From Bradyrhizobium sp. STM 3843 (GTDB lineage: Bacteria; Pseudomonadota; Alphaproteobacteria; Rhizobiales; Xanthobacteraceae), in NCBI RefSeq assembly GCF_000239815.1, contig NZ_CAFK01000299.1:1-64000 (forward strand): a DNA stretch of 64,000 bases, in the 5' to 3' direction. The position numbers and the translations under genes are program-made. This document shows positions 1 to 64,000 of this stretch, piece after piece. The notes under the pieces were generated by a model. It searched no databases. It saw only the letters and a program-made list of their open reading frames with translations, and had not been told where the DNA came from. Position 1 is the first letter of the stretch. Every line of letters starts with the position of its first letter.

Positions 1-1
1 G

Positions 2-667
2 GTGCTGACCTATGGCGGCGGTGATCCCGTCGTCACGGCCTACAAGGGCGTCGGCGCGCGCGACTGCGTGCCCATCTACAACGCGCTTGATCCGCAGACA
101 CACTTCCCGGTCACGCCGATCGACAAGTTCGGCTGCGATCTCGGCTTACTGGCCAACCGGCTGCCGGATCGCGAAGCCCGCATCGAGCAGTTCTTTCTCG
201 ACGTTGCCGCACGCATGCCCGAACGGCAATTCGTGTTGGGCGGATCGGGCTGGGAGTCGAAGGGAACACCGTCGAATGTGCGCAAGGTCGGTCACGTCGG
301 TACCGGTGACCACAATGCGTTCTTCGCCTCCGGTCTCGCGGCCTTGAACGTCAACCGGGACAGCATGGCGCGCTACGGCTTCTCGCCGCCGACCCGCGTC
401 TTCGAAGCAGCCGGTGCGGGCGCCTGCCTGATCACCGATGCCTGGGTCGGCATCGATTCATTTCTCGAACCAGGCCAGGAAGTCCTTGTCGCCGCCAGCG
501 GCGACGAGGTGGCCGAGCATCTCGCCGCGCTCGGGCCCGACCGGGCCCGCGCAATCGCCGAGCGTGCGCGAAAGCGCATCCTGGCACATCACACTTACCG
601 CCATCGCGCGCTCCAGTTCAGCCGTTTGATCGAAGGCATCAGCACGAAGACAGAGGCCGCGGAATGA
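2..667 (+). CDS. CgeB-like glycosyltransferase, C-terminal part (5' end outside window)
   Basis: The reading frame is open from the window edge, so the GTG at 2 is probably an internal codon and the protein is cut at its N-terminus. The visible 221 residues look like the C-terminal half of a CgeB-like (glycosyltransferase family 1-like) enzyme: a GYxFSPPTRVFEAAGAGACLI-like nucleotide-sugar-binding stretch around residues 124-143, followed by a helix ending in ARKRILAHHTYRHRA. The same pattern recurs in the next gene, so the two are paralogues. The stop overlaps the next ATG by 4 nt, which suggests translational coupling. The acceptor and donor cannot be read from sequence; the neighbouring UDP-glucuronate decarboxylase suggests surface glycan synthesis. 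Confidence 0.75.
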   Translation: MLTYGGGDPVVTAYKGVGARDCVPIYNALDPQTHFPVTPIDKFGCDLGLLANRLPDREARIEQFFLDVAARMPERQFVLGGSGWESKGTPSNVRKVGHVGTGDHNAFFASGLAALNVNRDSMARYGFSPPTRVFEAAGAGACLITDAWVGIDSFLEPGQEVLVAASGDEVAEHLAALGPDRARAIAERARKRILAHHTYRHRALQFSRLIEGISTKTEAAE

Positions 668-1797
668 AACTTGACGTCGTCGTTATCGGACTGTCGGTGA
701 CCTCCTCATGGGGGAATGGACATGCCACCACCTATCGAGCGCTGATCGAAGCCCTCGCCAGGCGCGGGCATCGGGTCACCTTCCTCGAACGCGACGTGCC
801 CTGGTATCGCGCGCATCGCGATCTGAAGCCGCCGAAGACCTGGAACGTGAAGCTTTACAATTCGCTGCAGGATATCCCGCGCCGGTTCGGCTCCGACATC
901 TGCGACGCCGATCTCGTGATGATCGGCTCCTACGTCCCTGACGGGATCGCGATCGCCGAATGGGTCACCTCGCAAGCCCGCGGAATCACCGCCTTCTATG
1001 ACATCGACACGCCCGTGACGCTCGCCGGCCTCGACAAGGGCTTGGACTATCTCTCAGCGAAGATGATTCCGCGCTTCGACCTGTATTTGTCCTTTTCGGG
1101 CGGGCCGGTGCCCGGCATGATTCAAGAGATTTATGGAAGTCCGCTCGCGCGCGCGCTCTACTGCAGCGCCGATATCGATCAGTATCGGCCCCATCCGGTC
1201 GAGCCGCGCTGGGCGCTCGGCTATCTCGGAACGTATAGTTCCGACCGGCAGCCGGCGTTGGAGACGCTTCTGCTCAGACCGGCCCGGACGCGTGCCTCCG
1301 ACGAATTCGTCGTCGCCGGTGCGCAGTATCCTGCCGAGATCAGCTGGCCAGCCAATGTGCAGCGGATCGATCACGTGCCGCCGCAGGACCATGCCGCCTT
1401 CTACGCAGCGCAGCGATTTACGCTGAACCTCACCCGCAGCGACATGCGCACGCTCGGATTTTCGCCGAGCGTCCGGCTGTTCGAAGCCGCCGCCTGCGGA
1501 ACGCCGATCATCTCCGACCGCTGGCCGGGGATCGAAACCATCTTCACACCGTGCAGCGAGGTCCTTTTGGTCTCCAAGCCGGAGGACGTCATCGAGATCC
1601 TGCGCGACATGCCCGAGGACACGCGGCGCAATATCGCGGAGCGGGCGCGAAAACGGATCCTGCGGGAGCACACGCCCGACCATCGCGCCCGTCAGCTCGA
1701 AGCCTGCGTCCTTGAAGCCAAGAACAGGCGGCGCCCGTCCGATCCGCGCGTCGCAAGTCGCCCTCTTCAAATTGCAGAGATGCAGGTCAACCCATGA
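664..1797 (+). CDS. CgeB-like glycosyltransferase
   Basis: This 377-aa protein looks like a cytosolic glycosyltransferase of the CgeB-like family. The N-terminus has a Rossmann-type start (VVVIGLSVTSSWGNGHATTY) typical of a GT-B fold, and the C-terminal half contains GFSPSVRLFEAAACGTPII, the region that usually contacts the nucleotide sugar. The tail ARKRILREHTPDHRA matches that of the preceding gene, so the pair is a tandem duplication. ATG at 664 overlaps the upstream stop, and the gene's own stop overlaps the next start, so three genes are tightly coupled. Donor and acceptor are not determinable; the downstream UDP-xylose-forming enzyme makes a UDP-sugar donor plausible. Confidence 0.8.
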   Translation: MKLDVVVIGLSVTSSWGNGHATTYRALIEALARRGHRVTFLERDVPWYRAHRDLKPPKTWNVKLYNSLQDIPRRFGSDICDADLVMIGSYVPDGIAIAEWVTSQARGITAFYDIDTPVTLAGLDKGLDYLSAKMIPRFDLYLSFSGGPVPGMIQEIYGSPLARALYCSADIDQYRPHPVEPRWALGYLGTYSSDRQPALETLLLRPARTRASDEFVVAGAQYPAEISWPANVQRIDHVPPQDHAAFYAAQRFTLNLTRSDMRTLGFSPSVRLFEAAACGTPIISDRWPGIETIFTPCSEVLLVSKPEDVIEILRDMPEDTRRNIAERARKRILREHTPDHRARQLEACVLEAKNRRRPSDPRVASRPLQIAEMQVNP

Positions 1798-2858
1798 ACG
1801 TGCAAAAACCGACCCTCTCCTTCAATCGGCGGTCTCGCCGCGTCATTGTCACCGGCGGCGCCGGGTTCATCGGCTCACATCTGTGCGATTCGCTGCTGCA
1901 GCGTGGTGACGAGGTGATCTGCGTCGACAATCTCTATACCGGTTCGGTCCGTAACGTCCGTCCACTGTTGAATCACCGCAATTTTTTCTTCATCGAGCAT
2001 GACATCCGCGTTCCGCTGCGACTTCAAGGCTCAGTCGATCGGATCTACAATCTCGCCTGCCCCGCCTCGCCTCCGCACTACCAGGCCGACCCAGTGGGAA
2101 CGATGCGCACCTGCGTGGTCGGAACCATCAACATGCTGGAGCTGGCCCGGCAAAAGAGCGCCCGCTTCCTGCAGGCGTCGACCAGCGAAGTCTATGGCGA
2201 TCCCGAAGTGCATCCGCAGCCGGAATCCTATGTCGGCCACGTCAATCCGATCGGACCTCGCGCCTGCTATGATGAAGGCAAGCGCGCGGCCGAAGCCGTG
2301 ATCTTCGACTACCATCGGCTCCATGGGGTCGAGGTCAAGGTCGCGCGGATCTTCAACACCTACGGGCCGCGGATGCTCGAAAACGACGGGCGCGTCGTCT
2401 CGAATTTTATCGTGCAGGCGCTGCGCGGCGAGCCGATCACCGTCTATGGCTCCGGGCAGCAGACGCGCAGCTTCTGCTTCGTCGATGATCTGATCCGCGG
2501 CCTTGAAATGTTGATGGAGAGCCCTGCCGCGGTCACCGGCCCCTTCAATCTCGGCAATCCGCAGGAGATGACCATCGAAGCCATCGCGCGCGAAGTGCTC
2601 GCACGGACCAAGTCGAAGTCCCCCTTGCAGTTCAAACCTCTGCCGGCAGACGATCCCAAGCGTCGCAAGCCCACCATCGAGGCGGCGCGCCGGGTGCTGG
2701 GCTGGCAACCTTCGATCCCGATCGAAAAGGGCATCGAGGCAACCATCGCCTATTTCACATTGTCGCTGGCAACGGAGGCCTCCAAACCGAGCGCCACGCC
2801 GGCGCGCAGGAAGCAGGTCCAGCGTCCGATCAGCACCGCCGCAGCGGAGGTGCGATGA
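1794..2858 (+). CDS. UDP-glucuronate decarboxylase (UDP-xylose synthase), SDR family
   Basis: An extended SDR of 354 aa that should convert UDP-glucuronate to UDP-xylose using bound NAD+. The NAD motif GGAGFIGSH sits at about residues 21-29. The signature stretches NLACPASPPHYQ, ASTSEVYGDP, GPRACYDEGKRAAE (catalytic YxxxK), ARIFNTYGPRM and YGSGQQTRSFCFVDD are those of UXS enzymes rather than of dTDP-glucose dehydratases. A C-terminal tail of roughly 35 residues rich in Ala, Pro and Arg extends beyond the usual end. It overlaps the glycosyltransferase stop by 4 nt, so it probably supplies the donor sugar for a glycan built by the upstream enzymes. Function is confident at family level. Confidence 0.88.
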   Translation: MNVQKPTLSFNRRSRRVIVTGGAGFIGSHLCDSLLQRGDEVICVDNLYTGSVRNVRPLLNHRNFFFIEHDIRVPLRLQGSVDRIYNLACPASPPHYQADPVGTMRTCVVGTINMLELARQKSARFLQASTSEVYGDPEVHPQPESYVGHVNPIGPRACYDEGKRAAEAVIFDYHRLHGVEVKVARIFNTYGPRMLENDGRVVSNFIVQALRGEPITVYGSGQQTRSFCFVDDLIRGLEMLMESPAAVTGPFNLGNPQEMTIEAIAREVLARTKSKSPLQFKPLPADDPKRRKPTIEAARRVLGWQPSIPIEKGIEATIAYFTLSLATEASKPSATPARRKQVQRPISTAAAEVR

Positions 2859-2938
2859 CGTCATTGCGGCGTCGAGCGCGCGGACCACGTTGCGGGTCCC
2901 GCAGCTAGTTCCGGTCGCCGACGCCGTCCCCGGAGGTT

Positions 2939-2988
2939 GGAACCTACGCTGTAGGAACAAACGCTCTCCACCAAGGGTTGGAGAGCGG
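2939..2988 (+). promoter_or_regulatory. candidate EcfG-type promoter and hairpin upstream of the DUF4142 gene
   Basis: GGAAC at 2954-2958 is followed after 17 nt by GGTT (2976-2979), close to the general-stress EcfG consensus GGAAC-N16/17-CGTT of alphaproteobacteria. The -10 side overlaps an imperfect inverted repeat, CGCTCTCCA (2962-2970) against TTGGAGAGCG (2978-2987). A second GGAAC at 2939-2943 has no matching -10. The spacing fits but the -10 base is not consensus, so this is tentative. Confidence 0.35.
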
Positions 2989-3042
2989 ATTACGGCCGGC
3001 GATTTCAGCGGGCCGGCAGTGAACCCCCGGAGGGACGACATC

Positions 3043-3597
3043 ATGAAACGCCTGATGATTGTTGCGGGCTGCATTCTCCTTGCAGGTCCGGCTCTTGCTC
3101 AATCGGTAGGAGAAAAGACCGGCGTCAATTCCGCACTCGGAGTGGCACCATCGACCGCCGATTTCGTCAAGGAGGTCGCAATCAGCGATATGTTCGAGAT
3201 CGAGTCAAACAAGCTGGGCGAAGAGAAAGGAACTGCGCAGGACAAAACCTTCGCGAGGCAGATGGTCACCGACCACACCAAGACCAGCACCGAACTGAAG
3301 GGCATGGTCACGTCCGGCAAGGTCAAGGCCGAGCTGCCGACTGCGCTCGACAGCTCCCACCAGAGCAAGCTCGACAAGCTCAAGGGCGAGACGGGCAAGG
3401 ATTTCAGCTCGACTTTCGCCTCCGACCAGGTCAGTGCGCACAAGGATGCGGTCTCGCTGTTCGAGCGCTATGCCAAAGGCGGCGACGACGCCGAGCTGAA
3501 GGACTGGGCCGGCAAGACGCTGCCGACGCTGCGGCACCACCTCGACATGGCGCAAGAATTGAACAAGGCGCCGAGCGTGGGCCAGTCTAACAAATAA
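3043..3597 (+). CDS. secreted DUF4142 protein
   Basis: A 184-aa exported protein. The start at 3043 is chosen because GGAGGG lies about 7 nt upstream and because translation from here begins with a typical signal peptide (MKRLMIVAGCILLAGPALAQS), whereas the longer frame from 2890 has no such start. The mature part is a DUF4142 domain (about residues 40-175): a ferritin-like helical bundle with FVKEVAISDMFEIESNKLG, FARQMVTDHTK and HKDAVSLFERYA. The biochemical role of the family is unknown; members are periplasmic and often stress-induced. The gene stands alone between a glycan operon and a strong terminator. Confidence 0.85.
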   Translation: MKRLMIVAGCILLAGPALAQSVGEKTGVNSALGVAPSTADFVKEVAISDMFEIESNKLGEEKGTAQDKTFARQMVTDHTKTSTELKGMVTSGKVKAELPTALDSSHQSKLDKLKGETGKDFSSTFASDQVSAHKDAVSLFERYAKGGDDAELKDWAGKTLPTLRHHLDMAQELNKAPSVGQSNK

Positions 3598-3616
3598 AGC
3601 CCCGAACGATCGGGTC

Positions 3617-3648
3617 AAAATGCCGGCGTTCTCGCCGGCATTTTTTTT
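3617..3648 (+). terminator. intrinsic terminator after the DUF4142 gene
   Basis: A perfect 8-bp stem TGCCGGCG / CGCCGGCA (3621-3628 and 3633-3640) encloses a 4-nt loop. It is preceded by AAAA and followed by eight T, 20 nt after the stop codon. It could work in both directions, also ending the convergent gene at 3712. Confidence 0.92.
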
Positions 3649-3711
3649 GATGAAGCCGCGCAGCGTCGAGGTCGACGAGAATGACGCATCAAGAGCGAAG
3701 GGGAACGCTGC

Positions 3712-5472
3712 TCAGGCGCGCCGGTGTCGACGGTGCGAGCGGCTGCTCGGCCCGCGCGCCATGGCCAATCCGGTAAATGCAATAACGAGGATGCCAAGAG
3801 CGAGTCCGATCTTGCTCAACTGGTCGGCCGGAGGCAACCGCTTGCGTGCCAGCCATCCGCCGCTTGCGGATTTGCCTGCCGGCACCGGCGCAAGCAATGC
3901 GCCCTCGCTGCGCGGTGCAGGTCTCGCACGCGCGAGCAGGAAGCGGAAGCCGGCTCCCATCAGACGCTCGGTCGGTCCTCGCGCCAGCGCATATGAGACT
4001 TGGCCCAGACGCGCCGGCCATCCCACCGCGACCTCGTCGCGTGGGGACCGGATCAGTTGCAGGAAGGTCTCGGCCACGTCGTCGGGGCGATACAACAGCG
4101 GCCCCGGATCGAGGTTTCGGCCGGACATGTTGGCGCCATGGACGAAGCCGGGAGTGTCGACCATTGCCGGAAACACGCTGCAGACGTGAATGTCAGGATG
4201 TGCAGTCAGCTCCTGGCGCAGGCTCGCCGAGAAGCCACGCAGGCCGAACTTGCTTGCCGTATAGGCGGCTGCGAACGGGGTCGGCGCCCAGCCGCCGAGC
4301 GAAATATTGTTGATCAGGATGCCGCGCCGCTGGCGCTGGAAGATCGGAAGCACGGCATAGGCGCCGTTCATCGTTCCCAGCAGATTCACCTCGATCGTCC
4401 GTCGGTGCAAGGCGATGTCGGCCTCGCCAAAAGCGCCGAATACGCCCGTCCCGGCATTATTGATCCAGACGTCGATGCCGCCGAACGCCTTCTCCGCGGC
4501 ATCCGCGAGCCGCTGTACGGCTTGCGCATCCGTGACATCGGTCGGCACGGCAAGCGCATGCCCACCCAACGCATCGCATTCGGCCGCGACATCGTTGAGC
4601 ACATCCGCGCGCCGGGCGGCGAGCGCAACGCTTGCGCCTCTCCGCGCGAGCGCCAGCGCGGTCGCACGACCGATACCGCTGGAGGCGCCCGTCACCACCA
4701 CGCGCACCGCGCTCAGCTCCCGCGTAGCGGGCAGAGCAACGCGCGCGCCCGCGGAACGCCTCAGCCAGGACAATGAGCGACGGAGCTGTTCGGTGCCGCC
4801 ACTTTCGAACCACCGGCCATGTGCGAAGATCACGCGCTCTGGCGCGAGCTCGATCAGCCGCGACACCGCGGTTTCGACCGGACGGCCTCCCAAACGCAAT
4901 AGCAGCCGCAAATAGGCCGGCGCCTTGCCATTGGGCGCCGTGATCCCGAGCAGACTTGCCGCTGCACGGGACAATGGCGACAGCCCCTCCGGCGCAAGAT
5001 TCTGCACCAGGTCGGTCAGGACCAGGGTCCGGCTCGGCTTGTGAAAGAGCTCGACCTCCGAAAACAACAACGTGCTGACCAGAACGAGCTCGATATCCTC
5101 GGCCCATTCATCAGGGCTCCTCTCGCCGAGCTCATGATCGATCCGCAGTCCGGAGCGACGCACTTGGGCGCGCTCCGCGAGCCCGGGCGCGGCGAACAGT
5201 TTCGCAATCGGGAGGGCGGCCTGCCACTCCGGCAGGAACATCCAATGGGCGATGTTGGGAGCCACCAGATATTTGATCGGGCCAAGCCGCTCGAGTTCTC
5301 GCCGCAAGTCATCGGAATATTGGGTTGGCGAGTGCAGCAGCAGGTCGCTGCTCTTCAGTCGGATCACCGTCATCCGGACCGGAAGCGGCAGGCCGGCCGC
5401 ATGAATGCGCCCGGCATCGACAACCCAGACACCCTCCGCCACCGGCTTCACCTGCTCTTGTTTGCTATGCAT
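3712..5472 (-). CDS. DUF4336 domain fused to short-chain dehydrogenase/reductase
   Basis: A 586-aa two-domain protein. Residues 10-235 look like DUF4336, a metallo-beta-lactamase-like fold, with LLLHSPTQYSDDLRRELE, YLVAPNIAHWMFLPEWQAA and TLVLTDLVQNL. Residues 257-510 are a classical SDR: cofactor loop VTGASSGIG (260-268), NNAG (338-341), Ser391, Tyr404 and Lys408. A hydrophobic segment near 560-576 (LGILVIAFTGLAMA) may anchor the C-terminus in the membrane. The frame is continuous, so this is a real fusion and not two genes. Substrates of both halves are unknown. It is divergent from xoxF with a 205-bp shared spacer, which suggests, but does not prove, co-regulation with alcohol oxidation. 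Confidence 0.82.
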   Translation of the reverse strand: MHSKQEQVKPVAEGVWVVDAGRIHAAGLPLPVRMTVIRLKSSDLLLHSPTQYSDDLRRELERLGPIKYLVAPNIAHWMFLPEWQAALPIAKLFAAPGLAERAQVRRSGLRIDHELGERSPDEWAEDIELVLVSTLLFSEVELFHKPSRTLVLTDLVQNLAPEGLSPLSRAAASLLGITAPNGKAPAYLRLLLRLGGRPVETAVSRLIELAPERVIFAHGRWFESGGTEQLRRSLSWLRRSAGARVALPATRELSAVRVVVTGASSGIGRATALALARRGASVALAARRADVLNDVAAECDALGGHALAVPTDVTDAQAVQRLADAAEKAFGGIDVWINNAGTGVFGAFGEADIALHRRTIEVNLLGTMNGAYAVLPIFQRQRRGILINNISLGGWAPTPFAAAYTASKFGLRGFSASLRQELTAHPDIHVCSVFPAMVDTPGFVHGANMSGRNLDPGPLLYRPDDVAETFLQLIRSPRDEVAVGWPARLGQVSYALARGPTERLMGAGFRFLLARARPAPRSEGALLAPVPAGKSASGGWLARKRLPPADQLSKIGLALGILVIAFTGLAMARGPSSRSHRRHRRA

Positions 5473-5540
5473 GGTCCCGTCCGCTGCCGCTGGATGTTTC
5501 CGCAGAGAACCCGTTTGCGAGGGCTTGGTTTCAAGGCTGT

Positions 5541-5619
5541 CTGCGACGTACGGTCCCGGACAGATGGCGCTGCCAGGCTATTAGGAACCAACCTTCGCAC
5601 CGACGTTTGTACGTCGCAG
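5541..5619. promoter_or_regulatory. inverted repeats in the SDR/xoxF divergent spacer
   Basis: CTGCGACGTAC (5541-5551) is repeated in perfect inverted form as GTACGTCGCAG (5609-5619), with 57 bp between the arms. The right arm overlaps a second dyad CGACGT-TTGT-ACGTCG (5601-5616). Three CGACGT half-sites in a 205-bp spacer between divergent genes look like a regulator-binding array. No regulator gene is adjacent. Confidence 0.4.
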
Positions 5620-5677
5620 GTCGCCGGGCCTAAGTCTCGTCACGCCCGCGTGCCAATTGTCGCGGAACGATTCATCC

Positions 5678-7558
5678 ATGTTAGCACTGGCGCGTCGCAC
5701 GTCCCTGGCCATCAGTCTCGTCGCAATCGCCAGTGCGATCTCGCCGCTTCATCCATGTGATGCACAGCAATCGTCCGCGGCCGGTACCAGTGATCTGGCC
5801 GAGCGCATGAAGGACCCTGCGCAATGGCCGATGCCGGCGCGCGATTACGCGAACACCCGTTTCAGCGATCTCGATCAGATCAACATCTCCAACGCCTCAC
5901 AGTTGCAGCTCGCCTGGACGTTTTCGGTCGGGGCCGACCGCGGCCAGGAAGCGGCGCCGATCATCGTCGACGGCACCATGTATGTCGTAGGGCCCTATGC
6001 CGGGCCCTATCCGAACCGCGTGTTCGCGCTCGATGCCACCAGCGGCGAGTTGAAATGGTCCTATGCGCCGAAGCCAGAGCCAGCGGCGGCAGGGGTGGCC
6101 TGTTGTGACGTCGTCAACCGCGGGCTCGCCTTCGACAGCGGCAAGGTCTTCCTCAACACCCTCGACGACCACACCGTCGCGATCGATGCCAAGACCGGCA
6201 AGGAGCTGTGGCATACGAAGCTCGGCGAGATCAACAGGGGCGAGACCATCACCATGGCGCCGGTGGTCGCCAAGGGAAAGGTTCTGGTCGGCAACAGCGG
6301 CGGCGAGCTCGGCGTTCGCGGCTGGGTGACCGCGCTCGACGAGAACACCGGAGCGGTCGCCTGGCGCGCCTATGCCACCGGCCCCGACAAGGATGTCCTG
6401 ATCGGCGATGATTTCAAGCCGTTCTACGCCAGTCTCAAAGGCAAGGATCTCGGCGTGAAGACGTGGCCCGCAGATCGCTGGCAGAACGGCGGCGGCACGA
6501 TGTGGGGTTGGATTTCCTATGATCCGGCGTTGAACATGATCTACTACGGCACGGCCAATCCAAGCCCGTGGAATGCCAATCAGCGCAGCGGCGACAATCT
6601 CTGGAGCACCACGATCTTCGCCCGTGACATCGACACGGGCCACGCCAAATGGGCCTACCAGGTCAACCCGCACGATCTGTTCGACCATGACGAAATCAAC
6701 GAGAACGTGCTGGTCGATCTCGACATCAACGGCGCGCCGCGCAAGGTTCTGATCCATCCCGGCCGCAACGGCTATATGTATGTGATCGATCGCACCAGCG
6801 GCGAAGTGCTGTCCGCCGATGCTTATGAGTTCGTCAACGCCTACAAGGGCGTCGACCTCAAAAGCGGCAAGATCATCCCGAATGAGGAGAAGACTCCGGT
6901 TCTCGGCAAGACGATCGAGAACATCTGCCCGTCCGCGCCGGGCGCCAAGGATTGGCAGCCGACGGCGTGGTCGCCGCGCACGAAATTGCTCTACGTTCCG
7001 CACCAGCATCTCTGTATGGATTTTAAGGCATCCGAAGTCGGCTACATCGCTGGCACACCGTTCGTCGGCGCCGATGTCGACATGTATGCCGGCCCCGGCG
7101 GCTATCGCGGCGAGTTCATGGCCTGGGATCCGGTCGCCCGCAAGAAGGTCTGGGAAATCCATGAGAAGCTTCCGGTGTGGTCGGGTGCGCTGGTGACCGC
7201 CGGCGACGTCGCCTTCTACGGCACGATGGACCGCCTCTTCAAAGCGGTGAACGCGAAAACAGGCGAGGTGCTCTGGCAATTCCGCGCCGGCTCCGGCTTC
7301 ATCGGCCAGCCGGTCTCCTATCGCGGCACGGATGGGCAGCAATATATCGCGATCCTCTCCGGGGTCGGCGGCTGGCCGGGCGTGGTCGCCAACGCCGAGG
7401 TCGATCCGAGGGTTCGCAACAGTGCACTCGGCTTCACCGGCGCCACCCAGGACCTGCCGTTCTATACCACCGGGGGCAGCGAGCTTCTGGTGTTCAGGCT
7501 TGGGCCCGGCACAGCCGGCGCGAATCCGCAAGGCACGACCAATGCGCCGTCGCACTGA
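5678..7558 (+). CDS. xoxF: PQQ-dependent methanol dehydrogenase, lanthanide (XoxF) type
   Basis: A 626-aa periplasmic quinoprotein that oxidises methanol or a similar alcohol and passes electrons to cytochrome c. ATG at 5678 is preferred over TTG at 5657 because the signal peptide begins cleanly there. The eight-bladed propeller shows the vicinal cysteines C142-C143 that contact PQQ, the metal-binding GGELGVRG and GTANPSPWN stretches, and PHDLFDHDEIN with Asp336 and Asp338. Asp338 is the extra acid that marks lanthanide-dependent enzymes; calcium MxaF has Ala there. The adjacent xoxJ and xoxG support XoxF over an ExaF/PedH ethanol dehydrogenase, although substrate range is not proven. It overlaps xoxJ by 17 nt and heads an eight-gene run. 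Confidence 0.9.
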   Translation: MLALARRTSLAISLVAIASAISPLHPCDAQQSSAAGTSDLAERMKDPAQWPMPARDYANTRFSDLDQINISNASQLQLAWTFSVGADRGQEAAPIIVDGTMYVVGPYAGPYPNRVFALDATSGELKWSYAPKPEPAAAGVACCDVVNRGLAFDSGKVFLNTLDDHTVAIDAKTGKELWHTKLGEINRGETITMAPVVAKGKVLVGNSGGELGVRGWVTALDENTGAVAWRAYATGPDKDVLIGDDFKPFYASLKGKDLGVKTWPADRWQNGGGTMWGWISYDPALNMIYYGTANPSPWNANQRSGDNLWSTTIFARDIDTGHAKWAYQVNPHDLFDHDEINENVLVDLDINGAPRKVLIHPGRNGYMYVIDRTSGEVLSADAYEFVNAYKGVDLKSGKIIPNEEKTPVLGKTIENICPSAPGAKDWQPTAWSPRTKLLYVPHQHLCMDFKASEVGYIAGTPFVGADVDMYAGPGGYRGEFMAWDPVARKKVWEIHEKLPVWSGALVTAGDVAFYGTMDRLFKAVNAKTGEVLWQFRAGSGFIGQPVSYRGTDGQQYIAILSGVGGWPGVVANAEVDPRVRNSALGFTGATQDLPFYTTGGSELLVFRLGPGTAGANPQGTTNAPSH

Positions 7559-8393
7559 ATCATGGGCCTTCTTGTTCGCGTTTGCCCCGGCCCTTGCGAT
7601 CGGCGTGCCAGGCGCTGTGCGTGCGCAGACGACCTCCCACGAGCTCCGGGTCTGCGCCGATCCGAACAACCTGCCGTTTTCCAATCGGGCGCAGCAAGGC
7701 TTCGAAAACAGGCTCGCCGAAATGATCGCGCAGCGCATCGGCAAGACCGTCAGCTACACTTGGTTTGCACAGCGTCGCGGCTTCATCCGGCACACGCTCA
7801 AAGCCGGCCTTTGCGACGTCGTGATCGGCGTGCCTGCACATTACGACCTGGTTGAGACCACCACGCCCTATTACCGCTCGACCTATGTCCTCGTCAGCCG
7901 CGCCGACCGCCACCTCGATCTCATCGGACTCGACGATCCGAGATTGCGCTCGCTCACAATCGGCGTGCATTTGATCGGCGACGACGGCAACAACCCGCCT
8001 CCAGCGCATGCGCTGGGGCAAGAAGGAATTATCGACAATGTCAGGGGCTTTCCGATCTATGGCGACTATCGCGAGCCCAACCCGCCGGCGCGCCTGATCG
8101 AAGCGGTCGCCAATGGCGATATTGATGTTGCCGCAGCCTGGGGACCGCTGGCCGGCTACTTCGCCAAGCGATCCGCCGTTCCACTGACGATCACGCCAAT
8201 TGAGGATGCCGGCCACTTTGCGCCACAACGCTTCCAATTTGCGATCGCGATGGGCGTACGCAAGGGCGATGACGCGCTACGCGACCAGTTGCAGGCATTC
8301 ATCGACGGGAATCGCAACGCTATTGCAGCACTGCTGCGCGAATTCGGCGTTCCGCTCGTCGACGAGGCACAGGCCGCATCCGGAGGACACTGA
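7542..8393 (+). CDS. xoxJ: XoxJ/MxaJ-like periplasmic binding protein
   Basis: A 283-aa quinoprotein-associated periplasmic protein with the solute-binding-protein fold. ATG at 7542 lies inside the end of xoxF and gives a signal peptide (MRRRTESWAFLFAFAPALAI...GAVRAQ); the longer open frame upstream is antiphase to xoxF and not coding. The mature N-terminus LRVCADPNNLPFSN and the stretches KTVSYTWFAQRRGFIRHTLKAG and DIDVAAAWGPLAGYF are typical of the MxaJ/XoxJ branch. Family members are thought to help activate or mature the methanol dehydrogenase rather than to transport sugars. xoxG starts 1 nt after its stop. Confidence 0.88.
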   Translation: MRRRTESWAFLFAFAPALAIGVPGAVRAQTTSHELRVCADPNNLPFSNRAQQGFENRLAEMIAQRIGKTVSYTWFAQRRGFIRHTLKAGLCDVVIGVPAHYDLVETTTPYYRSTYVLVSRADRHLDLIGLDDPRLRSLTIGVHLIGDDGNNPPPAHALGQEGIIDNVRGFPIYGDYREPNPPARLIEAVANGDIDVAAAWGPLAGYFAKRSAVPLTITPIEDAGHFAPQRFQFAIAMGVRKGDDALRDQLQAFIDGNRNAIAALLREFGVPLVDEAQAASGGH

Positions 8394-8394
8394 G

Positions 8395-9027
8395 ATGCAT
8401 GCGAGCGGTCGAACTGCGCTGATTGTCCTCACACTCGCGGCGACGGGCGGTTGCGCCGCGCTGGCGCAGCAGGCACTCCCATCATCCGAGGAAGCGCAAT
8501 TGCCTTCTATGCAGCCGCAGCCGGATGTGGGTGCGTCGATCGGCGGTGGCCAGCCGGGGCGATTCATACAGGTGCCGGTCAGCCATCTTTCCCCGAACGG
8601 CATCCGCAGCGCGCCAGACATCAAGAACCCGGCGCAGGGCGATCCGAAGTCGGCCGAGCGCGGCATGCGCTATTTCATCCAGTTCAACTGCGTCGGTTGC
8701 CATGCACCAGCCGGCGGCGGCGGCATGGGTCCCGCGCTCAGCAACAACTTCTTCATCTACGGGTCGCAGCCCGCCAACATCTATCTTTCGATTTATCAGG
8801 GCCGTCCGAACGGCATGCCGGCCTGGGGGGCCACACTGCCGGACACGGTGATCTGGGATCTCGTCACCTACATCGGCAAGATCAGCAACGAGCCCACGCC
8901 TGAGTGGGGACGCACCTTCTCGGCGTCGCCGTTGTCGCCGGCCGTCGAACAAATCCCTGCGGAAAAGGCCGCCACACCTGATCCATGGGCGGCAACAACG
9001 ACCTTTAAGCAGGGCCAGAAGCCATAG
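8395..9027 (+). CDS. xoxG: XoxG-like cytochrome c (electron acceptor of XoxF)
   Basis: A 210-aa monoheme cytochrome c. ATG at 8395 is 1 nt after the xoxJ stop, with GGAGGA at 8382-8387. The N-terminus (MHASGRTALIVLTLAATGGCAALAQQ) is a signal peptide; a Cys after GG leaves lipoprotein processing possible. The heme site is CVGCH (C99, C102, H103), followed by GGGGMGP, and the likely distal ligand is Met in GRPNGMPAWG. Position directly after xoxFJ makes it the natural acceptor of XoxF electrons, and the oxidase genes that follow 3 nt later give it an obvious partner. Confidence 0.87.
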   Translation: MHASGRTALIVLTLAATGGCAALAQQALPSSEEAQLPSMQPQPDVGASIGGGQPGRFIQVPVSHLSPNGIRSAPDIKNPAQGDPKSAERGMRYFIQFNCVGCHAPAGGGGMGPALSNNFFIYGSQPANIYLSIYQGRPNGMPAWGATLPDTVIWDLVTYIGKISNEPTPEWGRTFSASPLSPAVEQIPAEKAATPDPWAATTTFKQGQKP

Positions 9028-9030
9028 CAG

Positions 9031-10137
9031 ATGCGCAGACGATTGGAGCGCGCAGTGTCGAATGGAGAGCAAATACTGCCGAGCCCGAGGACGGCCCAAG
9101 GTCGCGGTAGTCCGGCCACTCGGTCGATCCTTGCGCTTGCGCTGCCTTGCCTCCTGCTGTCGACCAAAGTCGCTTCCGCCGAAACGCCTTTGGACTATCT
9201 GATCACCCACGGTGCCCGCGCCGATTCCATTGCTCACCTGGCCTGGTTCTCGACTGCGGTCTCCGTGCTGGTGATCCTCATCGTGACAGCCCTGCTGCTG
9301 GTTGGCATGTTTCGCCGCCGCGACCTGCCGCCGCCTGCGCTTCCCGGCCTGGCTGCGATTGCACGACCGCAAGACGGCATATCGTGGATCTATGTCGGCG
9401 TCGGCATCACCACCGTCGTGCTGCTGATCACCACCTTCTGGACCTTCGCCACCCTCGCCAGGACCGGACCGCAACCCGGCCCTGCGGCCGTGCGGCTCCT
9501 GATCACCGGTCACCAATGGTGGTGGGAAGTGCGCTATCTCGCCGACACGCCTTCCGATGAATTCACCACCGCGAATGAAATCCATATCCCGGTCGGCAAG
9601 GTGGTCGAGGTCAAGCTGCGCGGCGACGACGTCATTCATTCGTTCTGGGTGCCGAAGCTCGCCGGAAAGACGGATATGATCCCCGGACAGGAAAACCAGA
9701 CCTGGCTGCAGGCCGATCGAGAAGGCGTCTATCGCGGCCAATGCGGCGAGTACTGCGGACAGCAGCATGCGCACATGGCCTTCGAGGTAGTGGCGTCCTC
9801 GGCAGACGACTTCGAGCAATGGCGCCAGCAACAGCTCCAATCGGCGCCACCCCTCTCCGGTGCCGCGCTCCAGCAGGGCGAAATGCTGTTCGATAGCCGC
9901 TGCGGCATCTGCCACCGCGTCCGCGGGACCACAGCGGGCGGCATCGTCGGGCCTGACCTCACCCACATCATGAGCCGGCGCGCGATCGGTGCGGCGACCT
10001 TGCCGAACAATCGCGGCAATCTCGCCGCCTGGATCGCCGATCCCCAGCACACCAAGCCTGGCAATCTGATGCCGCGCCTCGATCTCTCCGGGCCGCAATT
10101 GACGCTGATCCGGCAATATGTCGAGACACTTAAGTAG
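9031..10137 (+). CDS. coxB: caa3-type cytochrome c oxidase subunit II with fused cytochrome c
   Basis: A 368-aa subunit II (CoxM-like). An N-terminal signal or membrane segment is followed by two transmembrane helices (about residues 60-85 and 110-140), the CuA domain and a C-terminal cytochrome c. CuA ligands are intact: HSFWVP plus CGEYCGQQHAHM (C-x3-C-x3-H-x2-M). The heme motif is CGICH, with Met in NLMPRLDL as likely sixth ligand. The fused heme domain is the mark of caa3 oxidases, which accept electrons from a cytochrome c. The start at 9031 lies 3 nt after xoxG; a GTG at 9055 is an alternative. Subunit I follows after 8 nt. Confidence 0.9.
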   Translation: MRRRLERAVSNGEQILPSPRTAQGRGSPATRSILALALPCLLLSTKVASAETPLDYLITHGARADSIAHLAWFSTAVSVLVILIVTALLLVGMFRRRDLPPPALPGLAAIARPQDGISWIYVGVGITTVVLLITTFWTFATLARTGPQPGPAAVRLLITGHQWWWEVRYLADTPSDEFTTANEIHIPVGKVVEVKLRGDDVIHSFWVPKLAGKTDMIPGQENQTWLQADREGVYRGQCGEYCGQQHAHMAFEVVASSADDFEQWRQQQLQSAPPLSGAALQQGEMLFDSRCGICHRVRGTTAGGIVGPDLTHIMSRRAIGAATLPNNRGNLAAWIADPQHTKPGNLMPRLDLSGPQLTLIRQYVETLK

Positions 10138-10145
10138 GAGCACGC

Positions 10146-12083
10146 ATGACCGCGACGGAATATGATCGCGCTCCCCGGGTCGCCGTACGCGACTATGCGT
10201 CTCCGCTCGCGGAGAAGCTCAACGCTTTATGGGAAACCAAGCCGGGCGTGATCGGCTGGCTGTCCTCGGTCGACCACAAGGAGATCGGGCTCCGTTACAT
10301 CGTCACATCGTTCATCTTCCTGATCGTGGGTGGAATTGAAGCGCTGATCTTCCGCCTCCAGATCACGCAACCCAATGAGACCCTGCTGACGCCCGAGCAG
10401 TACAACGAACTGTTCACGATGCACGGCGCGACCATGATCCTATGGTACGCCTTTCCGATCCTGACCGGCTTCAGCGTGTTCCTGCAACCGCTCGTCATCG
10501 GCACTCGCGACATGGCGATGCCGCGGCTGAACGCCTTTACTTACTGGCTGTTTCTCTTTTCCGGCATCTATCTCTATGTGGGATTTGCGATCGGCGAGGC
10601 GCCGAATGACGGCTGGTTCAACTACGTGCCTTACGCCTCGCGCCCGTTCAATCCGGGCCTCAACATCGATTTCTATGCCCTATCGAACATCCTGCTGGGG
10701 ATTTCGACCACGCTTGGCTCGTTGAATTTCGTCGTCACCCTCCTGCACATGCGTGCGCCGGGCATGTCGATCAACCGGCTGCCGATCTTGAGCTGGGGCA
10801 CGCTGACCATCTCGGTCGGCAACCTGTTCGCGATGCCGAGCGTCACGCTGGCCTTTTTCCTGTTGTGGATGGACCGTCAGTTCGCAACCCATTTCTATCG
10901 GCCCCCGACGGGACAGCCGCTGCTGTGGCAGCACCTGTTCTGGATGTGGGGGCATCCCTGGGTCTACGTGATCGTGCTACCGGCCATCAGCATGGTGTCG
11001 GAAGCGCTGCCGATTTTGTGCCGCCGCCCTCTGGTCGGCTACACTGCCGTGGCGCTGGCGACGGTGCTGACCATGGTGCTCGGTTTCGGCGTCTGGCTGC
11101 ACCACATGTTCGCGACGGGATTGCCGGGACTGGCGCTGTCGTTCTTCAGCGCCGTGTCGATCCTCATCGTGATTCCGAGCGCGGTGTCGGCCTTCGCCTG
11201 GCTCGGTACGATCTGGACCGGACGCCCGGTCTTCAACACCGCTTTCCTGTTCTTCGCCGGCTTCATCGTCGTGTTCGTGATCGGCGGCGTATCGGGCTTC
11301 ATGACCGGCTCGGTCCCGGTCGATTGGCAGCTCACCGATACCTATTTCGTCGTCGCCCATATCCATTATGTGCTGATCGGCTGGAACCTGTTTCCGGTGA
11401 TGGGCGCGAGCTATTTCTGGTTTCCGAAAATGTTCGGCAAGCTGCTCGACGAGCGGCTCGGCCGCTGGAATTTCTGGTTCATGTTCGTCGGCTTCAACGT
11501 CGGCTTCTTCCCGATGCATATCAGCGGCCTGCTGGGCATGCCGCGCCGCATCTACACTTTTCCCGAGGGCATGGGCCTCGACACCATCAATCTGATCACG
11601 ACGATCGGCAGCTATGTCTTCGCGGTCGGCTTCCTGCTCTTCATCATCAACGTCGTACTCAGCCTCAGGCATGGCCAGGACGCCGGCCCAAATCCCTGGG
11701 ACGCCGCCACGCTCGAATGGACCACGCCGTCACCGCCCCCACCCTACAATTTTGTCGTCCTGCCGACGCTGGCGACGCGGACCCCGCTGTGGGAAACACG
11801 GCTCAGGGAATCGCCTTATCATTCCGATCTCGGCAAGGGCTTTCCACTCGATCACGGCAAGGAGGCGCTGGCAACGACAACGCTGGATGCCCAGCCGGAA
11901 GCAATCCTGAGAATGCCGGAGGATTCGCTGATGCCGCTGCTGCTGGCGCTCGCACTCACGGCCCTGTTCGCCGGGCTGATCGTCAAGCTGTGGTGGTTGG
12001 TGATCGCCTCCCTCGTCGTCGGCCTCATCTTTCAGCTGATCTGGCTCTGGCCGCGGGCCAAGCTTGCCGAACGGAGGCCCTGA
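10146..12083 (+). CDS. ctaD: cytochrome c oxidase subunit I (xox-linked), proton-channel residues replaced
   Basis: A 645-aa heme-copper oxidase subunit I (CoxN-like) with twelve core transmembrane helices and a C-terminal extension with further hydrophobic helices. Heme and copper ligands are present: His in TMHGATM, H270 in GHPWVY with the crosslinking Tyr274, the pair in LHHMFATG, and AHIHYV. Compared with the Paracoccus aa3 enzyme, the D-channel Glu (E278, motif GHPEVY) is Trp272 and the K-channel Lys (K354, motif PTGIK) is Ser348, while the D-channel entry Asp is kept (D122). The reaction centre therefore looks functional but its proton supply does not follow the A1 pattern. RBS TAGGAG precedes ATG; the stop overlaps the next start. 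Confidence 0.9.
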   Translation: MTATEYDRAPRVAVRDYASPLAEKLNALWETKPGVIGWLSSVDHKEIGLRYIVTSFIFLIVGGIEALIFRLQITQPNETLLTPEQYNELFTMHGATMILWYAFPILTGFSVFLQPLVIGTRDMAMPRLNAFTYWLFLFSGIYLYVGFAIGEAPNDGWFNYVPYASRPFNPGLNIDFYALSNILLGISTTLGSLNFVVTLLHMRAPGMSINRLPILSWGTLTISVGNLFAMPSVTLAFFLLWMDRQFATHFYRPPTGQPLLWQHLFWMWGHPWVYVIVLPAISMVSEALPILCRRPLVGYTAVALATVLTMVLGFGVWLHHMFATGLPGLALSFFSAVSILIVIPSAVSAFAWLGTIWTGRPVFNTAFLFFAGFIVVFVIGGVSGFMTGSVPVDWQLTDTYFVVAHIHYVLIGWNLFPVMGASYFWFPKMFGKLLDERLGRWNFWFMFVGFNVGFFPMHISGLLGMPRRIYTFPEGMGLDTINLITTIGSYVFAVGFLLFIINVVLSLRHGQDAGPNPWDAATLEWTTPSPPPPYNFVVLPTLATRTPLWETRLRESPYHSDLGKGFPLDHGKEALATTTLDAQPEAILRMPEDSLMPLLLALALTALFAGLIVKLWWLVIASLVVGLIFQLIWLWPRAKLAERRP

Positions 12084-12694
12084 TGACGATCGTCACGATA
12101 TCCCGTGATGATCTGCCGATCGGCAGCGTCACCTCTCGGACGGTCGGCTGGTGGAGCATGATCGCGGCTATCATCACCGAAGCGTCGCTGTTTGCCTATC
12201 TGCTGTTTGCCTATTACTATTTCGCCGTGCAGCGGCGCGGCGAGATGTGGCCGGCGGAAATGCCGACCTTCAAGCTCGCAGCCCCGAATACGGTCATCCT
12301 GCTGGTCTCAAGCGTCGCCGTGTGGTTCGGCGAGCGCGGCGGGCACGAGGGCGTACGCTGGAAGCAGACGGCCGGCATGGGCATCGGCTTCGTCCTCGGC
12401 GTGATCTTCGTCACCATCCAGGTGTTCGAGTGGAAGGCGAAGTCGTTCAGCCTCAATTCGGGCCCTTACGGCTCGATCTTCTTCGTCGTGACCGGCTTCC
12501 ACATGGGCCACGTCGTGCTCGGCCTGATCATGCTGCTGCCGCTCACGCTCTGGTCGGCGCTCGGATATTTCGGCCCCGGGCGCGACGCGCCGATCTCGAT
12601 CGGCGCCATCTACTGGCACTTCGTCGACGCGGTTTGGCTGGTGGTGTTCTTCAGCCTCTACATCACGCCATATCTGGGGCTGCGCCATGGCTGA
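12083..12694 (+). CDS. cytochrome c oxidase subunit III
   Basis: A 203-aa membrane protein with about five transmembrane helices, matching short (CoxO-like) subunits III. Visible family features are WWSMIAAIITEASLFAYL, FEWKAKSF, the helix TGFHMGHVVLGL and IYWHFVDAVWLVVFF near the C-terminus. The ATG at 12083 shares its A with the TGA of subunit I (TGATG), so the two should be translated in step. It belongs to the same oxidase complex. Confidence 0.9.
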   Translation: MTIVTISRDDLPIGSVTSRTVGWWSMIAAIITEASLFAYLLFAYYYFAVQRRGEMWPAEMPTFKLAAPNTVILLVSSVAVWFGERGGHEGVRWKQTAGMGIGFVLGVIFVTIQVFEWKAKSFSLNSGPYGSIFFVVTGFHMGHVVLGLIMLLPLTLWSALGYFGPGRDAPISIGAIYWHFVDAVWLVVFFSLYITPYLGLRHG

Positions 12695-13127
12695 CGAAGC
12701 CTCGCTCCGGCGCGCCGGACATCCCGCCCCGCACCGCAACCGCGTCAGCATCGGCTGGCTGCTCGCGGCGCTGTTTGCACCACCGATCGGCTGGTCGCTG
12801 CACCTGATCGCAAACTATGCGCTGGCAAGTCACAGCTGCTATCCCGGCAGCGTGCCCAAGTCCCCGACATCGCCGGCAGGGCTTTGGGCGCTTCTGATTG
12901 CAATCGACGTCGTCAGCCTCGCAATATCGCTGGCCGCGATCGTGTTCGCCTACCGCGCCTGGCAGGCCAGTATCCGGGAAATGGCCCAACATGAATCGCC
13001 CATGGTCGAAACCGGCGAAGGCCGCACGCGTTTTCTGGCGGTCTGGGCGCTGCTGATTGGCAGCCTGTTCTTTCTGACCGTCGCATCGGACAGCGCGGCG
13101 CTCTGGATATTGAAGACATGCAGCTGA
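12687..13127 (+). CDS. small membrane protein of the caa3 oxidase cluster (CoxP-like position)
   Basis: A 146-aa protein with three hydrophobic segments (about residues 23-46, 68-90 and 115-140). It overlaps the subunit III gene by 8 nt and ctaG by 10 nt, so it belongs to the oxidase operon. In coxMNOP-type clusters a second small subunit sits in this position. I see no metal-binding or catalytic motif, and sequence similarity to known subunits is not obvious by eye. A structural or assembly role is inferred from position only. Confidence 0.7.
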   Translation: MADEASLRRAGHPAPHRNRVSIGWLLAALFAPPIGWSLHLIANYALASHSCYPGSVPKSPTSPAGLWALLIAIDVVSLAISLAAIVFAYRAWQASIREMAQHESPMVETGEGRTRFLAVWALLIGSLFFLTVASDSAALWILKTCS

Positions 13128-14104
13128 ACATCCGCGCAGGTCTGCTGCTGGTCGCGATGGCGCTGCCGCTACGAGCCATGGCGCATAGTGCAGGCTCTGC
13201 GCCAGGCTTTCCGGAGCGGCTGTCGGCGGCCGGCTGGAGCCTGGATGCGTCGACGATGATTCCCCTTGCGCTGGCCACCGGCTGGTATGCCTTCGGCATT
13301 ATCAGCGCAATGCGCGAGAACAAAACCGAGCTGCTCTCACCTGCGCGCACCATCGCATTTGCCGGCGGCATCGTGATCCTGTTGCTGGCACTGAATTCGC
13401 CCATCGATACGATCAGCGAGGACCTGTTCTCGGTGCACATGATCCAGCATCTCCTGCTGATGCTGGGGGCGCCCCCGCTGCTGGTCTGGAGCGACTGCCC
13501 CGCCATTTTTCTGCGCGCGTTCCCGCGCCCGGCGCGGAAGCGGATCGTGCGGCTGTGGATCACGCTCGGCTTCGGCCGCGCCTACCATATGCTGATGCAT
13601 CCGCTCCTGGTCTGGGTGCTGTTCACAGGCGCATTCGTGTTCTGGCACGCGCCAGGACCGTACCAATGGGCGCTTGATGACAATGCCGTACACATCGTCG
13701 AGCACCTGAGCTTCTTCGTGACATCGCTGATGTTCTGGTCGATCGTGCTGCCGCCCCATCAGCACGCGCGTCGCCTGGCGCACGGGTCGACCCTGCTGCT
13801 GATCGTGTCAACCGCGGTGCTGAGCGGCCTGCCGGGGGCATTGATGATCTTCGCGCCACGCCCGCTGTATCCAGGTCACGCGGCGGGCGTGATGAAATGG
13901 GGCCTGACCTTGATGGAGGACCAGCAGCTGGCGGGCCTGATCATGTGGATCCCAGCCGGTGGTGCCTATGTGCTTGCTGCCGCGCTGGTGTTCCTGAGCT
14001 GGCTCGATGAAGCCGAAGCGCGGGCGCTGCGGACCGCGCGACGCGGCGCTGTGGTTCAAGCTCGCCCCCAGGTGCAAGGAACGCCTGGCATCGCCAGCGA
14101 TTGA
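13118..14104 (+). CDS. ctaG: caa3 oxidase assembly factor, CtaG (DUF1404-like membrane) family
   Basis: A 328-aa polytopic membrane protein of the caa3-type CtaG family, not the Cox11 protein that shares the name. It has a signal-like N-terminus and about seven helices. Family marks are HMIQHLLLMLGAPPLL, HAPGPYQWALDDNAVHIVEHLSFF, the histidine-rich helix ends, and the C-terminal EDQQLAGLIMWIPAGG. Such proteins are needed to assemble caa3 oxidase, probably at a copper step. The second oxidase cluster has its own paralogue at 22347. This is the last gene of the overlapping xox/cox run. Confidence 0.85.
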   Translation: MQLNIRAGLLLVAMALPLRAMAHSAGSAPGFPERLSAAGWSLDASTMIPLALATGWYAFGIISAMRENKTELLSPARTIAFAGGIVILLLALNSPIDTISEDLFSVHMIQHLLLMLGAPPLLVWSDCPAIFLRAFPRPARKRIVRLWITLGFGRAYHMLMHPLLVWVLFTGAFVFWHAPGPYQWALDDNAVHIVEHLSFFVTSLMFWSIVLPPHQHARRLAHGSTLLLIVSTAVLSGLPGALMIFAPRPLYPGHAAGVMKWGLTLMEDQQLAGLIMWIPAGGAYVLAAALVFLSWLDEAEARALRTARRGAVVQARPQVQGTPGIASD

Positions 14105-14125
14105 TCTCGCGCTAAGGAGATGCCC

Positions 14126-15061
14126 ATGGCCACGATCCGGCGCATGCGATTTCACAGATTTGGCGGTGCGGATGTGATCCAGTCGGATCAGGTCGAACCG
14201 TCGCAGCCGGATGCTGGCCAGATTTTGGTTGCCGTGCGTGCGGCCAGCGTCAATCCGGTCGACTTCAAGATCCGCTCCGGCAAATATCCCGCCGTCAAGA
14301 ACGACCGCCTGCCATATGCGCCGGGGCGCGACCTCTCCGGCACCGTGCTCGCCTGCGGCGCGCAGGCGACCCGCTTCAAGCCCGGCGACGAGGTGTTCGG
14401 CATCGTCAACATTTATGGCGGTGGCTATTCGGAGCAGGTCGTTCTCGACGAGCGTGCGGTGGCACTGAAGCCTACTATGCTCGACCACGTGCATGCCGCA
14501 GCGATCCCCCTCGCCGGCCAGACGGCATGGCAAGGCCTGTTCCGCCATGGCCGGCTGCAGGCCGGGCAGTCGGTGCTCATCCATGGCGGGACAGGTGGCG
14601 TCGGTCACTTTGCCATCCAGTTCGCGAAGGCCAAGGGCGCCAGGGTGCTGACGACCGTGTCAGCGGACAACGTCAATTTCGCCCGATCGCTCGGCGCCGA
14701 CGTCGCAATCGATTACAGAACGCAGCGGTTCGAGGACCACGCAGCCGATCTCGACATGGTGTTCGACCTGATCGACGGCGAGACGCGCGAGCGGTCCTGG
14801 CTGCTCCTGAAGCGGGGCGGCATCCTGGTCTCGACCCTGACCCCGCCCTCGCAGGAGACGGCGAAGCAGCATGGTGTGCGCGCGACACGTTACACCGTCG
14901 AGGCCGACGGCGCTGAGCTCGCCGAGATCGCATCGCTGGTAGCCGAGGGCAAGATGCGGCCGCATCTGCAGCAGAGCTTCGCGCTGGACTCCGCCGCTGC
15001 GGCCATGACAGCGGTGGAAAAGGGCCACACGGTCGGAAAGATTGTTCTGACGGTCCAGTAG
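14126..15061 (+). CDS. zinc-independent quinone oxidoreductase/alcohol dehydrogenase (MDR family)
   Basis: A 311-aa medium-chain reductase of the quinone oxidoreductase type. The N-terminal GroES-like domain (residues 1-120; ASVNPVDFKIRSG, PGRDLSGTVLACG) is followed by a Rossmann domain with HGGTGGVGHFAIQFAKAKGA. The catalytic zinc ligands of true alcohol dehydrogenases are absent. AAGGAG at 14114-14119 fits ATG 14126 better than ATG 14120, which would lie directly against it. It follows ctaG by 21 nt and may share the transcript, so a role in handling aldehyde or quinone products is possible but unproven. Confidence 0.8.
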   Translation: MATIRRMRFHRFGGADVIQSDQVEPSQPDAGQILVAVRAASVNPVDFKIRSGKYPAVKNDRLPYAPGRDLSGTVLACGAQATRFKPGDEVFGIVNIYGGGYSEQVVLDERAVALKPTMLDHVHAAAIPLAGQTAWQGLFRHGRLQAGQSVLIHGGTGGVGHFAIQFAKAKGARVLTTVSADNVNFARSLGADVAIDYRTQRFEDHAADLDMVFDLIDGETRERSWLLLKRGGILVSTLTPPSQETAKQHGVRATRYTVEADGAELAEIASLVAEGKMRPHLQQSFALDSAAAAMTAVEKGHTVGKIVLTVQ

Positions 15062-15069
15062 TCGTCTCG

Positions 15070-15090
15070 GGCGCTGCATCGCTCAGCGCC
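15070..15090. terminator. weak bidirectional hairpin between convergent genes
   Basis: GGCGCTG (15070-15076) pairs with CAGCGCC (15084-15090) around a 7-nt loop in the 36-bp gap between the convergent genes ending at 15061 and 15098. There is no clear T-run, so terminator activity is uncertain. Confidence 0.4.
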
Positions 15091-15097
15091 TCCTGTG

Positions 15098-15826
15098 TCA
15101 CATCGCTTCCTTCAGCTTTGACGCGATCAGCCAGCGGTTGACCGGGTAAGAGGTTGCGAGACCTGCAAGCATGGCAAACTGCATCACCCACCAGAACGCC
15201 GGGCTCCCCTCGGGCAACGCGGTCCCGAGAAGGCGTGGGAAGACGACGAAATGCGCCAACGCCATGACAGCGTACATGCCGATCTGCCAGGCAATCAGAG
15301 ACAAAGTGTCCGCCTGCAACGCGCGCTTCAGGGCTGTCTCACGACTCAATTCAGGATGCATCGGCTTGATCGAGAAATACTGGAACAGGATGCCAAATCC
15401 AAACGCGAGGATGAAGTCGAGGACCCAGGCCGAGAAGATCTTGTCCCGCCAGAGCACGTGCCAGCCCAGGATCACCGCAAGCCCGGGAACCAATTGCAGG
15501 AGCGTCTCGGCGATGACATCGCCCAGCGTGCAGCCTGCGCCGCAATGCGTTGCGCCTTTGACGACTGAGGTCGGAGGCGGCCAGTGCTCGGATTTCCGAT
15601 GCTTTCCTTCCGAATGTTCCGAATGCTTTCCGCCCCCGATGTTTCGCCCGAACGAAAGATAGGCCGCGAGCGCCAACGGGCCGGCATATAAGGCTGTGAT
15701 TGGCCAGACGACGTTCATGATGCGCATGCGCTGCGGATGCCGCATTTCGTCAGCGGCGATCCACAGCGCGCAGCCAATCGCGACAGCCAGCGACAGGCTC
15801 GCGAGCACATTGACAAGGAAGGGCAT
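15098..15826 (-). CDS. DUF4396 membrane protein
   Basis: A 242-aa polytopic protein. Hydrophobic helices lie near residues 5-25, 38-58, 105-127, 133-152, 175-200 and 210-230. Between helices 2 and 3 is a His/Lys-rich loop (GGGKHSEHSEGKHRKSEHW) followed by HCGAGCTLGD, a conserved Cys pair typical of DUF4396 proteins. The histidine-rich loop and GAGC motif suggest metal contact, but no function is established for the family. It lies 20 nt downstream of the SDR gene on the same strand, so they probably form a two-gene operon. Confidence 0.75.
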   Translation of the reverse strand: MPFLVNVLASLSLAVAIGCALWIAADEMRHPQRMRIMNVVWPITALYAGPLALAAYLSFGRNIGGGKHSEHSEGKHRKSEHWPPPTSVVKGATHCGAGCTLGDVIAETLLQLVPGLAVILGWHVLWRDKIFSAWVLDFILAFGFGILFQYFSIKPMHPELSRETALKRALQADTLSLIAWQIGMYAVMALAHFVVFPRLLGTALPEGSPAFWWVMQFAMLAGLATSYPVNRWLIASKLKEAM

Positions 15827-15846
15827 CTTCGGGCCTTGTCGCGGGC

Positions 15847-16632
15847 CTAGTGCTTCGCCGTTCCGGGCTCGGCCTGGCTGCGATGCTGCTTGGCGAGCGC
15901 AGCGGCCGGCGTTACATTCGCAACCGACGACTGGACCTTGTTCTTCAAGCCGGTCACGACGTCGCCCTCGCCGGCCATCATCGCATCAAACCCTTGGCGC
16001 GCCACGTCGCCAGCATCGTCCTTGTCCTCGGTGCCGATCTTGGTGTCCATCATGTCGGCGCGGCGGAAGAACTCGGTTTCGGTGGCGCCGGGCATCAGAC
16101 AAGTGACCGTGATCTTGGTGTCCCTCAACTCCTCACGGATCGCAAAGGAGAACGAGTTGAGGAACGCTTTCGTGCCGTTGTAGATCGCCTGGAAGGCGCC
16201 GGGTGTAAAGCCTGCGATCGAGCCGGTGATGAGGATGCGACCTGCATTGCGGCGGCGCATGTCGTTGCCGATTTTGTGGATCAGCTCCACGGTGCCCGTG
16301 ACATTGGTATCGATGACCCGGCGGATCTCGCCAAGGTCCTGGTCGAGGAACGCGCGTCCAAGACCGCGGCCGGCATTTGCGAGCAGAGCATCGACGGGAC
16401 GCCCCTGCGTGGCGGTACAGAGCTTCTCGACACCTTCGCTGGTCGCGAGGTCGGCCTGGATCGCCTCGACCCTTGCTCCGTTTGCGCGCAACGATGCCGC
16501 CGCCTGCTCGATCTCCGGCTCGTCGGCGACGATCAGGAGGTCGAAACCGTCTTTCGCGCAACAGCGCGCCAGTTCCAGACCGATACCGGTCGACGCGCCC
16601 GTGACGATTGCGAATTGGCCCTGTGATGCCAC
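15847..16632 (-). CDS. SDR family oxidoreductase
   Basis: A classical short-chain dehydrogenase of 261 aa. The nucleotide loop VTGASTGIG is at residues 10-18, NAG follows in LLANAGRG, and the catalytic set is Ser in ITGSIAG with Tyr and Lys in YNGTK. GTG at 16632 is supported by AAGGAG six nt upstream. NAD(P)-dependent; substrate not predictable. The C-terminal 30 residues carry a run of Ala/Gln/His without known motif. The gene precedes the DUF4396 gene and diverges from the DUF305 protein. Confidence 0.82.
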   Translation of the reverse strand: MASQGQFAIVTGASTGIGLELARCCAKDGFDLLIVADEPEIEQAAASLRANGARVEAIQADLATSEGVEKLCTATQGRPVDALLANAGRGLGRAFLDQDLGEIRRVIDTNVTGTVELIHKIGNDMRRRNAGRILITGSIAGFTPGAFQAIYNGTKAFLNSFSFAIREELRDTKITVTCLMPGATETEFFRRADMMDTKIGTEDKDDAGDVARQGFDAMMAGEGDVVTGLKNKVQSSVANVTPAAALAKQHRSQAEPGTAKH

Positions 16633-16770
16633 GACATTCTCCTTTCAGGCTGTTAGCAAGCATCGGTCCAATCGCGGCCGCTCCTGATCGTTCCTGGTCG
16701 CTGTGCATCGGAACGTTTTGGTGCATGTCGGCTTGGAGCTCAGGTTCCGAACTGATCTGTTGTCGGCGAC

Positions 16771-17901
16771 ATGTTGTCAGCTCAATCGAACTGGATCGCG
16801 GCCGCCAAGCTGGGGCTGGTCAGCAGCACCTTCTCCACGCTGGTCAGTCAGCTCGCCGCGGCGCGAATCGGGCGCGATGCCGCGGTCGACTGGATGACGG
16901 TCGCCGCCATTCCCTTGCGTGACGGCGTGATCACAGCAGAGCCGAGCTGGGGCGCGATCGCAGGCGGGATCGCTTTCCATCAATGGGCCGACTTCTCCTG
17001 GGCGCTGGTGTTCTTCGGCCTGTTCGGCCGCTGGACTGCAGAGCTTCGACCACTCACTATCTTCGCGGTCGCGATGCCTTGGGCCGTTTTCACCTCGGCA
17101 ACCGAGTGGCTGCTGCTGGTGCCCCTGTTTCCGTTCTTCCAGCCGATCTTCACCTTGCAGCAGCCCTATTGGATCGGCCTGCTGGTCCACATGTCATCGG
17201 CTGCGATGTATCCGCTGTTCGCGTGGTTGCGGTTCCCGCTCGGCGCCGCACCCCGATCGCCTGAGGTCCGCTTCGCCAAGGCCTGGGCTCGCGGTGGCGC
17301 CGCCGTGGTCGCGATCCTCGGTGCGATGGCAGGCTTTGGTGCGTCGGTGCGCGAGTTCCCGTGGCTAGGAATGGATCGCGTCGCGGACCAGGACTACATC
17401 CGCCATATGACGACGCATCACCGCCAGGGCATCGTGCTGGCACTGCTCGGCACTGAGCGCGCACGCGATCCCTCTCTGCAATCGCTTGCACGTCTGATGG
17501 TCGCGAGGCAGGCCGGCGAGAACCGCATCTTCGACAATTGGTGGCAAAGCTGGTTCGGCACGCCAATGCCGGACTGCAGCGCGCAGGAACGCGCGGACAT
17601 GCCGGGCTATTTGACGCAAGCGCAGATGCAAGAGGCACGCGACGCCAGTCCTGAGCAGTTCGATGCCGTCTTCATTCAACTGATGAGCGTTCATCACCGG
17701 GGCGCGGTCGCGATGGCCGATCAGGAATGGCACGGCCAGGGTGACCTCAGGCTGCGCATCATGGCGCATGCCATCCGCCACGAGCAGCAGGGCGAGATCG
17801 CGCTGATGAACGGCGTTGAAGGCATCGCCGCGGTCCGAACCGCCATCGCCAACATGACGTCCGACAACGTGAACGGAATGGATCAAGCTGGAACTCACTA
17901 G
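16771..17901 (+). CDS. membrane protein with C-terminal DUF305 domain
   Basis: A 376-aa protein in two parts. Residues 1-150 are hydrophobic, with about four membrane helices (for example WADFSWALVFFGLFG and FTSATEWLLLVPLFPFF); another helix near residues 170-190 leads to a DUF305 domain (about 190-355). The DUF305 part has the two characteristic His-rich helices, HMTTHHRQGIVLAL and LMSVHHRGAVAMADQEWHG, a ferritin-like bundle proposed to bind metal, often copper. Domain function is not established. It is followed 49 nt later by the second cytochrome/oxidase cluster and could help supply copper to that oxidase; this is inference from position. Confidence 0.75.
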   Translation: MLSAQSNWIAAAKLGLVSSTFSTLVSQLAAARIGRDAAVDWMTVAAIPLRDGVITAEPSWGAIAGGIAFHQWADFSWALVFFGLFGRWTAELRPLTIFAVAMPWAVFTSATEWLLLVPLFPFFQPIFTLQQPYWIGLLVHMSSAAMYPLFAWLRFPLGAAPRSPEVRFAKAWARGGAAVVAILGAMAGFGASVREFPWLGMDRVADQDYIRHMTTHHRQGIVLALLGTERARDPSLQSLARLMVARQAGENRIFDNWWQSWFGTPMPDCSAQERADMPGYLTQAQMQEARDASPEQFDAVFIQLMSVHHRGAVAMADQEWHGQGDLRLRIMAHAIRHEQQGEIALMNGVEGIAAVRTAIANMTSDNVNGMDQAGTH

Positions 17902-17950
17902 GAACCGATCGGCCGTTCGAAGATTGTACGTTCCGTTTCAGGATCTCACC

Positions 17951-18511
17951 ATGCGGATGGTCGTGCTGTTGATCTGCATCGTGACGTTGGGAGGATGTGA
18001 GCGGGAGAAGCGCGAGCTGCGGCTCGATCCTCCGGTCGCGGCTGCGTTGGACAAGATCGCGCTGATGCAGAACCGCATCGCCGGTGCACCGCCGCAGGTT
18101 TACTTCGCGCTCGACAGGCCGTTCGAGACCAACGCCTACAACCTGAGTGAGGGCAAACGGCTTTACACCTGGTTCGGCTGCAAGGGTTGCCATGGCGATG
18201 GCCAAGGCGGCATCGGACCATCCTTCCTGGACGGATGGTGGTACTACGGCCCGGAGATGGTCTCGATCTTCGCCTCGATCCGCGATGGCCGCCCGCATGG
18301 CATGCCGGCGTTCAAGAACAAGATGACGACCGACGAGATCTGGCAGCTCGCCGGCTATGTCCAGACCATCGGCGCCTACTCGGCCAAGACCGCGGCGCCC
18401 TCACGGAACGACGACAAGCAGGTGCGTCCGTCCGAAAACCGCGCGCCGGCTGCGATCCTGTTCGACCAGGGTCCGACCCCCGTTCATCCCGATCAGGGGC
18501 CGACGCCGTGA
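17951..18511 (+). CDS. cytochrome c lipoprotein
   Basis: A 186-aa monoheme cytochrome c. ATG at 17951 gives a lipoprotein signal peptide with lipobox LGGC at residues 13-16, better than the TTG start 27 nt upstream. The heme motif is GCKGCHGDGQGGIGPSF, and the distal Met is likely in RPHGMPAFKNKM. It resembles the XoxG-like cytochrome at 8395 (DGWWYYGPEMVSIFASIRDGRPHGMPAF against FFIYGSQPANI...GRPNGMPAW). Its GTGA overlap with the next gene puts it at the head of the second caa3 cluster, where it probably feeds the oxidase. A Pro-rich tail (DQGPTPVHPDQGPTP) carries a short tandem repeat. Confidence 0.85.
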   Translation: MRMVVLLICIVTLGGCEREKRELRLDPPVAAALDKIALMQNRIAGAPPQVYFALDRPFETNAYNLSEGKRLYTWFGCKGCHGDGQGGIGPSFLDGWWYYGPEMVSIFASIRDGRPHGMPAFKNKMTTDEIWQLAGYVQTIGAYSAKTAAPSRNDDKQVRPSENRAPAAILFDQGPTPVHPDQGPTP

Positions 18512-19518
18512 TCCGGCGCGTTGCGCGGCTACTAGCTCTGCTCGCCGCGATATCGCTCGCCGGCTGTGAGAACTGGCAGTCTGCCTTGCAGGCGCATGGC
18601 GCGTCCGCGATCAGTCTGAAGCACCTGATCATCTTCATCGTCGCGGTGTGCTCGATCGTCTGGGCGCTTGTGATGGTGGCCATGATCTACGCATTGGCGC
18701 GCCGGCGTGCGGCTTGGCGAGCACCGACGGAGCTCATTCCTGAGCGCGAGCGCCGCATGGGCCGCATCGTTACCGCCTGCGTCGGGCTGACCGTGGTGAT
18801 CATCTCGATCTTCACGCTCGCGAGTTTCTTCACCACCCGAGCCCTCAGCGTCGCCGGCAGCGACGACCTCACCATCCGCATCAGCGGCATGCAATGGTGG
18901 TGGGGCGTGCAATATCTCAGACCCAATCCGAAGCAGGCGTTCGACACCGCCAACGAGATCCATATCCCGGCCGGACGGAACGTGCACCTGGTGCTCGAAG
19001 GCGACGACGTGATCCATTCCTTCTGGGTGCCGAGCCTTGCCGGCAAACAGGATCTCATTCCCGGGAGGATCAACGAGATCACGATCCGCGCCGAGCGCCC
19101 TGGGATCTATCGCGGCCAATGTGCGGAGTTCTGCGGCTTGCAGCATGCGCACATGTCTTTCTTCGTCATCGCCGATGAGCCGCAGGATTTCGAGCGCTGG
19201 GCGGCCGCGCAGCGCGCGCCTGCGACGCAGGCGTCCGACGAGGAAATCGCTGCCGGCCGCGATGCGTTCATGTCGAAACCGTGCGCCGCCTGCCACAGCA
19301 TCCGCGGCACAAAGGCAACGGGCACGAGCGGCCCGGATCTGACCCATGTCGGCAGTCGCAAGACCATCGGCGCCGGCCTGTTCGAGACCACGCGCGGCTC
19401 GCTCGCGGCCTGGATCGCCGATCCGCAGACCTTGAAGCCGGGCAACAACATGCCGCTGGTGCCGCTGGCGCCCGAGGAGCTGCGCGCGATATCGGCCTAT
19501 CTGGCGAGCCTGAAATGA
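18508..19518 (+). CDS. coxB: caa3-type cytochrome c oxidase subunit II with fused cytochrome c (second copy)
   Basis: A 336-aa lipoprotein subunit II. GTG at 18508 overlaps the upstream TGA and gives MIRRVARLLALLAAISLAGC with a lipobox. Two membrane helices follow (about residues 36-62 and 82-108). CuA ligands are complete (HSFWVP; CAEFCGLQHAHM), and the C-terminal heme domain has CAACHSIRG with Met in GNNMPLVPL. It is a paralogue of the protein at 9031 but has its own lipid anchor. Start and stop overlap both neighbours by 4 nt. Confidence 0.9.
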   Translation: MIRRVARLLALLAAISLAGCENWQSALQAHGASAISLKHLIIFIVAVCSIVWALVMVAMIYALARRRAAWRAPTELIPERERRMGRIVTACVGLTVVIISIFTLASFFTTRALSVAGSDDLTIRISGMQWWWGVQYLRPNPKQAFDTANEIHIPAGRNVHLVLEGDDVIHSFWVPSLAGKQDLIPGRINEITIRAERPGIYRGQCAEFCGLQHAHMSFFVIADEPQDFERWAAAQRAPATQASDEEIAAGRDAFMSKPCAACHSIRGTKATGTSGPDLTHVGSRKTIGAGLFETTRGSLAAWIADPQTLKPGNNMPLVPLAPEELRAISAYLASLK

Positions 19519-21428
19519 CAGAGACAATAGCGCGCGCGGAAACACTGGACACGGAGCTCGATGGCACGAGGCTCGCCACCGCACTGGCGCAGACCTGGAA
19601 GACGGAGCGCGGGCTGTGGGGCGCGCTGACGACGGTCGACCACAAGATCATCGGTCGCCGCTACATCGTCACCGCGTTCGTCTTCCTCGTGCTCGGCGGC
19701 GTGCTGGCGCTGCTGATGCGGCTGCAACTTGCGCAACCCGAGGCGCGGGTGCTGGGGCCTGATCGATTCAACCAGGTGTTCACGATGCACGGCGCGAACA
19801 TGATGTTCCTGTTCGCGGTACCGGTGATGGAAGCGATGGGGGTCTATCTGGTGCCGCTGATGGTCGGCACCCGCAACATCGCCTTCCCGCGGCTCAACGC
19901 ATTCTCCTACTGGATCTTCCTCGCCGGCGGCCTGCTGCTGTGGATCGCCTTCGCACTCGACATGGGTCCCGATGTCGGCTGGTTCGCCTATGTACCGTTG
20001 TCAGGCCCGCAATATGCGCCGGGCAAGCGCGCCGACATCTGGGCGCAGATGATCACCTTCACGGAGCTCGCGGCGCTGGCGGTGGCAGTCGAAATCGTCG
20101 TCACCGTGTTCAAGCAGCGCGCGCCCGGCATGTCGCTCGACCGCATCCCGCTGTTCGTGTGGTCGATGCTGGTCACCTCCTTCGTGGTCATCATGGCGAT
20201 GCCGGCGATCATGGTGGCGAGCACGAGCCTGATCCTGGATCGCCTGGTCGGCACCCATTTCTTCAATCCGGCCGAGGGCGGCGACGTGCTGCTGTGGCAG
20301 CATCTGTTCTGGTTCTTCGGCCATCCGGAAGTCTACATCATCTTCCTGCCGGCGGTCGGCATGGTGTCGACGTTGATCGCGACCTTCGCCCGGCGTCCCA
20401 TATTCGGTTATCTCGCGCTCGTCATGGCGCTGATTGCGACCGGCATTCTCGCCTTCGGCCTGTGGGTGCACCACATGTTCGTGACCGGCCTGCCGCGGCT
20501 CGGCGAGAGCTTCTTCACCGCCTCCAGCATGGCGATCGCGATTCCGGCCGGCATTCAGATCTTCTGCTGGATCGCCACGCTCTGGGACGGCAGGCCGGTG
20601 TTCAAGACGCCGTTGTTGTTCGTGATTGGCTTCATTGTCACCTTCGTGATCGGCGGGCTGACCGGGGTCATGGTGGCCTCGGTGCCGTTCGACACCCAGG
20701 TGCACGACACCTATTTCGTTGTCGCCCACTTCCACTACGTGCTGATCGGCGGCGCCGTGTTCCCGCTGCTCGGCGCCGTCTACTACTGGTTTCCGAAATT
20801 TACCGGGCGCATGATGAGCGAGCGCCGCGGCAAGTGGGCGTTCTGGCTGATCTTCATCGGCTTCCATCTTACCTTCTTCCCGATGCACATCCTCGGCCTC
20901 GAAGGAATGCCGCGGCGCATCTACACCTATCAGCCGGATTTACCCTGGCATGGGCTGAACCTGTTCGTCAGCGCAAGCGCGCTGATCCTTGCCGCCGGCT
21001 TCCTGATCTTCTTCATCGACGCGATCATCAGCGCACGGTCCGGCAATCCGGCCGGCGACAATCCCTGGGATGCGCCGACCTTGGAATGGGCGACCAGCTC
21101 GCCTCCGCCCGCCTACAATTTCGCGCATATCCCGGTTGTCGGCAGCGCCTATCCGCTGTGGGACCAGCCGGGATCGCTCAATGTCGCGAGCGGGCTGCAT
21201 AGCGACCGGCGCGAGATCGTGATCACGACCATCACCATCGCGGAGCCGCAGGCACGCGAGTCTTCGCCGCAAAACTCGATCTGGCCGCTGCTCACGGCGA
21301 TCACCACCACCATCATGCTGATCTGGTCGATCTTCTCGCCATGGGCCGTCGTGTGGGGCTCGATCCCGGTCGCGATCACGCTGATCGGCTGGTTCTGGCC
21401 GAGCGGCACGCCGGAGGACGAGGCATGA
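19515..21428 (+). CDS. ctaD: cytochrome c oxidase subunit I (second copy), D- and K-channel residues altered
   Basis: A 637-aa heme-copper oxidase subunit I. All redox ligands are visible: TMHGANM, GHPEVY (H270, Y274), VHHMFVTG and AHFHYV. The D-channel Glu is present (E272), but the Asp at its entry (Paracoccus D124, motif PDMAFPR) is Asn121 in TRNIAFPR, and the K-channel Lys is Gln348 in PAGIQ. The paralogue at 10146 shows the opposite D-channel pattern. Asn at the entry Asp is known from mutants of aa3 oxidase to block pumping, so this enzyme may pump poorly or use another path. It overlaps both neighbours by 4 nt. Confidence 0.9.
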   Translation: MTETIARAETLDTELDGTRLATALAQTWKTERGLWGALTTVDHKIIGRRYIVTAFVFLVLGGVLALLMRLQLAQPEARVLGPDRFNQVFTMHGANMMFLFAVPVMEAMGVYLVPLMVGTRNIAFPRLNAFSYWIFLAGGLLLWIAFALDMGPDVGWFAYVPLSGPQYAPGKRADIWAQMITFTELAALAVAVEIVVTVFKQRAPGMSLDRIPLFVWSMLVTSFVVIMAMPAIMVASTSLILDRLVGTHFFNPAEGGDVLLWQHLFWFFGHPEVYIIFLPAVGMVSTLIATFARRPIFGYLALVMALIATGILAFGLWVHHMFVTGLPRLGESFFTASSMAIAIPAGIQIFCWIATLWDGRPVFKTPLLFVIGFIVTFVIGGLTGVMVASVPFDTQVHDTYFVVAHFHYVLIGGAVFPLLGAVYYWFPKFTGRMMSERRGKWAFWLIFIGFHLTFFPMHILGLEGMPRRIYTYQPDLPWHGLNLFVSASALILAAGFLIFFIDAIISARSGNPAGDNPWDAPTLEWATSSPPPAYNFAHIPVVGSAYPLWDQPGSLNVASGLHSDRREIVITTITIAEPQARESSPQNSIWPLLTAITTTIMLIWSIFSPWAVVWGSIPVAITLIGWFWPSGTPEDEA

Positions 21429-22027
21429 GGGAGCGCGTCGTTCTCGATCTCTCCAAGCTGCCGTTGCACGGACTTGGCAGCGCCAGCGTCACCTGGTGGG
21501 GCACGCTCGGCTTCATGCTGATCGAAGGCACTGGATTCGCCCTCGTCATCGCCGTCTATCTCTATCTAATGAGCCTGGCGCCGATCTGGCCGCTCAACGC
21601 GCCGCCGCCGGCCCTGCTGCCGGGAACGCTGCTCACGGTCATCCTGCTCATCAGCGTGATTCCAAATGTGCTGATCTCGCGCTGGGCCAGGCAGCAGGAT
21701 CTGCGCAAGGTGCAGATCGGCATGGTCGTGATGTCGGTGTTCGGCATCGTGCCGCTGATCGTCCGCGCGTTCGAGTTCCCCGCGCTCAACGTCAAATGGG
21801 ACACCAATGCCTATGGCTCGATCGTCTGGACCCTGCTCGGGCTGCACACCACGCATATCCTGACCGATCTTGTCGACACGCTGGTACTGGCGGCGCTGAT
21901 GTTCAGCCGACACGCCGACAATCCGCGTCGCTTCGGCGATGTCGAGGACAACGCAATGTATTGGAACTTTGTCGTCGCCACGTGGCTTCCCATCTACGGC
22001 TGCATCTATTGGTTGGCACGGCTATGA
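21425..22027 (+). CDS. cytochrome c oxidase subunit III-like protein (second copy)
   Basis: A 200-aa, five-helix membrane protein matching short subunit III proteins: WWGTLGFMLIEGTGFALVIAVYLY, RAFEFPALNVKWDTNAYGS, a membrane helix with LHTTHILTDLVDTLVL and MYWNFVVATWLPIYG. It is more diverged from standard subunit III than the copy at 12083 (Thr-Thr-His instead of HMGH in the fourth helix). ATGA overlaps on both sides place it firmly in the oxidase operon. Confidence 0.82.
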   Translation: MRERVVLDLSKLPLHGLGSASVTWWGTLGFMLIEGTGFALVIAVYLYLMSLAPIWPLNAPPPALLPGTLLTVILLISVIPNVLISRWARQQDLRKVQIGMVVMSVFGIVPLIVRAFEFPALNVKWDTNAYGSIVWTLLGLHTTHILTDLVDTLVLAALMFSRHADNPRRFGDVEDNAMYWNFVVATWLPIYGCIYWLARL

Positions 22028-22359
22028 GGCTACCAAGCACCTCGGCGAAATTGATGGCCTGGGCCGGCCTGGTGATCGGCGGGGTGATCTGGGCTGCCAA
22101 TACCCAGCTCGGCGATATCCTTTCGACGCGTGACTGCATCGCGACAGCGCGGCCGTCGACCCTCATCTCCTTCGCCGGCATGCTCATCATGCTTGCCTCG
22201 GCCACGATCTCCTGGCGCCTCGACAGCCGCCCGTCGATCGGCGACGATCGGAGCTTGCCGTTTGCCTCGCGCTTGAGCGCGCTCTCCGCGCTTGTGTTTG
22301 CCTTTGCGGTTGCGTTACAAGGCGCCGCCTCGCTGGTGCTGAGCGGATGCGAACGCTGA
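22024..22359 (+). CDS. small membrane protein of the second oxidase cluster
   Basis: A 111-aa protein with three hydrophobic helices (about residues 10-27, 43-62 and 82-105) and two lone cysteines, one near the C-terminus (LSGCER). It occupies the same place as the 146-aa protein at 12687 in the first cluster, between subunit III and ctaG, and both have three helices, so they may be diverged counterparts. No motif allows a functional call. It overlaps subunit III by 4 nt and ctaG by 13 nt. Confidence 0.7.
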   Translation: MRLPSTSAKLMAWAGLVIGGVIWAANTQLGDILSTRDCIATARPSTLISFAGMLIMLASATISWRLDSRPSIGDDRSLPFASRLSALSALVFAFAVALQGAASLVLSGCER

Positions 22360-23237
22360 TTGCCATCGCTCTCCTTGCCGCCGCGAGCGGCACAGCGCTC
22401 GCGCATGGCGCTGCGACGGACGAACTGACCGCTTCGTGGACGTTCGATCCCTGGATCCTCTCACCGCTGCTTTCAATCGCGGGATTCTACGCCGCGGGAA
22501 GCCTGGTTCTATCCAGGCGGCGCAAGCGCCGCCGCGCAAGCTGGCGCGCGCTCGCCTTCTGGTCGGGCTGGGTGAGCCTGGCGATTGCACTGGTCTCGCC
22601 GCTGCATTGGCTGGGCGAGCATCTCTTCACCTTCCACATGATCGAGCATGAGATCCTGATGGCGGTCTCGGCGCCGCTGATCGTGGCCGCCCGGCCCATC
22701 GGCGTGATGCTGTGGGCGCTCCCGCAGCCCGCGCGGCGGCAGGCCGGCACGCTGCTGCGCAGTGCGCTGGTGCGTGCTACCTGGAGCGCGCTTGCCAGCG
22801 GCGGCACGGCCACCCTGCTCCACGGCATCGCGATCTGGGTCTGGCATGCGCCGATCCTGTTCGATGCCGCCGTCGAGAACGTCACGCTGCACCGGCTGCA
22901 GCATGTGAGCTTCTTCGTCACCGCCGTTCTGTTCTGGTGGGCCGTGCTCTGGCGCAGCCCGACCGGGCAAGCGGCCTGGCACGTCATCGTCACCATGTTT
23001 CACACCAGCGTGCTGGGCGCGCTGATGGCGCTGGCGCCGCGGGTGCTCTATGGCGTGCAGACCGCGACGGCCGCAGACTGGGGTCTTACGCCGCTCGAGG
23101 ACCAGCAGCTCGCCGGGATCATCATGTGGGTGCCGGCCGGCACGATCTACGCCGGAGCGGCGCTGACCCTGCTCGCATTATGGATCCGACGCTCCAGCGA
23201 GAAAGCGAGGCAAGCCGATGTCCTCAATGCTGTCTAG
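22347..23237 (+). CDS. ctaG: caa3 oxidase assembly factor CtaG (second copy)
   Basis: A 296-aa membrane protein of the caa3 CtaG family and paralogue of the protein at 13118. A cleavable N-terminus (MRTLIAIALLAAASGTALAHG) precedes about seven helices. Shared marks are HMIEHEILMAVSAPLIV, IWVWHAPILFDAAVENVTLHRLQH split across a helix, and the C-terminal EDQQLAGIIMWVPAGT. The mature N-terminus begins HGAATDE, placing a His at the exported end as in the other copy (HSAGSAP). It should assist copper-centre assembly of the second oxidase. Confidence 0.85.
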   Translation: MRTLIAIALLAAASGTALAHGAATDELTASWTFDPWILSPLLSIAGFYAAGSLVLSRRRKRRRASWRALAFWSGWVSLAIALVSPLHWLGEHLFTFHMIEHEILMAVSAPLIVAARPIGVMLWALPQPARRQAGTLLRSALVRATWSALASGGTATLLHGIAIWVWHAPILFDAAVENVTLHRLQHVSFFVTAVLFWWAVLWRSPTGQAAWHVIVTMFHTSVLGALMALAPRVLYGVQTATAADWGLTPLEDQQLAGIIMWVPAGTIYAGAALTLLALWIRRSSEKARQADVLNAV

Positions 23238-23628
23238 ATCGATATGGATCGGCGCCGTCGTCGTGGTGGTCTGCGTGGCGACTGTCGTCGGCAGCACCAT
23301 GGCCTGGTCGTCCCGGCAGAAGACCGAGCAGATCGCGCGCGCAATGACCGGGGGCGATCCGAAACACGCGCCTGAGATCATGCGCCGCTACGGCTGCGGC
23401 GGCTGCCACACCATTCCGGGCCTGGCTGGCGCCGATGGCGAAGTGGGGCCGCCGCTCACCGGCCTCAGCCGCCGCGTCTATATCGGCGGCGTCGCCAACA
23501 ATTCGCCCGACAATCTCGTACAGTGGATGGTGTCGCCGCAGACGTTCTCACCGCGCACCGCAATGCCGGCCACCGGCATCACCGAGGCCGAGGCACGCGA
23601 CGTTGCTGCTTACCTCTACTCGCAATGA
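23218..23628 (+). CDS. membrane-anchored monoheme cytochrome c
   Basis: A 136-aa cytochrome with an N-terminal membrane anchor (residues 8-30) and a heme domain with CGGCHTIPG at about 60-68. The likely distal Met is in RTAMPATGI. It overlaps ctaG by 20 nt and ends the overlapping part of the second oxidase cluster. The fold resembles the small cytochromes of nitric oxide reductase or cbb3-type complexes; here the setting suggests an electron donor or extra subunit of the caa3 oxidase. Confidence 0.83.
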   Translation: MSSMLSRSIWIGAVVVVVCVATVVGSTMAWSSRQKTEQIARAMTGGDPKHAPEIMRRYGCGGCHTIPGLAGADGEVGPPLTGLSRRVYIGGVANNSPDNLVQWMVSPQTFSPRTAMPATGITEAEARDVAAYLYSQ

Positions 23629-23634
23629 GGTGGC

Positions 23635-24567
23635 TCATGGCTTCTCGGTCGGCCGGGGAGGCAGCGACTTGATGTAGGTCGCAATCGCCTCCCGGTCCTC
23701 TTGCGGCAGCTTCGAGGTGTTATTGACGACATCGGCCATAGAAGAACCGACCCGGCCATGATCGGGCGTTTTGCCTGATCTCAGGATTTCGGCGATGTCG
23801 GCTTCCGACCAGTTGCCGATCCGCTCCGGCGTGATGTTCGGATAAAAGCCGGTGCCGACCGGATCCATTCCTCCGGCAAAGCGGGTCTTGTCCTTGATGC
23901 CGCCGAACAGATCGCGCGTGGAGTGGCATTCGGCGCAATGGCCTGCCGCTTCGACCAGATAACGCCCGCGATTCCACTGCTCGTCTCGCGCCGGATCGGG
24001 CTTGATCTCGCCCGGCCGGAAGTAGAGCAGCTTCCAGAATCCGACAAAGCGCCGGACCCTGTAGAGCGGATGCAGATCATGCGGAGGGGCGCGGCCGGCG
24101 ACAGGCGGCAGGGTCCGCAAATACGCCCTCAGATCGGCGATGTCTTCGACAGTAAGATGTGCAAAGCTTGGATAAGGAAACACTGGATAATAGTGGCTGC
24201 CGGCCGGCGAGACGCCGCTCAACAAAGCATTGGCGAGATCCTTGACGGTCCAGGCGCCGATGCCGTCCTTGGGATCACTTGAAATGTTTGGGGCACGGAA
24301 CGTTCCAAAGGCAGATTCGAGCGCGAGCCCGCCGCCGAGCCGGAGCCGATCCGGCTGGCCCGGCGAGGCGTGGCAGGACGAGCAGTCGCCTGCTAGAAAC
24401 ACCTGCTCACCGCGTCTGGCATCGCCGGCCTGATCGAAGAGGGACGTCGCATCGGATGAGAAGGCGGGCCGCGGAGCTGTGATCCACCAGGCGATCGCGG
24501 CGGCCCCGATGACGGCCACACAACCCGCGCCGACCAGCCAGACCAGCCGATATTTCCAGCTTCGCAT
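23635..24567 (-). CDS. membrane-anchored diheme cytochrome c
   Basis: A 310-aa diheme cytochrome c. The start at 24567 is chosen over 24606 because it follows AGGAG and begins directly with the membrane anchor (MRSWKYRLVWLVGAGCVAVIGAAAIAWW in pieces). Heme motifs are CSSCH and CAECH, with distal Met candidates in GGMDPVG and SSMADVV. The layout resembles the cytochrome subunit of alcohol or gluconate dehydrogenases, which pass electrons from a periplasmic FAD or PQQ enzyme. It converges with the second oxidase cluster, 6 nt between stops. It could serve the GMC dehydrogenase at 26008, which has no cytochrome subunit beside it. Confidence 0.83.
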   Translation of the reverse strand: MRSWKYRLVWLVGAGCVAVIGAAAIAWWITAPRPAFSSDATSLFDQAGDARRGEQVFLAGDCSSCHASPGQPDRLRLGGGLALESAFGTFRAPNISSDPKDGIGAWTVKDLANALLSGVSPAGSHYYPVFPYPSFAHLTVEDIADLRAYLRTLPPVAGRAPPHDLHPLYRVRRFVGFWKLLYFRPGEIKPDPARDEQWNRGRYLVEAAGHCAECHSTRDLFGGIKDKTRFAGGMDPVGTGFYPNITPERIGNWSEADIAEILRSGKTPDHGRVGSSMADVVNNTSKLPQEDREAIATYIKSLPPRPTEKP

Positions 24568-24646
24568 GTGGCCCGCACTCTCCTGACACTCCCGAGCCAA
24601 ACGCACTTTGGACCCAGCTGTTCCAGAGGGGAACTAGCACGCTCGC

Positions 24647-25444
24647 CTAACGTGTCTCACCCGCATGCCTTGAGCAAAAACCTCCGATCTGCCGATCATA
24701 TTCGCGCTGGATCAAACCGAAGCAGGAACACACCGCCTTCTCTAGCATGGCCTGGTCCGTAATCGTGATCGCTGCCCGCGCATTGACGATGCCGCCTTCC
24801 CGCTCGAATGCATCGAGGCCTTCGCTGACGCTGGCGCGGCGCACGCCAAGCAGCTGGGCAAGAACAGCATGCGTCAGCGGCAACTCGGGCGAGTCCAACG
24901 CGCGTTCGGCTAGAAGCAGCCAGCGGGCCAACCGCTGCTTCACCGAATGCAACGAGTTGCACGCGCCAGCCTGCGAGGTCTGCAACAGGACGACGTTGAT
25001 GTAGCGCAGCAGCACTTCGCGAAGTGCCGGCAGATTTTCCATGATTGCGGTGAAAGCGGTGGTCCGTATTCGCAGCGCCATCCCGCCCACTTGCACCACG
25101 CGACGATGCGGTGGGCTGGTGTCGTCCGGGGCCAGCAAGTATGGCGCACCGACCATCCCCTCGGCGCCGATCAGCCAGGCTTCGATGAAGCGCCCGTCAT
25201 CGACCTTGGCCGAAACGGAAACCAGACCGCTTTCGACGAAATAGACGTAGTCCATCGGCAGCCGCCAATGATGCAGCACCTGACGTGGCTTGAGCTCGAC
25301 CCTGTCAGCGGCCTGCAGGATCACAGCAAGCTCCCGCGCAGGCACGAGTTGCAGCAATCTGTTGCGTACGGCGGCAGCGGCCAAAACCGGTACGACCCGC
25401 TGGCCGCCACGCGGATGGACGGTTGCCGACTGAGCTTTCGTCAT
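24647..25444 (-). CDS. Crp/Fnr family transcriptional regulator
   Basis: A 265-aa regulator. The N-terminal cyclic-nucleotide-binding-like domain covers about residues 25-150 (LKPRQVLHHWRLPMDYVYFVESG) and the C-terminal winged helix about 170-225, with recognition region LAQLLGVRRASVSEGLDAF. The four Fnr-type cysteines for an Fe-S cluster are not present in the usual place, although two Cys lie at the C-terminus (VCSCFG). ATG at 25444 is used; GTG at 25471 is the alternative. It lies 79 nt upstream of the diheme cytochrome on the same strand and may control it. Ligand unknown. Confidence 0.82.
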   Translation of the reverse strand: MTKAQSATVHPRGGQRVVPVLAAAAVRNRLLQLVPARELAVILQAADRVELKPRQVLHHWRLPMDYVYFVESGLVSVSAKVDDGRFIEAWLIGAEGMVGAPYLLAPDDTSPPHRRVVQVGGMALRIRTTAFTAIMENLPALREVLLRYINVVLLQTSQAGACNSLHSVKQRLARWLLLAERALDSPELPLTHAVLAQLLGVRRASVSEGLDAFEREGGIVNARAAITITDQAMLEKAVCSCFGLIQREYDRQIGGFCSRHAGETR

Positions 25445-25599
25445 CTCAAGCACGCTCCCCACGATCACCACTCTGACGCATCTGCGGTCGCAAGCGCAGA
25501 CCGGGGCGACGCCGAGGTCCCCTCAAGCTAAGTTCTGGCTTCAGATTCGGTTCCTTCTGTCGTGTCGCCGCGAGGGCCGGCCAGCGCGAGAACAACGTC

Positions 25600-25980
25600 T
25601 CAGGACGCAGCGACCGGGTATGCGACGGTCGACAGCAAAGCCATGGCGGGCTGGCGCGAGTCCAGCCTCGTATGCTGAACCACCACCGGAGCGCTTGCCT
25701 CGATCAGAGAGGCATAACTGGTGTCGCGCGGCACTGGCGCCGGATCGGTCAGGTCGTTGAAGCGCATGTGGACGGTGCGCCGGCTCGGAACTGTCAGCCG
25801 ATAGGGGCCGATCGGTTCGCGGTCGCGAAAGAACAGCGTGATCTTGATCTCGGCGTCCCTGTCGCTCGCGTTCAGGAAGCAGGCCGCCTCGTGCGAGACA
25901 AGGTCATGCGCCTGGCTGACGCTGCCGCTTGGAATGTAGCCCTCCGGGATCGCCCACACTGTGCATCCGACCGCTTCCAT
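25600..25980 (-). CDS. sensory rhodopsin transducer-family protein (ASRT homologue)
   Basis: A 126-aa soluble beta-rich protein closely resembling the transducer of Anabaena sensory rhodopsin: WAIPEGYIPSG, SHEAACFLNASD, EPIGPYRLTVPSRRTVHMRF, NDLTDPAPVPRDT, VVQHTRLDSRQ and ALLSTVAYP appear in the same order. GGAGG precedes the ATG. No rhodopsin gene is present in this window; instead it lies 27 nt downstream of a GMC dehydrogenase gene at the end of a six-gene catabolic operon. Members of this family outside cyanobacteria have been proposed to bind small molecules such as sugars, which fits this setting better than photosensing. Confidence 0.87.
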   Translation of the reverse strand: MEAVGCTVWAIPEGYIPSGSVSQAHDLVSHEAACFLNASDRDAEIKITLFFRDREPIGPYRLTVPSRRTVHMRFNDLTDPAPVPRDTSYASLIEASAPVVVQHTRLDSRQPAMALLSTVAYPVAAS

Positions 25981-26007
25981 CTCACGCCTCCACTGCCGGC
26001 CCTCTCA

Positions 26008-27720
26008 TTATGCTGTTGATGCTGTTGCATCCGTGGTCGCCGATATCGGTGCCGAGCTTCTGCGGGCCGAACGGTTGAGCTCGCCTCGGCGCGCCATCGC
26101 GCGAATCCGATCCGCGGTACGGCAGGCGATGGCCTGGATCGTGAGCGACGGATTGACTCCACCGACGGTCGGAAACACCGATCCGTCGCAGATCCACAGG
26201 TTCGGAATATCCCAGCTGCGGCAGTCCGCGTTGACGACGCTGGTTCCGGCATCATCCCCCATCCTGGCGGTGCCGTTGAGATGACAGGTGTCATCCTCCT
26301 GGATCCAGAGATCCTTTGCACCGGCGGCCTGCAGCGCCCGGCTCATGAATTTGAGCGAATGATCGATCAGCCGCTTGTCATTGTCGCACCAGGAATAGGT
26401 GACGCGCGGGATGCGCAGGCCATATTGGTCCACCTCGTCCGCCAACGTGACGCGGCTCGTCTCCTGCGGCAGCATCTCGCCGACGATCTTCAGGCCGACG
26501 ACGTGATTGTAGTTCTTCATCTCCTCGACCAACGGCCCGCCCCACAATCCGTGCGCGCTGGCCTGGGTATTGGCCCAGAGTTGCGGCAGAGGGCCCTGGC
26601 TCATATAGGCGTAGCCGCCGAAGAAATCCTTGCCCTTATCGGCGTAGTTCCAGTGCTCGGTGATCGCGAGCGACGGCGGGCCCTTGTAGGACCGGACCTC
26701 GTCGTCCATGACGCCCCAGACCGCCTGATTGGATTGCGTCATCAGGTTCTTGCCGACCAGGCCTGAGCTGTTGGCGAGGCCGTCGCGATATCGGTCAGTC
26801 GCCGAATTCAACAACAGCCGCGGCGTCTCGATGGCGTAGCCTGCAACCACGACGTTGCGCGCGCGCTGGAAGTGCCAGCCGTCGTCACGATGATAGTGAA
26901 CGCCTGAGACGAGGCCGTTGTCATCGACCTCGATGCGCCCGACCATGGCGAGATCGCGGATTTCAGCGCCGGCCGCGAGCGCGCGCGGAATCCACGTCAC
27001 CAACGCGCTCTGTTTGGCATTGGTCGAACAGCCGGTGACGCAGAAGCCGCGATAGACGCAGGGATGCGCAAGCCCGCGCGGGGCTGAAATCGTGGCGAGC
27101 GGCGTTTCGGTCCAGTCGATGCCGAGCGCCTCGCAACCTTTGGCAAGCGCGCGCGCGGCGGCATTGAGCGGATGCGCGCGATACGGATAGCGCGGTCGCG
27201 GCGGTCCCCACGGATAGGTCACGGGACCCGAGATCTTGAGCGCCTGCTCGACCTCGGTGTAGTAGTCCCACATCTCGCGCCAATCGAGCGGCCAGTCGGC
27301 GCCATAGCCGAGCACGGTGCGCGACTTGAACCATTCGGGCCGGAAGCGAAGCGACACCATGGCGAAATGGACCGTCGAACCGCCCACCGCCTTGCCGCTG
27401 TTGTTGCTGCCAAGCTGCAACGGATTGGCGCCGTCCACGATACGATCATCGGTCCAGTAGAGTTTGGTCTGCTCGGCTTCATCAGACGCGAAATCTTCAA
27501 GCGGGCGGAAGTACGGACCGGCATCGAAGGCGACGACGGAGAAACCGTATTCGGCGAGCTTACAGGCCAGTGTGCCGCCGCCGGCACCGGTGCCGACGAT
27601 GACGAAATCGACCGGCTCGTCATTTCGGTATTCCCGCATCGGCACCCAGCCGCCGGGGCGGAACACGTCGGGGGCCTGGCCTTGCCGCGCGCGCGGCATA
27701 TGTAGCGCATCATCGTACAT
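26008..27720 (-). CDS. GMC-type FAD oxidoreductase (gluconate 2-dehydrogenase large-subunit type)
   Basis: A 570-aa FAD enzyme of the glucose-methanol-choline family. The dinucleotide motif IVGTGAGGGTLACKLAEYG lies at about residues 35-53; further marks are the substrate-domain start GKAVGGSTVHF, CSTNAKQSALVTWIP and the C-terminal HLNGTARMGDDAGTSVVNADC with NLWICDGSVFPTVGG. ATG at 27720 lies inside the end of the small-subunit gene and gives the normal family start. Likely oxidises a sugar or aldonate. In the known enzyme the electrons leave through a multiheme cytochrome c subunit, which is missing from this operon. Confidence 0.85.
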   Translation of the reverse strand: MYDDALHMPRARQGQAPDVFRPGGWVPMREYRNDEPVDFVIVGTGAGGGTLACKLAEYGFSVVAFDAGPYFRPLEDFASDEAEQTKLYWTDDRIVDGANPLQLGSNNSGKAVGGSTVHFAMVSLRFRPEWFKSRTVLGYGADWPLDWREMWDYYTEVEQALKISGPVTYPWGPPRPRYPYRAHPLNAAARALAKGCEALGIDWTETPLATISAPRGLAHPCVYRGFCVTGCSTNAKQSALVTWIPRALAAGAEIRDLAMVGRIEVDDNGLVSGVHYHRDDGWHFQRARNVVVAGYAIETPRLLLNSATDRYRDGLANSSGLVGKNLMTQSNQAVWGVMDDEVRSYKGPPSLAITEHWNYADKGKDFFGGYAYMSQGPLPQLWANTQASAHGLWGGPLVEEMKNYNHVVGLKIVGEMLPQETSRVTLADEVDQYGLRIPRVTYSWCDNDKRLIDHSLKFMSRALQAAGAKDLWIQEDDTCHLNGTARMGDDAGTSVVNADCRSWDIPNLWICDGSVFPTVGGVNPSLTIQAIACRTADRIRAMARRGELNRSARRSSAPISATTDATASTA

Positions 27721-28378
27721 GGCGATTGGTCCTGGCGGCCTCACTCTCGTGCCCCGGTCTGGCTTCGGCCGCCTCCCATGGGTCGCGCTCATTGTAGTCG
27801 AGCCGCACATAGCCACGGGGGCTCGCCGGGCCGCCCCATCCGATTTCGTTCCAGGCGACGGGATGCGAGTAGTAGGCGAGCACGATGTCATGCAGCAGAC
27901 GGCGCTTGAAGAAGTCGCTACAACGCATGCTGCCCCATTCCGGCGCGTTCAATCGTCCGGCTTCTGCACGATGCAGCAGTTCGTCCTGCTGCGCGCCAGA
28001 CAGTCCCGCGAAGCGTTCACTGAAGGCGAGGCGTGCTTCAGCGTCGAGTGCGTGCAAGCCACGCCGCCACGCCTCACGCTCGCGCGGCATTCCGGCAAGG
28101 CGATAGCCGTCGGACACGCCCTCGTGCAGCTTGCGATCGATGAGCGCCGCCACCGGAATCTGGGGCCGCGAGGCCGGCTGCGGCACGATCCGCGCCGCGA
28201 TCGCGGTCAAGGTTTCGAACTCCTCCGCGGCGAAGAACAGCGGTTGCGAATCGATTGATAGACGCCGCGCGATGACCTCGCGCGTCTTGTCGTTCCACGA
28301 CGGCCCATTGCGCTTGGCGAGCACGTCGTAGTCCGGATACCGATCCTGAGTGATGCGATTGCGCGACCGGTCATGCAT
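27710..28378 (-). CDS. gluconate 2-dehydrogenase subunit 3 family protein
   Basis: A 222-aa small-subunit protein, paired with the GMC enzyme whose start it overlaps by 11 nt. The family pattern is visible in FFAAEEFETLTAIAARIVPQ, VAALIDRKLHEG, the conserved middle RLAFSERFAGLSGAQQDELL and FFKRRLLHDIVLAYYSHP. Related subunits carry a Tat signal and export the FAD subunit with them; no twin-arginine signal is obvious here, so export of this complex is uncertain. It overlaps the upstream membrane protein gene by 8 nt. Confidence 0.82.
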   Translation of the reverse strand: MHDRSRNRITQDRYPDYDVLAKRNGPSWNDKTREVIARRLSIDSQPLFFAAEEFETLTAIAARIVPQPASRPQIPVAALIDRKLHEGVSDGYRLAGMPREREAWRRGLHALDAEARLAFSERFAGLSGAQQDELLHRAEAGRLNAPEWGSMRCSDFFKRRLLHDIVLAYYSHPVAWNEIGWGGPASPRGYVRLDYNERDPWEAAEARPGHESEAARTNRHVR

Positions 28379-29354
28379 CTCGATGCTCCCTCATCAGGCC
28401 GAGCGCTGCGAGCCCTGCCAGAGCAAGCCCGGTGAAGCTCGGCGGCGCCGGCAATGGCGGCCCGTTCAACACGTTCTGGCTCCAATTGCGCCAACCGCCC
28501 ATGTTGCGGGAGACGCCATAGGCATGGAAGCCGACGCCGGCGAGGCCCATCGCCGTCAGCAGCCACATCCAGGCGCGGGTGAACGGATGGGCTCGGCCCT
28601 GGCCGCGCGCGGCCGCATTGAACAGCAGCGCGGCGCCGATCGGAGGCAGCGTCACCGGAACGGCCATGAACGGATTGTGGAACGCGCCGCGGAAATGCAA
28701 CAGCCCTGCCTCGCCGCTCGTGCCCAGCAGCCCTGCGCCGGTCACCGCCGCAATGGTGCGCGCGGCCGGCAGGCCGAACATCTCCGGTCGTGGTGATCGA
28801 GCGGTTTCCCGCACCCGTTCCGAGCAAAAGCCGAGCAGCCCCGACAACAGGATCGCCATCGGCGCGCCGAGCGGGGCGCCATAGAACAGGTTCTGCCAGC
28901 TGAAGCCGCCGACCTTTTTGGTGACATTGTAGAAATGGAAGCCTGTTCCAAGCAGGCCCGTGGCAGCTGCTAGCAGATAGCAACCATCGCGCAGCCTGTG
29001 CGCAAGCGGCCGCATGTCGGAGGTGCCGTGCAGGCTCGTCGCCAAAGTCAAGGCCGAGACGACAAGCGGCGTGTACATCGCCCTGTTCTTGAATGAGCCT
29101 CGGTAATGTTCGACGCTGCTGTCGGCGAGCACCGAAGCGGCCAGCATCCCCGCAGCACCGTTCAGCCGGCGCGCGGCCCGCACTGCGGTGCGCGGCTGCG
29201 GACCGGATCTTGGCAGCGCTGCTATTCTTTGTGAGCGAATTCGCGAACTCCCAGCCTTCGGAGCCAGGACCGCGGCTGCGGCCAGCACCGACAGCGCGAG
29301 ACCGGCCCCGGCAAGCACATCACGTTCGACTGCTCTGCTCATCTCGTTACTCAC
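28371..29354 (-). CDS. internally duplicated membrane protein in the GMC operon
   Basis: A 327-aa protein of unknown function with an N-terminal helix (about residues 13-30) and two similar halves. SSVEHYRGSFKNRAMYTPLVV is echoed by AGLLHFRGAFHNPFMAVPVTL, and GFHFYNVTKKVGGFSWQNLF by GFHAYGVSRNMGGWRNWSQN; each unit is followed by APLGAP or PPLPAP and a hydrophobic helix. The conserved His residues (HYRG/HFRG and FHFY/FHAY) could bind heme or metal. It overlaps both neighbours by 4-8 nt. Since the operon encodes a GMC dehydrogenase without a cytochrome subunit, this protein may anchor it or accept its electrons; that is inference. Confidence 0.7.
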   Translation of the reverse strand: MSNEMSRAVERDVLAGAGLALSVLAAAAVLAPKAGSSRIRSQRIAALPRSGPQPRTAVRAARRLNGAAGMLAASVLADSSVEHYRGSFKNRAMYTPLVVSALTLATSLHGTSDMRPLAHRLRDGCYLLAAATGLLGTGFHFYNVTKKVGGFSWQNLFYGAPLGAPMAILLSGLLGFCSERVRETARSPRPEMFGLPAARTIAAVTGAGLLGTSGEAGLLHFRGAFHNPFMAVPVTLPPIGAALLFNAAARGQGRAHPFTRAWMWLLTAMGLAGVGFHAYGVSRNMGGWRNWSQNVLNGPPLPAPPSFTGLALAGLAALGLMREHRDA

Positions 29355-30448
29355 ACCGCGTACCGCGCCGCATCGGCATGTTTGAACGTCAGCCCATGGC
29401 CCGGGCGAGACAGGTCGGGACTTATCTCCCCATGCTTCGGCTCAGGAGCCCCGTCGAACAACATGTGCTCGATGCGCACATGGTCATGAAACCATTCGAG
29501 ATGTCGCAAGCGCGGCGCCGCACACGCCGCATGCAGATGCAGCGACGGCGCGCAATGGCCGGATAGATCGATATGGAAGGCGTCGCACAGCGCCGCGATC
29601 TGCAGGAAGCCTGTGACACCGGCGCAGCGGGTGATATCGGCTTGCTGCACGTCGACCGCGCCGGCCTGCAACATCGTCCGCACGTAATCGGCCGAATAGG
29701 CATATTCTCCGGCGGCGATCTCAATGCGGTCAGGAGCACGCTCGCGAACGCGTCGCAACCCTGTGAGATCGTCGGACGAGACCGGCTCTTCGAACCAGCT
29801 CACCCCGAGCTCAGCAAACACCTCGGCGAGCTGAAGCGCCTGCTTGACCGTGCAAGCACCGTTCGCATCGACGAATAGCTGAGCCTGATCGCCGATTGCG
29901 CGCCTTGCGACCTCCGCCCGATGCGGATCGCGGTCCGGCTCCGAGCCGACCTTCATCTTGACGTAACGACAGCCCTGCTCGGTCACCCAGCCAGAGAGTT
30001 GCTGGCGCAGTTGTTCGTCCGAATAGCAGGTGAAGCCACCGCTCCCATAGATCGGCACCTCGGTGCGATAGCTCCCCAGCAGCGAAACCAGGGGCAGATC
30101 CAACAGCCGGGCCTTGAGATCGTAAAGCGCGGTATCGATCGCCGAAATTGCCGTTGCGGCCAGACCTTCCCGTCCGATGTTACGCACGGCCTGCTGCATG
30201 GCCAGCCAAGCTGCCTCTGGAGCGAGCGCATCGCGACCTTCGATCAATGGCCCGAGCTTCTCTTCGATCAGCCCGACGATGCAGCGATGCGAATAGGTGT
30301 AGCCGGTGCCCACCTTGCCGCTGCCGGCGATCTCGACCAGCACCAACGTGGTCGAATTCCACTGCATGGTGCCGTCGGCCTCGGGCGCATCGGTTGGGAT
30401 TTCGAACGCCCGCGCGCGCACTCTCCCGATTGGAACAGCCGTCGGCAT
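29351..30448 (-). CDS. mandelate racemase/muconate lactonizing enzyme family (enolase superfamily)
   Basis: A 365-aa enolase-superfamily enzyme. The N-terminal cap domain spans about residues 1-120 and the barrel about 130-350. Catalytic features: VKMKVG (KxK base), metal ligands in LFVDANGA, WFEEPVS and IAAGEYAY, and an opposite-face His in LSGHCAPSLHLH. This set fits sugar-acid dehydratases or racemases of the family. Substrate is not predictable by eye, but with a gluconate-type dehydrogenase in the operon an aldonate or sugar acid is likely. The start shares one base with the upstream stop; overlap with the next gene is 4 nt. Confidence 0.85.
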   Translation of the reverse strand: MPTAVPIGRVRARAFEIPTDAPEADGTMQWNSTTLVLVEIAGSGKVGTGYTYSHRCIVGLIEEKLGPLIEGRDALAPEAAWLAMQQAVRNIGREGLAATAISAIDTALYDLKARLLDLPLVSLLGSYRTEVPIYGSGGFTCYSDEQLRQQLSGWVTEQGCRYVKMKVGSEPDRDPHRAEVARRAIGDQAQLFVDANGACTVKQALQLAEVFAELGVSWFEEPVSSDDLTGLRRVRERAPDRIEIAAGEYAYSADYVRTMLQAGAVDVQQADITRCAGVTGFLQIAALCDAFHIDLSGHCAPSLHLHAACAAPRLRHLEWFHDHVRIEHMLFDGAPEPKHGEISPDLSRPGHGLTFKHADAARYAV

Positions 30449-32223
30449 CAGTCTTTCCCGGGCAGAACGCTGGTCACCAGTTCCTTGGCGCTGTTCTTCA
30501 GCACGCTGGTCAGCTCAGGCTCGGACGGAATCATGCTGATGAAGTTCTTGGCCTCCTTCAGCGTGATGTGCGGCGGCAATGGCGGCACATTGGGGTCCGT
30601 ATAGGCCTCCAGAATCACCGGTCGATCTGCGGCGAGCGCCTGGTCCCACGCCGCGCCCACACGGTCGGGATTGTCGACAAAGATGCCCTTCAAACCGAGC
30701 AGCTCGGCGTAGCGGTGGTAAGGAAAATCCGGGATGCTCTGCGTCGACAGCGTCTTGCCAGAGCCCAGCTGGATGCGCTCTTCCCAGGTGACCTGGTTGA
30801 GATCGCGGTTGTTGAGAACCAGCACGATCAGGCGCGGGTTGGACCACTCCTTCCAATATTTGGAAATCGTGATCATCACGTTGAGGCCGTTCATCTGCAT
30901 GGCGCCGTCGCCCATGCAGGCAATCACGGTCCGCTCCGGATACGCCATCTTGCCGGCGAGCGCGTAAGGCGTGCCGGCGCCGAGCGACGCCAGGCCGCCG
31001 GAGAGCGAGGCTTTCATGCCGCGTCGCATCTTCAGATCGCGCGCATACCAGTTGGCGACCGATCCGGAGTCGGCCGTGAGGATCGCGTTGTCGGGCAGAC
31101 GCGGCGACAGCTCCCAGAACACCCGCTGCGGGTTGAGCGGCTCGGCCGAATCCATCGCGCGGCGCTCTAGCGTCTTCCACCATTCGCGCACGTTTCCCTC
31201 GATCTCGTGGCGCCAGCTCCGGTCCTGTTTCTGCTCGAGCAGCGGCAGCAGCGCGCGCAATGTCGTCGCACTGTCGCCCACGAGGTTGACCTCCATCGGA
31301 TAGCGCAGGCTGAGCCTGCTACTGTCGATATCGATCTGGACGCCGCGCGCTGAGCCCGGCTTTGGCAGAAACTCGCTATAAGGAAAGGCCGACCCGACCA
31401 TCAGGAAGGTGTCGCAGCTCTTCATCAGGTCCCAGCTCGGCTTGGTGCCGAGCAGACCGATCGAGCCGGTGACGAAGGGCAGATCGTCCGGCACCGCCGC
31501 CTTGCCGAGCAGCGCCTTAGCCACACCGGCCTGCAGCCGTTCAGCGACGGCGATAACCTCATCGGTCGCCTCCAGCGTGCCCGCGCCGACCAGCATAGCG
31601 ACCTTGCGGCCGCTGTTGAGAACATCCGCCGCTGCGCGCAGCTGCGCCTGATCGGGAAGACGCGCCGGACCCGCATAACCGACCCCGGTGTGGGTCGCAC
31701 CATGCGCCAGCGGCGGGTCCTCATAGTCGAGCTCCTGCACGTCCTTCGGCAGGATGACGCAAGTCACCACACGCTTGCTATGCGCGATGCGAACCGCGCG
31801 ATCGATCAAATGCCGGACCTGCTCGGGTACGCTCGCTTGCTCGACATATTCGGCGACGTCCTTGAATAGGGTCTTGAGATCGACCTCCTGCTGGTAGCTG
31901 GCGCCGATCGATGTTCTGGCTGCCTGGCCGACCAGCGCGACCACCGGCACGTGATCCATCTTGGCATCATAGAGCCCGTTAAGCAGATGGATCGCGCCGG
32001 GCCCGGATGTCGCGTAGCACAATCCGACCTGGCCGGTGAACTTGGCATGTGCCGAGGCCATGAACGCCGCCATCTCCTCATGCCGCACCTGGACATAGGT
32101 CATGGTCTCCTTGGCCTTCTCGAGGGCGACGTCGAGTCCGCCCACACCGTCGCCCGGATATCCATAGACGCGGTTCAATCCCCATTCGGACAATCGGTGC
32201 CAAACGAATTCGCTGACGTTCAT
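30448..32223 (-). CDS. thiamine-diphosphate enzyme, pyruvate oxidase/acetolactate synthase-like
   Basis: A 591-aa ThDP-dependent enzyme. The PYR domain holds the catalytic Glu in VRHEEMAAF (about residue 46), a middle domain follows (about 190-330), and the PP domain has the ThDP-magnesium motif starting CMGDGAMQMNG and ending VLVLNN. ATG at 32223 is chosen over 32247 because GAGG lies about 9 nt upstream. Its sequence is closer to pyruvate-oxidase-like proteins than to biosynthetic acetolactate synthase, and no regulatory subunit is adjacent. As first gene of the six-gene operon it may process an alpha-keto acid from the pathway. Substrate uncertain. Confidence 0.83.
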   Translation of the reverse strand: MNVSEFVWHRLSEWGLNRVYGYPGDGVGGLDVALEKAKETMTYVQVRHEEMAAFMASAHAKFTGQVGLCYATSGPGAIHLLNGLYDAKMDHVPVVALVGQAARTSIGASYQQEVDLKTLFKDVAEYVEQASVPEQVRHLIDRAVRIAHSKRVVTCVILPKDVQELDYEDPPLAHGATHTGVGYAGPARLPDQAQLRAAADVLNSGRKVAMLVGAGTLEATDEVIAVAERLQAGVAKALLGKAAVPDDLPFVTGSIGLLGTKPSWDLMKSCDTFLMVGSAFPYSEFLPKPGSARGVQIDIDSSRLSLRYPMEVNLVGDSATTLRALLPLLEQKQDRSWRHEIEGNVREWWKTLERRAMDSAEPLNPQRVFWELSPRLPDNAILTADSGSVANWYARDLKMRRGMKASLSGGLASLGAGTPYALAGKMAYPERTVIACMGDGAMQMNGLNVMITISKYWKEWSNPRLIVLVLNNRDLNQVTWEERIQLGSGKTLSTQSIPDFPYHRYAELLGLKGIFVDNPDRVGAAWDQALAADRPVILEAYTDPNVPPLPPHITLKEAKNFISMIPSEPELTSVLKNSAKELVTSVLPGKD

Positions 32224-32585
32224 AGGCGTGATCCTCGATAGCCGCATCGCTACTCTGTCGAGCCAACGTGCGACCGCGCCAAATGTTGCGCCCTTAATGT
32301 TTGTTTAGATTGGCATCGCCAACTAATAGCCTCGCCAAAGACCACCGCTCCCGCGGCACGCTTCTGCGCCCGGAAGAGAGAGGCATCTTCCGAGCGCGGA
32401 ATGCGCAGCGCGGCTCATCGCTCAAAGCTGCTGGAACGCCGTTCGTCCGAACGGCGAGAAGAGAATGCTCATCGTCTCAATCGGCCGATGAGCAGGCACG
32501 CTCAACCACAAATGCGGTCATCCAGCTCGCGCAAGGAAGCGGCGACCAGCAGGAACGCACCTCGGTTTCAGCCGGAACCGTCACT
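32224..32585. other. 362-bp gene-free spacer with a perfect hairpin
   Basis: I see no convincing coding region here. It holds the promoter region of the ThDP-enzyme operon and a perfect inverted repeat CGCCGTTCG-TC-CGAACGGCG at 32437-32456. No T-run follows on either strand, so a terminator call is not supported; a regulator site or RNA structure is possible. Confidence 0.5.
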
Positions 32586-32987
32586 TCATTTCGACGGAGT
32601 TTGCGCCGCAGAGCTGCTGCCCGTCGTGGCGTGAGACGCGCTTCCGGAGTTCGAGCCCGTCGTCTGCTCCGCTTCAAACATCGACATCCCATGCGGTCCA
32701 ATCGTCATGAGGATCGGATTGCCATCCTTCGTCTTGGCTTGAACCACAAACGATTCGGCGACCACCTTGACATCGGTGAATCCGGCATTCTTCAGATCCT
32801 GCTGGATCTGTTGCGCCGCCGCGAGCTTCTGCGTCGCCGACTGGCCCGATTGCTGCGCTGAGCTCTGCGCGCCGGTCGTGGCTTGCCCCGTACCTTGGGT
32901 GGAGGGTTGGCCTGTACCCTGGGCGAATGCCGGGGCGGCGACCGCAAGGGCCGCAATAGCGCAGGCGGTCACAAGCACGTTTCTCAT
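32586..32987 (-). CDS. small exported protein with PepSY-like domain
   Basis: A 133-aa secreted protein. The ATG at 32987 has AAAGGA 7 nt upstream; the ATG at 32993 would be too close to it. A signal peptide (MRNVLVTACAIAALAVAAPAFAQ in pieces) is followed by a Gly/Thr/Gln/Ser-rich linker (residues 24-50) and a compact domain (about 55-105; QQIQQDLKNAGFTDVKVVAES, FVVQAKTKDGNPILMTI) that resembles a single PepSY-like beta-alpha unit. The tail is again Ser/Thr/Gly-rich. Function unknown. GGAAC-N17-CGCT at 33050-33025 on this strand is a near match to an EcfG stress promoter. Confidence 0.72.
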   Translation of the reverse strand: MRNVLVTACAIAALAVAAPAFAQGTGQPSTQGTGQATTGAQSSAQQSGQSATQKLAAAQQIQQDLKNAGFTDVKVVAESFVVQAKTKDGNPILMTIGPHGMSMFEAEQTTGSNSGSASHATTGSSSAAQTPSK

Positions 32988-33024
32988 CTGCATGTCCTTT
33001 CGTCTGAAGAGACTACAGACCTAT

Positions 33025-33050
33025 AGCGAGGAAGCCTGCTGCAACGTTCC
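33025..33050 (-). promoter_or_regulatory. candidate EcfG-type promoter of the small exported protein
   Basis: On the minus strand GGAAC (33050-33046) is followed by 17 nt and CGCT (33028-33025), one base off the EcfG -10 CGTT. It lies about 40 nt before the start codon. Weak evidence. Confidence 0.3.
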
Positions 33051-33195
33051 TCGCGCGCGCGAACAGACGCGCCGAACTTTGTACGCCGACGGACGGCTCA
33101 CCAGCCCACCGGAACACAGTCCGCGCGAGCAATGTGATGGAAAAAACGGCGGGCGTAATGCGGAACGGAAAACGGACTGATGCGGCGACCAGACA

Positions 33196-33891
33196 CTATC
33201 CGTCGCGGCCGAAGCGATCATCGATGTAGCGCCGGAGCGCGGCGGCCGCGTTCAACATGTGAGCGCGCATGCGGCGTGCGGCCGCCTCGCCATCGCCCTC
33301 GGCGATCGCCTGCATGATCGCATCATGCTCCTCCCGCGACCGACGGATGCGGTCGCCTTGGCGCAGTTGGGTCCGGCGAAAGGCGCTCAACCGCGCACGG
33401 ACGTCCTGGGCCTGCTCGGCAAGGAAGGAATTGTGCGTCGCCCGGTAAATGGCTTCGTGGAACTCGCGGTTGAACGCGTCATAGGCATCGACATCGTTCG
33501 CCTCGACCATCTTCAGCGAAGCCTCATGAAGTTCGATCAGATGACTGCGCTCGAGCGGCGTCATGCGATAGGTCGCGAGCCTGACGCACATGGCCTCCAC
33601 TTCGGCACTGGTCTCGAACATGTCCATGATGCGCTCGGGTGTCATCCGGGCAACGACGACCCCGCGACGTCCTCGGACTTCGACCAGCCCGCTGACCACG
33701 AGTTGTCGAAGCGCCTCCCGCACGGGCGTGCGGGAGGCGCCAAAACGATCGGCAAGCTGTTGCTCTTCGAGGGCCGAGCCGGCAACCAGTGAGCCTGACG
33801 CGATCTCGTCCGTGAGCGCGTTTCGGATACGATCGGAGAGCAGCCCTCCATCGTCTTCGGCTTCGGTTGCGACTTTGAACAGACCTGCCAT
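33196..33891 (-). CDS. GntR family regulator (FCD domain), probable malonate regulator
   Basis: A 231-aa FadR-subfamily GntR regulator. The winged helix covers residues 18-85, with LADRFGASRTPVREALRQL as recognition region, and the all-helical FCD ligand domain covers 95-220 (FETSAEVEAMCVRLA, HEAIYRATHNSFLAEQ). His residues of the FCD pocket suggest metal-assisted binding of a small carboxylate. It starts 1 nt after madM and is the last gene of the divergent madL-madM-gntR operon, so it most likely senses malonate or malonyl-CoA and controls both directions through the TATGCAT-like sites at 35141-35243, analogous to MdcY/MatR. Confidence 0.83.
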   Translation of the reverse strand: MAGLFKVATEAEDDGGLLSDRIRNALTDEIASGSLVAGSALEEQQLADRFGASRTPVREALRQLVVSGLVEVRGRRGVVVARMTPERIMDMFETSAEVEAMCVRLATYRMTPLERSHLIELHEASLKMVEANDVDAYDAFNREFHEAIYRATHNSFLAEQAQDVRARLSAFRRTQLRQGDRIRRSREEHDAIMQAIAEGDGEAAARRMRAHMLNAAAALRRYIDDRFGRDG

Positions 33892-34656
33892 TCAGCTCCC
33901 CGTGATTGCGCGTAACGTGAAGTAGAGGACGGACGGTGCGACCAGACATCCCAAACCGGTATGAAACGTCGCGGTCAATGCACCGTAAGGAACCAGACGT
34001 CGATCGGTTGCGGCCAGCCCTCCGGATACGCCACTGACCGTCCCCATCAAGCCGCCGAACACCATCGCGCTGCGTGGATTGTTGAGGCCGATCATCTTCG
34101 CGACGAACGGCGTGCCGATCATGACGATCACCGCCTTGAATACACCGGTCGCGATCGACAGCGCAATAACCGGCGACGACGCTCCGATCGCCGCACCCGT
34201 GACCGGTCCTACGATGTAGGTGACCGCGCCGGCACCGATCGTCGTCAGCGAGACGGCATCGGTGTAGCCAAACGCCAACGCGACGAACACACCCAGAATG
34301 AACGGAACGACCGTTCCCAACCCGAGCGCGACCGCACCGATCAGGCCGGCCTTGCGCGCATGGACGACATCGACCTCGAAGGCCGTGGCCACGATAGCGA
34401 AGTCTCGCAGCATCGCACCTCCCATCAGGCCGACCCCGGCCAGCGCCGGCAGGTCGGCCACACCCTTCTCGCCGCCGGTTGCAATGCCGCCGAAGAAGGC
34501 CAGCGCGAGGCCCAACATGATCGCAATCGCCGATCCGTGAATGCGCCCGAGCGTAAGGTATTTCGAGATCGCTCCGGAGATCCACATCAGAATTCCCACT
34601 GCGGCGAACGCGGTGAGAAGCGTATTAGCGGTAAGCACGTGAGACATCATGTTCAT
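33892..34656 (-). CDS. madM: malonate transporter subunit MadM
   Basis: A 254-aa polytopic protein with about eight helices, the larger subunit of the sodium- or proton-coupled MadLM malonate importer. Typical stretches are SKYLTLGRIHGSAIAIMLG, GVGLMGGAMLRDFAIVATAF, GAGAVTYIVGPVTGAAIGA and VFGGLMGTVSGVSGGLAATD. The stop is 1 nt before gntR and the start overlaps madL by 4 nt. Partnered with MadL and adjacent to malonate decarboxylase, so the substrate call is secure at family level. Confidence 0.9.
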   Translation of the reverse strand: MNMMSHVLTANTLLTAFAAVGILMWISGAISKYLTLGRIHGSAIAIMLGLALAFFGGIATGGEKGVADLPALAGVGLMGGAMLRDFAIVATAFEVDVVHARKAGLIGAVALGLGTVVPFILGVFVALAFGYTDAVSLTTIGAGAVTYIVGPVTGAAIGASSPVIALSIATGVFKAVIVMIGTPFVAKMIGLNNPRSAMVFGGLMGTVSGVSGGLAATDRRLVPYGALTATFHTGLGCLVAPSVLYFTLRAITGS

Positions 34657-35093
34657 CCGATCCTCCCGGACTTGAGCCCGAGCACGGGGCGAACGAGTTC
34701 CTCGGCCTCGCGCGCTTCAATCTCGTCGATCGTCTCGACAGGACCGCTGAGCCGGCCGATGAGGGCCACCATCGCAAAACACACCGCGACAGAGCCTACT
34801 CCCGCGATGATCACGATCGGCCCGCCCTTGACTGCGGCCACGACGTTTTGCTGTGCGGCCATCGCGACCACGATCGGGATGTAGAAGCTGCCCCAGAACT
34901 CGACGCCGGTCTTGAGCCCGTGACTGAGCAGGCCGCGTCGCGCCAGCCAGAGCCGTGCTGCGATCAAGAATATCATCGCGATGCCGACGCCGCCGACATT
35001 GGCTTTGACGCCGAGCACCACGCCAAGCAGGTCGCCCAACCAAACCCCGAGCAAGGTGCAGATTGAAAGCAATGCCACTCCGGAGATGGTCAC
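34653..35093 (-). CDS. madL: malonate transporter subunit MadL
   Basis: A 146-aa membrane protein with about four helices, the small MadLM subunit (LLGVWLGDLLGVVLGVKANVGGVGIAM is the family-typical opening region, in pieces). The start is GTG at 35093, preceded by AGGGGG 6 nt away. The GTG overlaps the TGA of a 21-codon leader ORF (GTGA), so translation may be coupled. It is first of madL-madM-gntR. Confidence 0.88.
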   Translation of the reverse strand: MTISGVALLSICTLLGVWLGDLLGVVLGVKANVGGVGIAMIFLIAARLWLARRGLLSHGLKTGVEFWGSFYIPIVVAMAAQQNVVAAVKGGPIVIIAGVGSVAVCFAMVALIGRLSGPVETIDEIEAREAEELVRPVLGLKSGRIG

Positions 35094-35155
35094 GGCTGCC
35101 CCCTTTCCGCGAGCAGGCCGCCAGCTGGGGTCGGACGCCTTGTATGCATCAGCAT
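35090..35155 (-). CDS. putative leader peptide upstream of madL
   Basis: A 21-aa ORF, MLMHTRRPTPAGGLLAERGQ plus a final Pro, preceded by a consensus AGGAGG (35170-35165) 9 nt before its ATG, the best ribosome site in this spacer. Its TGA overlaps the GTG start of madL in the -1 register. This arrangement is typical of leader peptides that couple or tune translation of the next gene. The peptide has no motif and could also be a chance ORF; the strong Shine-Dalgarno argues against that. Confidence 0.5.
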   Translation of the reverse strand: MLMHTRRPTPAGGLLAERGQP

Positions 35156-35243
35156 CTTCAATTTCCTCCTATGTATGCGATTTATGCTTATTGACGGAAC
35201 AATGCATACACTAATTGACAATCGAATGCAATACGCATACGAT
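35141..35243. promoter_or_regulatory. divergent mad/mdc control region with repeated TATGCAT-like sites
   Basis: Related motifs occur at 35141 (TGTATGCATC), 35171 (ATGTATGCGA), 35201 (AATGCATACA) and 35231 (ATACGCATAC). Those at 35171 and 35231 are inverted copies of GTATGCG/CGCATAC. FCD-type GntR regulators bind palindromes of the GTATAC kind, so these are good operator candidates for the GntR protein at 33196. Spacing of the starts is 30 bp in each case. Confidence 0.6.
35215..35243 (+). promoter_or_regulatory. sigma70-type promoter of mdcA
   Basis: TTGACA (35215-35220), a 17-nt spacer, and TACGAT (35238-35243). It is well placed 42 nt before the mdcA ATG, which has AAGGAG at 35274-35279. 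The ATACGCATAC operator candidate overlaps the -10 element, which suits repression. Confidence 0.65.
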
Positions 35244-35284
35244 GCCGGCCATCAAATGAACTTCCGGCATGCCAAGGAGCGAAA

Positions 35285-36931
35285 ATGAGCCATTGGGGTA
35301 TGCAAAGGGCGGCGTTGAGGGAGCGCCTGGCCGCGGGACAGCGGCACGCCAAGGGGAAGATCGTTCCGATCCCCGCCCTTCCCGCATTTCTGAAGGCGGT
35401 GATCCGAAGCGGCGACCGGGTATGCCTCGAGGGCGATAACCAGAAGCAGGCCGATATCCTCGCCTCGGCGCTCGCGGCGCTCGATCCCCGCGAGGTTCAC
35501 GACCTGCACATGGTCCAGTCGGGCGTGGTGCTATCAGCGCATCTCGACGTCTTCGACAAGGGCATCGCGCGACGGCTGGATTTCTCCTACTCAGGCCCGC
35601 AGTCGGCCCGCATCGCGCGTATGCTGTTCGGCCGCAAGATCGAGCTCGGGGCCGTGCATACCTACCTGGAGCTGTTCGCCCGCTATTTCATCGATCTCAC
35701 ACCGCATGTCGCCCTGATCGCGGCGGTGAGTGCCGACAAGGATGGCAACCTCTATACGGGGCCCAATACTGAAGACACCCCGACGGTCGTCGAGGCGACG
35801 AGCTACAAGAATGGCCTCGTCGTGGCGCAGGTCACCGAGATCGTCGCCAAGCTGCCGCGCGTCGATATTCCCGGCGACCTCGTGCATTTCGTGGTCGAAG
35901 CTGGCAAGCCGTTCTATGTCGAGCCGCTGTTCACACGCGACCCTGCCGCCATCACCGAGACGCAGATCCTGACCGCGATGCTCGCGATCAAGGGCATCTA
36001 CGCGCCTTACGGCGTTCGCCGGCTCAACCACGGCATCGGATTCAACACGGCCGCCATCGAACTCTTGCTGCCGACCTATGGCGAGCGGCTCGGGCTGAAG
36101 GGCAAGGTCTGCACGCATTTCGCGCTCAATCCGCACCCCACACTGATTCCGGCGATCGAATCCGGCTGGGTCGAACAGATCCACTGCTTCGGATCCGAAG
36201 TCGGCATGGAGGACTACGTCGCGGCACGATCGGACATCTTCTTCACCGGGCCGGACGGATCGCTGCGCTCCAACCGCGCCTTCTGTCAGACGGCAGGCCT
36301 CTACGCCTGCGACATGTTCATCGGCGCCACGCTCCAGATCGACCTCGAAGGCCACAGCTCGACGGTGACGACGAATCGTATCGCCGGCTTCGGCGGTGCA
36401 CCCAATATGGGCTCTGATCCGCGCGGCCGCCGTCACCCAAGCGAACCCTGGCTCAAGGCGGGTGCCGAGGCTGCGCCCGACGCCAACGCTGCGCTTCGCC
36501 GGGGCCGCAAGCTCGTCGTGCAGATCGGTGAGACTTTCGGTGACAACAATGTACCGCTGTTCGTCGAACAACTGGATGCGCTGGCGCTGGCACGCGAGCT
36601 CAATCTCGATCTCGCGCCTGTCATGGTCTACGCCGACGACGTCACCCACATCGTCACCGAAGAAGGAATCGCCAATCTGCTCCTTTGCCGCAACACCGAC
36701 GAGCGCGAGCAGGCGATCCGCGGTGTTGCGGGATATACCGATATCGGCCGGGCCCGCGATCCCAAAATGGTCGAGCGCTTGCGTGAGCGCGGCGTGATCC
36801 GGCGGCCCGAAGATCTCGGCATCGATCCGCTCGATGCCGATCGCCGCCTGCTGGCGGCGCGTTCGATCAAGGATCTCATGCTGACATCCGGCGGGCTTTA
36901 TCGGCCGCCCAGCCGCTTCCGTAACTGGTGA
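35285..36931 (+). CDS. mdcA: malonate decarboxylase alpha subunit (acetyl-CoA:malonate ACP transferase)
   Basis: A 548-aa protein, the alpha subunit that moves malonate onto the acyl carrier protein in exchange for acetate. Family stretches are HLDVFDKGIARRLDFSYSGP, ALIAAVSADKDGNLYTGPN, RRLNHGIGFNTAAIELLLPT, IAGFGGAPNMGSDPRGRRH and VTEEGIANLLLC. The length is normal. AAGGAG lies 5 nt before the ATG. It heads mdcACDEGBH; all seven genes read the same way with overlaps or gaps of at most 10 nt. Confidence 0.93.
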   Translation: MSHWGMQRAALRERLAAGQRHAKGKIVPIPALPAFLKAVIRSGDRVCLEGDNQKQADILASALAALDPREVHDLHMVQSGVVLSAHLDVFDKGIARRLDFSYSGPQSARIARMLFGRKIELGAVHTYLELFARYFIDLTPHVALIAAVSADKDGNLYTGPNTEDTPTVVEATSYKNGLVVAQVTEIVAKLPRVDIPGDLVHFVVEAGKPFYVEPLFTRDPAAITETQILTAMLAIKGIYAPYGVRRLNHGIGFNTAAIELLLPTYGERLGLKGKVCTHFALNPHPTLIPAIESGWVEQIHCFGSEVGMEDYVAARSDIFFTGPDGSLRSNRAFCQTAGLYACDMFIGATLQIDLEGHSSTVTTNRIAGFGGAPNMGSDPRGRRHPSEPWLKAGAEAAPDANAALRRGRKLVVQIGETFGDNNVPLFVEQLDALALARELNLDLAPVMVYADDVTHIVTEEGIANLLLCRNTDEREQAIRGVAGYTDIGRARDPKMVERLRERGVIRRPEDLGIDPLDADRRLLAARSIKDLMLTSGGLYRPPSRFRNW

Positions 36932-36941
36932 GGAGTTTCGC

Positions 36942-37259
36942 ATGGAGAAGCTCAGCTTCAAACTGGACGCGCCGACATCCGCGGGCGGCAGTCGCAAGCA
37001 GGCGATCGTCGGCGTCGTTGCCTCGGGCAACCTGGAGGTCTTGCTGGAACGAGCCTCCCCGCCTGATCTCTGCACGATCGATATCGCCACGGCCGCGCAT
37101 GGTTTCGGCGCCGTGTGGGAAGCCGTGGTCCGCGACTTCGTTGCCCGCCGCTCTGCCGGGGGCTTGCGCATTTCCATCAACGACGGCGGAGCCCGCCCCG
37201 ACACGGTGGCGCTGCGGCTTGCGCAAGGCGTTCGCATGATCGAGGAGCCCGAAGCATGA
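36942..37259 (+). CDS. mdcC: malonate decarboxylase acyl carrier protein (delta subunit)
   Basis: A 105-aa carrier protein that holds the 2'-(5''-phosphoribosyl)-3'-dephospho-CoA group through a serine, expected in the motif GVVASGNLEVLLE near residue 30. The stretch IDIATAAHGFGAVWEAVV and the C-terminal RISINDGGARPDTV are family-typical. It starts 10 nt after mdcA and overlaps mdcD by 4 nt. The prosthetic group should be made by MdcB and attached by MdcG, both encoded downstream. Confidence 0.9.
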   Translation: MEKLSFKLDAPTSAGGSRKQAIVGVVASGNLEVLLERASPPDLCTIDIATAAHGFGAVWEAVVRDFVARRSAGGLRISINDGGARPDTVALRLAQGVRMIEEPEA

Positions 37260-38173
37260 CAACCGCCCAAAGCAATGCGGCTTCACTGAGTTGGTATGAA
37301 GCGAGCGCCCGGCAGCGCGTCGAGGCGCTGCTCGATCGCGGCAGCTTCTGCGAATTCATCGGGCCGGAGCAGCGGGAAGCCAGTCCGCATCTTTCGATCT
37401 TCGATCTTCCGGAGCAGTTTGACGACGGCATCGTCATCGGCCGCGGCCGCCTCGAAGGATCATCGGTGCTGATCGCCGCACAGGAGGGACGCTTCATGGG
37501 AGGCGCCTTCGGCGAGGTGCATGGGGCGAAGCTCACCGGGCTGTTGCGCGCGGCTCGCATGCTCAAGGAGGACGTACTGGTCCTGTTCGACACCGGCGGC
37601 GTGCGTCTTCAGGAAGCCAATGCCGGCGAGCTCGCGATCGCCGAGATCATGCGCGCGGTGATCGAGGCCCGGCGGGCCGGGATCAAGGTCGTCGGACTGA
37701 TCGGCGGCCGCGCCGGATGCTATGGCGGCGGCAGCCTGATCGCCGGCACCTGTTCGCGCCTGATCATCTCGGAGCAAGGCCGCATCAGTGTCAGCGGCCC
37801 CGAGGTCATCGAAACCAACAAGGGCGTCGAGGAATTCGACTCGCGCGACCGCGCTCTGGTCTGGCGCACCATGGGCGGCAAGCACCGCTACCTGATCGGC
37901 GGCGCCGACACATTCGTCGATGACGAGGCGCTGGCGTTTCGCCAAGCTGCCATCAACACACTTGAGATGAACGGGCGCTACGATCTCCCTCTTCTCACAG
38001 CGGAGCAGCAGCGCCTTGAACGGCGCCTGACGCGCTTCTCCCCTGCCGCTGATGCCATCGACGTCTGGCAAACCCTCGGCATCGAGGCGCCGACAGAGAT
38101 TCCTGGACTTCCAACCAAGGAGTTTATGCGGCGCGCGGCCGATAAACGGGAGAATGCCGATGACGCTCGATGA
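37256..38173 (+). CDS. mdcD: malonate decarboxylase beta subunit
   Basis: A 305-aa carboxyltransferase-fold protein (crotonase-like) that, with MdcE, removes CO2 from malonyl-ACP. ATG at 37256 sits in the end of mdcC (ATGA). Family features: AAQEGRFMGGAFGEVHGAKL, LFDTGGVRLQEANAGELAIAE split across the active site, and GGRAGCYGGGSLIAGTCS. It overlaps the mdcE start by 14 nt. Confidence 0.92.
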   Translation: MTTAQSNAASLSWYEASARQRVEALLDRGSFCEFIGPEQREASPHLSIFDLPEQFDDGIVIGRGRLEGSSVLIAAQEGRFMGGAFGEVHGAKLTGLLRAARMLKEDVLVLFDTGGVRLQEANAGELAIAEIMRAVIEARRAGIKVVGLIGGRAGCYGGGSLIAGTCSRLIISEQGRISVSGPEVIETNKGVEEFDSRDRALVWRTMGGKHRYLIGGADTFVDDEALAFRQAAINTLEMNGRYDLPLLTAEQQRLERRLTRFSPAADAIDVWQTLGIEAPTEIPGLPTKEFMRRAADKRENADDAR

Positions 38174-38900
38174 CATCCTGGCCGGGCTCTTCACAAACGA
38201 CAGCGAGATCGAAACTACCGGTGCGACGATCGCCGGACAGGCGATCCTGCCTGATGGAAAGCTAATCCATGTGCTCGGTATCACGCAGGGTCAGCCCCTC
38301 GGCGTCGACGAAGCGATCGCGCTTGCAGGACGTGTGATCGAGATCATCGGATCTGGCGACCGGGCTCCGATCCTGTTCCTGGTGGATTCCGCCAGTCAAC
38401 GGATGAGCCGGCGCGACGAACTGCTGGGCTTGAGCGAGTACCTGTCTCACTTGGCCAAGGCGCTGCTGCTGGCGGAAGCGGAGGGACATCGCACGATCGG
38501 CCTGCTCTACGGCGGCAGCGCGGCCGGCGCCTTCATCGCCACGGCCCTTGCCACCGGCACGCTGGTGGCGCTTCCCGGCGCACATCCCGCGGTGATGGAT
38601 CTGCCCTCGATGGCGCGGGTGACCAAGCTTCCGATCGATGTTCTGAAGGCCAAGGCGGAAGCGACGCCGGTGTTCGCGCCGGGGCTCGACAACATGGTGC
38701 AGACCGGCGGCATTCACGTCGTGTGGGACGCAGATGCACCATTGGCGTCACAGCTTGCGGCCGTGCTGGAACGGCCAGCGACACAGGACGATCGCGGCCG
38801 GCTCGGGGCCGAGCGGGGCGGACGTCGCAAGGCGGCCGATATCGCTGATCGCGTCGTCGCACTCGCAACGAGCTCACAGCAGGCGTCACAACATGGTTGA
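38160..38900 (+). CDS. mdcE: malonate decarboxylase gamma subunit
   Basis: A 246-aa partner of MdcD with the same carboxyltransferase fold: FLVDSASQRMSRRDELLGL, LYGGSAAGAFIATALATG and LPGAHPAVMDLPSMARVTKL. GGGAG at 38148-38152 favours ATG 38160 (7-nt spacing) over ATG 38154. The C-terminal 45 residues are rich in Arg and Ala. It overlaps mdcG by 8 nt. Confidence 0.9.
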   Translation: MTLDDILAGLFTNDSEIETTGATIAGQAILPDGKLIHVLGITQGQPLGVDEAIALAGRVIEIIGSGDRAPILFLVDSASQRMSRRDELLGLSEYLSHLAKALLLAEAEGHRTIGLLYGGSAAGAFIATALATGTLVALPGAHPAVMDLPSMARVTKLPIDVLKAKAEATPVFAPGLDNMVQTGGIHVVWDADAPLASQLAAVLERPATQDDRGRLGAERGGRRKAADIADRVVALATSSQQASQHG

Positions 38901-39540
38901 AGTTCTCGAACGCCATACGATGGTGAAGGCGTCGATAGCTGCATGGAATGCGGTGATGATCCAGCATCACGAGCTTGCTAAGGAGCCGGTCATCGAGGGC
39001 TGGGCGCGTGCCGGCCATCCGCTGGTCGTTCGCCGGCCAGGTTGCAGCGATACCGCAGGAACCATTCCGCTCGGCTTGCCGCTGCCGCCCGCGCACGGCA
39101 AGCGGCGCATCGCGATCGTGCTCGCTCCCCGCGAGATCATCGAACACAAACCGCCACCGTTGCTGGCGGAGGCGGCAGCAGCAGCTCCCTCCGCCTGGCG
39201 GACAACGATCGATCGCCTCCTCGAGCTTTGCCCGGAGACCCGCACCTTCGGCAGCCTGGCTTGGGAATATCTCACCGGCCTGCCGTATCTGTCGCAAGGC
39301 TCGGACCTCGATCTGCTCTGGCCAGTGTCGGCAGTCAGGCAGGCCAACACCCTGCCCTCCCGCATTGCCGAGATCGCTCAACAGGCGCCGGTGCGACTGG
39401 ATGGCGAAATCGTTGCGGCGGCGGGCGGTGTGCAATGGCGGGAGCTGGCGGGCGATGACGACGATGAGGTGCTCGTGAAAGGGCCGACCGTCGTCCACAC
39501 CATGACCAAGGCGGCATTTCTCGGCGGCCTGCTCCCATGA
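38893..39540 (+). CDS. mdcG: malonate decarboxylase holo-ACP synthase (phosphoribosyl-dephospho-CoA transferase)
   Basis: A 215-aa nucleotidyltransferase-like enzyme that attaches the prosthetic group to MdcC. The metal-binding Asp pair is visible in SQGSDLDLLWP, preceded by RTFGSLAWEYLTGLPYL. ATG at 38893 overlaps mdcE; an in-frame ATG at 38920 is an alternative start. An acidic run, ELAGDDDDEVLVK, is conserved in position within the family's C-terminal part. Overlaps mdcB by 4 nt. Confidence 0.87.
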   Translation: MVEVLERHTMVKASIAAWNAVMIQHHELAKEPVIEGWARAGHPLVVRRPGCSDTAGTIPLGLPLPPAHGKRRIAIVLAPREIIEHKPPPLLAEAAAAAPSAWRTTIDRLLELCPETRTFGSLAWEYLTGLPYLSQGSDLDLLWPVSAVRQANTLPSRIAEIAQQAPVRLDGEIVAAAGGVQWRELAGDDDDEVLVKGPTVVHTMTKAAFLGGLLP

Positions 39541-40385
39541 CCGTTGCGCTGAGATGGCAATCGCTGCCGGGACCGGAGCTCCATGCGGAGCAGCTCGCCG
39601 ATCTGGCATCGCTCTGCTTGAAGCTCGAAGTCGAGACCTATCCGAAACCGGGGCTCGTGAGCCATGTCGACAACGGCTCGCACCGCGACATGGATGCCGA
39701 ACTGCTGTGTCGTAGCGCCGACACCCTGACACCCTATTTCCGGGACTTGGCGGTCGCGGGCGCCGAAGGCGCCGGCATGAGCCGGTTGCGTGCGATCGGG
39801 GTTGCTGCGGAGCGCACGATGTTGGCCGCGACCTCCGGCGTGAACACGCATCGCGGCGCGATCTTCGGATTGGGTCTGCTCTGCGCCGCAGCCGGACGTC
39901 GGCGCACTCTCGGAATTCGCAAGCCGCTTGGCGCCTTGGTCTCGCAACATTGGGGCGAGGCCATCCTCTCCGGTCCGATCTCGCTTCGCAGCCATGGCGC
40001 GGTGGCGTCGCGACGCTACGGCGCCGGCGGCGCCAGAGCGGAAGCAGCCCACGGCTTTCCGTCGATCTATGACATCGGCCTTCCCGCTCTGCATTTTGGG
40101 CGGAAGCTCGCTCCCGGTGACGAGGAAGCCGTTCGCGTCCAGGCCTGCATGACGCTCATCGCCAATGTTACCGACACCAACCTTTTGCATCGGGGCGGAA
40201 CGGAGGGATTGCGGTTTGCGCAAGACAGCACATCTGATTTCCTTGCCACGGGCGGCGTCGGATCTCCCGGGTGGCACAAGCGAGCCGTCGCCATCCATCG
40301 CGGATTCGTGGCGCGCAATCTGAGCCCGGGCGGCTCAGCGGATCTGCTTGCCATGACCCTGTTCATCGACCGGCTGGATCACTGA
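39537..40385 (+). CDS. mdcB: triphosphoribosyl-dephospho-CoA synthase
   Basis: A 282-aa CitG/MdcB-family enzyme that makes the prosthetic-group precursor from dephospho-CoA and ATP. Family signatures: LKLEVETYPKPGLVSHVDNG, HRDMDAELLCRSAD, VNTHRGAIFGLGLLCAAAG and NVTDTNLLHRGG. Placement between mdcG and mdcH differs from the mdcABCDEGH order of some gammaproteobacteria, but all components are present. It shares 1 nt with mdcH. Confidence 0.9.
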   Translation: MTVALRWQSLPGPELHAEQLADLASLCLKLEVETYPKPGLVSHVDNGSHRDMDAELLCRSADTLTPYFRDLAVAGAEGAGMSRLRAIGVAAERTMLAATSGVNTHRGAIFGLGLLCAAAGRRRTLGIRKPLGALVSQHWGEAILSGPISLRSHGAVASRRYGAGGARAEAAHGFPSIYDIGLPALHFGRKLAPGDEEAVRVQACMTLIANVTDTNLLHRGGTEGLRFAQDSTSDFLATGGVGSPGWHKRAVAIHRGFVARNLSPGGSADLLAMTLFIDRLDH

Positions 40386-41314
40386 TGCTTGCACTGCTCT
40401 GCGGCGGACAAGGGACCCTTTCGCAACAGATCTTCGATCTGATCGCAGGTCAACCCGCCGCAGAGCCGGTCTTTGCCGCGGCTGCCGGCTATCTCGGACA
40501 AGATCCGCGGGAGTTTGTCCGCCAGCGAAGCGCGGACGAACTCTCCCTGAACCAACCGAGCCAGGTTCTGACCGTGACGTCAGCTTTGGCAATCCACGCC
40601 TGCATTGTCGATCTGCTCGCCGACCAGACCGCCGTCGCAGGCTACAGCGTCGGCGAAATGGCGGCGTGGAGCATTGCCGGAATATGGACGGCGGAAGAGG
40701 CCTTGCGACTGACGGATGTTCGCGCCCGGCTCATGGAACGAGTTGCAGGACCCGATAGCCGGCTAGGTTATGTCCGCGGGCTCGATCGAAGCAGGCTCGA
40801 ACGCCTGCTTGAAAAACACCGCTGCGAGATCGCGATTAAGAATCCGGATCAGCTCTTCGTGGTCGGAGGCGCGGAGCAGGATGTGATCGACCTTTGCCAT
40901 GAGGCCGCAGCGGAGGGCGCCGCGCGCACTGGTCTTCTGGCCGTGAGAGTGGCGTCGCACACGTCTCGACTTGAGCGGGCTTGCGAACCGCTGCAACAGG
41001 CGCTCGATGCCAGCCAACGCACAGCCGTCGATAGTCGACGAACTCTGCTGGCGGGGGGCGATGGCGAGCGCATCTTCTCTGCAAGCCAAGAAACAGCAAA
41101 GCTCGCGTGCCAGATCGCGCGACCAGTCGACTGGTGCGCGACTCTGGAAGCCCTCGTAGAGTTGGGCGTAACCAGGGTGCTTGACCTAGGACCGGGACAT
41201 GCGCTCGCGGACATGATGCAGGCCTTTGCTCCGTCCATTCGGTGCTATGCTGCGGATGCGTTTCGCACCCTCGATGGCTTGCGAAACTGGATTGCCTCCG
41301 CAGAGCGGGCCTAG
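40385..41314 (+). CDS. mdcH: malonate decarboxylase epsilon subunit (malonyl-CoA:ACP transacylase)
   Basis: A 309-aa FabD-like acyltransferase that loads the first malonyl group onto MdcC. The nucleophile motif is GYSVGEMAAW (GxSxG, near residue 85), with GQG at the N-terminus (LCGGQGTLSQQ) and the catalytic His expected in RVASHTSRLE. ATG at 40385 shares a base with the mdcB stop. It is the last gene of the operon; a nested palindrome follows 21 nt later. Confidence 0.9.
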   Translation: MLALLCGGQGTLSQQIFDLIAGQPAAEPVFAAAAGYLGQDPREFVRQRSADELSLNQPSQVLTVTSALAIHACIVDLLADQTAVAGYSVGEMAAWSIAGIWTAEEALRLTDVRARLMERVAGPDSRLGYVRGLDRSRLERLLEKHRCEIAIKNPDQLFVVGGAEQDVIDLCHEAAAEGAARTGLLAVRVASHTSRLERACEPLQQALDASQRTAVDSRRTLLAGGDGERIFSASQETAKLACQIARPVDWCATLEALVELGVTRVLDLGPGHALADMMQAFAPSIRCYAADAFRTLDGLRNWIASAERA

Positions 41315-41335
41315 TCCTACCGCTTCATAAAAGCT

Positions 41336-41417
41336 GTCATTCCGGGGCAGCCCGTCAGGGCTGAACCCGGAATCTCGAGATTCCGGGTTCGATGCTGTCG
41401 CATCGCCCCGGAATGAC
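41336..41417. repeat. nested palindromic repeat element
   Basis: Outer arms GTCATTCCGGGGC (41336-41348) and GCCCCGGAATGAC (41405-41417) are perfect 13-bp inverted copies. Inside lies a perfect 26-bp palindrome at 41364-41389 centred on CTCGAG, with arms AACCCGGAATCTC and GAGATTCCGGGTT. It sits in the 143-bp gap between the convergent mdcH and rhaI. Such double-hairpin elements recur between genes in Bradyrhizobium-type genomes; here it could act as a terminator or mRNA stabiliser. Confidence 0.85.
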
Positions 41418-41457
41418 GCGGTGAGGTCGATGCCACAGGCGTTATGACGCCGTAAGA

Positions 41458-42756
41458 CTAGACGATACCGGCGGAACTGCCGTCCATGATGGGACGCTCT
41501 CTCGCCTTTTGCGCGCGATAGCCCGACGCGCGGTAGGCCTGGAGCGGCGCGATCGCACCGCCGGCACGCAGGCGGGCGACCGCGAGCAGCGGTGAGACGT
41601 CGGTCGTGAAGGCGTGCTTCAATTCGAGATGCGCGCCGAGCGCATCGTTCGCCAGCTGCGCCGCCTCGAGCGCCATGCGGTCGACCATGAGGGCCTGCGC
41701 ATAAGCACGCTGCAGCTCCATCGCCGATTGCATCAGGCTCTCGATCGGATCGGTCACATTGTGCGACTGGTCGATCATGTAGGCTGGTGCGAAGCCCGCC
41801 GCCTTGCGGCGCTCGGCATCGACCAGTTCGTTGAAAACCAGGAACAGCCGGAACGGCTCGACCGAGCCGCTGTCGAGATCATCATCACCGTATTTCGAAT
41901 CGTTGAAATGAAAGCCGGCGAGCTTCTGAAAGCGGATGAGCCGGGCAACGATCTGTTCGATGTTCACGTTGGGTGCATGGTGGCCGAGATCAACGAGGCA
42001 ATGCGCCTTAGGCCCCAGCTCCTGAGCGACGGCGAAGCTCGTCCCCCAATCGGAGATCACGGTCGAATAGAACGCCGGCTCATACAGCTTGTGCTCGATG
42101 AACACGCGCCAGTCCTCGGGCAGCGCCGCAACGATCTCACCCATCGCATCGAGATAGCGGTCCAAGGCGCCGGTCAGGTTCGACTGGCCGGCAAAGTTCG
42201 ACCCGTCGGCGATCCAGACAGTCAGCGCCCTCGAGCCGAGCTTGCGGCCGATCTCGATGCAGTCGACGTTGTGAGCAACAGCCTGGTCGCGCACCGCGCG
42301 GTCCGTATGCGACAACGAGCCAAACTTGTAGGACAGCTGCTGTCCCGGCTGATCCTGAAAGGTGTTGGAATTGACCGCATCGAAGGCCAGCCCATGGGCT
42401 CCGGCCTTCTCGCGCAAGGCCCCGTAGTCGTCGACCTTGTCCCACGGAAAGTGCGGCGAGATGGTCGGCGTCGCGCGGGCCAGCTGCTGGATCACGGCGC
42501 AATCGTCGATCTTCTCGAACACGTTGCGTGGTTCACCCGGTCCGGGAAAACGGGCGAAACGCGTGCCCCCGGTGCCGACGCCCCAGGTCGGAATCGCGAC
42601 AGCGAACGCCATGACCTTGTTGACGATGGCCTCAGTGTCGATCCCGCGCCGGGCCAACTTGCGTTCAAGCGCGTGGTAGTCCTCCAATGTCGCGCTTTCG
42701 AGCTGCGCATTGCGCTCCGCGACGAAATCCGCGCTGATCGAAAACGGCGCGCTCAT
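41458..42756 (-). CDS. rhaI: L-rhamnose catabolism isomerase
   Basis: A 432-aa L-rhamnose isomerase of the RhaI type found in rhizobia. The start at 42756 overlaps rhaD by 4 nt and gives the family N-terminus; the longer open frame upstream is antiphase to rhaD. Visible TIM-barrel and metal-site stretches are WDKVDDYGALREKAGAHG, CIEIGRKLGSRALTVWIADGS, VFIEHKLYEPAFYST, CLVDLGHHAPNVNIEQI and GFHFNDSKYGDDDLDSG. It converts L-rhamnose to L-rhamnulose. The usual kinase, aldolase and transporter genes surround it. Confidence 0.9.
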   Translation of the reverse strand: MSAPFSISADFVAERNAQLESATLEDYHALERKLARRGIDTEAIVNKVMAFAVAIPTWGVGTGGTRFARFPGPGEPRNVFEKIDDCAVIQQLARATPTISPHFPWDKVDDYGALREKAGAHGLAFDAVNSNTFQDQPGQQLSYKFGSLSHTDRAVRDQAVAHNVDCIEIGRKLGSRALTVWIADGSNFAGQSNLTGALDRYLDAMGEIVAALPEDWRVFIEHKLYEPAFYSTVISDWGTSFAVAQELGPKAHCLVDLGHHAPNVNIEQIVARLIRFQKLAGFHFNDSKYGDDDLDSGSVEPFRLFLVFNELVDAERRKAAGFAPAYMIDQSHNVTDPIESLMQSAMELQRAYAQALMVDRMALEAAQLANDALGAHLELKHAFTTDVSPLLAVARLRAGGAIAPLQAYRASGYRAQKARERPIMDGSSAGIV

Positions 42757-44849
42757 CGCGTGAAGGCCTGGGCGTTGCCGGCATCGATGTTCAGGATGTT
42801 GCCGGTCGATTTGGCCGAAAGGTCGGAGGCGAAGAAGTAGACACCTTCGGCAATGTCCTCGGGGAACACCGACCGCTTCAGCATCGAACGCTGGCGATAG
42901 ACCTCTTCGAGCTGGTCCTCCGACACCTTGTTGGAAGCCGCGCGCTGCCGGCGCCACTCGCCTTCCCAGATTTTCGAGCCACGCAGCACCGCATCGGGGT
43001 TGACCGTGTTGACGCGGATGCCATGCGCCGCGCCTTCCAGCGCCAGGCATCGCGCCAGATGAATCTCCGACGCTTTGGCGGCGCAGTAGGCCGAAGCACC
43101 CGCCGACGCGGCGAGCCCGTTCTTCGAGGCGACGAAAACGATCGCGCCGCCGATCTTCTGCTGCTGCATCAGCCGGAACGCCTCGCGCGAGACCAGGAAA
43201 TAGCCGGTGGCAAGGATATCCATGTTCCGTTGCCAAAGCGCCAGACTGGTGTCCTCGACCGGCGAGGCCGAGGCGATGCCGGCATTGGAGACGACGATGT
43301 CGACACCGCCGAAGGCGCGAATGGTCTCCTCGAACGAGGCGATCACCGCGGCCTCGTCGGTCACATCGAGCTTCACGCCGATCGCCGCGTCGCGGCCATG
43401 GCGCTTGACGATCGCCGCGACGCGCTCGTCCAGCGCCTTCTCATCGATATCGGCGATGACGGCGCAGGCACCTTCGCCGAGCAGCCGCCGCACGGTCGCC
43501 TCACCGATGCCACCGGCTCCACCGGTGACATAAGCGATACGCCCCGCGAGCGACTTCGGCTTGGGCATGCGCTGAAGCTTTGCCTCCTCCAGCAGCCAAT
43601 ACTCGATGTTGAAGGCCTCCTGCTCGGCTAGGCCGACATAGCTGCTGACGCCCGAGGCGCCGCGCATCACATTGATCGCGTTCACATAGAACTCGGCGGC
43701 AATGCGAGCGGTCGCCTTGTCCCTGGCAAAGGTGAACATGCCGATCCCCGGCATAAGATGCACGACCGCGTTGGGATCGCGCATCGACGGTGAATCCGGA
43801 TGCTTGCAACGCTCGTAATAGCCGGCGTAGTCAGCGCGGTAGGCGGCAAGACTGTCGTCGAGGCCGGCGATCACCTCGTCGAGATTGTCACGCGCGGGAT
43901 CATAGGGCAGCACCAGAGGCCTGATCTTGGTGCGCAGGAAGTGATCCGGACAGGACGTCCCAAGCGGCGCAAGCGTAGCCAGCGCGTTGGAGTTGACGAA
44001 TTCCAGCACGTCCGGCGCATCGGTGAAATGGCCGATCTTGCGCTCGTCGGCGGAAATCCTGCCGCGGATCAGCGGCATGATGCGGGCCGCGACCGCGCGG
44101 CGCTTCTCCGGCGAGACCGTCTCGACCTTGGCGCCGCCGAAGGACGGTCGCTGCTCGTGCGCGGCGAGCCAGTCGGCCGCCTGCTGAATCACGCGCAGCG
44201 TCGTCTTGTAACAAGCCTTGGACGTCTCCGCCCAGGTGAAAAGCCCGTGGCCCCCCAGCACCACGCCGACCAGTTCCGGATGGCGCGCGGCCATCTCACC
44301 GAGCTTGAGGCCGAGGTCGAATCCCGGCCGTTGCCAGGGCAGAAAGCCGAGCTGACCACGAAACACCTCGCGCGTGAGCCGCTCGGCATCGACTGAGGCC
44401 GCGATCGCGATCACCGCATCGGCATGGACGTGATCGACATGACGGTGCGGCACGAACGCGTGCAGCGGCGTATCGATCGAGGTCGCGCGCGGATTGAGAT
44501 CGAAGGTGCAATGGTTGAACAACGCCACCATCTCGTCCTCATGCGCGATGCCACGATAGAGGCGTTTCAAACTCTCCAGCCGATCGAGATACAGGGTTGC
44601 AAAGCCGTCGCGCTTCATCGAGCCGAGATCGCCGCCGGAACCCTTGACCCAGAGCACGCGGACCTGCTCGCGCGTCAGCGGGTCCTCCATCTCGATCTTG
44701 GCCGAGGTGTTGCCGCCGCCGAAATTGGTGATGCGCAGATCGGCTCCGAGCAGGTTCGACCGGTACAGCAGCTGGCCGGGCTCATCGAGCGCGGCGGCAA
44801 CGACGTCGTCCCACAGATTGGGCAAAGGCGCGACCGAAGCCTCTCTCAT
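42753..44849 (-). CDS. rhaD: bifunctional rhamnulose-1-phosphate aldolase/short-chain dehydrogenase
   Basis: A 698-aa fusion. Residues 15-290 are a class II aldolase domain (VLWVKGSGGDLGS; zinc ligands in HRHVDHVHADAV and VLGGHGLFTWAE). Residues 430-690 are an SDR with YVTGGAGGIGEATVRRL, SNAG and catalytic YCAAK. The aldolase yields dihydroxyacetone phosphate and L-lactaldehyde, and the SDR half is thought to oxidise the lactaldehyde. The fusion is normal for rhizobial rhaD. First gene of the rhaD-rhaI pair; GGGAGG precedes the ATG. Confidence 0.92.
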   Translation of the reverse strand: MREASVAPLPNLWDDVVAAALDEPGQLLYRSNLLGADLRITNFGGGNTSAKIEMEDPLTREQVRVLWVKGSGGDLGSMKRDGFATLYLDRLESLKRLYRGIAHEDEMVALFNHCTFDLNPRATSIDTPLHAFVPHRHVDHVHADAVIAIAASVDAERLTREVFRGQLGFLPWQRPGFDLGLKLGEMAARHPELVGVVLGGHGLFTWAETSKACYKTTLRVIQQAADWLAAHEQRPSFGGAKVETVSPEKRRAVAARIMPLIRGRISADERKIGHFTDAPDVLEFVNSNALATLAPLGTSCPDHFLRTKIRPLVLPYDPARDNLDEVIAGLDDSLAAYRADYAGYYERCKHPDSPSMRDPNAVVHLMPGIGMFTFARDKATARIAAEFYVNAINVMRGASGVSSYVGLAEQEAFNIEYWLLEEAKLQRMPKPKSLAGRIAYVTGGAGGIGEATVRRLLGEGACAVIADIDEKALDERVAAIVKRHGRDAAIGVKLDVTDEAAVIASFEETIRAFGGVDIVVSNAGIASASPVEDTSLALWQRNMDILATGYFLVSREAFRLMQQQKIGGAIVFVASKNGLAASAGASAYCAAKASEIHLARCLALEGAAHGIRVNTVNPDAVLRGSKIWEGEWRRQRAASNKVSEDQLEEVYRQRSMLKRSVFPEDIAEGVYFFASDLSAKSTGNILNIDAGNAQAFTR

Positions 44850-44864
44850 CGGGAACCTCCCTGC

Positions 44865-45028
44865 TTTTCTTTCAGCTTATGTCACTCATTCGATCACGGT
44901 CAATCACTCCGGCGAGCCGCGAGACCGGAACTTGATTGATGCAGCGCGATATTGATCGATCATGGAAGTTTGTAGTTGACCGGTTGCCGAACGCATGACC
45001 TACTTGCTGAAAAGAAAAATGGGAGGAT
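44865..45028. promoter_or_regulatory. divergent rhaD/rhaR control region with mirrored leaders
   Basis: Both 5' leaders carry the same element next to their ribosome sites: GCTGAAAGAAAA then GGGAGG before rhaD (44876-44865 on minus) and GCTGAAAAGAAAA then GGGAGG before rhaR (45006-45018 on plus). Direct repeats TTGATTGAT (44932-44940) and TTGATCGAT (44952-44960), 20 bp apart, are candidate sites for the DeoR-type RhaR. Confidence 0.5.
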
Positions 45029-45034
45029 GACGGC

Positions 45035-45847
45035 GTGCACGAGCGGGAACGCTGGCAGGTCATCAAGACGCTGTTGCGGGAGCGGTCTCTGGTGCGCATC
45101 GTGGATGCGTGTCGCGCGACCGGCGCCTCCGAAGCTTCCGTGAGGCGCGACTTCGCGAGCCTCGCCGCACAGGGCGTGGCCAGCAGGGTGCGCGGCGGGC
45201 TCGAGGCGCTAGCCGCGCCGCACCCGACGCCAGGCGATGTCGTCACGCTTGCGACGCGCTCGTTCGACGTCAGCCAGACACTCAATATCGACGCCAAGCG
45301 CACGATCGCCAAGGCAGCCGTCGCCCTTTGCACCGACGGCGACACCATCATTATCAATGGCGGCACCACGACCTACCAGATGGGCGACTATCTGCGCGAC
45401 CGGCGGCTGAAGGTGCTGACCAATTCATATCCGCTCGCCGAGATCCTGATCCACCACTCGAAATGCCGCGTCGCTCTGCCGGGTGGCGAGATCTATCGCG
45501 AGCAGGGCGTCATCGTCTCGCCCTTCGAGGAGGACGCAATCCAGCACTACTCGGCGACGCGCATGTTCATGAGTGCGATCTCGATCGGTCCGCTCGGCGT
45601 GATCGAGGGCGATCCCCTGCTCGCCCGCGCCGAATCGAAGCTGCTCAAGCGCGCCGAAAAGCTGATCGTGCTCGCCGATTCCTCCAAATTCGCCGCACGT
45701 GGCAGTCTCGTAGTCTGCCCGCTCTCGCGCATCCACACGCTCGTCACCGATTCTGGGGCGCCGCATACTGCCATTGACATGCTGCGCCAACACGGCGTGG
45801 AGGTGATCGTGGTCGACGCGGCCGCCGAATCCAACGCGGCCGCATGA
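45035..45847 (+). CDS. rhaR: DeoR family regulator of rhamnose genes
   Basis: A 270-aa DeoR-type repressor. The N-terminal HTH covers about residues 5-60 (RIVDACRATGASEASVRRDFASL, in pieces) and the sugar-phosphate-binding domain follows (IINGGTTTYQMGDYL, ALPGGEIYREQGVIVSPFE, KLIVLADSSKFA). GTG at 45035 has GGGAGG upstream. It overlaps the transporter ATPase gene by 4 nt and should respond to a phosphorylated rhamnose intermediate, as in Rhizobium. Confidence 0.87.
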   Translation: MHERERWQVIKTLLRERSLVRIVDACRATGASEASVRRDFASLAAQGVASRVRGGLEALAAPHPTPGDVVTLATRSFDVSQTLNIDAKRTIAKAAVALCTDGDTIIINGGTTTYQMGDYLRDRRLKVLTNSYPLAEILIHHSKCRVALPGGEIYREQGVIVSPFEEDAIQHYSATRMFMSAISIGPLGVIEGDPLLARAESKLLKRAEKLIVLADSSKFAARGSLVVCPLSRIHTLVTDSGAPHTAIDMLRQHGVEVIVVDAAAESNAAA

Positions 45848-47394
45848 CGATGACGACGGAGATGCACCGGGACGACACTCGCGCAACGCCGCTGTTGTCG
45901 GTGCGCGCCATCGAAAAGTCGTTTCCGGGCGTCCGGGCGCTGTCCGGCGTGTCCTTTGACGTCGCGAGCGGCGAGGTCCACGCGCTGTTAGGGGAGAACG
46001 GCGCAGGCAAATCGACCTTGATCAAGATCGTCTCCGGCGTGTTTCCGCCTGATCGCGGCGAGGTGATGGTCGACGGCAATCCGGTCAATCTCGCGCGGCC
46101 GGACGACGCCCGGCGTGCCGGCATCGCCACCATCTACCAGGAGCTCTTGCTGTTCCCGGAACTCACCGTCGCTGAGAACGTCTTCATGGGTCACGCGCCG
46201 CGCACCAGATTCGGCCGCGTGGATTGGCGAACGATGCGTGAAAAGACCAACGAGTTGCTCGCCTCGCTCGAGATCTACGATCTGCAGGCAGACCAGATCG
46301 TCGGCTCGCTCAGCGTCGGCAACCGTCAGCGCGTCGAGATCCTGCGTACTTTGTCGCAGGATGCCCGCATCCTGATCATGGACGAGCCGACGGCGGCGCT
46401 CACCGAATATGACGTGACGCGGCTGTTCGAGATCGTTCGCAAGCTCAAGGCGCGCGGTGTTGCCGTCATCTACATCAGCCACAAGCTCGATGAGATTTTC
46501 GCCATCGCCGATCGCGTGACGGTGCTGCGCGACGGCGCCCATGTGGCGACCAAGCCGGTTGCCGAGACCGATTCAGCTGCGCTGGTGCAGTTGATGGTCG
46601 GCCGCAGGATCGAGAGCCTGTTCCCGAAGATCGCCGCTCCGATCGGCGAGCCGGTGCTGGAGGTGACCGATCTCGAACGCCGGCCGCTGACGAGGACAGT
46701 CTCGCTGAACGTGCGATCCGGCGAGATCGTCGGCTTGGCCGGACTGGTCGGCTCGGGCCGCAGCGAACTGGCACAGACCATCTTCGGCGTCACGCCGGCC
46801 GAAGGCGGCGAGATCCGGATCGCAGGGCGGAAGGTCGACATCCGCTCGCCGGCCCAGGCACGGTCGCTCGGCATCGCCTACGTCCCCGAGGACCGCGGCA
46901 CGCAAGGGCTGGTGCGACCGATGACGGTACGCGAGAATTTCAGCCTCGCCGCCTTGGCCAAGGTCGCCTTCGCCGGCTTCATCGATCGCACCTCGGAGCG
47001 CAGGCTCGCCGCCGACGGCGTCGCACGCTTCGCGGTCAAGACCCATTCGCTCGAACAGGTCGCCGGCAAGCTGTCCGGCGGCAACCAGCAGAAGATCGTG
47101 CTCGGCAAGTGGCTCGCCAATCAGCCGAAGCTGCTTATCCTGGACGAGCCGACGCGCGGCATCGATGTCGGCGCCAAGGCCGAGATCCATCGCCTGATGG
47201 GCGAACTGGCGGCGCAGGGGCTGGCCGTGCTGATGATATCAAGCGAGCTGCCGGAAGTGCTGGGCATGAGCGATCGCGTCCTCGTCATGCGCGAGGGCCG
47301 CATCGTAGCGGAGTTCTCGCGGGCGGAGGCGACCCAGGAGACGGTTGGGACCGCCATGATGGGCAGCCGCAAGAGCGTGGAGCAAGCGGCATGA
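45844..47394 (+). CDS. rhaT: rhamnose ABC transporter ATP-binding protein
   Basis: A 516-aa CUT2-type sugar ATPase with two nucleotide-binding domains. The first has Walker [10 protein letters not shown], signature [11 protein letters not shown] and Walker [12 protein letters not shown]. The second has the degenerate Walker [10 protein letters not shown] usual in this family, signature [14 protein letters not shown] and [12 protein letters not shown]. It energises the permeases RhaP and RhaQ. It overlaps rhaR and rhaP by 4 nt each. Confidence 0.92.
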
Positions 47395-48377
47395 GTGTCA
47401 TGACCGTGCCTTCGTCCAGGGCCGATCCGCGGCGGATCTTCAAAGCGCTCGCCTCGCAGGAGGCATTGCTCGCGATCGCGGTGATCGGGCTTGCGATCGC
47501 GGTCGGTCTTTATAACCCGCGCTTTCTCGCCGCCCGCAACCTCTCCGACGTGCTGCTCGGCAACGCCTACATCGCGGTCGCTGCGATCGGCATGTCGATG
47601 GTGATCATCTCCGGCAATATCGACATTTCGGTCGGCGCACTGATCGGCGTCTTGGCCACCTTGAGCGGCACCCTGGCGGTGAAGGGCGTGCCGATCATCG
47701 TGACGTGGCTCGCCCCGCTCGTTGCCGGTATCCTCATCATGGGCCTGCAGGGCGTCGTCATTGCCTATCTGCGCATTCCCGCGATCGTGGTGACGCTCGG
47801 CATGCTCTCGATCCTCAAGGGAGGGCTGATCAGCGTGACCGGGGGCAAATGGATCACCGACCTGCCGGACAGCTTCCATCTCGCCGATCTCGAACTGCTC
47901 GGCAGCGTGCCGATGCCCGTGTTCCTGATGATCGCAGCGACCATCCTCGCCGCATGGTGGATGCATGATTCGGCACCGGGCCGGGCCATCTACGCGGTCG
48001 GCGGCAATGCGGAGGCGGCGCGGCTGTGCGGCATCTCGCAGCCGCGCACGGTGGTGATGGTCTTTGCGCTGCACGGACTGTTCGCCGGCGTTGCGGCGCT
48101 GTTGTATGCGACGCAGCTTCGGGTCATTCAGTCGACGGTGCCGCCGAACCTTGAACTGACCGTCATCACCGCCTCCGTGGTCGGCGGCGTCAGCATCCTC
48201 GGCGGCGTCGGCACCGTGATCGGCTCGACGCTCGCAGCGATCCTGATCGCCGAGATCGCCAGCGCCCTGGTTTTCATCGACCTGTCGCCGTACTGGATCC
48301 GCGCCGTGCAGGGCATGCTCATCCTCGCAACCGTGATCGCCGATATCCTGCGCCGCCGGCGCATGACCGGAGCATGA
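47391..48377 (+). CDS. rhaP: rhamnose ABC transporter permease
   Basis: A 328-aa inner-membrane permease with about ten helices. The family motif [14 protein letters not shown] appears near residue 75 and the EAA-like coupling loop is [21 protein letters not shown] at 47391 overlaps the rhaT stop (ATGA); a second ATG 12 nt later is possible. It forms a heterodimer with the next gene product. Confidence 0.9.
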
Positions 48378-49366
48378 GCGCGATGAGCGAAATCCCGCTG
48401 CCACCCATCGCAAGGCGCGCCGCACCCTGGTGGCTGCTGCGCCACGAAACCATGCTCGCGGCGATCCTGTTGGTCGCACTGGTCGTGCTCGGCTCGCTGA
48501 ATGATCGCTTCCTGACGCTCGACAACCTGCTCAATCAGGGTCGCCTGACGACCGAGGTTGGTCTGATCGCCCTGCCGATGACCTTCATCATCATCACCGG
48601 CGGGATTGATCTCTCGGTCGGTTCGATCGTCGGGCTCTGCGCGATCCTGCTCGGCTATTCCTGGAAGAGTTTTGGCTTTCCGCTGCCGCTCGCGATCGGC
48701 TTCTCGCTGCTGGTCGGCGCAGCGGCCGGCTTCCTCAATGGGCTCGTCATCACCCGCGTGAAGGTGCCGCCGTTGATCATGACCATCGCGACGCTCGCGC
48801 TCTATCGCGGCCTCGCGGAGGGCATCAGCCAGGCGCGTTCGGTGCGCGGCTATCCGCAATGGTTCTATGTCATCGGACAGGAGAACCTGTTTGGCATTCC
48901 GGCGCAGCTCTGGCTGCTGCTGATCGCGATCGTGATCGCGGGCATCGCGCTCGATCGCACCACCTTCGGCCGGACGCTGTATGCGATCGGCAACAACGAG
49001 ATTGCGGCGCGCTTTTCCGGCCTGCCGGTCGATCGCACCAAGCTGATCATCTACACGCTGTCGGGTCTGATGGCCGGCCTGTCTGCGGTGGTTCTCGTCT
49101 CGCGGGTCACGACCACCCGCTCCGACATGGGCAGCGGTTACGAGCTCGACGTGATCGCGGCGGTGGTGCTCGGCGGCACCAGCATCTTCGGCGGCGTCGG
49201 TTCGATCTGGGGCACAGTCGTCGGGCTCGCGATGATCCAGCTCCTCAAGGACGGGCTCGCCCTGACTGGCGTCAAGGGTGATGCGACCATCGTGGTGATC
49301 GGTACGGTGCTGATCCTTTCGACCCTCGTTGCGAGTTCGCTCCAGAGGCGCCGCGACGGCGTCTGA
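48374..49366 (+). CDS. rhaQ: rhamnose ABC transporter permease
   Basis: A 330-aa permease, paralogous to Rha[40 protein letters not shown] and the C-terminal [20 protein letters not shown]. It overlaps rhaP by 4 nt. The substrate-binding gene follows after 46 nt with its own strong ribosome site. Confidence 0.9.
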
Positions 49367-49412
49367 CGGGGCTTCAAGCCGCGGAAAGCGGCGTAAGAAT
49401 GGGAGGAAGAGC

Positions 49413-50528
49413 ATGAGACTCGGATTAGCTGGAGCGCTGCTCGGCGCGACGCTGCTGGCCGGGACGGCCAATGCGGCGGACAAGCGATGGGATGGGGCGG
49501 ACGACCTGCCCGTCAATCCGCTGGCCTGCGCGGCCGGCGAAGCCGCCGCTCCTGCCGCGGCCAAGCCGTATGACGGCGGCCAGCCGACGAACGCCCCTGA
49601 CAAGGCCGGCAAGCCGATCTCGCTGGTCGATGTGCCGAAGCTGATCGGCATCGGCTATTTCAACGCCACCTCGAAAGGCATGCAGGACGCCGCCAAGGAA
49701 CTCGGCAACGTCACCGTGAAGACCGACGGCCCGACCGAAGCCAAAATCGACGAGCAGATCAAGTTCATCGACAACTACATCACGAGCGGCGTCGATGGCA
49801 TCCTGTTCGCCGCCAATGATCCGGTGGCGATCGCGCCCGTGCTGAAGAAGGCGCTGTCGAAGGGCATCCATGTCATCGGCTACGATGCCAACTCGACGCC
49901 GGATGCGCGTGAATGGTTCGTCAACCAGGCCGAGTTCAACGGCATCGCCAAGGCGATGATCGACTCGATGGCGAAGGAGGCCGGCGAGGACAAGGGTTTT
50001 GCGATCGTCACCTCCACCTTTACGACCCCCAACCAGGCGCGCTGGATCGCCGAAATGTGGGCCTACGCCGAGAAGTGCCATCCCAAGCTGAAATGGCTCG
50101 AGACGGTCGAGGCGCAGGAGGACAACAACCTCTCCTTCAATCAGGCGACGACGCTGATCAACAAATACGGTGACAGGCTCTCCGGCCTGTTCGGCATGAC
50201 CTCCGTCGCGACGCCGGCTTCAGCGGAAGCCGTGACCAAAGCCAAGCTGTGCGGCAAGGTCGCGGTCGTCGGCCTGGCCACGCCGAACGCGATGAAGCCC
50301 TACGTCAACGCCGACTGCGTCAAGTCGGTGGTGCTGTGGAACCCGGTCGATCTCGGCTATGCCGCGACCTACGTCGCGCGCGCCGTCGTGGACGGCAAGC
50401 TGAAGCCCGGCGCGACGTCGGTGGACGCCGGCAAACTCGGCAAGCTGAACGTGGTCAATGGCAGCGAGATTCTGCTCGGGGCCCCCTTCATCTTCACCAA
50501 GCAGAACATCAAGGACTTCGACTTCTGA
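49413..50528 (+). CDS. rhaS: rhamnose ABC transporter substrate-binding protein
   Basis: A 371-aa periplasmic binding protein of the CUT2 type. The start at 49413 gives a clear signal peptide (MRLGLAGALLGATLLAGTANA in pieces) and follows GGGAGGA. The two-lobe fold is visible in LIGIGYFNATSKGMQDAAKE, FIDNYITSGVDGILFAANDP and VIGYDANSTPDAREWFVNQ. A 45-residue segment rich in Ala and Pro between signal and first lobe is longer than usual for sugar-binding proteins but typical for rhizobial RhaS. Last transport gene before the kinase. Confidence 0.88.
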   Translation: MRLGLAGALLGATLLAGTANAADKRWDGADDLPVNPLACAAGEAAAPAAAKPYDGGQPTNAPDKAGKPISLVDVPKLIGIGYFNATSKGMQDAAKELGNVTVKTDGPTEAKIDEQIKFIDNYITSGVDGILFAANDPVAIAPVLKKALSKGIHVIGYDANSTPDAREWFVNQAEFNGIAKAMIDSMAKEAGEDKGFAIVTSTFTTPNQARWIAEMWAYAEKCHPKLKWLETVEAQEDNNLSFNQATTLINKYGDRLSGLFGMTSVATPASAEAVTKAKLCGKVAVVGLATPNAMKPYVNADCVKSVVLWNPVDLGYAATYVARAVVDGKLKPGATSVDAGKLGKLNVVNGSEILLGAPFIFTKQNIKDFDF

Positions 50529-50539
50529 TCGCCGCTGAC

Positions 50540-50572
50540 AGCGTCCCGGCTGCGTACCGCGGCCGGAACGCT
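50540..50572 (+). other. hairpin between rhaS and rhaK
   Basis: A 15-bp stem with one mismatch and one G-U pair (50540-50554 with 50558-50572) lies 11 nt after the rhaS stop. No T-run follows. A structure here may protect the abundant binding-protein mRNA from decay or lower kinase expression. Confidence 0.45.
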
Positions 50573-50614
50573 CTGCGGCCACCTGTATCGGTGCGTGCAC
50601 CACGGTGTTGAACG

Positions 50615-51979
50615 ATGAGCCAAACGGTCGCGGTGCTCGACATCGGCAAGACCAACCTGAAGCTGGCGCTGTTCGCGCAGGGCCGGCTGCTCTGGGAGAC
50701 ATCCGCGCCCAACCGCATCGTACCGGGCCCACCCTATCCGCATGAAGATGTCGACGGCGCCTGGACGTTCTTCCTGGGCGCGCTCCGCGATGCGGCGCGC
50801 GCCCACGACATCGATGCGCTGGTCCCGACGGCCCATGGTGCGGCCGGCGCCTTGATCGGCACGAGCGACCTCGCCGCGCCGGTGATGGACTACGAATGGC
50901 CGGACGTCGATGCAATCGAACCGGACTATGCGGCGATCCGTCCGCCATTCGTGGAGAGCCTGTCGCCGAAAGTACCCGGAGGCCTCAATCTCGGGCGACA
51001 GCTCGCCTACCAGAAATGGCGCTGTCCGGATCTGTTCGCAACGGCAAAGTATTTCGTCCCCTATCCGCAATATTGGGCCTGGCGCCTGACCGGCGTCGCG
51101 GTCTCGGAAGTCACCTCGCTCGCCGCTCACACCGAACTCTGGATGCCGCGGCAGGGACGTGTTTCGAGCCTGGTCGAGGCGCTCGGCGTCGGTCATCTGC
51201 TTCCACCGCTGCGCCATGCCTTCGATCGGCTCGGCCCGATCCGACCCGACATCGCCGCAGTAACGGGGCTCGCTCCGGAAACGCCGGTTGTTTGCGGCAT
51301 CCACGATTCTAACGCGTCGCTGCTGCCCTATCTCGTCTCGCGTCCAGCGCCGTTCACAGTCGTATCCACCGGCACCTGGGTGATCATGATGTGCGTCGGG
51401 CTTTCGCTCGATCAACTCGATCCGCGTGACGACACGCTCGCCAATGTCGACGCGCTCGGCCGGCCGACTGCCTGCGGCCGCTTCATGGGCGGACGCGAAT
51501 ATGCCGCTATTGCCGGCAGCAGCGGCAATCCGGATCTTGCTTCCATCGCGCGCGTCATCGCCTCGGGCACCATCGCCCTGCCCTGCTTCTCTGGTCAGGG
51601 CGGACCGTATGCGGCGACCAAAGGCGCGATCCGTGGTGACGTCGAGCCGCGCGATCGAAGCGCACTGGCGACGCTGTATTGCGCGCTTGTCACAGACCTG
51701 ATGCTCACGCGCATGGGAGCCAACGATGGCGATCTCATCGTCGAAGGAAGCTTCGCCGGCAATCTCGCATTCTGCCAGACGCTTGGCGCTTTGCGGCCGC
51801 AGCAGCCTGTCTTTGCAGCGCGAGACACCGCAGGCACGGCCCGCGGCGCCGCAATGCTGGCGGATTGGCCGCCCGCCTATCCCATCGCGATGCCGACGGC
51901 CGTGACCGCGGCTCTGATCCCAGGTCTTGAAGTCTATCGCGAGGCTTGGCAGACGGCGATCAACCTGATCGCGCGCTGA
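50615..51979 (+). CDS. rhaK: rhamnulokinase, FGGY family
   Basis: A 454-aa sugar kinase that phosphorylates L-rhamnulose. The ASKHA fold starts with VAVLDIGKTNLKLALF, the substrate region has GLNLGRQLAYQKW and YPQYWAWRLTGV, followed by GIHDSNASLLPYL (catalytic Asp) and TVVSTGTWVIMMC, the phosphate-2-like glycine turn. It is 86 nt after rhaS. In rhizobia RhaK is also needed for uptake. No rhaU mutarotase gene accompanies it here. Confidence 0.88.
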   Translation: MSQTVAVLDIGKTNLKLALFAQGRLLWETSAPNRIVPGPPYPHEDVDGAWTFFLGALRDAARAHDIDALVPTAHGAAGALIGTSDLAAPVMDYEWPDVDAIEPDYAAIRPPFVESLSPKVPGGLNLGRQLAYQKWRCPDLFATAKYFVPYPQYWAWRLTGVAVSEVTSLAAHTELWMPRQGRVSSLVEALGVGHLLPPLRHAFDRLGPIRPDIAAVTGLAPETPVVCGIHDSNASLLPYLVSRPAPFTVVSTGTWVIMMCVGLSLDQLDPRDDTLANVDALGRPTACGRFMGGREYAAIAGSSGNPDLASIARVIASGTIALPCFSGQGGPYAATKGAIRGDVEPRDRSALATLYCALVTDLMLTRMGANDGDLIVEGSFAGNLAFCQTLGALRPQQPVFAARDTAGTARGAAMLADWPPAYPIAMPTAVTAALIPGLEVYREAWQTAINLIAR

Positions 51980-52126
51980 GCGAGCTCGCACGAGCTGTTG
52001 CGGTCTAAGGTCCCGCACCTCAATGGGTTGCCGCCCTGAACGACGGGAATCCTCAGGAGCCGTCGCATTGCGTGGACGCTAGTCGCAACGCCAGAGGCGC
52101 CGACGATCGTCGTTGCCGGTCTCTCC

Positions 52127-55100
52127 TCAATGATGGAGCGATCGCTCGCCGAGCCCGGCCAGCAAGGTCCGCGCCGAAATCAAATCGCTCGTGTTGGTGC
52201 CCTCCGTAAACGAGTCGCTGATCGGCGCCAGCAGAGCATGTGCGCCGGCTTCATCTCCTTCGCTTTGTAGTAGCTCGGCCAGGTTGATCGCGGCGCGCAA
52301 TTGCCAGAGCTTCGCTCCCTGATCAGTCGCCATTACAAGACTCGCCTGTAGCAAGGCTCGCTTTTCTTCGTTGTTGCGCGCGCCGTATAACCCTCGCAGG
52401 CGGATGATTTCCGCGGCACACCATTTTTCTCCGATCGATTCAACCAGCTTCGTTGCGCGATCAAGCAAATCCATTGCGCCGGCGCGATCGCCTATTTCGC
52501 CCCGTAACTCTGCCGCAGACGCCATGAAAAATGGTAGAAACGCCCAGTGTTCGGTGGTTTCGAAATGTCGGATCGTGACCTGCATTTCGTTGAGAAAGAA
52601 CGGGTCGCGAGTGGCGCGAAATTGTCCCCAGCAATGGAAAATCATCCCGTCCCGCGCACCCTTGAATGTTTCGTATTCCGAGGTGATCTTGAAAATTCGG
52701 GCGGCAAGGTCGCGCACGCCCTGGTCGTCCCTCTGCATAATACGTTGCACGCATGCGCGGCGCAGGCCGAGAACCAGGCTGACCTGATGATTCAGTGTCT
52801 CCGCATGCTTGATCCCTTCGGTGCTCATGGCAGCACCCGAGTCTGGATTACCCATAGCAGTAAGGCAGATTCCAAGGATAGTGCAGGCCGAGACCTTTGG
52901 ATCTCGTGTGGTTAGCGCCGCTTCAGGTCCATCTCGAGAAGCCTCGTACATATCGAGGAAGGACCTGAGGTCGTCGTGCGCCTTCGCGAAGCTGCCCGAA
53001 AGTAGATGCGCGAAACCGCTCGAGCGCTTAGCGACCAGCAGGGCCTGCCGATTCCCCGCTTTGTGGCCGGCATCACGAAGCTCGTGGGCGGACAAAAGCA
53101 TCTTATCATACGCCGAATGAGTGAAATAGTAATTGATCAAACCGTCGTGCACGCGAATCATTTGATGAGTGTCGTCGAACTCCAGACACAGCCGGAGAGC
53201 TCTCTCGAACGTCGTGCGGACCTCCTCGCTGCCGGATCCCTCGTGGTCGATCAAGGCGCGACCGAGTGCGACCTGAATTGGGAGTTCACGTCGTCTCCTC
53301 TCAGGCGAATCCGGCAGGAGCTCGAGCTGGCGCAAAGCATTTCGAAGGTGGTTCACCATTTCTGCGAGCGCGAACCGCCCGGTCGCGAGATCCGCCGACC
53401 TCAGATAGTACGTCACCGCCTTGTCGGGCATGCCAGCTTCGGCAAAATGCCAGGCTGTTACTTGAGGAAGGGTCGCCTCGACGTCGGCCGGAGCCTTCTC
53501 AAGCACCTCAGCGATCTTGCGATGGATGGCGGAGCGCCGCTCACGTGGCAGCGAGGCGTAAGCAGTTTCTTGCACAAGGGCATGCTTGAACAGGTAAACG
53601 GCTTCATGAGGGATAATGAGCTGGGCTTCTATCAGTTCCCTCAGCGAGCGTTCGATCTGGATATGGGATAAATCAGAAATGGCTTGCAGGATGTCGAAAG
53701 AAAATTCACGCCCGATAACTGAGCTGGTCTGCGCGATTTCTTTTCCAAGAGGAAGGCGGTCAAGCCTGCTCATGAGAGAAGCGTGCAGCGTCGCCGGTAT
53801 TGTGCCGGGGGCGAACTGCCATTCAGTTGAATCGTTCGAACCGTCTTTTTGCTGTCGGTCTCTTTCCAATATTGACCTGGTCAGCTCTTCGATGAACAGC
53901 GGCACGCCGTCGGAATTAGCAACGATGCGATCGACAAACTGACTGGACAAATGCAGATTGCCGGCGACTTCCTGGACAAGGACCGCCGCCAAATGCCGAT
54001 CAAGCGCATTCAAGATGCGAACGGTAACGTGCGGGCGCGACGACCATGCGGGGTGAGGATCGACGCGACGCGACGTGATGATGACGAGTATCGGGATCTG
54101 CTCCGCCAGATCGATCAAGCGCGCCAATAAGTCGAGCGTTGTTGCATCAGCCCAATGGATGTCTTCAAAGGTCACGGCGATCGGCGACCGCCAGGCGGAG
54201 CTTTCAAATTGGCGAAGTATCGCGGTAAATGTCATCTCCTTCTTCGCGCGCGGGGATACGTTGCTCGCCTGTTCCTCGGCGGTGTTTGGGATCGAGAGCA
54301 GGTCGGCGAGATGAACGACGTCTTCCACAGAGGCATCGGCCGGCAGTGACCGCCTCAGTTTCTCGCGCCTCACATCCGCAGAGTCCGTGCCGTGAAGGCT
54401 TGCGATACGCTGGACCAGGTGGATAACGGGATAGAGCGGCGTGTGACGGTGTAGCGGCGAGCAAGAAAAACGGAAAGCAAAGTGTCTGGCATCGCGGACC
54501 ACTTGCTCGATCGTAGCGACCAGGCGCGATTTTCCGATGCCCGGGTCGCCGCAGAGCAGCACGACCCGTCCTTCGCCACTGTTGACCTGCTGCCATCGCC
54601 TCTGAAGCAGTTCGACTTCTTCGATGCGGTTGACCAACCTTAGCTGTCGCGGGTGTAGTGCCTCGAAGCGGCTGTCAACCGAGCTTTGGCCAAGGACGAG
54701 CCACGCTGGTTCTCCGGGCGGCCGTCCTTTCATTATTCCCGTATCGAACTGCTGGTACTCGAAGAGGCCTCCGGCGAGGCGTTTGGTTGCCTCGGAAATA
54801 CAAACTGTGCCGGGCCTGGCAGCGGACTGCAGGCGAGCAGCGAGATTGGGTGTATCGCCGATTGCCGCGGCCTCCTGCGATGCGCCCAATAGATCGCCAA
54901 CGACGACCAGGCCAGTGGCGATGCCGACGCGCGCACTCAGAGTACCGGGAGGCCCTGCCTTGCTGGCAAGACCGCCAACTGCACTGACGGCTGCGAGCCC
55001 TGCGCTGATTGCACGCTCTGCGTCGGCTTCGTGCGCCTGGGGATAGCCGAAATAGGCAAGAATGCCGTCGCCTAAATAGCGAGCGACAAACCCCTCATAC

Positions 55101-55429
55101 TGCTTGATTGCTGTTATGACGGCGCCGTTGAAACCGGCAATGACATGTCTCAGATCTTCGGGGTCCAGTTGCCTACCAAGGACCGTGGACCCGACCAGAT
55201 CGACAAACATGACGGTCAGATGACGCCGTTCCAAACCGGTTTCTGGCAACGCAGCAACCGGCAGGTCAGACGGTACGCGCAGCGAGCTGGTGCCACATTC
55301 CCCGCAGAACCGCTTGTCCGGCGCGTTTTCCGAGCTGCAGACGTGGCACCGCCATGGCAATGGCGCCCCGCAATCGCCACAGAATTTCTTGTTTTCCTCA
55401 ACGGAAGCCCTGCAGTGCATGCAAATCAT
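52127..55429 (-). CDS. zinc-ribbon/class III nucleotide cyclase/AAA ATPase/TPR protein
   Basis: An 1100-aa multidomain signalling protein. Two zinc ribbons occupy residues 1-46 (CxxC at 3/6, 17/20, 28/31 and 42/45). A class III cyclase domain follows (about 66-235) with metal Asp77 in FVDLVGST, Asp121 in YLGDGILAYFG and the GDTPNLAARL substrate loop, so activity is plausible. An AAA/STAND-type ATPase starts with GDPGIGKSRL near residue 300, and the C-terminal 500 residues are helical, TPR-like. Such proteins are common in Bradyrhizobium; partners and inputs are unknown. It stands alone, divergent from the small gene at 55636. Confidence 0.85.
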   Translation of the reverse strand: MICMHCRASVEENKKFCGDCGAPLPWRCHVCSSENAPDKRFCGECGTSSLRVPSDLPVAALPETGLERRHLTVMFVDLVGSTVLGRQLDPEDLRHVIAGFNGAVITAIKQYEGFVARYLGDGILAYFGYPQAHEADAERAISAGLAAVSAVGGLASKAGPPGTLSARVGIATGLVVVGDLLGASQEAAAIGDTPNLAARLQSAARPGTVCISEATKRLAGGLFEYQQFDTGIMKGRPPGEPAWLVLGQSSVDSRFEALHPRQLRLVNRIEEVELLQRRWQQVNSGEGRVVLLCGDPGIGKSRLVATIEQVVRDARHFAFRFSCSPLHRHTPLYPVIHLVQRIASLHGTDSADVRREKLRRSLPADASVEDVVHLADLLSIPNTAEEQASNVSPRAKKEMTFTAILRQFESSAWRSPIAVTFEDIHWADATTLDLLARLIDLAEQIPILVIITSRRVDPHPAWSSRPHVTVRILNALDRHLAAVLVQEVAGNLHLSSQFVDRIVANSDGVPLFIEELTRSILERDRQQKDGSNDSTEWQFAPGTIPATLHASLMSRLDRLPLGKEIAQTSSVIGREFSFDILQAISDLSHIQIERSLRELIEAQLIIPHEAVYLFKHALVQETAYASLPRERRSAIHRKIAEVLEKAPADVEATLPQVTAWHFAEAGMPDKAVTYYLRSADLATGRFALAEMVNHLRNALRQLELLPDSPERRRRELPIQVALGRALIDHEGSGSEEVRTTFERALRLCLEFDDTHQMIRVHDGLINYYFTHSAYDKMLLSAHELRDAGHKAGNRQALLVAKRSSGFAHLLSGSFAKAHDDLRSFLDMYEASRDGPEAALTTRDPKVSACTILGICLTAMGNPDSGAAMSTEGIKHAETLNHQVSLVLGLRRACVQRIMQRDDQGVRDLAARIFKITSEYETFKGARDGMIFHCWGQFRATRDPFFLNEMQVTIRHFETTEHWAFLPFFMASAAELRGEIGDRAGAMDLLDRATKLVESIGEKWCAAEIIRLRGLYGARNNEEKRALLQASLVMATDQGAKLWQLRAAINLAELLQSEGDEAGAHALLAPISDSFTEGTNTSDLISARTLLAGLGERSLHH

Positions 55430-55635
55430 GCGAGTTTCCGAGATAGCCGCCGAAAAGCCGTATCCTGCTGACTCCGCTTCAACAAATCAAGGTCGACGGC
55501 CGAAGCTAGCTGGACCGTAGCACGCCGACGTCGCAATTATTGCAAATTCGGATGGACGCCTCGCGGGCTTTGAGTAAACTTTTGAGATTCTCAATGGCGC
55601 CAGTGGGTGCCTACCTTTTTTCCAGGGAGGCGTTG

Positions 55636-55845
55636 ATGTGTTTCGTTCCAGTTCCCGGCAAGCCAGATACTTATAGGCACGTGTTAAAGAAATTCATCGT
55701 GACCATACCGTCAAACCGAAAGCAGATCGCCGCGCTTGCGCAGGCGCTCAACATTCCACCTAAACAGTTTGAAAAGTTTGGATCCGGCAAGATCCTGATC
55801 GTAAACGACCAGGGCGGCAGAAAGCCACCAACCAAGAAAAAGTAG
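55636..55845 (+). CDS. hypothetical 69-aa protein
   Basis: A small basic protein of unknown function. ATG at 55636 follows AGGGAGG by 5 nt, which is better than the frame start at 55540. The sequence has KKFIVTIPSNRKQIAALAQAL, a helix followed by NIPPKQFEKFG and a Lys-rich end (GGRKPPTKKK). It looks like a small helical DNA- or protein-binding domain, but I do not recognise a family. Base composition here is lower in GC than its neighbours. It is 19 nt upstream of the P-loop protein gene. Confidence 0.55.
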   Translation: MCFVPVPGKPDTYRHVLKKFIVTIPSNRKQIAALAQALNIPPKQFEKFGSGKILIVNDQGGRKPPTKKK

Positions 55846-55864
55846 CAAATCGCAGCAGAGCGCG

Positions 55865-56899
55865 ATGCCCATGAGTGTATTGGACAACGTGGAGCTTCGC
55901 CCGGACATCAAGCGAACATCAGTCCTGCGGCGGGTGCCACGATTGGACTCTGCATCCTGTGTCGCTGTGGCTGCATTTGAAGGCGACGTATGCGCCTTTG
56001 AGCTGCCACAGGACACCACGCCCATCATCGTTGAGGATGTTTCGGGCCGGTCATTGATGTTGGCTCCTGGTGACCTTTTTCTTGCAACACCAGGGTACCG
56101 GGAGTCGACGCGCTGGGTTGTTGGTGACATTCCAACTGAAGGCCTGCTCCCCGGCAACCTGTATTGGGTGTTGGCGCAAGCAGGCATCGTCGGAAACCTG
56201 GTAGGCGACTCACCCGTAAGCAAGGGCCATCTGGGCGAAGTCAGATACGTCGGTGCCCTGCGCATGGGCGGCGACAAAAACCTTAACATTCGAGATTTCG
56301 CGCTCAACTCGGATCCCGGCAAACCGGACCGGGCGCTGCTTTATGTTGTGCTCGGCACCTCAGCGGAGGTTGGAAAAACCACGGCGGGCATCGCAACGAT
56401 TCGTTCTCTGCTTCAGAGTGGCATGAGAAACTTGGTCGTTCTGAAAGCCACGGGCACTTCATCCATCAGTGAATTGCTCGCCTATCGAGACTTTGGAGCA
56501 ACGCACGTACTGGATTGCGTCGATTTTGGGCTGCCGACGACGTATCCGTCCGGTCGCGCCGGCATGGAGAGCGTGTTTGACCGGGCGCTCGACTATTGCT
56601 TCTCAATGGCGGCCGACGCGGTTCTGATTGAATGCGGTGGCGACTTTCTGGGTGCCAACGTACCGGTCTTTCTTGAACGTCTCCGGAGCAGGCGCTCCGA
56701 CGGCAAGATCATCCTGGCGGCATCAGATGCGTTAGGAGCCTTGGGCGGCAAGCTGACGCTGTATGACATGGGCTTCTCAGTCGACCTCATCACCGGCCTG
56801 TGCACGGACACACCTACGCTTCGACAGAGAACCGAGAAGCTGTGCGGCATACCCGCCATCAACATGGCGCGGGAGGGAAGCAAAGGCCTTCCGCCGTAA
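55865..56899 (+). CDS. P-loop NTPase of unknown function
   Basis: A 344-aa protein in two parts. Residues 1-150 form a beta-rich region (FEGDVCAFELPQDTTPIIVED). Residues 155-340 form a P-loop domain with Walker A GTSAEVGKTT (164-173), a KATGTSSISELLAYRD segment and AVLIECGGDF, reminiscent of DTB-synthetase/MobB or DUF1611-type folds (GTDxxxGKxTT). The closing stretch is CGIPAINM. I cannot assign a substrate; a ligase or kinase acting on a small acid is a reasonable guess for this fold. It follows the 69-aa gene at 19 nt and converges with a methyltransferase. Confidence 0.6.
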   Translation: MPMSVLDNVELRPDIKRTSVLRRVPRLDSASCVAVAAFEGDVCAFELPQDTTPIIVEDVSGRSLMLAPGDLFLATPGYRESTRWVVGDIPTEGLLPGNLYWVLAQAGIVGNLVGDSPVSKGHLGEVRYVGALRMGGDKNLNIRDFALNSDPGKPDRALLYVVLGTSAEVGKTTAGIATIRSLLQSGMRNLVVLKATGTSSISELLAYRDFGATHVLDCVDFGLPTTYPSGRAGMESVFDRALDYCFSMAADAVLIECGGDFLGANVPVFLERLRSRRSDGKIILAASDALGALGGKLTLYDMGFSVDLITGLCTDTPTLRQRTEKLCGIPAINMAREGSKGLPP

Positions 56900-56921
56900 A
56901 TCACTTTCGAGCGCCCATCAA

Positions 56922-57590
56922 TTAGCGACGCAGGCGCGCGCTGACAGTCCAGAATTCACGAAGCCGCGCGATCTCTACGTGCTCGCAAAGGTCCGAGAAC
57001 GTCTCGAAGATCTCGTCGTCGGTTGGGTAATTTTTGACGATTTCAAAGGTCTTGCCATTGGGTAGAACGCGCTCGGTGTAGAGGTTATTCCATTCGTCCC
57101 GCCGTGAAATGGGGCTGCTGAGGCCCTCGATGTAAAATTGGTCGAACATGAGGATCAACGCGCCTGGTGCCAGCCGGCTCGCGAAGTGGCTCAAGAATTC
57201 CTGGCGCCGCTGCCTGTGGACGTGCGACCACCAGAGCATTGCCATCCCCGCGCTGAAGGTATCTGGAAATTCGGGTAGCTGGTAGGCATCGGCTACAATC
57301 AGGCTCACGTGCGAACCAAGACTTCGCTGCGCTGCTATGGCCAGCGTTTCGGGATTGCAATCGGTCGCCGTGATTGTCTTCGCGGCCGGCGCCGCAACCT
57401 CCGTCCAGTAGCCGGTGCCCGCCGCGACTTCGAGAATTGTGCTATTCTGCACCCGTTCGACAACCCAGGATCTCAGAGCGACAAGGTCATCCTGGCGTCG
57501 GCTGACCTGGTAGAACTCGTCATACACCGCGGCACGTTCGCGATAATACGCTTCCATGCTCCTGCTGTTGTTTGTTCGATCGTCTGACAC
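56922..57590 (-). CDS. class I SAM-dependent methyltransferase
   Basis: A 222-aa methyltransferase with the SAM-binding motif LEVAAGTGYWTEV at about residues 54-66, acidic end of strand 2 in ITATDCNPETLAIA, and motif II region ADAYQLPEFPDTFSAGMAMLWWSH. No accessory domain reveals the substrate. The start is GTG at 57590; ATG at 57557 is an alternative. Convergent with the P-loop gene with 22 nt between stops. Confidence 0.8.
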   Translation of the reverse strand: MSDDRTNNSRSMEAYYRERAAVYDEFYQVSRRQDDLVALRSWVVERVQNSTILEVAAGTGYWTEVAAPAAKTITATDCNPETLAIAAQRSLGSHVSLIVADAYQLPEFPDTFSAGMAMLWWSHVHRQRRQEFLSHFASRLAPGALILMFDQFYIEGLSSPISRRDEWNNLYTERVLPNGKTFEIVKNYPTDDEIFETFSDLCEHVEIARLREFWTVSARLRR

Positions 57591-57867
57591 CGGTGAGCCT
57601 GAGAACTTTCCCTAACGAGGCAGTCGGACCCGTAGGTGCTCACCCGCCATTTCGAGGTCTTCCATAGCTGGATGGGCGAGGAATAACCCGAATTGAACAG
57701 CTTGATGTGTGAACCACCCCACAAGGGGGTCCGCAAAATTGATCATAGCTTAGCAGGCGTACCGTTTTGATCAACGCTGACTATTCGCGGCCATTTTGCG
57801 CTGCGGCAACCGAAAGCACCAAGGTCTGATGAGAGAGTAGATTTCTGCGAGCCGTCAGGAGGCAGCC

Positions 57868-60639
57868 ATGTTCGAGGAATTCGATGCGCACTCCCAAACC
57901 AGGATCCTGCGGGATGATTCAGGAGTTGCCCGTGCGCTTTCTCACGACCGTTATGTCAGAACCGACGCGCGGACAGCGCAGCTTGCTGCAGGCGACTATC
58001 TCAATCGATACGGCGAGCTTCTTGGTCTGCAAGCGAGCCAACTGAAACAGTTGTTTGCGCCCCTCGCGCAAGATCCAACCTCGGATCAAATCGAGTTCCG
58101 GCTGCGCAGTGAAAAGCATCAGTTCGATCTCGTCACCATGGTCTTTAGCCAGACCTATTTCGGACTGCCGGTCTGGGAAGCAGGTCTCGCAGTCACGATG
58201 AAAGAGAACCCGTTGCGCATCGTCGGAGCGCAAACAACGCAACATCCCGATCCAAAGGTCAAGCGGCCGTCACCGGACGCCCTCTCCCGGTCGAAGGCCA
58301 TCGACCTTACAGGCCTGGCGAGAAGTCTGGGACTTGATGCCCGATCGGCGCGAGAAGCATCGTTTAGCATCGACCATCAGAGGTTGATGATTTACCGGTA
58401 TGACGGAGCCAAGCGTACCCACCTCTCGGTCCCCGCAGCCAAACGCCTGCCCGCACTACAAGCGGCCGGTCCCGGTCTTCCGCTTCCACCTGTTCATGGC
58501 TCGATTCGGGAGGGAGAGCATTATGTCGTTACGGCGGTCTACTTCCGGTTTGATACGTCCGGCATGGAACCGCTGCATTGGGTCGCGCTGGTCGAAATCG
58601 AGACGGGCTCCGTGCTCCTGCTGCTGCCCTTTGCTGACAGTGTGACCGGCATGGTTTTCATGACCGATCCGGTTACCCTGGCGGGGGGCCCGTTGCCAAA
58701 TGCGGCCAGCTTGGTACTTAACCCGGTGCGCAGCTCCGTAACGCTCGCGGGGCTCTCGCCCCCGGTAAACGGCAGCCAGTCCCTGAGTGGGAGCAACGTC
58801 ATCCTGACCGAAATCGAGGCGCCGACGATAGCGGACCCTCAGATCTCGAATGGAATGAGCTTCGACTTCGACGCCCGCAGCAACGATTTTGCTGCCGTCA
58901 ACGCCTACCACAATTGCGATCGGTTCTACCGTTTGCTGGAGGATCTGGGTTTTGATCCTCCCAGCTATCTGCCGGGAACCATCTTCCCGAGTCCGGTAGA
59001 CCACCGCGGCCACGCCGATCCCAATGACCCACAAGGCATTGAGATCAACGCGCATTGTGTCGGCAATGCGGGAGGAGTGGGAATTGGCTATACGAGCTTC
59101 GCCCTGGCCGATCTCGGAGATCTTAACGCTCCGATTGGTCTCGCCTGCGATTTGCGCGTGGCAATGCACGAGCTGTTTGGCCATGGCGTCCTTTTCAATC
59201 ACGTGGGCAAGGCGAATTTCCGCTTCTCGCACAGCGCAGGCGACAGCTTTGCCACCGTTCTGAACGATCCGGGAAGCCAGGCGCAGGATCGTTATCTGTC
59301 ATTTCCATGGATCACGGCTGCCGGCCGTCGACACGACCGTGCCGTTGCCGCCGGCTTCGGCTGGAGCGGCAACATCGCACTGCACCCGTTCGATCCGACG
59401 CTGGACTACAAGGGCTATGGTAACGAACAGATCCTTTCGACGACGATGTTTCGCATTTACCAGTCGATCGGAGGCGATTCCACCGATATCGCCATGAAGC
59501 AGTTCGCTGCGCGCGTCGTATGCTACCTGATGCTTACGGCGATCGGCGGCCTGGACGCTGCCACCAATCCACCAGCAGCTGAATATTTTGCGGACGCGCT
59601 GAGAAAGGCAGACGCGGCCGACTGGTTGTCCGAGGGATTGTCAGGCGGGGCCTACGGAAAGGTAATCCGCTGGGGATTCGAAAAACAGGGCATGTACCAG
59701 CCTAACGGCGTCTCGAAACCCAACAACAATGTGGGTACGCCGCCGGACGTCGATGTCTATATCGAAGATGGCCGAGGCGGCGAATATCAGTTTCAACCCA
59801 ACCACTGGAGCTGCCAGGCGATTTGGAATCGCCGCCTGAATGACGGCGGCGCCGTTCATGAAGAGCCCGTCGTTGGGGTCACAAACTACGCTTATGTGAA
59901 GGTCAAGAACCGAGGAACACAGACCGCCGTCAACGTGACCGTGCGGGCTTTTCATTGCCAACCATCCGCTGGGCTCACCTATCCCGACGATTGGCAGCCG
60001 ATGACGACGGCACAGCTCCCGTGCGCAAATGTGCCGCCCAACTCGTCCGCGGAAATTCTGGTTGGGCCATTCGAATGGGTTCCTTCCCAGATTGGTCACG
60101 AGTGCATGTTCATGATTGTATCGGCGTTCAACGACCCGAGCAATATCGACAACTTTACCGCGACTGACTCGATAGCCGAGTGGCGGTTAGTCCCGAACGA
60201 CAACAATATCGGCCAGCGCAATGTCGCGCCGGTCAGCGCCACTCGCAAGTTGCTGGTGGCGGGATTTGATCGAATGAGCTTCCATGTGAAGAACCCGCTC
60301 CGCAAACGAGCTCGTATGACCCTTACGGCCTCGCTGCCTTTGACTCTCGTGAAACGTGACTGGCGGATCGCATTCGCTAATGCTGGCTCGGATGCGTTTA
60401 CCCTCGAACCAGGCAATGCCCGAGAGATCAAGATGCGGATTCTGCCTGGCAAGGATTTCAATCCTGACGACTTCCACAAGGAAGAGGAGCCCGTGATTCG
60501 GATCGAAGCACGCGCCGATGGGATATTGGTGGGCGGAATGTCCTATCCACTCGTGACTAAAGCCAAGAAGGCGGTGAAAACAAAACCTCAGCTCCGCGGC
60601 GCGGCCAAGTCGCAGAAATCCAGCAAGTCGAAGCGCTAG
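57868..60639 (+). CDS. large protein with gluzincin-like layout and HEXXXH motif
   Basis: A 923-aa protein without signal peptide; GGAGG precedes the ATG. Residues 1-140 resemble a protease propeptide domain (FTP/PepSY-like: VTMVFSQTYFGLPVWEAGLAV). The central part (about 350-620) has peptidase-like landmarks: NAYHNCDRFYRLLEDLGF, then HELFGH (434-439), SAGDSFATVL (456-465) and EQILSTTMFRIYQSIGGDS. The active-site motif has one residue more than HEXXH of thermolysin-like peptidases and matches the HEXXGH of dipeptidyl peptidase III. Where the third zinc ligand Glu would be (GE-GWSD), there is Asp459. Residues 680-900 form two Ig-like beta domains, and the tail is Lys-rich. Atypical or inactive peptidase; function unproven. 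Confidence 0.6.
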   Translation: MFEEFDAHSQTRILRDDSGVARALSHDRYVRTDARTAQLAAGDYLNRYGELLGLQASQLKQLFAPLAQDPTSDQIEFRLRSEKHQFDLVTMVFSQTYFGLPVWEAGLAVTMKENPLRIVGAQTTQHPDPKVKRPSPDALSRSKAIDLTGLARSLGLDARSAREASFSIDHQRLMIYRYDGAKRTHLSVPAAKRLPALQAAGPGLPLPPVHGSIREGEHYVVTAVYFRFDTSGMEPLHWVALVEIETGSVLLLLPFADSVTGMVFMTDPVTLAGGPLPNAASLVLNPVRSSVTLAGLSPPVNGSQSLSGSNVILTEIEAPTIADPQISNGMSFDFDARSNDFAAVNAYHNCDRFYRLLEDLGFDPPSYLPGTIFPSPVDHRGHADPNDPQGIEINAHCVGNAGGVGIGYTSFALADLGDLNAPIGLACDLRVAMHELFGHGVLFNHVGKANFRFSHSAGDSFATVLNDPGSQAQDRYLSFPWITAAGRRHDRAVAAGFGWSGNIALHPFDPTLDYKGYGNEQILSTTMFRIYQSIGGDSTDIAMKQFAARVVCYLMLTAIGGLDAATNPPAAEYFADALRKADAADWLSEGLSGGAYGKVIRWGFEKQGMYQPNGVSKPNNNVGTPPDVDVYIEDGRGGEYQFQPNHWSCQAIWNRRLNDGGAVHEEPVVGVTNYAYVKVKNRGTQTAVNVTVRAFHCQPSAGLTYPDDWQPMTTAQLPCANVPPNSSAEILVGPFEWVPSQIGHECMFMIVSAFNDPSNIDNFTATDSIAEWRLVPNDNNIGQRNVAPVSATRKLLVAGFDRMSFHVKNPLRKRARMTLTASLPLTLVKRDWRIAFANAGSDAFTLEPGNAREIKMRILPGKDFNPDDFHKEEEPVIRIEARADGILVGGMSYPLVTKAKKAVKTKPQLRGAAKSQKSSKSKR

Positions 60640-60841
60640 ATCGGTCGAATAAGGCCTCTCCTTGCCGAAACGTACACGCAGAGGACCAGCGCTGGCCGAT
60701 GTTGTTAACTTGTTGCCCGAGATGGCTGACGGGAGATCACCGCCGATCATCCCGGCTTTCAATCGAGACCTTCGCAGTTCAGCTGGCGCAGCGCCTTGTC
60801 CACTCAAGACGAATCGTGCGTGCCCGCCATTATGTTCGCGA

Positions 60842-62428
60842 TCAGCTTCTGCTCGGTTCACCGAACCATCGCGATGCGGCCTGAGCCGCCTCCTGGAGGT
60901 TGGGAGTGCCCTCGCCGACCCAGGCCACGATTCCATCGGGACGCAGGAGCAGAGCGCTCAAGCCCAGCCGTTCCTTGGCGTCACTGCCGACATAGGTGAT
61001 CCGGTCACCCCAACGCCCCGCGAGCGTTTCAAGCGGCGCGTGCGCTTCGAAGTCAAGGAACAGCCCTTTGCCCGTCCTGAAGAACCCGCCGATTTTTCGC
61101 CCGTCAGCCAATTCGAAGTCAGGAACGCTGCGGCCTATGAGCGGATGGCCGCCACCGAGATCATAGCGGAGGGAGACAGCCCAGACGCGCTCGGCGAAAT
61201 AGGTCGCGCCGTCGCGCGTACCAATCAGATCGCGGATGATGGCTTCAAGCGCGCGCGAGCTTCGGCTTGGCCGCATCACCGCGACCTGGGCACGCGACCA
61301 GTCGAGGACGGCCGCGCCCACCGGGTGGCGTTCGCTGAAATAGCTGTCGAGCAGATCGTTCGGCGCGTCGCCACGGATGACGGCAGCCAGCTTCCAGCCG
61401 AGATTCATCGCATCGCCAAGCCCGAGGTTGAGGCCTTGGCCCCCAAGGGGAGAATGGATATGCGCAGCGTCGCCGGCAAGCAGCACTCGTCCGTTCCGGT
61501 AAGCGGTCGCCTGATTGGCGCGATCCGTCCAGGTGGTCGCAAGCTTGAGCGCCCTCACGGTGACATCGGCACCAGAGACCTGGCGCAGGACTGCCTGCAC
61601 GTGCTCGCGCGTGATCGGCTGGGTTCGGTGGAAGGCGCCGCCGTCGAAGTGAGCCATGGCGATCGTCCCCGGCCGGGCAAAGGTGTACGTGCCCGCGGGC
61701 GTATAGTGCTGGCCGGTTTGGAGCTTGTCCGGATCGGCCAGTTCGACGTCCACCGAATAGCCAGTGAATTCGGGATCGGTGCCGGCGAAATCGAAGCCGC
61801 CGAGCTTGCGAACGATACTGCGCCCGCCATCGCAGCCGACGAGCCAGCCTCCGCGAAAGGTCTCGTCGCCGGCGCGAACGGTCACGCCTTGGTCTGATTG
61901 ATCAAAGTCGTCAACGCCGTGGCCGCGCCTGATCTCGACTCCCATTGCGTCGGCCCGGGCGGCGAGGACAGATTCGAGAGCGTCCATGTAGACCGCCATA
62001 CGGGTGCCCGCAGGGCTCGGCAAGCGATACGTCCATTTCGATGTGTCGATATCTTCGTGGAAGAACTGGATGCCGGCGAAATGGCCGGCTGCTCGGCGCG
62101 GCTGTTGCATCCAATGCGGGGCGGCGGCCGAAGTACGATCGTCGGTGCGACGCGCCCCACCACTCCCGTCCCGCTGTTCGCGACGAAAGGCTTCGATGAT
62201 CGGGCTGGTAGCCGCTATCTTCTGAATGTCGTCCAGCAACCCGCGACGATAGAAGGCTTCGAGGCTGGGCGCCGAAAGGCCCCGCAGGCCGAATGGTGCT
62301 CCCTTCAAATGGGTCTCGGGGTGTTCAGCTTGCTCCAGCACCAGGACCGACCGGCCAGCAAGGCGCAGTTCGCACGCGAGAAACAGGCCGACCGGCCCAG
62401 CTCCGGCAATAACGACATCATAGATCAT
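60842..62428 (-). CDS. FAD-dependent aromatic monooxygenase (PHBH fold, rifampicin monooxygenase-like)
   Basis: A 528-aa flavin monooxygenase. The FAD motif is VVIAGAGPVGLFLACEL at residues 4-20, the second dinucleotide contact is CDGGRSIVRKLGG, and the third is GDAAHIHSPLGGQGLNLG. A C-terminal thioredoxin-like domain (about 420-525; LLLRPDGIVAWVGEG) is as in rifampicin or polyketide hydroxylases. ATG at 62428 starts directly at the Rossmann strand; the frame upstream overlaps the next gene and is not used. It likely hydroxylates an aromatic compound. Lies 64 nt downstream of the frameshifted monooxygenase and probably shares its TetR-controlled promoter. Confidence 0.83.
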   Translation of the reverse strand: MIYDVVIAGAGPVGLFLACELRLAGRSVLVLEQAEHPETHLKGAPFGLRGLSAPSLEAFYRRGLLDDIQKIAATSPIIEAFRREQRDGSGGARRTDDRTSAAAPHWMQQPRRAAGHFAGIQFFHEDIDTSKWTYRLPSPAGTRMAVYMDALESVLAARADAMGVEIRRGHGVDDFDQSDQGVTVRAGDETFRGGWLVGCDGGRSIVRKLGGFDFAGTDPEFTGYSVDVELADPDKLQTGQHYTPAGTYTFARPGTIAMAHFDGGAFHRTQPITREHVQAVLRQVSGADVTVRALKLATTWTDRANQATAYRNGRVLLAGDAAHIHSPLGGQGLNLGLGDAMNLGWKLAAVIRGDAPNDLLDSYFSERHPVGAAVLDWSRAQVAVMRPSRSSRALEAIIRDLIGTRDGATYFAERVWAVSLRYDLGGGHPLIGRSVPDFELADGRKIGGFFRTGKGLFLDFEAHAPLETLAGRWGDRITYVGSDAKERLGLSALLLRPDGIVAWVGEGTPNLQEAAQAASRWFGEPSRS

Positions 62429-62492
62429 CGACAAAATCCTCAAGCAGTCGGGACGCCAAGCGTGGAACGCGTAGGAGAGGTCGGCGGGTGCG

Positions 62493-63631
62493 TCAGGGTT
62501 GCGCGGGGCGGTCGCTCGCAAGCGCGTTCGTGAAGAACTCGATGAGGCGGAAGGGAGTGCCGTCGTCGAGACAGAGCGCCAGGGTCTGGTGCGCGTCTGC
62601 GGCAGCCGACTCGCTGCGCGGAAACATCGCCGCTTCGTAGGCGGCGAGCGCCGCCTCTGTCGCGTCAGGATGCGTCGCGATCGCGGAGGCGAGCTCGGCG
62701 CCATCGAGCATCGCGAGGTTTGCGCCCTCTCCGGCCGGCGGCGCGAGGTGCGCGGCGTCCCCGACAAGCGTCACCCCAGGTACGCGCTTCCATCGATGTC
62801 CGGTCGGAAGAGCGTGGAGCATGCGCAGGACCGGCGTGGTCTCGCTGTTTGTGATGAGCGCGGTGAGCGCCGGCGCCCATCCATCGAACTCGGCCGCAAT
62901 TTTTGCTGCCGCGGTCGCGGCGCTGAAATCAAGGCCGGCGAACCACGCGGCGGGACGGTTCAGCGCGATGTACGCATGAATAACGTTGCCAGCCTCGCGG
63001 TGCGCGAAAATTCCCTGTCCGGGGGCCAGCGCGAACAACGCGCCACCGCCGACCGCTTCAGCCGCCGCGGGGTGCCGCATGTCGGCATCATACAGGTAGG
63101 TCTCGACAAACGACGTTCCGACGTATTCAGGCTTGCTCTTGGAGAGCAGCCCCCTGACGTTCGACCAGGCACCGTCGGCTCCCACGAGGAGGTCACTGGT
63201 GGTGGCCGACCCGTCGGCGAATGTTAGTTCGTGCCGGGTACCGCCGATCGCTGCGATACTGCTGACCTTCTTTCCCCAACAGATCGTCCGCGGCGGCAAG
63301 GAGTCGATGAGGATACGCCTCAGGTCCCCTCGAAGGACCTCGGGCCGCCGGTACCGTCGTCGCGCTGCTCGAACAACACTCTGCCATAGCGGTCGAGCAC
63401 CCGCGAAGCTTGGCCGCCCTCGTGGATGATGGCGCGGAATTCATTCATGAGACCGGCCGCAGCAAGCGCGGCCTGCCCGCCGTGCTCGTGAATGTCGAGC
63501 TGGCCACCTTGCGCCCGGGCTTCCGCCGAAGGCTCTGCCTCGTAGATCGTCGCGGGGATGCCGCGAAGAAATAAGACGCGCGCTAGGACCAGGCCGCCGA
63601 GACCTGCCCCGACAATCGTCACGGGGGTCAT
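62493..63631 (-). pseudogene. TetX-like FAD monooxygenase with a frameshift
   Basis: Two adjacent frames together make one enzyme of about 380 aa. The 5' part (63631-63320) has [16 protein letters not shown] and ends after [13 protein letters not shown] at a stop. The 3' part continues with the expected REL-like segment ([19 protein letters not shown], read in the other frame) and holds [12 protein letters not shown] and [19 protein letters not shown]. The frames join if one base is added in the C/G-rich tract near 63341-63353, so a single-base deletion or sequencing error broke the gene. Family members oxidise tetracyclines, aromatics or related compounds; the substrate is unknown. Confidence 0.8.
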
Positions 63632-63653
63632 AATCGTTCCCTTCAGAGCGGCC

Positions 63654-63698
63654 TGGAATGCCGTTCCATTGTAACTGATCTATTGGAACATCGTTCCA
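63654..63698. promoter_or_regulatory. two TetR-type operators in the monooxygenase/TetR spacer
   Basis: TGGAA-N5-TTCCA occurs twice, at 63654-63668 and 63684-63698, with centres exactly 30 bp apart. The second extends to TTGGAAC-ATC-GTTCCAA (63683-63699). A TTGACA -35 on the minus strand (63708-63703) places this site between -35 and -10 of the monooxygenase promoter. The arrangement fits repression by the adjacent TetR protein. Confidence 0.75.
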
Positions 63699-63718
63699 AC
63701 CGTGTCAAGTTGAGTGTT

Positions 63719-64000
63719 ATGGCAACCAAGATTCGGACTGAACGGCGCACGGACGCTCTCTCGAAGGCGAGGATCGTCGAGGCCGCGATCGAAATCCTCG
63801 ACAGCGAAGGCGAGGACGCCCTGACCTTCCGCGCGCTCGCTGCCCGGCTTTCGACCGGGAGCGGAGCGATCTACTGGCACGTCGCCGACAAGAACGATCT
63901 CCTTGCCGCGGCCACAGACCACGTCATCGCCGGCGTCACGGCTGATGCGGTGAGGGGATTAAGGCCGCAGGAGGTGATCCGCACACTCGCGCTGGGCGTC
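63719..64000 (+). CDS. TetR family regulator, N-terminal part (3' end outside window)
   Basis: An open frame of 94 codons runs from ATG 63719 to the window edge. It encodes a TetR HTH domain: IVEAAIEILDSEGEDALTF, then the recognition region RALAARLSTGSGAIYWHVADK and DLLAAATDHVIAG. The family uses the missing C-terminal domain to bind an effector. It is divergent from the two FAD monooxygenases, 87 bp from the first, with two palindromes between, the classic layout for drug- or aromatic-inducible oxidation. Confidence 0.88.
   Translation, partial: MATKIRTERRTDALSKARIVEAAIEILDSEGEDALTFRALAARLSTGSGAIYWHVADKNDLLAAATDHVIAGVTADAVRGLRPQEVIRTLALGV

Follow-up and report, generated by a model that had tools for sequence, protein, structure and literature searches.

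A cytochrome c oxidase lineage with tryptophan at the D-channel glutamate site, encoded with a XoxF-type dehydrogenase in Bradyrhizobium sp. STM 3843

The oxidase operon and the proton-channel residues of its COX1

The stretch of DNA that we analyzed (64,000 nucleotides from Bradyrhizobium sp. STM 3843; hereafter the window) contains an oxidase operon with the genes for XoxF, XoxJ, cytochrome c, COX2, COX1, COX3, a small protein, and CtaG in this order, all on the forward (+) strand and separated by small gaps or overlaps. The first gene (5657..7558; start uncertain, with the earliest ATG at 5678) encodes a XoxF-type PQQ alcohol dehydrogenase (TIGR03075, 644.5 bits), of which the nearest solved chain is 4mae. 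It is followed by genes for a XoxJ/MoxJ-like periplasmic protein (7542..8393; TIGR03871, 301.7 bits) and a c-type cytochrome (8395..9027; PF13442 and PF00034), XoxG-like by position. COX2 (9031..10137; TIGR02866 above cut-off) has a CuA site (motif at residue 238) and a fused cytochrome c domain (CXXCH at 291). COX1 (10146..12083) is 645 amino acids long and has two additional C-terminal helices, and COX3 (12083..12694; NF050119/CyoC-type matches on 12110-12694) has 203 amino acids and five hydrophobic segments. The small protein (12687..13127), which is kept in many relatives of the operon, gave no match in Pfam and NCBIfam profile searches, and the last gene (13118..14104; PF09678, 194.4 bits) encodes a CtaG (Caa3_CtaG) assembly factor. 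DUF4142 and DUF305 proteins (window 2890-3597 and 16771-17901) flank the oxidase region. An Rfam scan returned no match. The linkage of this COX1 to xox genes, part of the original prediction, was borne out: the XoxF-type dehydrogenase of the operon bears the lanthanide-type Asp pair, its D-H-D aligning to D-Y-D of 4mae, whereas 4tqo has Ala at the second position. Most likely, the oxidase serves this lanthanide-type XoxF dehydrogenase.

The translated COX1 contains LFWMWGHPWVYVIVLP and IVIPSAVSAFAW; its helix VI reads MWGHPWVYVIVLP and its helix VIII IPSAVSAFAW. Sites were numbered by alignment to a solved mycobacterial COX1 and also to the canonical COX1 of the same genome (L001) and from there to Rhodobacter (Rs) 1m56. 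By translation and alignment, Trp272 (codon 10959..10961, +; pattern match at 10950-10967) falls on Rs Glu286, which is Glu278 of Paracoccus (Pd), and Ser348 (codon 11187..11189, +) on Rs Lys362, which is Pd Lys354; both replacements, originally proposed from an alignment by eye, thus stand. Both motifs are free of gaps, the closest gap (2 residues, in the mycobacterial alignment) lying ∼20 residues ahead of Ser348. Misalignment or a frameshift as the source of Trp272 and Ser348 was rejected because the frame is open and relatives agree, and an isolated mutation, chance, or a sequencing error because relatives also carry Trp and have a residue other than Lys at the second site. According to the COX2 alignment, the subunit II Glu at the mouth of the K-channel is also gone in the window and in its relatives. 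The CuB ligands (His-270, His-319, and His-320), the heme ligands (His-93, His-405, and His-407), and Tyr274 are all intact, and O2 reduction would still be expected of this COX1, as was first supposed, because it retains Tyr274 together with every metal ligand. In A2-type oxidases, a Tyr (the YS motif) replaces Glu278. We confirmed that this motif is absent, with Trp268-Gly269 directly preceding His-270; relatives have Phe or Trp and then Gly or Ala before the CuB His, and one (L065) has Tyr but without Ser.

Distribution and ancestry of the Trp-type lineage

Peptide patterns derived by aligning five Trp-type proteins were used to search a named-genome collection, and of the 88 loci obtained, the best 80 were retained. 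Trp occupies the Glu site in 71 of these 80 and Glu or Asp in the remaining nine; the proportion is no census, since the patterns came from a Trp-type alignment, which biased the search, and only the best 80 of 88 were kept. The 71 Trp-type loci belong mainly to Pseudomonadota, including Sphingomonas, Paraburkholderia, Nitrosomonas, Methylobacter, Methylocystis, and Aurantimonas; outside this phylum were two Acidobacteriota, one Myxococcota, and one Actinomycetota metagenome-assembled genome (MAG). In Paraburkholderia xenovorans LB400, Trp-type copies (L085 and L096) are found on two chromosomes, 1 and 3. The DNA pattern for GHPWVY, which overlooks AHPWVY members, occurred in 13 of 398 genomes of the phylum, with a true COX1 in 4, and, inside a longer pattern, in 2 of 297 genomes of an Acidobacteriota sample, with a true COX1 in 1; the pattern match L152 was set aside because it lies in no open COX1 frame. 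These matches suggest that Trp-type COX1 is wide but uncommon in its distribution. Six close Trp-type pairs gave dN/dS values of 0.04–0.21, which indicates that the Trp type is under purifying selection. Across 71 further genomes of this genus, the top match among those listed reached 49% identity, and all 11 same-genus loci that we inspected have Glu and Gln at the two sites; the window operon was therefore probably gained by horizontal transfer as an accessory.

For residue counts, we removed the window copies (L004, L009, and L043), identical relatives (L010, L039, L045, and L082), and L127 and L131, which left 70 non-redundant rows of the Trp clade; L119 and L123 are partial rows. In these 70, which were picked for Trp, the Lys site is Ala in 53, Ser in 6, Gly in 6, and Thr in 5. 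As an observation on the accompanying subunit, COX2 in 22 of 68 Trp-type loci (e.g. L085, L105, and L059) has Gln, Ala, or Val for the Glu of the CuA loop C-x-E-x-C, and the Cys, His, and Met of CuA are retained.

In a tree with both trait columns hidden (55 of 119 rows, L131 left out), the main Trp clade had 100/100 support and was nested in a larger clade marked by replacement of Lys by Gln, itself supported at 100/100 against two outgroup rows with Glu and Lys; a quick tree of all 119 rows agreed. Gln stands at the Lys site in all 38 Glu- or Asp-bearing rows of the larger clade, and five other rows, very different oxidases, have Glu and Lys. Because the Trp clade lies inside the Gln clade and because the subunit II Glu is absent in both groups (within the alignment coverage), the K-channel was lost first and the D-channel Glu second. 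Further, an actinobacterial MAG (L127) represents a second origin of Trp on a Gln background, separate from the main clade (p-AU 0.007), and L131, which has Trp and Gln, groups with the Trp clade in the 119-row tree and looks intermediate between the two types; its gene, from a MAG, is split across two frames. The trees thus indicate that Trp replaced the D-channel Glu twice, both times on a Gln background, and that in the main Trp clade Gln later gave way to Ala, Ser, Gly, or Thr.

The Gln type is also represented in the window. A second COX operon (17924-23628; COX1 at 19515-21428) keeps GHPEVY and has PAGIQ, with Gln for the K-channel Lys, and its subunit II likewise lacks the K-channel Glu. 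Elsewhere in the collected loci, six Actinomycetota (L121, L122, L124, L125, L128, and L130) have Asp (HPDVY) for the D-channel Glu and Gln for Lys. In five Gln-type loci (L027, L030, L032, L035, and L038), the CuA cysteines of COX2 are gone, the motif reading SAEFSG or SSEFSG, and the COX1 frames are ∼850–900 amino acids long; these are possibly quinol oxidases, judging by these features.

Dehydrogenase linkage is common among Trp-type oxidases but not universal. At loci with at least 6 kb on each side, a PQQ dehydrogenase was present in 25 of 47 Trp-type loci compared with 2 of 18 Gln-type controls (Fisher p 0.002, uncorrected for relatedness); counting incomplete loci, the figures are 34 of 71 and 2 of 20. 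The D-x-D pair was found in 35 of 35 dehydrogenases (34 linked to Trp-type oxidases and that of the window) and also in both Gln-type control dehydrogenases. No PQQ dehydrogenase was seen at the Burkholderiaceae and Nitrosomonas loci, and in the one locus of each that we examined (L096 and L105, respectively), the operon is followed instead by a large cytochrome c protein.

Relation to known oxidases and operons

The window COX1 is almost certainly a genuine A-family, caa3-like cytochrome c oxidase. Its sequence and fold are overall nearest to A types, with Z scores of 42.5 to bo3 8qqk and 40.4 to caa3 2yev in the fold comparison. The A1, A2, B, and C types are defined by their D- and K-channel residues, as laid out in the text of PMC3084760, and the Trp-type lineage, although A-family by fold and sequence, matches none of these definitions in full. 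It shares with A1-type aa3 and caa3 enzymes the fold, the metal sites, the active-site Tyr, the lower D-channel, and the proton-loading region but lacks Glu278, Lys354, and the subunit II K-channel Glu. Compared with the A1 D-channel list given there (Asp124, Asn199, Asn113, Asn131, Tyr35, Ser134, Ser193, and Glu278; PMC3084760), the window keeps the Asp, Asn199, Asn131, and the Tyr and has Thr at both Ser positions, Val at Asn113, and Trp at Glu278; compared with the K-channel list (Lys354, Thr351, Ser291, and Tyr280; PMC3084760), it has Ser348 at the Lys and Ser345 at the Thr and keeps Ser285 and Tyr274. We rejected membership in A2, given Trp268-Gly269-His270 in place of the YS motif; in B, with which the window COX1 shares the absence of Glu and Lys, because the window keeps most of the D-channel residues that B-type (ba3) enzymes, with K-channel residues of their own, lack and its B-type match is far weaker (E value of ∼1e-9 versus 1e-138); in C, because Tyr274 is on helix VI and the C-type Tyr on helix VII; and among NO reductases (NOR), because Tyr274 is present (70 of 70 Trp-type rows). 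The Gln-type sister COX1 (e.g. 19515-21428; 41–48% identity) also lost Lys and the subunit II Glu but still has an acid, Glu or Asp, at the D-channel Glu site and often occurs without XoxF.

The plan of the operon matches that of COX operon type a-II (Degli Esposti 2014, PMC4013037), which shares a COX1 of 630–670 amino acids with a C-terminal extension, a five-helix COX3, and a PQQ dehydrogenase in the operon; in type a-II, the extension is described as resembling COX4. That paper ties the dehydrogenase to MxaF, whereas that of the window is XoxF-type, and its main text contains neither D-channel nor K-channel nor proton channel (word counts of 0). XoxF3-Cox gene clusters have been described for Acidobacteria (PMC10875860), in the available text without residue analysis; the window gene is assigned only as XoxF-type. 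What is known, as far as the text of these two sources goes, is thus the operon plan and the XoxF3-Cox clusters, and neither notes the proton residues. In the open-access literature, with subscription papers mostly and supplements outside its reach, we found no paper on the Trp variant, and the terms HPWVY, GHPWVY, E278W, and E286W were absent.

Proton uptake without the D-channel glutamate

It had been predicted that the enzyme must take up protons by another route or pump little, as would suit an operon for fast electron disposal. The first of these was not borne out: another route is not required, since the residues of the lower D-channel vary little or not at all throughout the Trp clade. 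Little pumping and fast electron disposal are plausible predictions. Tyr33, Asp132, Asn139, Ser200, and Asn207 (Rs numbering) occur without exception in all 70 Trp-type rows, and further sites vary little (Ser142 is Ser in 66 and Thr in 4, Ser201 is Thr in 68 and Ser in 2, and Asn121 is Asn in 63). The corresponding residues of the window are Tyr51, Asp122, Asn129, Asn194, Ser187, and Thr188, with deviations at Rs Asn121 (Val111) and Rs Ser142 (Thr132). The lower D-channel is better preserved in the Trp clade than in the Glu-bearing sister group: in the 38 Glu- or Asp-bearing Gln-group rows, Asn207 is Glu in 28, and Asn139 is Asn in only 18. This conservation is suggestive and not proof, because about one third of the membrane columns are invariant across the Trp clade and the residues may be kept for structure. 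The structure alignment consisted of 42 rows hand-picked from the collected loci. Separately, COX1 of the Gln group has new Glu residues at Rs 117 and Rs 207 (28 of 38 rows each), in or near the D-channel, which may represent another channel redesign.

We favor, at a little short of an even chance, a reading in which protons are taken up from the cytoplasm along a D-channel without its Glu and pumping is reduced. Electrons from XoxF would pass to cytochrome c, the fused cytochrome c domain, CuA, heme a, and the binuclear center; protons for water formation would enter from the cytoplasm through the conserved lower D-channel and then be relayed past Trp272 over the final stretch by water or hydroxyls, with no Glu acting as a valve. 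Charge separation during O2 reduction would persist, and pumping would be reduced or lost. In Rhodobacter, replacement of Glu286 severely impairs proton transfer in the D-pathway, as reported in the text of PMC6934443; if protons do take this path, the loss of Glu must therefore be compensated in some way. Val111 and Thr132 of the window COX1 also speak against this reading, as does the result that our sequence comparison found no protonatable group in place of the D-channel Glu.

An acid newly present at the former K-channel entrance counts against uptake through the D-channel and suits a rival, which we consider unlikely, namely that protons enter by a K-channel that has no Lys, as they do in B and C types. 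Position 286 is Asp or Glu in 67 of 70 Trp-type rows and in none of the 38 Gln-group rows; beside Ser285, it would substitute for the subunit II Glu, and Ser345, Thr306, Thr309, and water would lead on to Tyr274. These residues are well kept (Ser285 and Thr309 in 69 and Ser345 and Thr306 in 70 of 70 rows), and B types function without Glu or Lys, according to the text of PMC3084760. However, Ala predominates at the former Lys site (53 of 70), which varies more than any other channel site, the entire Gln ancestor group was already without Lys and the subunit II Glu, and position 286 is Thr in L127, where Trp arose a second time. The B-type Tyr positions, moreover, are presumably Met and Ser in the COX1 studied here, which also counts against this path.

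Normal or near-normal pumping, with Tyr101 (helix II), Glu65 (helix I), or ordered water in the role of Glu, seems to us quite unlikely. In its favor, the proton-loading region (Rs Arg481, Arg482, Asp407, and Trp172) is retained in the Trp clade, Tyr101 is found in 69 of 70 Trp-type rows compared with Phe in 37 of 38 Gln-group rows, and Glu65 is found in 70 of 70 compared with 7 of 38. However, Glu-bearing mycobacterial enzymes also have Tyr101, and L127 combines Trp with Phe101 and Gln65, so that the case for Tyr101 as a stand-in is weakened. Further, Thr or Asn replaces His411 of the Mg site in 66 of 70 rows, and the helix positions of Tyr101 and Glu65 were assigned from sequence. It is very unlikely, in our view, that the enzyme is non-electrogenic, disposing of electrons quickly without conserving energy and drawing periplasmic protons as does cNOR, which shows that such a plan exists (text of PMC3084760); each cytoplasmic entry is without a key residue, but the cytoplasmic mouth of the D-channel is invariant. 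Finally, that the gene encodes no functional O2 reductase, being instead in decay or specifying a NO reductase, is highly improbable: both proton residues are lost, the relative L131 is frame-split, and the window COX1 scores 642.5 against the TIGR02891 cut-off of 670.75, but Tyr274 (70 of 70), the absence of which marks NOR (text of PMC3084760), and all CuB and heme ligands are retained, the dN/dS values speak against decay, and sNOR of ammonia oxidizers was rejected as B-type (text of PMC6967387), even though Trp-type genes occur in two Nitrosomonas.

Coming back to uptake through the D-channel, an enzyme in which the K-channel was dismantled, the D-channel Glu became Trp, and the rest was kept would be a D-only enzyme without a Glu valve, a description that we offer with considerable doubt. 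If true, it would mirror the B and C types, which use the K-channel only, and would often be tied to lanthanide-dependent alcohol oxidation. Current models hold the D-channel Glu to be the key branch point between protons for chemistry and pumped protons. Because a natural Glu-less lineage exists under purifying selection, and because Glu, Asp, or Trp is found at this site in relatives with a Gln background, the requirement for this Glu becomes testable. The Trp-type lineage would thus be a natural test of the mechanism of proton pumping, with a bearing on the energy conserved by lanthanide-dependent methanol oxidizers.
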